In this document: one piece after another, positions 1-25,973 of the stretch
How the letters are laid out: each line of letters starts with the position of its first letter
How positions within the stretch are numbered: the stretch's first letter is position 1
Source of the DNA: a virus
DNA: 25,973 bases
Virus record (IMG/VR): IMGVR_UViG_3300025131_007785
Coordinates: 1-25,973 of that record
Reading direction: 5' to 3' (one strand)
Notes under the pieces: model-generated
Seen by the model: only the letters and a program-made list of their open reading frames with translations
What the model was told of the DNA's origin: nothing
Database searches by the model: none
Translations under genes and position numbers: made by a program

Positions 1-348
1 AGAGTACTCCTGCTCAAACCCAAACCAAGGCTCATCGTCCCGATATTTTTCCAGTACATCTAAGAACGCAGTCCTTCGATTAGAAACATGAGGCTCTCCC
101 AGTGCTGTCAACACTTCGCACAAAACGATAAGTGAATCCTCTGCATAGGGATGAGGATACGTTCTCACTGGCTTTAAAATACAGTCAGAGTCCGAACCCG
201 TGGCCTGGTGGGTCGAAGAGCCGTCAAAACTCCACGTTGGGGCATCATCTAAAGTAGGATCGAAACCAGGCACGACCTTTATCTTAGACCTAATTCCCCA
301 CGGCATGCCGCCGTCTATCCAAACATACTCTAGTTTATTGTACATCAT
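1..348 (-). CDS. Glutamine synthetase, class II (eukaryote-type), N-terminal part; runs off the window
   Basis: The first 116 residues are present and the gene continues beyond base 1. Translating from ATG at 348-346 gives VWIDGG near residue 10, then WSFDGSSTHQATGSDSD at about 39-55, ILKPVRTYPHP, and WFGFEQEYS at the window edge. These are hallmarks of the class II (GSII) beta-grasp domain and of the start of the catalytic domain, where the EQE glutamates bind metal. The family makes glutamine from glutamate, ammonia and ATP. The ATG overlaps the TAA of the upstream deoxyribosyltransferase-like gene (TAATG), which suggests translational coupling; a second ATG follows at once, so the exact first residue is uncertain. 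Supply of glutamine for nucleotide synthesis fits the neighbours, but that is inference. A GS-like ligase acting on another amine cannot be excluded from this fragment. Confidence 0.9.
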   Translation of the reverse strand, partial: MMYNKLEYVWIDGGMPWGIRSKIKVVPGFDPTLDDAPTWSFDGSSTHQATGSDSDCILKPVRTYPHPYAEDSLIVLCEVLTALGEPHVSNRRTAFLDVLEKYRDDEPWFGFEQEYS

Positions 349-785
349 TACTGTGTCTGCCCCGTGTATGGAATGTTAATTAGAAAATCCTGCTCACGAC
401 AGTCAAGAAGATAAGAATAAAGCTGCTCCCTAGAAGTGTTGACTGACACTCCTGCCTCTGAGAGCATGACATTAAACTTACCATCCGGCAGTCCCTCAGC
501 AAAAAATACGACAGGCTTGCCAATACCGTGAGAAAAGCCAGCCTCCCAGATAGTGCCAAGATCCTTGGCCTCTGTATTACACAGGACAAAATCTGCCCAC
601 TCTATCTTCTCGACATTCACGTCGAAGATCCTCTTTCGATCCTCGGCGGTAGCATTAGGATCCAGAACAAAATAATCCTTGGGTGAAAAATACTCATATC
701 CCAACTTGGTGAGGGCCTCCTTAATATATTCGACCTGATCAATCTGCTTGGGGTTAAAAAATGGGGATGCAATGTAAACTTTCAA
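348..785 (-). CDS. Nucleoside 2-deoxyribosyltransferase-like protein
   Basis: This 145-residue protein fits the nucleoside 2-deoxyribosyltransferase family. It opens with KVYIASPFF, has ADFVL at 64-68 (Asp65), then DLGTIWEAGFSHGIGKPV at 75-92 with the likely nucleophile Glu81, and FNVM at 104-107. The family transfers deoxyribose between bases or, in the DNPH1/Rcl branch, hydrolyses deoxynucleoside monophosphates. Which reaction applies cannot be read here. The start codon is TTG: it sits 6 bases after a strong AGGAG at 792-796, and that ribosome site is embedded in the end of the preceding small gene. The enzyme lies among dUTPase-like, phosphatase and glycosylase genes, so salvage or removal of unwanted deoxynucleotides is a reasonable inference. 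Confidence 0.85.
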   Translation of the reverse strand: MKVYIASPFFNPKQIDQVEYIKEALTKLGYEYFSPKDYFVLDPNATAEDRKRIFDVNVEKIEWADFVLCNTEAKDLGTIWEAGFSHGIGKPVVFFAEGLPDGKFNVMLSEAGVSVNTSREQLYSYLLDCREQDFLINIPYTGQTQ

Positions 786-786
786 T

Positions 787-951
787 TTAGTCTCCTTCTA
801 TAGGTTCAAGTTGTTTTTCAAAAAAATGACCAACCTTATTATCATATAAGACACGGTACATTTGTTTAGATTTCTCAGAGTCACCCAGCACAACTCCCAG
901 GGTGGTTGACTCTTTAAATATAAAACTGACTAGGGAGCCGCTAAGAAGCAT
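787..951 (-). CDS. Small hypothetical protein (54 aa), probably all-beta
   Basis: The frame from ATG at 951-949 to TAA at 787-789 encodes 54 residues starting MLLSGSLVSF. This start overlaps the end of the upstream 86-residue gene by 11 bases, as is usual in this operon; a longer version of the frame would overlap far more. Alternating hydrophobic strands (SLVSFIF, LGVVLGD, YRVLYDNKVGHFFEKQLE) resemble the small SH3-like barrel proteins scattered in phage genomes, but I do not recognise a named family. Its last codons contain the ribosome binding site of the next gene, which supports real translation through the junction. Confidence 0.6.
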   Translation of the reverse strand: MLLSGSLVSFIFKESTTLGVVLGDSEKSKQMYRVLYDNKVGHFFEKQLEPIEGD

Positions 952-1201
952 CTTCTCGGGCCCTAATGTCAAAATAATTTGCCAGCTCAGTATCACCAGC
1001 ATCGACCTGGTCCATAAACTGTTGGGCGCTTTTAATCGATTCCCTAAACTGCTGAGCACAGTCCTCGATGCTACCAATCGATCCAGGATTAAGAATTAGA
1101 TTCACCAGCTCAATACCCTTACTGTAAGCAACCTGGGCAATGAAAGACTCACGGCGGACCTTAAAATACAGGTCCTTATAATCACGTTCGTCGCCTGACA
1201 C
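941..1201 (-). CDS. Hypothetical protein (86 aa)
   Basis: An 86-residue protein of unknown function, rich in charged residues and probably mostly helical, with a likely amphipathic helix around CAQQFRESIKSAQQFMDQVD. It starts with GTG at 1201-1199, sharing one base with the TAG of the upstream dUTPase-HAD gene (TAGTG), so translation is probably coupled. No ATG occurs in frame until residue 64, which favours the GTG. It sits between nucleotide-metabolism genes but shows no catalytic motif that I can recognise. Confidence 0.6.
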   Translation of the reverse strand: MSGDERDYKDLYFKVRRESFIAQVAYSKGIELVNLILNPGSIGSIEDCAQQFRESIKSAQQFMDQVDAGDTELANYFDIRAREDAS

Positions 1202-2166
1202 TATCTCATTCCCGATAACTGTGTTATTGTATCAAGCAACTCTTGAGATGTCTTGTAAATTGTCACATTCTCCTGATTTCGAAGCTCCTTATTGTATGAC
1301 ATCTTAGGTGATGCAACTTTAACACCGTGCTTTGCATACTCCATGGTGTGTTTCACAGAATCATCAATGGCACAAACGACAGACTCGCTTTCAAAGTATT
1401 CTGTCTTTGTAAGCCAGATCATTTTTTCAGGTGAAAATGAAACTCGATCAAAGTTTAAACCTGACCTCTCCAGCCAGTAGTAAGTGTCATAGAGGCACTG
1501 CAGGTTTTTATCTGGACGAGCAGTCAGCAGGTGAATCCAAAATCCCATTAGCTTAAGCTGATTTAAAACGCCGACAGTCTCAGAGATGATGTCTAGGTCC
1601 CTTAAATGACCTGAATCGATAAACTCCTCAAAAAGGCCCTCCGGCGAATGACCTGAACCTTTAATTGGCACAACGTGATAATATTCCTTGGAATTAACAT
1701 CGACATCAATGCCCTTCTCATCTATCAGCCACTCAGTGAATCCCTTTCTGAACGTACAGATCACCTCATCCACATCAACAACAATAACAGGTTGCCCCTC
1801 CCATTTTCGCTTATCCAGCTCAAATCTAGTATGAAGAAATGAATCCCTATTCTGAAATGCGCTAAGAAAATCATCAGAACTATGTCCCCATAAATTCAAA
1901 ATAGCTAAAATATAACGAAAGGCGTCGACACTTTCATACAGGATCTTTTTCGTATTTACGGACCGGCCAGAGTTTATGTGATCCTTAAAACTAATCTCAC
2001 CCACAAGTGAGCTAACTTCACTGTGAAGTGCCAAGGCAAAGCTCCTTGTCATCTCCTCCTTCTCATCGACGGATAGGAGGTCAGAACTAAAAAATAGGTC
2101 TGAAAACTGACGCTGGACGGCCTGAAGTCCATTAAATGAATTAATATCCGGCTTTAAGTCTTTCAT
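1201..2166 (-). CDS. Fusion of an all-alpha dUTPase-like (NTP pyrophosphatase) domain with a HAD phosphatase
   Basis: Two domains are visible in 321 residues. Residues about 20-120 resemble the dimeric dUTPase/MazG-like all-alpha family: SEVSSLVGEISFK, then YESVDAF with Glu78 and Asp81, then a helix ending in FLHTRF. Residues about 125-315 form a HAD-type phosphatase: motif I DVD at 131-133, motif II threonine in LLTARP (Thr215), a lysine in the KMIWLTK region, and motif IV IDDS with Asp268/Asp269. This resembles 5'-nucleotidase-like HADs. The expected metal-binding ExxE of the first domain appears as Glu50-x-x-Ser53, so pyrophosphatase activity may be weakened or lost. It overlaps the upstream paralogous dUTPase gene by 26 bases. 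A route from dNTP to dNMP to deoxynucleoside is plausible but inferred. Confidence 0.8.
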   Translation of the reverse strand: MKDLKPDINSFNGLQAVQRQFSDLFFSSDLLSVDEKEEMTRSFALALHSEVSSLVGEISFKDHINSGRSVNTKKILYESVDAFRYILAILNLWGHSSDDFLSAFQNRDSFLHTRFELDKRKWEGQPVIVVDVDEVICTFRKGFTEWLIDEKGIDVDVNSKEYYHVVPIKGSGHSPEGLFEEFIDSGHLRDLDIISETVGVLNQLKLMGFWIHLLTARPDKNLQCLYDTYYWLERSGLNFDRVSFSPEKMIWLTKTEYFESESVVCAIDDSVKHTMEYAKHGVKVASPKMSYNKELRNQENVTIYKTSQELLDTITQLSGMR

Positions 2167-2518
2167 GAATCACCTTGTCCTTCTTAACATACATCTCAAA
2201 AAAATCATCAGCCGTAAAACCTGCCAGTAGAATCAGCTCAAAAAAGTAATTAAAGGCGTCAACTATCTCTTCCAAAAACTCATCCTTGTCAAAATCAGTG
2301 ACTGATGTCTGGCGATGGGGCTTCCAATTCTTGAGGTGCTGGAGTGCCTCAAACATCTCCTCCACACCACGAAGTGCAATATCCCTGACATACTGCTGGT
2401 GCTCCTTTGTGGAAAGATCCAGCGGCCAGGGGGGTGCCCCATTAACAGGGCTCTTTTTAATTGCCTCCATAAAATTAATCCTCATCTCAAAGAGGTCATT
2501 AAGCCTGTCCTCACTCAT
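2141..2518 (-). CDS. All-alpha dUTPase-like nucleotide pyrophosphatase
   Basis: This 125-residue protein matches the dimeric dUTPase/MazG-like all-alpha fold. The metal-binding pairs are intact: Glu54-x-x-Glu57 in EEMFEAL and Glu84-x-x-Asp87 in EEIVDAF. They are followed by a GFTADDFFEMY helix and a basic HERL end, all typical of the family. It probably hydrolyses a dNTP (dUTP is the best guess, dCTP possible as in T4 gp56) to dNMP and pyrophosphate. It aligns over most of its length with the N-terminal domain of the next gene, so the two are paralogues and might even pair as a heterodimer (inference). ATG at 2518 overlaps the TAA of the upstream small gene. Confidence 0.8.
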   Translation of the reverse strand: MSEDRLNDLFEMRINFMEAIKKSPVNGAPPWPLDLSTKEHQQYVRDIALRGVEEMFEALQHLKNWKPHRQTSVTDFDKDEFLEEIVDAFNYFFELILLAGFTADDFFEMYVKKDKVIHERLKAGY

Positions 2519-2745
2519 TAGTTTTCCGACGTCTTAATATTCTCAATCTCATGAAGCATTGTCTCATGCTGATTCTCCACAATCCCCTTGTACTCATCAG
2601 TTAAAACAAGCTGGGTCGTATCATCAACATTTTCCTCAAGTCGAATCATCCTCATGTGATCGGTAATATCGGTTCCTGTCAGCAGGCCCTCCTGCATCAC
2701 CTGAACAATCCTACGTAAAACATTATCACTCAATTTATATGCCAT
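2518..2745 (-). CDS. Conserved-looking small phage protein (75 aa), function unknown
   Basis: A 75-residue protein beginning MAYKLSDNVLRRIVQVMQE, predicted helical with an acidic C-terminus. A good AGGAG lies 6 bases before ATG, so the start is well supported. The pattern TGTDITDHMRMIRLE is reminiscent of small conserved proteins in large phages, but I cannot name the family. It lies between the Fpg/Nei-like glycosylase and the dUTPase-like gene and ends in a TAATG overlap with the latter. Confidence 0.65.
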   Translation of the reverse strand: MAYKLSDNVLRRIVQVMQEGLLTGTDITDHMRMIRLEENVDDTTQLVLTDEYKGIVENQHETMLHEIENIKTSEN

Positions 2746-2757
2746 TTTTTCTCCTTT

Positions 2758-3567
2758 TTATCTCTGGATGGACGGCACCCAATGTGTCATCCTACCATCC
2801 TTTGTTTTTTCCTTGACAACATCATTGCCGAGCGGATCGCTTCGCTGTCCATACACGGCAAATCGCTGACTGAACTCTCCTATTTTACCGTTCATGTCAG
2901 CATAAGTTTTAATTGTTGCACCGCCAGACTCAAAGCTCTCAACTAGGACCTTTCGAATTGACGTATTTAGTGCAGACATCTCATGTATATCTAAATCTGA
3001 CACTAAGCGATGAGGCGATATCTTAGCATTGTATAGCGCTTCAGCTTTTACATAGTTGCCGATACCAGACACAACGCCCTGATCCATAAGTGCCTGAGCG
3101 ATTGTCTTTGTCTTTTTTCTCATGAGATGCTCAGCAAATTTAAAGTCATCAATCTCCTCAGCAAGAAGATCTGGGCCTAAGGACTCCAGCTTGTCAATAA
3201 GTTGCTGTTTTCCCCGCACAAACTTAAGGGTCCCAAAATTTCTAGAATCAGTAAAAAATATTGATCCGTCATTTAAGACAAATTCAATGCGACTGTGCAG
3301 CTCATTCTTCTCATTTGTCCATGAACCTGTCATTCCTAACGTAGACCAAATGCTCCACTCGGCGTCCAATAGAAAGAATAAGAACTTACCGTGTACCCCG
3401 GCCCCTTGAATTCCAATCGGAGTCCACTCCATTATCTTGTCAAAGCCAGTGGGTGGGCCGTGCTTCTCATAGCGGCCGCTCAGTATCTTAATATCGACCA
3501 GCTTTCTATTCGAGACCCTCTTCGCGAGCTGGATACCGATTTGACGACACTCGGGACCCTCAGGCAT
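2758..3567 (-). CDS. Fpg/Nei-family DNA glycosylase/AP lyase with a zincless finger
   Basis: The 269-residue protein begins MPEGPE, whose Pro2 is the catalytic amine and Glu3 the acid of the Fpg/Nei family. Lys61 in GVHGKFLFF matches the catalytic beta-hairpin lysine. The helix-two-turn-helix spans about 157-186 (VVSGIGNYVKAEALY, Asn171). The C-terminal region 238-269 has the hairpin spacing of the DNA-binding finger, including GRMTHW with Arg259, but the zinc cysteines are absent, as in NEIL1 and plant-type enzymes. The family excises oxidised bases and cuts the abasic site. The start overlaps the upstream MBD4-like gene by 8 bases, so the two glycosylases are co-translated. Substrate choice (8-oxoG versus oxidised pyrimidines) cannot be decided here. 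Confidence 0.92.
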   Translation of the reverse strand: MPEGPECRQIGIQLAKRVSNRKLVDIKILSGRYEKHGPPTGFDKIMEWTPIGIQGAGVHGKFLFFLLDAEWSIWSTLGMTGSWTNEKNELHSRIEFVLNDGSIFFTDSRNFGTLKFVRGKQQLIDKLESLGPDLLAEEIDDFKFAEHLMRKKTKTIAQALMDQGVVSGIGNYVKAEALYNAKISPHRLVSDLDIHEMSALNTSIRKVLVESFESGGATIKTYADMNGKIGEFSQRFAVYGQRSDPLGNDVVKEKTKDGRMTHWVPSIQR

Positions 3568-3988
3568 CTAATTCATCCTTTAAAAAATTATGATAATCGT
3601 TTAGGGCGTGATCACTGGGCGCAACCTGCCGCCAGTCTCCCACGCAAAAAATATGCCACGCGTCGTCAGCATACTTCCCGCAACCATAAAGGTCCTTTGC
3701 GGTTGTCCAGTCTGCTTCTAAAAATTCATTAGAAAACCGGATCAATGTCTTAGCACGCTTACGCCACATACCTAGCGAGCGAAGCATGCCATGGAGATCT
3801 TCCTCTTGCGCAGTGGCAAGGCTTCTGGGAGCTGGATATCGTTCAAAAAGCCCATCAATTACCTTGTCAACCTGCTTTCGAGTCGTTAGATTTAAGAGCA
3901 GGCAGGCAACTAAAATTTTCCACGGGTCTGGCCATAAATCTTCCTGGATCAGGCCGTGTGGAGATTTTGGAGGTATCCAATCTTTCAT
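3560..3988 (-). CDS. MBD4-like HhH-GPD mismatch DNA glycosylase
   Basis: This 142-residue protein strongly recalls the glycosylase domain of vertebrate and plant MBD4. It has WIPPKSPHGLIQE and DPWKILVACLLLN at the N-terminus, a helix-hairpin-helix LYGCGKYADDA at about 100-110, then HIFCVGDWRQV and APSDHALNDYH. Asp126 in SDHALN corresponds to the MBD4 catalytic aspartate in EDHKLN. There is no Endo III-type catalytic lysine and no iron-sulphur cysteine cluster, so a monofunctional enzyme is expected. MBD4 removes T or U paired with G. The methyl-CpG-binding domain is absent and the protein is only the catalytic domain. It starts 9 bases after a strong AAGGAG and overlaps the AP-lyase gene downstream, a natural partner for cutting the abasic site. 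Confidence 0.85.
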   Translation of the reverse strand: MKDWIPPKSPHGLIQEDLWPDPWKILVACLLLNLTTRKQVDKVIDGLFERYPAPRSLATAQEEDLHGMLRSLGMWRKRAKTLIRFSNEFLEADWTTAKDLYGCGKYADDAWHIFCVGDWRQVAPSDHALNDYHNFLKDELDA

Positions 3989-4036
3989 TTCTCACTCCTT
4001 ACTTGAATAATACAGCAAGGAAAGAGTTTTTACATG

Positions 4037-4642
4037 CTATGCATAAAAATTAAATGCAATCCCAACCTCAACCTCTAGTCGCGGAGTTCCAATATGGTTT
4101 GCCAAATTGTGTTTAAGGGCCTCATTCGAATCTAAGAACCAATCGGCGTGGCCACGCTCGTGCACGATATCTAAAAAATAGTCCTTGTGCTTACCGCAGT
4201 TCAGAGCCATCATCTCGTAGACCTTGGTGTTCAGCCTCTCGGTCTCCTCAGCTGAAGCCTTTATCTCCTCAACCTTACCCTTTTCAAATGACGAGACGTC
4301 ATGAATCATGACAGTGGCATCGCTGTCCACATACCTCATCCCGTCCTGACCAAATGAAAAAAGAATTGCGCCACAGGACATAGCCTTTCCTGACACGATC
4401 GTAGCAATCGGAACATGTGCCGCCTTAATGGCGCTAATCATCGCCATCAGGCTATAAACCTGCCCACCATAAGAATCAATGACAACTGGTATCACCGTCT
4501 GGCCCGTATTATGTGCCTTAGATATTTCATCGGCAAATTTCTTAGCAGACGACTCATCAAACTTATTGACACGAATATAGACAGGTGAGTGCCTTAACTC
4601 AACTTCCTTAATGCGCGGATCAACCTTACTAACAATATTCAT
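4037..4642 (-). CDS. ClpP-like serine protease
   Basis: A 201-residue ClpP/crotonase-fold protease. The oxyanion-hole region is VVIDSYGGQVYS (about 54-65), the nucleophile is Ser89 in GKAMSCGA, the histidine is His114 in MIHDVS, and the aspartate is Asp167 in ADWFLDSNEA, all in ClpP order and spacing. I placed the start at ATG 4642-4640 because AGGAGT at 4649-4654 precedes it by 6 bases; an in-frame GTG at 4675 would add 11 residues but has no comparable site. The ribosome site overlaps the stop codon of the reductase gene. ClpP-like proteins occur in some T4-related phages. This one lies in the metabolic region and not beside capsid genes, so a prohead-protease role is less obvious. No ClpX/A partner is seen. 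Confidence 0.85.
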   Translation of the reverse strand: MNIVSKVDPRIKEVELRHSPVYIRVNKFDESSAKKFADEISKAHNTGQTVIPVVIDSYGGQVYSLMAMISAIKAAHVPIATIVSGKAMSCGAILFSFGQDGMRYVDSDATVMIHDVSSFEKGKVEEIKASAEETERLNTKVYEMMALNCGKHKDYFLDIVHERGHADWFLDSNEALKHNLANHIGTPRLEVEVGIAFNFYA

Positions 4643-4652
4643 TAATTTACTC

Positions 4653-7154
4653 CTACGAGCACTTAGACCAGCCACAGCTAGAGCATGTTATGCAACCCTC
4701 TTGATACGCAAATGACTCCATGGCGTTGCAGCCGGGACATGTCTTTTCAGTCGTAGTCTTCGTACCATTAATGATATAATTCTTGAGCACCCTAGCAACG
4801 ACCTTAGAAAATGAAAAAAGCTCCGCATCCTTATCCTTTTGTAGCTGCTCTACAACATACTGAATTGGGGCGCCATGACGCAGGCCTAAAGAGATCATTC
4901 GAGTAAATGACGAATAATTTGGATTATCAAAGAGTGAGACGATATTCTTAAGCATGACCTCATCGCCATTCTCACCAAATGAAAGATCATAGATAGAATT
5001 CATCGACTTACGAGGATGTTTCTTAATCTTACCCTCCTTGTACTTCCTAGGGATCTCAACGAACTCAGAAAGTCCGCCTATAACCTCGTACGGCTTATCG
5101 TTCATTAGGCCTATTAAAATAGTCCACTTCTCCCCCTGAATTGTAGCATGATGAATATGACAATGCAGGACATCAGGTCTCTTTGGAGCCGGATGTGATA
5201 TGAACTTATCGTCGCCCCTGTATTCGTTCCTCTTTTCAACCAAGACGCCACTGCGGCATTCAGCGCGATAGACGGTGACGCCCTTGCAGCCCGATTCCCA
5301 GCCGGCGACATAAATTTTCTTAATAGTATCGACGGATGTGTTTTCAGGCACATTTGTAGTGTTGGATATAGCGTGGCACACCCAGCGCTGTGCAGCAGCT
5401 TGAACCTTGACCTTCTGAACCCAGTCAATATTATTCGCAGTGGCATCGGCATACGGACTAGCGGCTATCAGCTCCTCAGGAGAACCGGTAGCTGACACAT
5501 GTTCCATCCACTCCCTAAACTTGTGATGATAGACGTCATACTCTTTCCACCTATCCCCAATGTCATCCGTAAAGTCATGCTCCTCACCATCAGCGACTTT
5601 ACGACGACGAGTGTAATGCAACATGAAAGCGGGCTCGATCCCAGAGGTGGTCTGTGTAAGGGTCGAAACGCTGCCGGCGGGCGCTGTGGTGGTGATCGCA
5701 ATATTTCTTCGACCCCAGCGCTGGTTCATCTGACGTGCCTTATAAGCGGTTGATTCCGGCGTCATCTCATCGATGGAATCAAAAATTCTCTCGAGAAATG
5801 GGTGACCAGCCTCCATGTCAGCATCGTGAACCTCAAACGCTCCCCGCTCCTTTGCCAGGACCATCGATGAAATATATGCATGAGTGGAAAGCCAGCGATA
5901 AATCTTTTCAGTCTCCTCAATACTTTGCTGGCTGCCGTATCGGATACCCAGCATCGCCAATACATCGCCTAGGCCAGTAATCCCCAAACCCGTCCTTCGT
6001 CCACGGAGGGCCTGGGTCCTAATCTTAGTCCACAGCTCAATCTCAATAGCCTTGGTAGTAATAGATTCAGGATCGCTTGCGATCTTAGCCAAAATAGCGT
6101 CAATCTGCTCGACCTCTAGGTCAATCATGTCGTCCATAAGACGCTGGGCCTTTTGCACGGTCTCACCAAAATGAGCATAATCAAAACATGCTGAATCTGT
6201 CCAGGCATTCTCCACGAAAGAAGTAAGATTAACCAGCATCAGCCTACACGAGTCGTAAGGGGATAAGATTATTTCTCCACACGGATTCGTAGAGACCGAT
6301 CCGAATCCCTGATCCTGATAAATGTCTGAAGGGGTATTCCTCTTAGCATTGTCCCAAAATAAAAGGCCGGGCTCGGCTGAGGCGTGTGCAGACACAATCA
6401 TTTCATCCCAGAGTTCCCTAGCGTTAACCTGCTCTGTAATCATGTGCTCTACATCACGATCCACTGGAAATCGAAGCTGGACGTCGGCATCGGACGACAC
6501 TGCGTTCATAAACTCGTCAGTTAAACGAATCGATATATTATCGCCAGTTACCCTAGTTAGCTCACGCTTAATCTTTATAAAGTCGCTAATTTGTGGATGA
6601 TGAACAGATATTGTCAGCATCAGAGCACCGCGGCGGCCACCCTGGGCTACCTCACGACAGGAATTAGAGAACCGGTCCATGAAGACCTCGATACCGTCAG
6701 TGGTGCGAGCTGCGTTCGCGGTGTTGAGTCCCTTAGGTCGGATCGTTGAGAGGTCAAAGCCTACGCCTCCTCGGCGTTTAGCAATCTGCACGAGCTCCTG
6801 ATCGCTCTTTAGAATACCACCATAAGAATCCTCAGGGGCATCGATCACAAAACAGTTAGAAATAGACTGAATCTGATATGGATTTCCAATACCGGCCATA
6901 GGCGAACCCTGTGGGACCACGTGCCTAAAGCCGTCCAGCAAGTCAAAAATTTCCTGCTCAGACATGGGATTATCGTATTTACTTTCAATACGATAGAATT
7001 CTGCAGCTAATCGCCTGTGCATATCTGCAGGGGTTGCCTCGAGAATCTCACCATTCGAATCTGTGAGGGCGTATTTAGTAACAAAGATGCTTGCAGCAAG
7101 TTCATCTCCGTTAAAATACTCTAAAGACTCCCTACATGCTCTCTTCTTATTCAC
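4653..7154 (-). CDS. nrdJ: Class II (adenosylcobalamin-dependent) ribonucleotide reductase
   Basis: An 833-residue protein that reduces ribonucleotides to deoxyribonucleotides. Key residues, numbered from the chosen start, are Cys101 in SNCF, the thiyl-radical Cys292 with Asn290 and Glu294 in NPCGE, and Cys303 in DSCRL. The 11-residue gap between the last two equals that of well-studied NrdJ enzymes. SGIEPAF, GCKGVTVYR and a terminal CPGC...CSSCGWSKC zinc-ribbon-like tail for disulfide exchange complete the class II picture. A GTG at 7169 overlaps the helicase stop, but the GTG at 7154 lies 6 bases after AGGGAG (7161-7166) and is preferred. The enzyme is oxygen independent and needs B12 from the host. 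No intein or split is seen. Confidence 0.93.
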   Translation of the reverse strand: MNKKRACRESLEYFNGDELAASIFVTKYALTDSNGEILEATPADMHRRLAAEFYRIESKYDNPMSEQEIFDLLDGFRHVVPQGSPMAGIGNPYQIQSISNCFVIDAPEDSYGGILKSDQELVQIAKRRGGVGFDLSTIRPKGLNTANAARTTDGIEVFMDRFSNSCREVAQGGRRGALMLTISVHHPQISDFIKIKRELTRVTGDNISIRLTDEFMNAVSSDADVQLRFPVDRDVEHMITEQVNARELWDEMIVSAHASAEPGLLFWDNAKRNTPSDIYQDQGFGSVSTNPCGEIILSPYDSCRLMLVNLTSFVENAWTDSACFDYAHFGETVQKAQRLMDDMIDLEVEQIDAILAKIASDPESITTKAIEIELWTKIRTQALRGRRTGLGITGLGDVLAMLGIRYGSQQSIEETEKIYRWLSTHAYISSMVLAKERGAFEVHDADMEAGHPFLERIFDSIDEMTPESTAYKARQMNQRWGRRNIAITTTAPAGSVSTLTQTTSGIEPAFMLHYTRRRKVADGEEHDFTDDIGDRWKEYDVYHHKFREWMEHVSATGSPEELIAASPYADATANNIDWVQKVKVQAAAQRWVCHAISNTTNVPENTSVDTIKKIYVAGWESGCKGVTVYRAECRSGVLVEKRNEYRGDDKFISHPAPKRPDVLHCHIHHATIQGEKWTILIGLMNDKPYEVIGGLSEFVEIPRKYKEGKIKKHPRKSMNSIYDLSFGENGDEVMLKNIVSLFDNPNYSSFTRMISLGLRHGAPIQYVVEQLQKDKDAELFSFSKVVARVLKNYIINGTKTTTEKTCPGCNAMESFAYQEGCITCSSCGWSKCS

Positions 7155-7165
7155 TCTAATCTCCC

Positions 7166-8557
7166 TCACACGACTTTTCTATCCTGAGCTACCTCACGCC
7201 ACTTTTTTCTGAGAAGCTCTTTCATGTCGGCTTCAGATTCCCGTTTTTTATTATCTAGCTCTACGACTTCGCTCTCTGTTAATGTACGGATTTTAGACTG
7301 CGCTGTATCGATTTTAATTGGAAAAATCAAGCCGTCGCGACCGGCACGGTTCTTAGCGACGAAGAGCCTGCCGGCGCCGTCTGCCTTTTCGTGGGTCTTG
7401 CGTGACAATGAAAGGACAACGTCAGCGACCATCGCCTTACCGTAGGCCTCAGACATATTCTCGAGGCCGACGATGTCGCTCTGCGCTGAGGAGCGATTAG
7501 CCTGTGAGGCTGTCCAAATCGGAATTTTTAGTTCCATTGCCATATTCCTAAGCTCCTCGTAGATTAACTTAAGCTCATGGCGAAGGGAGTCATACGATCG
7601 CGTAGAGCGCATGATGTCTGCATAGTCGATAATAAGCACATCAGGCTTAAAATTCTTAAGTGCCAGCTTCTCGATGTGATTCCTAATCGTCACCACCGAA
7701 GCGGAGCCAGTTGGATACTCCTTAATGATAAGCCGACCCAAGTCGAGTCCCTTATACTTTTCAATCACCTCTTCTTTTCTTTCAAGAAGCTCGTCAATAG
7801 GGATATCCGAAATGTGTGAATCATACCGCAATCCTGTTGAGACCTCTGACAGCTCGAAAGTATAGTGAACTACATTCTTTTCGTTCATCAAGGCTGTCGC
7901 ACCGGCCTGGACCAAGAAGTGGGACTTTCCAACTCCCGTATTGGCGACGACGACACCAATCTCGCCCTTGGCAAGACCTCCATTCATGACCTTTCTGTCA
8001 TCCAGCTCCCTAATTCCAGTCGGACAGGCATGCCTGACAATATGAACAAACCTGCTCTCCATGTCCTCAATGAACTCATGGCCGATAGAGGGTGTCGTTC
8101 CAACTGTCAGGGCTTCCCGTATAATGTTAATAACATTCTCATCCTGCCCAGTGGCAATCATATCTACGGCCTGCTCGAGCGCAGATCGCATTGCCTGCTT
8201 TCGACAAAAGTCTAAAGACTTATCCTTGACGTACTGAATGTCGCCCATGTCTGGATTCAGCTTAATTCGCTGTAGGTACTCAACAATCTTATCACGAAGA
8301 ATTACATCGGTCCCCGCACGAAGATCATCCCTAATAATTGTCACGAGCAACTGTAGCGTGGGAAAAGTTCGGTACTTCGTATAATAATCAAAATATTTCT
8401 GGGACAGGAACTTCAGGTGTTTAAGGTCAAAATAGTCGATCTTAATGACCTCAGACATCTGCTCAGCCCACTGGTGATCTGACAGGAGGGCCTGCATAAT
8501 TTTCTCTTGAAATGATGTGCCGTGCTCAGCAAAACTAGGGTTACTCAATGATTCCAT
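7166..8557 (-). CDS. DnaB/gp41-type replicative DNA helicase
   Basis: A 463-residue RecA-fold hexameric helicase. An N-terminal helical part (about 1-160) precedes Walker A ANTGVGKS at 205-212, the catalytic glutamate in TFELS (Glu235), Walker B VLIIDYAD with Asp311, SQANR at 351-355, and the arginine-finger region KNRAG at 402-406. These match DnaB and T4 gp41, which unwind the fork 5'-3'. No primase is encoded within the window. The gene ends one base-step from the reductase region (TGA inside GTGTGAGGGAG) and starts just beyond the exonuclease stop, inside the replication run. Confidence 0.92.
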   Translation of the reverse strand: MESLSNPSFAEHGTSFQEKIMQALLSDHQWAEQMSEVIKIDYFDLKHLKFLSQKYFDYYTKYRTFPTLQLLVTIIRDDLRAGTDVILRDKIVEYLQRIKLNPDMGDIQYVKDKSLDFCRKQAMRSALEQAVDMIATGQDENVINIIREALTVGTTPSIGHEFIEDMESRFVHIVRHACPTGIRELDDRKVMNGGLAKGEIGVVVANTGVGKSHFLVQAGATALMNEKNVVHYTFELSEVSTGLRYDSHISDIPIDELLERKEEVIEKYKGLDLGRLIIKEYPTGSASVVTIRNHIEKLALKNFKPDVLIIDYADIMRSTRSYDSLRHELKLIYEELRNMAMELKIPIWTASQANRSSAQSDIVGLENMSEAYGKAMVADVVLSLSRKTHEKADGAGRLFVAKNRAGRDGLIFPIKIDTAQSKIRTLTESEVVELDNKKRESEADMKELLRKKWREVAQDRKVV

Positions 8558-8558
8558 T

Positions 8559-9503
8559 CTACCACCTTATCGTTTTCATCGGAAAGAAAAAGCCGTCCAC
8601 ATCAAAGTTGTTTAGGCCGCACTCTATTATTGCACGCAGGAAGTCAAATTTATTATTTCTGGGTGTAAAATTTTGCAATAATTCGTCGGTTCTACTGATT
8701 TGTTGGCTCGTAAGGGAGGCGGTGTCGAGGTGAACAAGTTTCCAGTTTCTCGCAATCAAATCGCGCCCCTCTAAGATCCTCCTATATAAAATTATTTTGC
8801 TCTCGGACATCTGTCTGGCATAATCGAAAAGTTCTTCCAGCAGTACGTCCTCATCGTTCACCAGGGCAGGAAATCTTTTCGCTAATGTCTTGAACCCCGC
8901 GCCCTTGACACCATCGATCTTATCGGACCTGTCCCCAACAATAGCCTTGGCAAGGGCAAAATTACGATAGGAAATACCGAACTCTTCCTTTACGTCAGCC
9001 GAACCTATTAATTTTTTCCTAATTGTCGTGGAGATGAACGTTTTTTCATCCAAAAGCTGGTAGTAGTCCTTGTCAGAGGAGAGGATAATTTTATTCTCAT
9101 TCTGATGGGAATACTTGCAAAGATAAGCGATGATATCGTCGGCCTCGCAGTCAGGAACATAAAGCTGACAGAATGGAGCATACTTTAACAGCTTTAATAG
9201 CGTTAAAATTTGACGATTTCTGCTCTCATAAGTATCATCAATCGCCTCCTCATAGTACTGGTTCATCCTAATCGGACGGCGCTTGTCCTTGTACGAACTC
9301 AGGAGGCTTCGCCTAAAGCCTGACCCTCCGCCCTCCCAGACGATATATACCTTACTGGCAAAATGCTTTTGAATGGCATACTGAAGTGCCTTTAAAAAAC
9401 CGACAACTCCACCCACATGATATCCATTAGAAGAGATTGACGGATTTGCAGAGTAGTGTCTTATGAACAGCCCGTAAGCGTCCACCAATAAAATATTCGA
9501 CAC
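8559..9503 (-). CDS. 5'-3' exonuclease / flap endonuclease family nuclease
   Basis: The 314-residue protein has the acidic metal-site motifs of the PIN/FEN fold: VDAYGLF at 7-13, DCEADDIIAYL at about 117-127, SSDKDYYQLL, and GDRSDKIDGVKGAGFKT, the last leading into a helix-hairpin-helix. This is the pattern of the T4 RNase H/T5 exonuclease/Pol I 5'-nuclease family, which removes RNA primers and flaps. A separate 5' nuclease makes sense beside a family A polymerase that carries only its polymerase domain. The start is GTG with AGGAG unusually close (2-4 bases), but the first beta strand (SNILLVDAYG) would be lost with a later start. Confidence 0.9.
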   Translation of the reverse strand: MSNILLVDAYGLFIRHYSANPSISSNGYHVGGVVGFLKALQYAIQKHFASKVYIVWEGGGSGFRRSLLSSYKDKRRPIRMNQYYEEAIDDTYESRNRQILTLLKLLKYAPFCQLYVPDCEADDIIAYLCKYSHQNENKIILSSDKDYYQLLDEKTFISTTIRKKLIGSADVKEEFGISYRNFALAKAIVGDRSDKIDGVKGAGFKTLAKRFPALVNDEDVLLEELFDYARQMSESKIILYRRILEGRDLIARNWKLVHLDTASLTSQQISRTDELLQNFTPRNNKFDFLRAIIECGLNNFDVDGFFFPMKTIRW

Positions 9504-9511
9504 AGCTCCTC

Positions 9512-10657
9512 TTATTCCAAGTCTAGTGCATCGGCGACATTGCCTTCATCAAGCTCATTTATATTAAATTCCTTAATCATAACATGCTCGATAAAGTCAT
9601 CCAAATAAGGTCTATGCACGGTATTCGTCAAGACCTGATTGAATTCAGCCTTGTAGAATTTTTTACTGGCTATCTCTTCGCCAGTCTTTGTATTCACAAC
9701 CGTGAAGGTCTTCCAGCTTCCGGTGCCGCCCACAGAGACCTCGACGTCGCCCTGCACAAAGCTGCCGGCACGCCGGAGGATATCGAACAGCTGCTCATGC
9801 TCCTTGATTCCAACGCCAAAATGAATCTCAAAATTACATGTCCTAAACGGTGGCGCGACCTTATTTTTAATAGTCTTGGCGGAGACATTAATACCAATAA
9901 TGTCACCGTCCTTGTTCTTAAGCTGCTGGCCCGCGCCCAGTTTAATCCTCACAGAGGCATGAAATGGAATTGCCATTCCACCGGGGGTGGTGGTGGGATC
10001 ACCGTACATCACCCCAATCTTGGTTCTTGTCTGGTTAAGACAGACAAACGTGACATTCTCAGTTCCAATAACCTGTGTTATCTTCCTCATCCCCTTGGAG
10101 ATCGCCCTGGCCTGAAGGCCGATGGACTGTTTATCATAGTCTCCAATAAGTTCAGCCAGTGGTGAGGAGGCAGCAACGGAGTCCCAAATAATAATAACAG
10201 GAACCCCACCGCTAATCGCCTTAGCCTTCTTAATCGTATTTTCTGCTATCTTAAAGACCTCCTCGGTGCAGGCGGTCTCCACAAAGACAAATCTCTTAGA
10301 CACATCAACACCAAGACGACGGAGATTCTCAATCGACGTCGCATTCTCGGTGTCAATGTACACCGCAATACCGCCCATCTCCTGGACTGACCTGGCCAAC
10401 TGGATGGCAATGTGTGACTTTCCAATGCTGGGAGGACCGAAGATCTCAATAATCCTCCCCTCCGGAATGCCGCCATCCCTTCTGTTAGAGACCAGATAGT
10501 CAAGTTGTCTTGAACCTGTGGAGATCCACCTCTTGATATTAGTAGGTGACTCGTCCACGGACAAGTTATAGGCAATCTTACTTCCGTGTTCCTTATTAAG
10601 TGACTTAATCAGATCCGCAGTAAAGTCGTGGACCTGCTTCTTTGTGGAGCCCGCCAT
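9512..10657 (-). CDS. uvsX: RecA/UvsX recombinase
   Basis: The 381-residue protein has the RecA core: Walker A GPPSIGKS at 74-81, the catalytic glutamate in DTENA (Glu104), Walker B VIIIWDS with Asp159, and an L2-like loop in GDPTTTPGGMAIPFHAS. The WISTGSRQLDYL strand and GGIPEGRIIEIFG are typical of RecA and UvsX. It would drive strand exchange and recombination-dependent replication with the SSB encoded just upstream. ATG follows GGAGG by 5 bases, so the start is firm. The acidic tail ending in DALDLE resembles the regulatory C-termini of such recombinases. UvsX versus bacterial RecA is judged by context only. Confidence 0.92.
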   Translation of the reverse strand: MAGSTKKQVHDFTADLIKSLNKEHGSKIAYNLSVDESPTNIKRWISTGSRQLDYLVSNRRDGGIPEGRIIEIFGPPSIGKSHIAIQLARSVQEMGGIAVYIDTENATSIENLRRLGVDVSKRFVFVETACTEEVFKIAENTIKKAKAISGGVPVIIIWDSVAASSPLAELIGDYDKQSIGLQARAISKGMRKITQVIGTENVTFVCLNQTRTKIGVMYGDPTTTPGGMAIPFHASVRIKLGAGQQLKNKDGDIIGINVSAKTIKNKVAPPFRTCNFEIHFGVGIKEHEQLFDILRRAGSFVQGDVEVSVGGTGSWKTFTVVNTKTGEEIASKKFYKAEFNQVLTNTVHRPYLDDFIEHVMIKEFNINELDEGNVADALDLE

Positions 10658-10670
10658 TTATACCTCCGAA

Positions 10671-11495
10671 TTAGCTGAGCAGATCTTCAAACGCAGCATC
10701 AAGGTCGGTATACCCAGCACCCTCCGTGGCGGCAGCAGTGGATGTCGACTCGCTAGTAGTCGTGCCTCCTGTACCAGCAACAGTGGTCGTGGTCGTAGTG
10801 CCGAACCGTGTGGTTCCCATAGAGTCAGTAGGGGCACCACCATTTACCCAATCATTGACAATCTTCTCGACCTCCTCATATGTCTTAAGGTCATTCTTGA
10901 GAATATCATCTAGGTTAGGAACTGAATCCAGCCACTGCTTAGTTGCGGCGGTATCATCATTAAGGTTAGAAGCCTTCCCTCGTGGCATGACAGAGTCAAC
11001 CATAGGATACTTAAACCCATCCTTCTTGATGACCGTGACCTTAATGTCACGCCCCTCGCTCGGATCGGTAATATCACCATAATCTGGATCAAGCATAATA
11101 TTCAGCAGCTGCTGATAAATCATCTTGCTAAATGACCAAAGCTGGACACCAGCACCCTCATTATCACGGACTACGACTGGGCAGTAAGCTCGCATCTTGG
11201 GATAGAGCTTCTTGGCCAGCTCACGGGATCCTGGGGAACCCTCATCATAGAGCTTCCCCTGGAGTTCCTGGATCGGATCATTCTTGCCCAGGTGCCGGAG
11301 AGAAATAAATCCACGGGCTCCGAGGCCGTAGTGGTAGTATCGCTCCTTGAACGGCTGACCGTCATTATCGTTAAAAGGAAGCAGGCGCACAGTGTGCGTT
11401 CCCACATCCGGCTTCCAGAAGTTGGAAGTTCCTCGTGAGCCCTCTCCTGAGAGCTCGGCGACCTTGCGCCTAATTGCATCGAAATCAATTGCCAT
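10671..11495 (-). CDS. Single-stranded DNA-binding protein, gp32-like
   Basis: The 274-residue protein has a basic N-terminus, a core with FWKPDVGTHTVRLLPF and YCPVVVRD...VQLWSFSK, a long Thr/Ser/Gly/Ala-rich linker (about 230-262) and an acidic tail YTDLDAAFEDLLS. This layout is that of T4 gp32-type SSBs, whose acidic tails recruit replication proteins. The gp32 zinc ligands are not evident. It sits directly before uvsX, as expected for recombination partners. A good GGAG site lies before ATG. The 107-base upstream gap has inverted and direct repeats that could serve in self-regulation, as known for gp32. Confidence 0.85.
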   Translation of the reverse strand: MAIDFDAIRRKVAELSGEGSRGTSNFWKPDVGTHTVRLLPFNDNDGQPFKERYYHYGLGARGFISLRHLGKNDPIQELQGKLYDEGSPGSRELAKKLYPKMRAYCPVVVRDNEGAGVQLWSFSKMIYQQLLNIMLDPDYGDITDPSEGRDIKVTVIKKDGFKYPMVDSVMPRGKASNLNDDTAATKQWLDSVPNLDDILKNDLKTYEEVEKIVNDWVNGGAPTDSMGTTRFGTTTTTTVAGTGGTTTSESTSTAAATEGAGYTDLDAAFEDLLS

Positions 11496-11506
11496 CTTTT
11501 TCTCCT

Positions 11507-11552
11507 TCAGTGTTGTTCAGTGACAAATCGGAATATTCCGGCTGTTTTCCGG
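11507..11552 (-). promoter_or_regulatory. Structured leader of the SSB gene: candidate autoregulatory site
   Basis: Just upstream of the SSB ribosome site there are two CACTGA copies (11507-11512 and 11517-11522, 10 bases apart), a perfect 12-base palindrome CGGAATATTCCG (11529-11540), and an overlapping CCGG-N7-CCGG stem (11538-11552). The two stems share bases, so they would be mutually exclusive in RNA. T4 gp32 represses its own mRNA through a leader structure; a comparable role here is inference. Confidence 0.4.
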
Positions 11553-11572
11553 TGTTTTATATTCACACTTAT

Positions 11573-11601
11573 AAAATACTCTTTTATCTGCGTGTGTACA
11601 A
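11573..11601 (-). promoter_or_regulatory. Weak sigma70-like promoter candidate for SSB
   Basis: On the minus strand TTGTAC (11596-11601) is followed after 17 bases by TATTTT (11573-11578). It begins right at the stop of the upstream gene and would give a leader of about 70 bases carrying the repeats. Only about half of the -35 and four of six -10 bases match consensus. Confidence 0.25.
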
Positions 11602-11602
11602 G

Positions 11603-12241
11603 CTAAAATTCAGGATCTATGACAGATCCGCCCACGGCCTTCATGTAGTAATGCCAAGACGGGGGCTGCTTGCTTCGTTGGGGCTTTTTTGGGTACTCTG
11701 GGCCTACTCCAACGGGAACTGTGGCGCCAGCAACACCACCTGCTGAAATCTCATCGACCTCATCCTCGTCCAGGCTGTTGTCCATGAACTTTTGATTGGT
11801 CGATAGGTGACCCGCTGGACTCGGTGCGCTGTTATCGGCAACCATGGCGTCGACGTCTGCATTCTCTGGCTCAAGAAAAAGAGCGTTAATAAGCTTCCTT
11901 ATCCTCTCACGATTTCTGACATCCTCATCTCCAAGGTTTGGCACTGGCTTGTCAGAGTACTCGTCGGGAATATAGTAGGAGTCTCCAGAGTTCTGGATCA
12001 TCTTTGATCCCATGTAATCTGTGCCTGAAACTGATGGATCGCCGATCTGGCCATGCATGGGAGTGGGACGTGGGGGTCGGCCGAGCTGCGTACGCTGCGG
12101 TGTATCACTGGTAAATTTAGATGCGGCGGGCACACCAGTTCCTCTACCAGATCGATAATCGATTGGAGTGACATGCATCGCTCGGCGACTAGGGTACGTC
12201 TCCTGGATCAGCTCACTTAATAGCTTTTTAATATTGTCCAT
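11603..12241 (-). CDS. Hypothetical protein (212 aa), largely disordered
   Basis: A 212-residue protein with a short amphipathic N-terminal helix (MDNIKKLLSELIQETY), then a Pro/Gly/Ser-rich, low-complexity middle, a charged helix around RNRERIRKLINALFLE, and a C-terminal segment with PPSWHYYMKAVGG. I do not recognise it. It lies between the polymerase and SSB genes in the replication run. No Shine-Dalgarno sequence is visible before ATG: the 38-base gap is A/T-rich. The start is therefore less certain; a later start would lose the N-terminal helix. A scaffold or adaptor role would be guesswork. Confidence 0.6.
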   Translation of the reverse strand: MDNIKKLLSELIQETYPSRRAMHVTPIDYRSGRGTGVPAASKFTSDTPQRTQLGRPPRPTPMHGQIGDPSVSGTDYMGSKMIQNSGDSYYIPDEYSDKPVPNLGDEDVRNRERIRKLINALFLEPENADVDAMVADNSAPSPAGHLSTNQKFMDNSLDEDEVDEISAGGVAGATVPVGVGPEYPKKPQRSKQPPSWHYYMKAVGGSVIDPEF

Positions 12242-12279
12242 GCACTATAAATAGGTGTAATAGGAGTAAAATTACCAAG

Positions 12280-13479
12280 CTAAAAGCCAGAAACATCAAC
12301 ATAGAATGGAACTTCAAAGCCATCTATCTGCATGTGGCAGTTGGCCAGCTTTCGCAGTGTTTCCATGCTGTTCGAATGAACATCGAAAATTATGGCATCA
12401 TGTAGGATAAAAATAGGAACGATTTTATCTCCCTTCAGTCGGGTGACGATCTGCTGGAATCCGTGCATTGCAACATCTACCCCTGTCGACTGAATAAAGT
12501 TATTATAGAGTATATGGGATGACTTGTCAGTCGCCAGCATCTTTCGACCGAAGTGATTGGAGATCGATCCGGTCTCCACGGCGTCTTTCAGCAGCTCCAT
12601 CGACACCTTCTTAACATCAAAAGCCCGTGAGATCCTTTCAATAATATCCCCGGCGGCTTCGAGGTTGACAGACAATTGAGAGGCGAGGCGCTTGCGGCCG
12701 GCACCATAGATGACTGAGAGGCAGGCAAGCTTAACGGCACTCCTGGGATATCGATTCTCAAAGACTGTCCTAGAGAGCTGCGTGTAGATATCCCTTTCTG
12801 GAACCATACCCCCAAGCGCAGCGGCAATACGTGCCTCCAGGGAGACAAAGTCCACCTGCACTATGTGACCGCCGTCGAACCTAGACTGAATTATGGATCG
12901 AAAATCTCTCTTGAGGCGAAGAATCTGTGGACCCGAACGTTCAGTCAGGCGACCTGTCCTAGAGCCAACCTGGTTGTATCGCACAAGCGGCGCAAATCCG
13001 GTGTCGTCTGGTCGGAATGACGCAATGACAGATCGCTGGCCAGGGGAAATGCTGCCCTGCATAAAATTTTGAAGAGTGACCGAATTAATGGACGCGCTCT
13101 CAAGGGCTCTCAGGAGGTCCCTGGTGGTCGCGAAATAAGAATGATAGTATTCCACCATCCCGCGCTCCAGGATGTCCCAGGAGTCATTCCTGAGCCTCCT
13201 AAGGTAGTCCTGGTACACATCGCCGGGCATCATCCACTTTAGGGGCACAGACTTGAGTGGCGCGACCGTCGCGGCGGCGCGAAGAAACTGCTGTGGGGGG
13301 CTGAGGTCAATCTCTAAACCGGAGACTGCGGCTAGGTCCTCGACGCGGAGAAGGGAGCTGGGATCACCCACTGTCCACGCGCCAGGGGGTGGTGTGGACT
13401 CACTCGTCACAGAATCATCACATGAGAATGTAATCCCACACTTTCCGTCGACCAACCTGGATGAAATGTGCAACAGCAT
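12280..13479 (-). CDS. Family A DNA polymerase, polymerase domain only, altered motif C
   Basis: The 399-residue protein is the thumb/palm/fingers part of Pol I. SRTGRLTERSGPQ at about 173-185 precedes motif A VDFVSLEARIAAAL with Asp210 and Glu215. Motif B holds Arg246, Lys250 and Tyr258 in RSAVKLACLSVIYG, with Leu254 at the usual Phe position. Motif C reads LHDAIIFDV (His360, Asp361, Ala362), so the usual HDE is HDA while both key aspartates remain. No 3'-5' exonuclease domain is present and the frame has no room for one before the upstream gene. The 5' nuclease is supplied by a separate gene. No Shine-Dalgarno sequence precedes ATG, but TATAAT lies 9 bases upstream, so the message may be leaderless. 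Either a replicative or a specialised repair polymerase is possible. Confidence 0.88.
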   Translation of the reverse strand: MLLHISSRLVDGKCGITFSCDDSVTSESTPPPGAWTVGDPSSLLRVEDLAAVSGLEIDLSPPQQFLRAAATVAPLKSVPLKWMMPGDVYQDYLRRLRNDSWDILERGMVEYYHSYFATTRDLLRALESASINSVTLQNFMQGSISPGQRSVIASFRPDDTGFAPLVRYNQVGSRTGRLTERSGPQILRLKRDFRSIIQSRFDGGHIVQVDFVSLEARIAAALGGMVPERDIYTQLSRTVFENRYPRSAVKLACLSVIYGAGRKRLASQLSVNLEAAGDIIERISRAFDVKKVSMELLKDAVETGSISNHFGRKMLATDKSSHILYNNFIQSTGVDVAMHGFQQIVTRLKGDKIVPIFILHDAIIFDVHSNSMETLRKLANCHMQIDGFEVPFYVDVSGF

Positions 13480-13487
13480 TGTCGTAA

Positions 13488-13517
13488 ATTATAACGCCAA
13501 CGCTACCAATTAAACAA
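13488..13517 (-). promoter_or_regulatory. Sigma70-like promoter before the polymerase gene
   Basis: On the minus strand TTGTTT (13512-13517) is followed after 18 bases by a perfect TATAAT (13488-13493). Initiation about 7 bases downstream would fall next to the polymerase ATG. The site lies exactly between the tail module and the replication module, which supports a real promoter. Confidence 0.5.
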
Positions 13518-13528
13518 AACTATTATCC

Positions 13529-16507
13529 TTATGACTGGTCAGAAGATTCTGTCTCCTTGAGCTCAGCGACATAAGATCGGAAGGTGCCGTAGGCGTCCAC
13601 GAAGGCAAAGCCCAAATTGGTCTCAAAGTTGCCAGGACCAATCTTGTGCGTCACGTTGATGGCGTGATATATGTTGTCGACAGATGTGCCAGTTCCAAAG
13701 TCTATAAAAAACTGCTGCATATACTCAATAATAGGGCACCCTATAATTGTCATAGACAGCTGTGTGGGGAATATCATCATTGGAACATTGCCATCACCCA
13801 TTCCCTGAGGTGTCAGGGGGCTCGGGTTTGGGCCGCCACCTGTCATAATGTTAGTGGAGAGTGCCTGGTCATTCATGGTGCTAAGCTGAGCACGTTTGAT
13901 GACTGATGCGGAGGTGCCGTAGGTTATGGTCGGAACGTTGGCCCGAATTACCCGAAGCATTAAGCTTGTGTTTATATCTGTTGCCTGGGCTCCGAGACCA
14001 CCACCCTCCTCGGCAGTGTCTGTGCCAGCGTCACCCTCCTCCTCCGTTGATGGTTCCTCTGGAACTGGATCGGCAATCTCTCCTGGCTGCTGAACATAGC
14101 CTTTGGTAAAATGCTCGTAGGCTGCTGTTAAGGTGTTCATGTACGCGCCGTGCGGAGTTGACTGCTTGTCAAAAAAATGAATCTTAACTATCTCATTCAA
14201 GACCAGGTCATCGTTCTCTGTTCCAGAATCGCCAGACATCTGCTCTATATTAACTCCCACCTGTGGCATCTTAAACTCTGGAGAAGCGCCAATAGCCTCT
14301 AGCTTTGTGCCCCTAGCATCTCCGAGAGCGCTGGCCTCGATGTCGTCGTCCCTTCGCTCCACCTTATATTCGCCGGTCTCATCAATGGTCGACTGGTAAA
14401 ATGACTCCACTCCGTACATCTCATTTGACATGTCGTCGACGAAATTTGAGACCACAAACTGCACAAAGTCCTGCACCGTGAGATCGACTGTCCTTCGACG
14501 CTGGACGAATGAAGTAAAGACACTTTTAAATTGATTAATGTTTATAGTGAACTCTGATATGTTCCTAGAGGGTCCGCGGTTTGAAATACCAGCGGCACCT
14601 GCCTGATCATTAAACTTATGAAATATAAGCTGAACATCGCTGTAGCTTTCTCCTGTCATCAGCGGAACACCCAGAAAAATTGCCATCAGCTTGCCAAATG
14701 TCACCACTGACTTCTTCTGAGTTGGCGGGTCAACAGCACTAAGCCCTGACTCGACTGCCTCAGCCCACTTCGCAGAAATATCAAAAAATGGATCGGGAGA
14801 GCGAGCTATAGACAGGTCATCATTGCGTGTGTTCACGCTATCTATAAGGGCCAGTTTTCTATTGACAGAGCTTTCAATATCCCCATACATCATATCAACC
14901 ATGGTAGTACCGTCTCGAGGATTTGACGACTTAGTGTACACCTCATTAATAGCAGCTATCAAATCCTTTGCGGCTGTTCGAGCCTGGGACGAAGCATCAC
15001 TATCTGACTTAAGTACTATAAGCTGTGCACGTAACTGCCTGAGCTGGGTCGATAGCGGCGTTCCCGAATCACCGACAGGTGTCTGCAAATTAGGAATTGT
15101 TGTAATACTCTGCATACTTCCCAGAAATCTGTTACCCTTGACATTAGCCAGCGACTCAGACCCACCTGGCTGGGAACTGAGCGTGCCGAGCGCTTCCTGG
15201 ATTGTCTCGGTAATGTCCATCAAATTTTGATAGGCACCACCGACACCAGTTATACCAGGGCCAGCCGGAATCTTGATATTGGTCATATCCATCGCTGCTG
15301 AGGAATGTAGCTGAAGTATAATTTTAACCTGGCCTACGTCGTCGAATGAGAGCTTATAGTTGGTGACTCGATACGTCTCACGCTTTCGAAGTGAATTTAA
15401 AAATCTTCCATAGACATTCGGAGATCCATCGCCGGCCCCAAGTGATGTATCAACGAGATTTCCGTGCGGGTGAGACCATCCCCACTCTATAAAAAATTTA
15501 GCTGACTTATACTGGCCCGGATTCAAAAGCTGCGATATCTCACCCATCCTAGAGCGATCGTGAAGTGTCAAGGACATAGTGGCTGTCCGGTATGATATCG
15601 TCCCAAAACCGGCGCCGGTTGTCTTGACCTGGAAGTCATTAAGCGATAAAAACGGACGGAATCGATCGATAATGGGTGCAGCCCTTAGCTCCGGATTGTA
15701 TGTCGTGTGATCGGCAGCGGGAACTAAAAGCTGTGGTGACGTAAATATCTCCATGCCAGCAGAGCCTAAAATAGGCCCCTCTCCGCTCATAATAGACTCA
15801 AGTAGCCCAGGTATCTCCCTAATGTTACCAGGAGTACCCGAGGCCTTGACACCCTCACCGGCCATCATCTTAATAGTCGAGTCTTCAGTGGATAAATCCT
15901 TAGCACCTTCCAGGAACTTATACAGAGAGGTTCCTGTGGCGCGATTGGTCCCGGGGGTTGGATTCTTATCGTTGGAAATGTTGACAGTTAAGTAAGGTTG
16001 GCACAGGGCAAGCTGGACGGTTGGCAGGGAGTTGAAGAACAGCTCAATAGCCTTGACATTTCTCATCGAGGGCCCGAGCTTATGCGCCATACAGCATATG
16101 ACACTAAGATGAGCACCATCATCGGACGGTGTGGTGCCAGTCGGCAATGTCTCGCCAATAACGGCGTCAAGGCCCGCCATAGCGGTGCCATCGAGATCAA
16201 TCTTCATAGACTTATCGGAACCGTACTTGTCAGGAATATTAAAAGACTCATCCTTCCCAGAAAATATCATAATAGGAAAATTAGTGGTCGGGTTCTCCTG
16301 GGCGCCCTTCAGGTTCTCGACCATCTGGGCTCCACGAAATGCGCCTGCGGGACTTCCAAAAATTAAATTACGGAGGTTCTCATCTGTCTCCTGCACGTTC
16401 TGCTGCGCCGTCTGTGTTGGGCTTAAAAGTGGCGGCTCCAAGAAATATCCGGCCAATTCATCGGCCGCGATATTCAGCGCGCTCTTTGGAGACTTCAATT
16501 CGGTCAT
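13529..16507 (-). CDS. Large baseplate/hub-like structural protein (992 aa)
   Basis: A 992-residue protein without enzymatic motifs. Residues about 280-345 (PFLSLNDFQVK, ATMSLTLHDRSRMGEI, LLNPGQY, FIEWGWSHPHG) form a beta-rich block that I associate with phage baseplate hub proteins. Residues about 600-730 hold a second mixed domain. An acidic, Glu/Gly-rich linker lies at about 810-840. The C-terminal part (MTIIGCPIIEY, QQFFIDFGTGTSVDNIYH, HKIGPGNFETNLGFA) looks like another tail beta domain. The ATG overlaps the TGA of the LysM gene (ATGA), suggesting coupling. It ends the tail module before the polymerase promoter. The role is inferred from position after the tape measure and from general pattern; the precise T4 counterpart is unknown. 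Confidence 0.6.
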   Translation of the reverse strand: MTELKSPKSALNIAADELAGYFLEPPLLSPTQTAQQNVQETDENLRNLIFGSPAGAFRGAQMVENLKGAQENPTTNFPIMIFSGKDESFNIPDKYGSDKSMKIDLDGTAMAGLDAVIGETLPTGTTPSDDGAHLSVICCMAHKLGPSMRNVKAIELFFNSLPTVQLALCQPYLTVNISNDKNPTPGTNRATGTSLYKFLEGAKDLSTEDSTIKMMAGEGVKASGTPGNIREIPGLLESIMSGEGPILGSAGMEIFTSPQLLVPAADHTTYNPELRAAPIIDRFRPFLSLNDFQVKTTGAGFGTISYRTATMSLTLHDRSRMGEISQLLNPGQYKSAKFFIEWGWSHPHGNLVDTSLGAGDGSPNVYGRFLNSLRKRETYRVTNYKLSFDDVGQVKIILQLHSSAAMDMTNIKIPAGPGITGVGGAYQNLMDITETIQEALGTLSSQPGGSESLANVKGNRFLGSMQSITTIPNLQTPVGDSGTPLSTQLRQLRAQLIVLKSDSDASSQARTAAKDLIAAINEVYTKSSNPRDGTTMVDMMYGDIESSVNRKLALIDSVNTRNDDLSIARSPDPFFDISAKWAEAVESGLSAVDPPTQKKSVVTFGKLMAIFLGVPLMTGESYSDVQLIFHKFNDQAGAAGISNRGPSRNISEFTININQFKSVFTSFVQRRRTVDLTVQDFVQFVVSNFVDDMSNEMYGVESFYQSTIDETGEYKVERRDDDIEASALGDARGTKLEAIGASPEFKMPQVGVNIEQMSGDSGTENDDLVLNEIVKIHFFDKQSTPHGAYMNTLTAAYEHFTKGYVQQPGEIADPVPEEPSTEEEGDAGTDTAEEGGGLGAQATDINTSLMLRVIRANVPTITYGTSASVIKRAQLSTMNDQALSTNIMTGGGPNPSPLTPQGMGDGNVPMMIFPTQLSMTIIGCPIIEYMQQFFIDFGTGTSVDNIYHAINVTHKIGPGNFETNLGFAFVDAYGTFRSYVAELKETESSDQS

Positions 16508-16797
16508 GTGATCAGGCTCACGACCTGTCCGATATCGGGTATCTTTATATTAGTACCTGCCGGAATCTGCATGCCCCAACCAATACCAGAAGCTGCGGCG
16601 ATGACCCACCAATATCTTCCGTCTCCATAGTATTGCCCGGCCAAAGTATCTAGTCGTGCGTAGCCACGTAACGTAATTGTCCTGGTCCTAATTTTACCCG
16701 TGCGGACGGCATTCCTAACCATTCGAAAAGCGGTCGCCGTCCGAAGGGTGGAACCGTTCTTTATAATCGTGTCCCTGGTGTATCTTGAAACTGCCAT
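16504..16797 (-). CDS. LysM-containing baseplate wedge protein, gp53/tail protein X-like
   Basis: A 97-residue protein with a basic N-terminal half (many Arg/Thr) and a C-terminal LysM-like motif: YARLDTLAGQYYGDGRYWWVIAAASGI, then an IPAGTNIKIPD finish. This arrangement is typical of T4 gp53 and P2 gpX-type baseplate proteins, which use LysM folds to join baseplate parts. It is sandwiched between two very large baseplate genes, consistent with that role. The ribosome site is weak (TAGGAT), and the gene is probably translated by coupling. Confidence 0.8.
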   Translation of the reverse strand: MAVSRYTRDTIIKNGSTLRTATAFRMVRNAVRTGKIRTRTITLRGYARLDTLAGQYYGDGRYWWVIAAASGIGWGMQIPAGTNIKIPDIGQVVSLIT

Positions 16798-16805
16798 TAT
16801 AAATC

Positions 16806-19800
16806 CTAGGTGTAGTCAACTATTCCGGTCTTGTCAACCATCTGGTTGATAACCTCATCAACCTGCTTCTTGATCTCCATAAACTTCTCGCGACCGAGCT
16901 TGTCCTCCAGTAGGCCTGCAACCGATCTCATGGCGTCGCCGACCGGATACAGCGGAGCTCGATTCATGCCATCGGCATCGATTCCAGGAGCTATATCGTG
17001 CATTGGTGCAAATGCCACCGACACCTTGCAGAGCTTGGGCGCACGTGATCCGTACTTAGCGACCTCCCATGTGTTTCCACCGAGCCAGTCAAAGTTAAGG
17101 GATGTAATAACTCCAGCGAGGCCACGACCGCCGACAGCACGGAATGACCTAAGCACCGGGTTCTTTGCTTCGTCCGTAATGTCAGATGTGGTTGATCCAG
17201 CCAACGCGGCTGCGGCCTGATTTGCCAGTTCCTCGATCCCAGGTAGTGGCTCGCCAGTATTCGGATCAGTCCCCGCAGCCATTATGGCGTCCCTAATCGC
17301 CTTAATAGCAGCCTCCTGGACAGCATTTGATGTGATAGCAAAATTATCTGTACCCATTCCAAACAGTCGTAATAGGTTGAACTTGCTATAGTTCGTGCGG
17401 ACTATATCGCCGATACGAAGCCTAATAACAGGACTGGCTGTTGGAATTTGAGAGAACGGCTGTATTATCTTGTTGTCGCTTGGGTCTTGAAGCACGCGGC
17501 CGGGTGACCACTGCGGATATATTAGTGTCACCAGCTTGTTAATCTTGGTGTACATAATATCAAAGTCCAGGTGATTGGTCGCAGCGATGGTAAAGCTTAA
17601 TGACAATGTTCGTGATGTTGACTTATAGATCTTAATAGAATCTATTCGGCCATAGGCATCAGTGGAGGTATGCTGGACAGAATAACTGTCTGTCAGTGAT
17701 TCTAGAAAAGCCTGAAAGGACACGATCTCATTCGTCCTAAGGTCATGAAAATAAAACGGCATGTACTCGGCCTCAAGCTCGTCCTCTATAGCCTCCCTGT
17801 CCTCCACCTCTATCTTAGATTTCCTTCTAAATCTACTATCCCCGACGCCGTACGGAGTCTCCCGGCTAACAAGCTGGTCATACGCGCCACCCGGTGATTT
17901 AATCTGCAAGCCTGTCAGGCTTGACAGGGCCGCCGTCGCGAGGCCCAAAGGCCCATATGTCTCCTTTGCCTGTACAAGTTCAGCCTCAATACGTTGAGCT
18001 GTCGATATTAAAGCGGGGCCAGCCAGTCCAGAATTTGTTGAAGCATTGCTAAATGACTCAGGCTGAAGAAGCATAGTTAACGCATTTCCGGCACGGTAGC
18101 CGGCGCCGCGGCCGGCTCCTCCTAGCTTGCCGCTCTTGGAAGCAAGGGCATAGTTGGCCGGCAGCTGGTTCTGGTAACTAAGTGGTGGGAAGCCCGGCAC
18201 GGATGTTATTCCTGATGGGGGTAGGATAGGGGATCCGGGATTGAACCCAATTGAAATTGGAAGCTGAAGTAACATTGGATTGTGCTTTAGCGCCGCATTG
18301 CCGATAGTAGTCATGACATTAATAAAATTAGCCAGCTTAGAAGTCAGCATCTCATGAAGGGTAGCATTCATGGAGGCTCCGGCTGCCTCTGACACGACCT
18401 GACCATTAAGCAGCTCGGTGGAACGAGCTAAATCCAAAGTGCTTCGGATTATTTCACGTGCAACCGTAATATAAAAGCCAGGCGACTGTAGGACTGTCGT
18501 AGGAAAGAACATGGTGACAATTCCCCACTCAACAGTTCGAATGTACATGGTATACTTCGTTCCTGTCGGATCTGGAGGGACGTCAATGCCTGACCTGCCA
18601 GCGCCGCTCAGGCCGGACTGGTTATCTGGTACCACGACGCCCAGCAGCTCGGCGACGATGGGTGTCAGCATTAGACTTCGTCGAGATGACCTGCCACCAA
18701 AAATAAGTGGAGGCTTACCCTGGGAATCCATCCTGGCCGTGAGGTCGTTGAGATTTATAATTGGTGGAACAGCCAGCGGACCTCTGCCTGTCACCTTCAT
18801 GGAACCAATGGGCATTATACGTGCCAGGGCCTCCAGGGCGGTGACAGGCTCTAGGAGCGCTACCATTATCATCTCCAGTGGCTTCATCGCAGCACCTAAT
18901 GACAGGATAATAGTCGCCGCCAGGGCGTTCGTGGCCGTATCATTGCCGCCAAATTTCTCAAGATAGCTATTAAAGCTACCGTAGCTGAAGGGCGTCCGGC
19001 CGTACATGTCAGTCACGCCCGCCTTGGAACCGGCATGAACCGAAGGGCGCTCGGCAAGTGGATCGGCACCACCATCATGGCGAGGAGCGCCGAAGGCGTC
19101 GGAGGCGCGGAGCTGAGCCTGTGTCCTGGGGATACCGAGCTGAGTGGCACCTGGAACCTGGCCCTTGTCTGCCATGTCAGAAGAGAGCGGGTCAACGGTG
19201 CCGGCACCAGACTCGCCGGTGGCCTGCAACATCAGTGACAGGGCGACGCGTCGCAGCTGGTCAAAGTTAATGCTAGGCGCGTTGGGATCGTAGGAGCCGA
19301 GCTCCTTCTGGACGCCGGCAATTGGCATAGTGTCAGCGACACTGGACATAATTCCTGTCAACTCAGACTGGCCATCGTCGGCACGATTACCCTCCGGATC
19401 GAATGGTGTCTCGGAGGCCCTGGGATTCCACCTATTCTTCTGCAGGGCCTGGGAGACCAGGCGATTGACAGGGGCGACCACATCCTCGGCCAGTGATGGT
19501 GCCTCAGCCTGTCCATGTCGACGTAGGCCTGTGGATATTGTGGCATCTGGCAGTAGGGTGTGCCCGCTGTGTGCGGCGTCGGGATCGACGCCTCCCCTAG
19601 ACAGGAAATCGCCAAGTGTCTGGCCTCCCACACCAGTGCCGCCGTCGAAGAGCTCGCTGGCACCGAAGTCAAGGTCCAGGGTCGTTCCCATCGGGGAGAA
19701 CGCCTGGTCAGGATTGAGGCGGCCGCCGGCAGTTATAATAGGGAGCGGCTTGCCGGCCTCGGTGTAGGATGTCTCAGTAGATCCCGGGGGGATAGTATAG

Positions 19801-19985
19801 GTGTTGCCGCGGGTGGGCTGGTAGCCGTTGGTGTGACCGTTAAGGGTATTATCGCTGAGGTAGTCACCCAGGCGCTGGCGTAGCGGCTCCGTCAGGTCAT
19901 CGATCCCAGGCTCAAACCTGTCCTCGTCACCCTCGGTACCGTCGACTATATAGGGTCCTGGATTTTCTGGATCTTCGATTTCCAC
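16806..19985 (-). CDS. Very large baseplate/tail structural protein (1059 aa)
   Basis: A 1059-residue protein. Residues 1 to about 330 are Gly/Pro/Asp-rich and look disordered. The middle has hydrophobic helices (TNALAATIILSLGAAMKP and following). Residues about 740-900 form a recognisable tail-type domain with FYFHDLRTNEIVSFQAFLES, YGRIDSIKIYKSTSRTLSL, SFTIAATNHLDFD and KINKLVTLIYPQWSPG. The C-terminus returns to beta strands and ends in a charged helix. The position, two genes after the tape measure and next to the LysM protein, fits a baseplate or tube-initiator protein, and no enzyme motif is seen. It starts with GTG preceded by AGGAG at 8 bases. The length is unusual for a T4-type tube initiator. 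Confidence 0.6.
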   Translation of the reverse strand: MEIEDPENPGPYIVDGTEGDEDRFEPGIDDLTEPLRQRLGDYLSDNTLNGHTNGYQPTRGNTYTIPPGSTETSYTEAGKPLPIITAGGRLNPDQAFSPMGTTLDLDFGASELFDGGTGVGGQTLGDFLSRGGVDPDAAHSGHTLLPDATISTGLRRHGQAEAPSLAEDVVAPVNRLVSQALQKNRWNPRASETPFDPEGNRADDGQSELTGIMSSVADTMPIAGVQKELGSYDPNAPSINFDQLRRVALSLMLQATGESGAGTVDPLSSDMADKGQVPGATQLGIPRTQAQLRASDAFGAPRHDGGADPLAERPSVHAGSKAGVTDMYGRTPFSYGSFNSYLEKFGGNDTATNALAATIILSLGAAMKPLEMIMVALLEPVTALEALARIMPIGSMKVTGRGPLAVPPIINLNDLTARMDSQGKPPLIFGGRSSRRSLMLTPIVAELLGVVVPDNQSGLSGAGRSGIDVPPDPTGTKYTMYIRTVEWGIVTMFFPTTVLQSPGFYITVAREIIRSTLDLARSTELLNGQVVSEAAGASMNATLHEMLTSKLANFINVMTTIGNAALKHNPMLLQLPISIGFNPGSPILPPSGITSVPGFPPLSYQNQLPANYALASKSGKLGGAGRGAGYRAGNALTMLLQPESFSNASTNSGLAGPALISTAQRIEAELVQAKETYGPLGLATAALSSLTGLQIKSPGGAYDQLVSRETPYGVGDSRFRRKSKIEVEDREAIEDELEAEYMPFYFHDLRTNEIVSFQAFLESLTDSYSVQHTSTDAYGRIDSIKIYKSTSRTLSLSFTIAATNHLDFDIMYTKINKLVTLIYPQWSPGRVLQDPSDNKIIQPFSQIPTASPVIRLRIGDIVRTNYSKFNLLRLFGMGTDNFAITSNAVQEAAIKAIRDAIMAAGTDPNTGEPLPGIEELANQAAAALAGSTTSDITDEAKNPVLRSFRAVGGRGLAGVITSLNFDWLGGNTWEVAKYGSRAPKLCKVSVAFAPMHDIAPGIDADGMNRAPLYPVGDAMRSVAGLLEDKLGREKFMEIKKQVDEVINQMVDKTGIVDYT

Positions 19986-19990
19986 TTTTC

Positions 19991-20254
19991 CTACTCCTCG
20001 GCGTCCTCAGCCTGCTGCTCCTTAACCATCTCCTCGACCACATCCTCGACCATGTCCTGTGCCAGCTCGTCCCTGCACCTCTCCATCAGTTCATACCCAG
20101 GTCGAACGATACCTGCCTCCAGCATCTCAGTGAACTGCTTGAGGACTGCATTGAGGTGAGTCTTCTCCTCTTTTGTGAGGTCCTTGGTCATAATGTCATA
20201 GATGTCGTGGGTGACGACATCGGAATATATATCAAACTTAATCTTATCGGACAT
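19991..20254 (-). CDS. Small acidic protein (87 aa), unknown
   Basis: An 87-residue, predominantly helical, strongly acidic protein ending in a Glu/Asp-rich tail (VEDVVEEMVKEQQAEDAEE). ATG follows GGAG by 5 bases. It lies between the tape measure gene and the 1059-residue baseplate gene, so a structural or chaperone role in tail assembly is possible, but no family is recognised. Confidence 0.65.
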   Translation of the reverse strand: MSDKIKFDIYSDVVTHDIYDIMTKDLTKEEKTHLNAVLKQFTEMLEAGIVRPGYELMERCRDELAQDMVEDVVEEMVKEQQAEDAEE

Positions 20255-20263
20255 AGCTACTCC

Positions 20264-25973: not shown

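Follow-up and report, generated by a model that had tools for sequence, protein, structure and literature searches.

When cytosine is replaced in DNA by a methylated or hydroxymethylated base, the product of its deamination is thymine or a thymine look-alike, which escapes uracil repair, and for this reason deamination is dangerous in phages with such DNA. To our knowledge, the way in which modified-cytosine phages limit this deamination is unstudied. The coupling of mismatch repair to cytosine methylation is exemplified by Mig.MthI, a thymine glycosylase found beside a 5-methylcytosine methyltransferase, and similarly by Vsr/Dcm; these, however, are paired with a site-specific methyltransferase, whereas the gene block described here would go with modification at the nucleotide level. 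In this respect, it resembles the pool editing of phage T4, which relies on gp56 (dCTPase/dUTPase) and gp42 (dCMP hydroxymethylase), in that the block has a gp56-like MazG and relatives have a gp42-like member of the thymidylate synthase (TS) family with Asp at the D179 position, but differs from it in that the lineage studied here has a ThyX-like gene and no gp42 homologue on the available DNA.

Among the closest described systems are the genes of Xanthomonas phage Xp12, in which 5-methylcytosine takes the place of all C (PMC9206674), and of its sister Stenotrophomonas phage AXL1 (Bosavirus), where both an MBD4-like gene and a TS gene with Asp177 are present. The genes run gp65 (glycosylase), gp64 (MazG-type), gp63 (TS-like), gp62 (dCMP deaminase) and gp61 (DHFR), and gp65 was reported by the AXL1 authors in Xp12 (MT664984) too, their paper being our sole source for the Xp12 glycosylase (PMC9206674). 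The likeness thus lies in an MBD4-like gene adjoining MazG-type and Asp177 TS genes; the difference is that the siphoviruses Xp12 and AXL1 are unrelated to the present group and use a TS homologue as one-carbon enzyme, and Nei, MazG-HAD and nucleoside 2-deoxyribosyltransferase (NDT) genes were not found near their glycosylase gene. On account of a "HAD" label in a sister phage, AXL1 gp64 was considered as a MazG-HAD counterpart but dropped, because its second half is without a HAD motif.

Layout and recurrence of the block

The locus was analysed in a window of 25,973 nucleotides (IMG/VR record IMGVR_UViG_3300025131_007785), in which gene identities were assigned from ORFs, Pfam, NCBIfam and PHROGs, and where the minus strand carries every named gene, in the order given by the initial annotation. 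A DnaB-like replicative helicase (7166-8557; phrog_19, 257 bits), with which the upstream replication block starts, is followed by a ribonucleotide reductase (RNR) for deoxynucleotide supply, whose ORF starts at 7169 (4653-7169) instead of having its limit at 7154 as first annotated, and which is indeed of class II (adenosylcobalamin) since its score with NrdJ (TIGR02504, 487 bits) exceeds the cut-off of 400. Next come a ClpP-like protease (4037-4675; PF00574, 82 bits), the glycosylase and the Fpg/Nei lyase, then smallA (2518-2745), a conserved 75-aa protein with HMM matches in 49 loci, the window copy of which has no family match in Pfam, PHROGs or NCBIfam, followed by the MazG and MazG-HAD genes, smallB (941-1201), an 86-aa entry of the ORF list, the NDT gene and finally the N-terminal part of a glutamine synthetase GlnII (1-348; PF03951; NCBIfam GlnII 446 bits against a cut-off of 500), cut by the window end. 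The gene pairs RNR/ClpP, MBD4/Nei and MazG/MazG-HAD overlap.

The initial annotation had proposed looking for the same set in other phage genomes, and much of the block does recur: in dozens of related IMG/VR contigs the order RecA-exo-DnaB-RNR-ClpP...MBD4-Nei-smallA-MazG-MazGHAD...NDT is found, with losses and insertions, and the MBD4 proteins of contigs sharing this order are ~42-68% identical to the window copy. In one contig (L147) the block is complete and contiguous, and the recurrence of the gene order is more than chance. The window has a twin contig (L002; proteins 99.9-100% identical), which continues beyond the window end with a complete GlnII (338 aa), a ThyX-like protein and a kinase. 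smallB is present only in the window, this twin and the nearest relative (L090; DnaB identity 92%). The latter is without MBD4 but keeps the remainder of the block, and therefore the repair part and the pool part are separable. The reductase and ClpP, initially listed as part of the cassette, are better seen as syntenic neighbours. The window phage is T4-like, with a conserved block predicted to edit the pyrimidine pool and to excise wrong thymine- or uracil-type bases.

Excision and pool enzymes

The 142-aa glycosylase (3560-3988), initially described as MBD4-like, is confirmed as such: besides a Pfam HhH-GPD match over the cut-off (33 bits), its residues 2-138 align with the human MBD4 glycosylase domain in phmmer (136 bits, 137 aligned residues), the second-best match being Endonuclease III with 27 bits. 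The positions of human MBD4 Q449, N467, T469, G538, Y540 and D560 are invariant in all 82 relatives, D560 being the catalytic Asp, and Q449 and Y540 pocket residues. Unlike human MBD4, the phage protein is encoded in a phage operon, is without a methyl-CpG-binding domain and lacks the arginine finger, Arg468 being replaced by Leu (44 relatives), Gln (28), Cys (9) or Met (1) and kept in none of the 82; it is therefore called MBD4-type, with no claim of orthology. As such, it is predicted to be monofunctional and to act on T, U or 5-hydroxymethyluracil (hmU) opposite G.

The neighbouring 269-aa protein (2758-3567) possesses both the N-terminal MPEGPE and the H2TH domain (Pfam Fapy_DNA_glyco 54 bits, H2TH 70 bits), in agreement with its earlier designation as a Fpg/Nei AP lyase. 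Its best PDB match is 3a45/3a42 (130 bits, against 105 for bacterial Fpg), the structures of mimivirus Nei1. The zinc-finger cysteines of bacterial Fpg are missing from its C-terminus, RSDPLGNDVVKEKTKDGRMTHWVPSIQR, and likewise from the finger of this best PDB match, and it is therefore assigned to the zincless subtype; the likeness to mimivirus Nei1 amounts to ~130 bits only, and lyase activity of the window protein is predicted. Nei adjoins MBD4, or is in one ORF with it, at 21 loci, i.e., in 16/53 MBD4 clusters. The single MBD4-Nei ORF of contig L067 is given little weight as a fusion, since the Pro2 of Nei would be buried; translation may just as well start internally, or the contig may be misassembled.

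That the glycosylase-lyase pair would target foreign DNA, i.e., that of the host or a competing phage, as a weapon or for nucleotide scavenging is very improbable. While the downstream pool enzymes could recycle the products, and a role of DNA glycosylases in the antiphage defence of prokaryotes is known (PMC11078745), MBD4-type enzymes act on mismatches, the T/U-recognition residues are invariant and normal host DNA would offer few targets.

Two dUTPase-like proteins had been annotated. For the first (MazG; 2141-2518), this assignment stands, dUTPase_2 being just above the cut-off (23.1 bits) in this all-alpha NTP pyrophosphohydrolase of the MazG type (phrog_12184, 72 bits); for the second (MazG-HAD; 1201-2166, 321 aa), both domains are weak in Pfam (phrog_420, 56 bits), and a PDB sequence search returned nothing usable for either protein. 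MazG has the ExxE...ExxD motifs as EMFE and EIVD, and its C-terminal half can be aligned with T4 gp56, GY being the last residues of both; a gp56-like hydrolysis of dCTP and dUTP is predicted. In MazG-HAD, which has no tblastn match in the phage collection, the second of these motifs alone is fully kept. Its AlphaFold model (pLDDT 91) has as top Foldseek matches 3bwv, 4mum and 2i7d, all deoxyribonucleotidases, and the HAD motifs DxD and DDS..KH are conserved in 16 homologues; on this structural model, the fused domain is 5'(3')-deoxyribonucleotidase-like. The 145-aa NDT (348-785; PF05014, 62 bits; phrog_7995, 86 bits) shows the Tyr, Asp, Glu nucleophile, N-x-M and C-terminal Tyr of its family, with Y4, D75, E81, N105, M107 and Y140 invariant among the homologues compared, and its significant PDB matches are NDTs (best, 6evs). 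DNPH1, a dNMP N-hydrolase, carries a phosphate-binding Ser where NDT has Asp92 and Asn123; Asp75 and Asn105 being invariant in 14 sequences, the relation to DNPH1 originally suggested is rejected, and the protein is, from its residues, a nucleoside-type, true N-deoxyribosyltransferase-like enzyme.

Asp177 thymidylate synthase genes in MBD4-bearing records

The nature of the residue, Asn or Asp, at position 177 of TS (E. coli numbering) tracks modified cytosine (PMC8670742), and TS-family copies with Asp, the residue selecting dCMP, are here termed TS-D. PF00303 was searched for in 50 large records of 33-416 kb, of which 49 bear MBD4, and was found in 22. In each of the 22, one copy or more combines the catalytic Cys with Asp177, and the two Asn177 copies in these records are each a second gene. 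MBD4 and an Asp177 TS also go together in AXL1, DoCa6, Donnerlittchen and cyanophage S-TIM54, and two of three Asn177-anchored contigs with MBD4 have a further, diverged homologue that possesses the Cys and has Asp at this position. As such, all MBD4-bearing records found with a TS-family gene have an Asp177 copy except one 28-kb fragment (G148), where MBD4 occurs with an Asn177 TS only. The TS of contig L003 matches the CMP hydroxymethylase MilA (107 bits) above T4 gp42 (76) and TS (61); beside that of L023 there is a UDP-galactopyranose mutase, together with a gene that weakly matches a glycosyltransferase. In the window's lineage, an Asp177 TS is not on L002 or G051, both fragments, and no TS or proven modification gene is on any record, all of these being fragments.

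These genes could be ordinary repair and nucleotide genes, clustered as phage replication genes are, with MBD4 merely fixing U:G and T:G in phage DNA and no link to a modified base, which we consider quite unlikely. Consistent with this, the block lies in a replication cluster, MBD4 and Nei are gained or lost independently of each other, and ~14/49 of the larger MBD4 contigs, which are fragments, have neither TS-D nor the ThyX-like family (f16) described below. The reverse association is also weak: MBD4 is present in 12/50 Asp177-anchored against 3/50 Asn177-anchored contigs (p 0.02), but in 4/42 against 3/50 (p 0.7) when those contigs whose MBD4 gene had been recognised beforehand are set aside, and it was not retained as support. 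On the other hand, the dCMP type is found in every MBD4 record with a TS homologue, the above fragment excepted, across several unrelated phage groups, and in Xp12/AXL1 it goes with 5-methylcytosine or restriction-resistant DNA (PMC9206674). The initial annotation had already raised a possible link with a modified base, and both the dCMP-type TS genes on the contigs concerned and the literature on Xp12/AXL1 (PMC9206674) speak for it. To judge from the relatives, the block serves phages with chemically modified pyrimidines, the modified base in those close relatives that could be read being probably a modified cytosine.

A divergent ThyX family and the proposed pathway

The f16 member of the twin contig (11926-12858 on L002), just outside the window and adjoining the block, scores 51 bits with NCBIfam thyX, below the cut-off of 88, and has RGRVGWAYNVESQMP in the window lineage in place of the canonical motif RHRxxSxNExSxR, its modelled fold being that of ThyX (pLDDT 68); the PHROGs label for f16 is a generic "thymidylate synthase" only. 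The families f16 and TS-D occupy 18 and 24 loci, respectively, with an overlap of 0, and canonical ThyX accompanies f16 on four contigs. In Geobacillus phage GR1, f16 occurs together with NDT and dUTP diphosphatase, the GR1 paper holding nothing on DNA modification. The best reading of these sequences is that, in the window's group, a divergent ThyX paralogue stands in place of the dCMP-type synthase. This ThyX and, in relatives, the TS of the dCMP hydroxymethylase type are the genes that say most about the block; lying beyond the window, they were out of reach of the initial annotation.

Alternatively, f16 would make 5-hydroxymethyl-dUMP, thymine and not cytosine being modified, MazG-HAD and NDT would remove dTTP/dTMP, and MBD4 would handle U:G and mispaired hmU:G, a scheme we hold to be unlikely though credible. 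It finds a parallel, by description, in phage SP-15, whose modified base is a hypermodified thymine and whose two Thy1 proteins (gp9/gp130) include one proposed as a modified-pyrimidine maker, namely a hydroxymethyluridylate synthase (PMC5977210); moreover, several of the deoxyribonucleotidases resembling the HAD domain were solved with uridine-type ligands, and over the loci MazG-HAD and NDT accompany f16, not the dCMP-type TS group. Against it, f16 belongs to this very syntenic block, its label and that of TS-D switching at least 2-3 times on the DnaB and RNR trees, the same kinase family lies near both, and no hmU-specific gene was found among the genes scanned, which are less than whole genomes.

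With a probability of about one half, we favour the view that a large group of T4-like phages, probably with C5-modified pyrimidine DNA, uses the block as a module for repair and for control of the nucleotide pool; all substrates, the modified base of the window phage and the way in which the steps are coupled are what we infer, and the f16 substrate is putative. The gp56-like MazG would convert unwanted dCTP and dUTP to dNMP, and MazG-HAD with the nucleoside-type NDT would break some pyrimidine dNMP down to deoxynucleoside and free base. Whereas wrong or modified pyrimidines had first been thought to be purged, the direction is probably the reverse, UNMODIFIED pyrimidine dNTPs being more likely removed so that the modified one is usable, which is the role of T4 gp56. 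The modified dNMP would be made by a one-carbon enzyme, i.e., the dCMP-type TS homologue in close relatives and, in the window's lineage, the divergent ThyX paralogue, with a thymidylate-kinase-like protein nearby. The MBD4-type glycosylase would excise thymine, uracil or hmU opposite G, respectively the deamination remnants of 5-methyl-, plain or 5-hydroxymethyl-cytosine, the abasic site would be cut by the Nei-type lyase, and polymerase and ligase would then close the gap.

Several observations count against this pathway. T4 makes hydroxymethylcytosine, yet we know of no MBD4 in T4; a glycosylated hydroxymethyl base, once deaminated, may not fit the MBD4 pocket; and the absence of MBD4 from the nearest relative, the TS content of the 28-kb fragment, the weak reverse association and the finding of no TS or proven modification gene on the fragments of the window's lineage weigh in the same sense. 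A search of the open-access literature gave no publication that links phage genes of the MBD4 type to modified cytosine. A bolder proposal, to be taken as tentative and somewhat doubtful, is that f16 is a flavin-dependent dCMP C5 (hydroxy)methylase repeatedly replacing the non-homologous T4 gp42-type enzyme, and that modified-cytosine phages carry a dedicated MBD4-Nei pathway against deamination.

The divergent ThyX is, as such, a candidate for a new enzyme activity, and the MBD4/TS-D pairing a sequence marker by which phages with probably modified DNA can be picked out. Together, MBD4-type and dCMP-type TS genes offer a direct, testable answer to the question of how deamination is limited in such phages.

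Gene layout and conservation of the cassette

Every gene named in the initial annotation proved real on ORF, Pfam, PHROGs and NCBIfam evidence, including the class II ribonucleotide reductase (RNR), which is NrdJ with a score above the family cut-off. The genes of this IMG/VR fragment (25,973 bases) lie on the minus strand, and upstream of the block stand T4-type baseplate genes (gp53-like and hub-like), PolA, SSB, a UvsX-like RecA, an exonuclease and DnaB. Of note, the PolA-type polymerase (12280-13479) is short (399 aa), three large ORFs with zero PHROG matches (13529-16507, 16806-19985 and 20264-24382; 992, 1059 and 1372 aa) sit between PolA and the hub gene, and in relatives an additional Pol III alpha-type polymerase of 1,200 aa (family f9, e.g., L003:15794-19423) adjoins the thymidylate synthase (TS) gene. 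The near-identical twin contig L002, with proteins 99.9-100% identical, extends the region beyond the window end with a complete GlnII (L002:10860-11876; window 1-348), a ThyX-like protein (L002:11926-12858), a small ORF and a P-loop kinase. This phage glutamine synthetase adjoins the cassette at 17 loci, in both subgroups.

An MBD4 profile scan of IMG/VR returned at least 567 relatives, 80 of which were retrieved, and many of these have in common the block RecA-exonuclease-DnaB-RNR-ClpP...MBD4-Nei-smallA-MazG. Scanning the genomes of bacteria and archaea turned up just six relatives, all in metagenome-assembled genomes. The co-occurrence in other phages that the initial annotation proposed to check is borne out for much of the block, with MBD4, Nei, smallA, MazG, MazG-HAD, ThyX-like and NDT genes contiguous in contig L147; the cassette is a real, conserved module. 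The MBD4-Nei repair pair is a separable add-on, since contig L209 exhibits smallA-MazG-ThyX-like-NDT without glycosylase and L090, the nearest relative, has the other genes but no MBD4. The small protein smallA (2518-2745), between repair and pool genes, is kept in 49 loci. Phage contig L003 also encodes a NifU-like iron-sulfur scaffold (179 bits) and a fatty-acid-hydroxylase-like protein (L003:5398-5781 and L003:10456-10884).

Repair pair and pool enzymes

The 142-aa glycosylase aligns with human MBD4 across the whole domain (136 bits, versus only 27 bits for Endonuclease III). In 82 relatives, the catalytic Asp560 and the base-contacting Gln449 and Tyr540 (human numbering) are invariant, and the arginine finger of MBD4 is not kept. 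The Fpg-like protein, devoid of zinc-finger cysteines, is nearest in PDB comparison to 3a42/3a45, structures of mimivirus Nei1. In the window the MBD4 and Nei genes overlap; they are neighbours, or share an ORF, in 21 loci that represent 16 of 53 MBD4 clusters. As MBD4 enzymes are monofunctional, a downstream lyase would make biochemical sense. A single open reading frame with MBD4-like and Nei-like domains occurs at L067:9998-11236.

The first MazG protein can be aligned to T4 gp56, and the MazG-HAD model (pLDDT 91) finds its best solved folds among deoxyribonucleotidases. The DNPH1-type reading of the NDT initially put forward fails, because its residues are of nucleoside type and its significant PDB relatives are NDTs only. 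Given that an NDT-family protein works in pool control in Z-DNA phages (PMC12884076), a similar role is plausible here.

TS genes and modified cytosine

Among 50 large records, all but one of which bear MBD4, a TS-family gene is present in 22, and all 22 hold at least one copy that has the catalytic Cys and, at E. coli position 177, an Asp; this residue is selective for dCMP and goes with cytosine modification (PMC8670742). Asp177-type TS likewise accompanies MBD4 in Stenotrophomonas phage AXL1, DoCa6, Donnerlittchen and cyanophage S-TIM54. MBD4 is found in 3 of 50 Asn177-anchored contigs, two with a second, divergent TS homologue bearing Cys and Asp and the third a 28-kb fragment. The converse association, of MBD4 with Asp177- rather than Asn177-anchored contigs, loses significance once contigs already in the MBD4 set are removed, and all these statistics are limited as the contigs are fragmentary, related to one another and partly selected. 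Very divergent TS-family proteins (L399:1321-2097 and L400:1321-2106; 16-18 bits to PF00303), which have Cys and Asp at the gp42 positions, are encoded in phage contigs of 219 and 349 kb that also carry a normal TS.

The AXL1 report (PMC9206674) states that the glycosylase gp65 occurs elsewhere only in the sister phage Xp12, in which 5-methylcytosine stands for all cytosine, and that AXL1 DNA resists most of the enzymes with which it was challenged; the extracts consulted do not name gp65 as MBD4-like. In one TS subgroup (L023:15984-20408; also L028, L029, L030, L041, L042 and L044), three genes come after the TS gene: one for a UDP-galactopyranose mutase (268 bits in L023), one with a weak match to glycosyltransferases and one resembling thymidylate kinase. 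This arrangement suggests glycosylated hydroxymethylcytosine DNA, more specifically the galactofuranosyl form.

Divergent ThyX and putative pathway

All 14 NDT-bearing contigs carry f16, a divergent ThyX family, and none the dCMP-type TS. The two do not overlap at all (18 versus 24 loci); respective to the 49 MBD4 records, 13 have f16, 22 the dCMP-type TS and none both (hypergeometric probability 8e-5, uncorrected for kinship). The f16 fold is that of ThyX (moderate-confidence structure model) with the ThyX motif rewritten, and, as a more canonical ThyX accompanies it on four contigs, f16 is a paralogue, probably with a different job. The same kinase family lies close to either gene, and the label switches between the two across well supported branches (at least two changes on the DnaB tree, three on the RNR tree), which argues that f16 would perform the job of the dCMP-type TS. 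The target base need not be cytosine: a second ThyX also occurs in SP-15, a phage that modifies thymine (PMC5977210).

From the gene content, residues and synteny observed, we infer a pathway of enzyme activities and a modified base, where MazG, MazG-HAD and NDT would edit the pool, the dCMP-type TS or f16 would carry out a one-carbon modification, and a kinase would phosphorylate the product before polymerisation; deaminated products opposite G would then be excised by MBD4, followed by Nei cleavage. The initial view of a cassette purging wrong or modified pyrimidines holds in part, with the pool enzymes probably working in the opposite direction.

Follow-up and report, generated by a model that had tools for sequence, protein, structure and literature searches.

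We analysed a 25,973-bp virus fragment (IMG/VR record IMGVR_UViG_3300025131_007785; "the window" below denotes this whole stretch of DNA), whose first 11,207 bases are matched at 99.99% by a second contig running 5.6 kb further left. An intact reading frame of 142 amino acids lies on the minus strand at positions 3560-3988. It starts with ATG, has a Shine-Dalgarno-like AAGGAG upstream (3995-4000, minus strand), and encodes an MBD4-type HhH-GPD glycosylase, identified by phmmer, a structural model and invariant residues. The protein is a reduced relative of human MBD4, whose role is the repair of deaminated methylcytosine. It comprises the catalytic domain only: the reading frame opens at the start of this domain, with a separate gene upstream and the methyl-CpG-binding domain absent.

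The gene is paired with that of a MutM/Fpg (H2TH) glycosylase/AP lyase (2758-3567, minus strand; Pfam H2TH, PF06831, 1.6e-19; Fapy_DNA_glyco, 3.7e-14), whose start overlaps it by 8 bp. The MutM/Fpg protein begins with MPEGPE and contains the H2TH domain; the four-cysteine C-terminal zinc finger is absent, and the tail DGR(M/T)THWVPxxQ is found instead. Across the relatives the zincless tail DGRTTHWVPxxQ is conserved in phage MutM/Fpg proteins, which mostly start with PE. In the fetched loci MutM/Fpg is the closest conserved neighbour of the MBD4-type gene: it is found on the same strand in 29 loci, at a median distance of 31 bp, and in about ten of these its start and the MBD4-type stop overlap, just as they do in the window. 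Members of the MutM family are AP lyases, and the pair could therefore perform base removal followed by strand cleavage.

The five genes described next are likewise on the minus strand. To the left lie a MazG/dUTPase_2-like nucleotide pyrophosphohydrolase (2141-2518; PF08761, 1e-4; phrog_12184, 1.4e-19), which is a neighbour in 24 loci, a fusion of pyrophosphohydrolase-like and nucleotidase/HAD-like parts (1201-2166; PF06941, 0.0015; PF08761, 0.0065; phrog_420) and a nucleoside 2-deoxyribosyltransferase-like gene (348-785; PF05014, 1.1e-16). To the right are a ClpP-like protease (4037-4675; PF00574, 7.6e-23) and the ribonucleotide reductase (RNR) large chain (4653-7169; PF02867, 8e-90), syntenic neighbours in 34 and 39 loci, respectively; in the fetched loci the MBD4-type gene is also in synteny with a DnaB helicase and with pyrophosphohydrolases. 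A glutamine-synthetase-like gene (1-348, minus strand) runs off the left end of the window, and is present whole at L001:9641-10657. The reading frame at 12280-13479 encodes a family-A DNA polymerase of 399 amino acids, short for a complete polymerase. No RNA families or tRNAs were found in the window.

Assignment to the MBD4 lineage and active-site residues

Fifteen MBD4 entries head the phmmer list against all PDB sequences (6e-39 to 4e-37), the top match covering query residues 2-138 without gaps (6.2e-39). Endonuclease III (EndoIII, Nth) is the next family, at 4e-5 over 65 residues, and Mig gives an E-value of 0.0066. Judged by sequence comparison, the resemblance to MBD4 far exceeds chance. 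An earlier sequence-only reading had named the product an MBD4-like mismatch glycosylase on the strength of several segments, including GCGKYADD and SDHALNDYH; these are all present. General profiles are less specific: Pfam detects only HhH-GPD (7.2e-8), the best NCBIfam model is nth at 47 bits, far under its 212-bit cut-off, and no PHROG family matches. The protein has just three cysteines and the CX6CX2CX5C motif is absent; it therefore lacks the Fe-S loop, as that reading had held.

The AlphaFold model of the phage glycosylase, built from 54 viral sequences, has a pLDDT of 96. Its sixteen best Foldseek matches among solved structures are all MBD4 (TM 0.93-0.97), with VIA-align Z scores of 24-25, and it superposes on the human MBD4 catalytic domain with Z 25.3 and 0.9 Å over 141 residues at 43% identity. 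Other families come after MBD4 (Mig, Z 14.3; EndoIII, Z 13). The solved structural matches include MBD4 complexes with 5-hydroxymethyluracil (5hmU).

The active site is conserved throughout the viral family. In MBD4, Gln449 and Tyr540 bind the thymine edge and the catalytic Asp560 primes the water molecule (PMC12073362). None of the 69 aligned viral homologues departs from Asp560 or Tyr540 at the equivalent positions, and each of the 68 covering the site has Gln449, the remaining one having a gap; the equivalents of Asn467, Arg512, Leu563 and Tyr566 are also invariant among the 69. The Tyr540 equivalent occupies the place of the lysine of bifunctional EndoIII, and the AP-lyase lysine is absent. 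The enzyme should therefore be monofunctional.

Human Arg468 is the mismatch-sensing finger, and in EndoIII and MutY this position is Gln. The viral family has Leu (44), Gln (24) or Met (1) here and never Arg (n=69). The window protein carries Leu, together with Ala at the position of Lys562, which is mostly Ala or Glu across the family. In human MBD4, Arg468 is required for activity, and with Gln or Leu in its place little or none of that activity is left; other glycosylases function with a Leu, Gln, Tyr or Asn wedge (PMC12073362). Since the finger is replaced in every viral copy, the T:G specificity of MBD4 cannot be assumed for them: the viral enzymes either read the mismatch in another way or have a different specificity.

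Phylogenetic analysis separates the viral set and human MBD4 from the Nth, MutY and Mig-like rows with support 89/67, rising to 100/99 once the two longest outgroup rows are removed. Sequence, structure and tree thus agree with the earlier placement of the protein with MBD4 and away from EndoIII/AlkA-like enzymes, and we regard its membership of the MBD4 catalytic-domain lineage as settled. It is not MBD4 proper, because the Arg finger and the methyl-CpG-binding domain are both missing. An ordinary EndoIII is ruled out by the E-value of 4e-5, the nth score of 47 bits (cut-off 212), the Tyr at the Lys position and the Z score of 13. Two of the weak phage matches H9-H16 (L031 and L032) are real EndoIII.

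The phage protein has in common with the human and mouse MBD4 glycosylase domain the full-length match, the Gln449/Tyr540/Asp560 pocket and the lack of both Fe-S cluster and AP-lyase lysine; it differs in the missing methyl-CpG-binding domain, the changes at Arg468 and Lys562 and the pairing of its gene with MutM. With Nth it shares the HhH-GPD fold, but not the catalytic Lys or the Fe-S cluster. The T:G glycosylases of the Mig.MthI type belong to the same superfamily and follow the same logic of a T:G enzyme beside a cytosine-methylating gene, although the structural match to Mig itself reaches only Z 14 and the phage protein has no Fe-S cluster. On plasmids of Haloplanus and Thermus, Mig-type HhH-GPD genes (L135:2908-3552 and L136:2869-3576) lie close to genes for DNA cytosine methyltransferases; unlike the phage enzyme, their products carry an Fe-S motif in the C-terminal part and have Lys as the wedge residue.

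Viral relatives and their distribution

An alignment-based scan found relatives in at least 420 viral contigs, the best 80 of which were retained. The MBD4-type gene is thus not rare in phages, contrary to the impression of the sequence-only reading. Our searches found no published description of a phage MBD4, and existing annotations of the family read ENDO3c, endonuclease III or hypothetical. Cultured carriers include AXL_1 (AXL1), IVIA-DoCa6, YB23 and Donnerlittchen, whose copies are about 45% identical to that of the window, and cyanophage S-TIM54, with 34%.

Within the largest viral clade of the tree, human MBD4 branches with L085 and L092, two viral sequences (support 97/94); L092 has a gene order in common with the window's phage. 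A viral origin of human MBD4 was considered and not adopted: phage monophyly remains compatible with the data in the AU test (p 0.32), and the human sequence is the only eukaryotic one in the tree. It seems unlikely to us that the MBD4 type is a large, mainly viral family kept for repair of deaminated 5-methylcytosine (5mC) or 5-hydroxymethylcytosine (5hmC) in phages whose cytosine is fully modified, from which the eukaryotic domain was acquired.

Among 396 Actinomycetota genomes there was one clear copy only, in an Actinomarina MAG with cellular-looking neighbours, and a scan of 85,000 genomes with narrow patterns returned the same single copy. This gene (L133:4959-5348, uncultured Actinomarina MAG) groups with cyanophage-type viral sequences and is therefore probably phage-derived. 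In the viral structure library the sole clear and close match was the HhH-GPD protein U5KBB0 (BFVD) of Clostera anastomosis granulovirus A (TM 0.92, 37% identity); an MBD4-type domain seems to occur in an insect virus as well.

Association with modified cytosine and proposed function

Residue 177 of ThyA (E. coli numbering) distinguishes dUMP use (Asn) from dCMP use (Asp), and Asp177 in ThyA homologues marks phage contigs with modified cytosine (PMC8670742). A thymidylate synthase (TS)-family gene is present in 20 of 45 MBD4-positive viral records, and all 20 carry an Asp-type one; two of these contigs (482 and 161 kb) carry an Asn-type TS as well. The TS is Asp-type in all of the isolates AXL_1, Donnerlittchen, IVIA-DoCa6, S-TIM54 and YB23, as are all 14 genes of the only TS cluster found in the fetched flanks of MBD4-type genes. 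For the control, DNA patterns served to sample viral contigs of either TS type: MBD4-like genes occurred in 10 of 46 Asp-type and 0 of 50 Asn-type contigs (Fisher p 3.6e-4, for contigs that are not phylogenetically independent). Many phages with the Asp-type enzyme do without the gene, including 36 of the 46 control contigs and most Bradleyvirinae with a related TS.

The 26-kb window and its 5.6-kb extension, a genome fragment, contain no TS-family gene and one ThyX-like gene; the close relatives G002 and G003 have an Asp177 TS. Sister phages drawn by RNR carry the MBD4-type gene in 13 of 32 cases, but the three TS genes in this set are Asp-type with or without MBD4, so it cannot separate the two. 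C5-methyltransferases were rejected as a general source of 5mC because they are rare (4 of 50 records). In G003, a gene with a 5-hmdU-DNA-kinase-like helical domain (PF18723) stands beside a C5-methyltransferase gene (L024:12680-15312), about 12 kb from the MBD4-type gene; genes for dUTPase, thymidine kinase and dCMP deaminase are close by.

A published relative is gp65 of AXL1, which, with its Xp12 homologue (Bradleyvirinae), belongs to the viral family and has the catalytic Asp and Tyr; unlike the window protein, the two lack the WxPPxSP start. In AXL1 the gene lies in an operon with the Asp177-type TS, one gene standing between them, with dCMP deaminase and DHFR behind. The protein was published as an ENDO3c-domain protein with an unclear active site and reported elsewhere in Xp12 only, a phage with 5mC for all cytosine; AXL1 DNA is cut by 5 of 31 restriction enzymes, three of these with A/T-only sites (PMC9206674; for Xp12 DNA see also PMC7653180). 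Together, these data support the view that the MBD4-type gene goes with phages whose cytosine is known or predicted to be modified, in line with the modified-cytosine guess of the sequence-only reading, which the control counts and the AXL1/Xp12 context now favour.

The ThyX-like gene of the window's phage (L001:10707-11639) lies 0.7 kb left of window base 1, and its product has RGRVGWAYNVESQMP in place of the usual ThyX motif. Divergent ThyX-like proteins (L531-L541, L545-L552) are about 300-350 amino acids long, and most have RHRAGSFAAQCTGDR where the ThyX motif RHRxxSxNExSxR would stand. The version encoded by the window's phage shares just about 25% identity with them, and a sequence search brought up no PDB relative for it. 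In most of the large MBD4-positive contigs that lack an Asp-type TS a divergent ThyX is present, and the two enzyme types occur together in 0 of 45 MBD4-positive records (p 2e-5). Among the phages sampled, divergent ThyX is limited to one lineage, where it is also present in sisters without MBD4. As a lead only, it might replace the dCMP-type enzyme, and is possibly a flavin-dependent dCMP-modifying enzyme.

Because the phages that carry the gene are typically ones predicted to replace cytosine with a modified form, it probably repairs damage to which modified genomes are prone. Our preferred and, we think, probable reading is a monofunctional glycosylase of the MBD4 lineage with putative T:G or 5hmU:G activity, which would repair modified cytosine after its deamination and rely on MutM for the AP-lyase step; the window's own phage would then have modified cytosine too. 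The glycosylase would flip out the pyrimidine, and the Asp560 equivalent would hydrolyse its glycosidic bond. Its main job is probably removal of T or 5hmU opposite guanine, the expected deamination products of 5-methyl- and 5-hydroxymethylcytosine in cytosine-replacing phage genomes. T and 5hmU opposite G are not removed by ordinary uracil glycosylase. The MutM/Fpg AP lyase, product of the overlapping gene that follows, would probably cut the abasic site, and the gap would then be filled.

The main rival is general uracil repair, in which the enzyme would remove U arising from deaminated ordinary cytosine (U:G) or misincorporated U, the link with modified cytosine being a side effect of lineage. 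MBD4 is established to take U as well, dUTPase/MazG-type genes lie nearby, many relatives belong to one marine phage lineage, and several large MBD4-positive contigs (for example of 284 and 236 kb) have no Asp-type TS. We nevertheless hold this explanation to be rather doubtful: the gene is found with Asp-type but not Asn-type TS in the control contigs, the association recurs in phages as unlike as Bradleyvirinae, S-TIM54 and the 482- and 161-kb contigs with both TS types, and common uracil glycosylases already deal with plain uracil.

Less probable still is a changed specificity, whereby loss of the Arg finger leaves the opposite G unread and the substrate is a different pyrimidine lesion or a base that carries further modification. 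The residues at the Arg468 and Lys562 positions, the Gln finger of EndoIII and MutY and the kinase-like and C5-methyltransferase genes near the MBD4-type gene of G003 are compatible with it; the base-reading pocket is unaltered, however, and Leu, Gln, Tyr or Asn wedges work in other glycosylases. That the glycosylase damages host DNA or reverses a host deaminase-type defence is very improbable. Hosts do use glycosylases in the reverse direction against 5hmC phages (Brig3, PMC13160076), and Brig enzymes are likewise DNA glycosylases tied to the modified cytosine of phage DNA, but they are host-encoded and attack the modified base itself. The phage gene belongs to a block of replication and nucleotide genes that includes MutM and RNR, rather than to a host-takeover region; no deaminase partner was found, and nothing supported the earlier suggestion that it counters a host deaminase.

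In a phage with all cytosine methylated or hydroxymethylated, deamination to T or 5hmU is expected and escapes uracil glycosylase. On the preferred reading of modified-cytosine repair, the MBD4-type gene would be the missing repair step, paralleling Vsr and Mig beside bacterial methyltransferases. Its presence would also mark phages whose cytosine is modified, and a protein annotated so far in general terms would gain a name. MBD4 is now supplied with relatives in prokaryotic viruses, whose natural Arg468 replacements provide a direct test of how MBD4 reads a mismatch.
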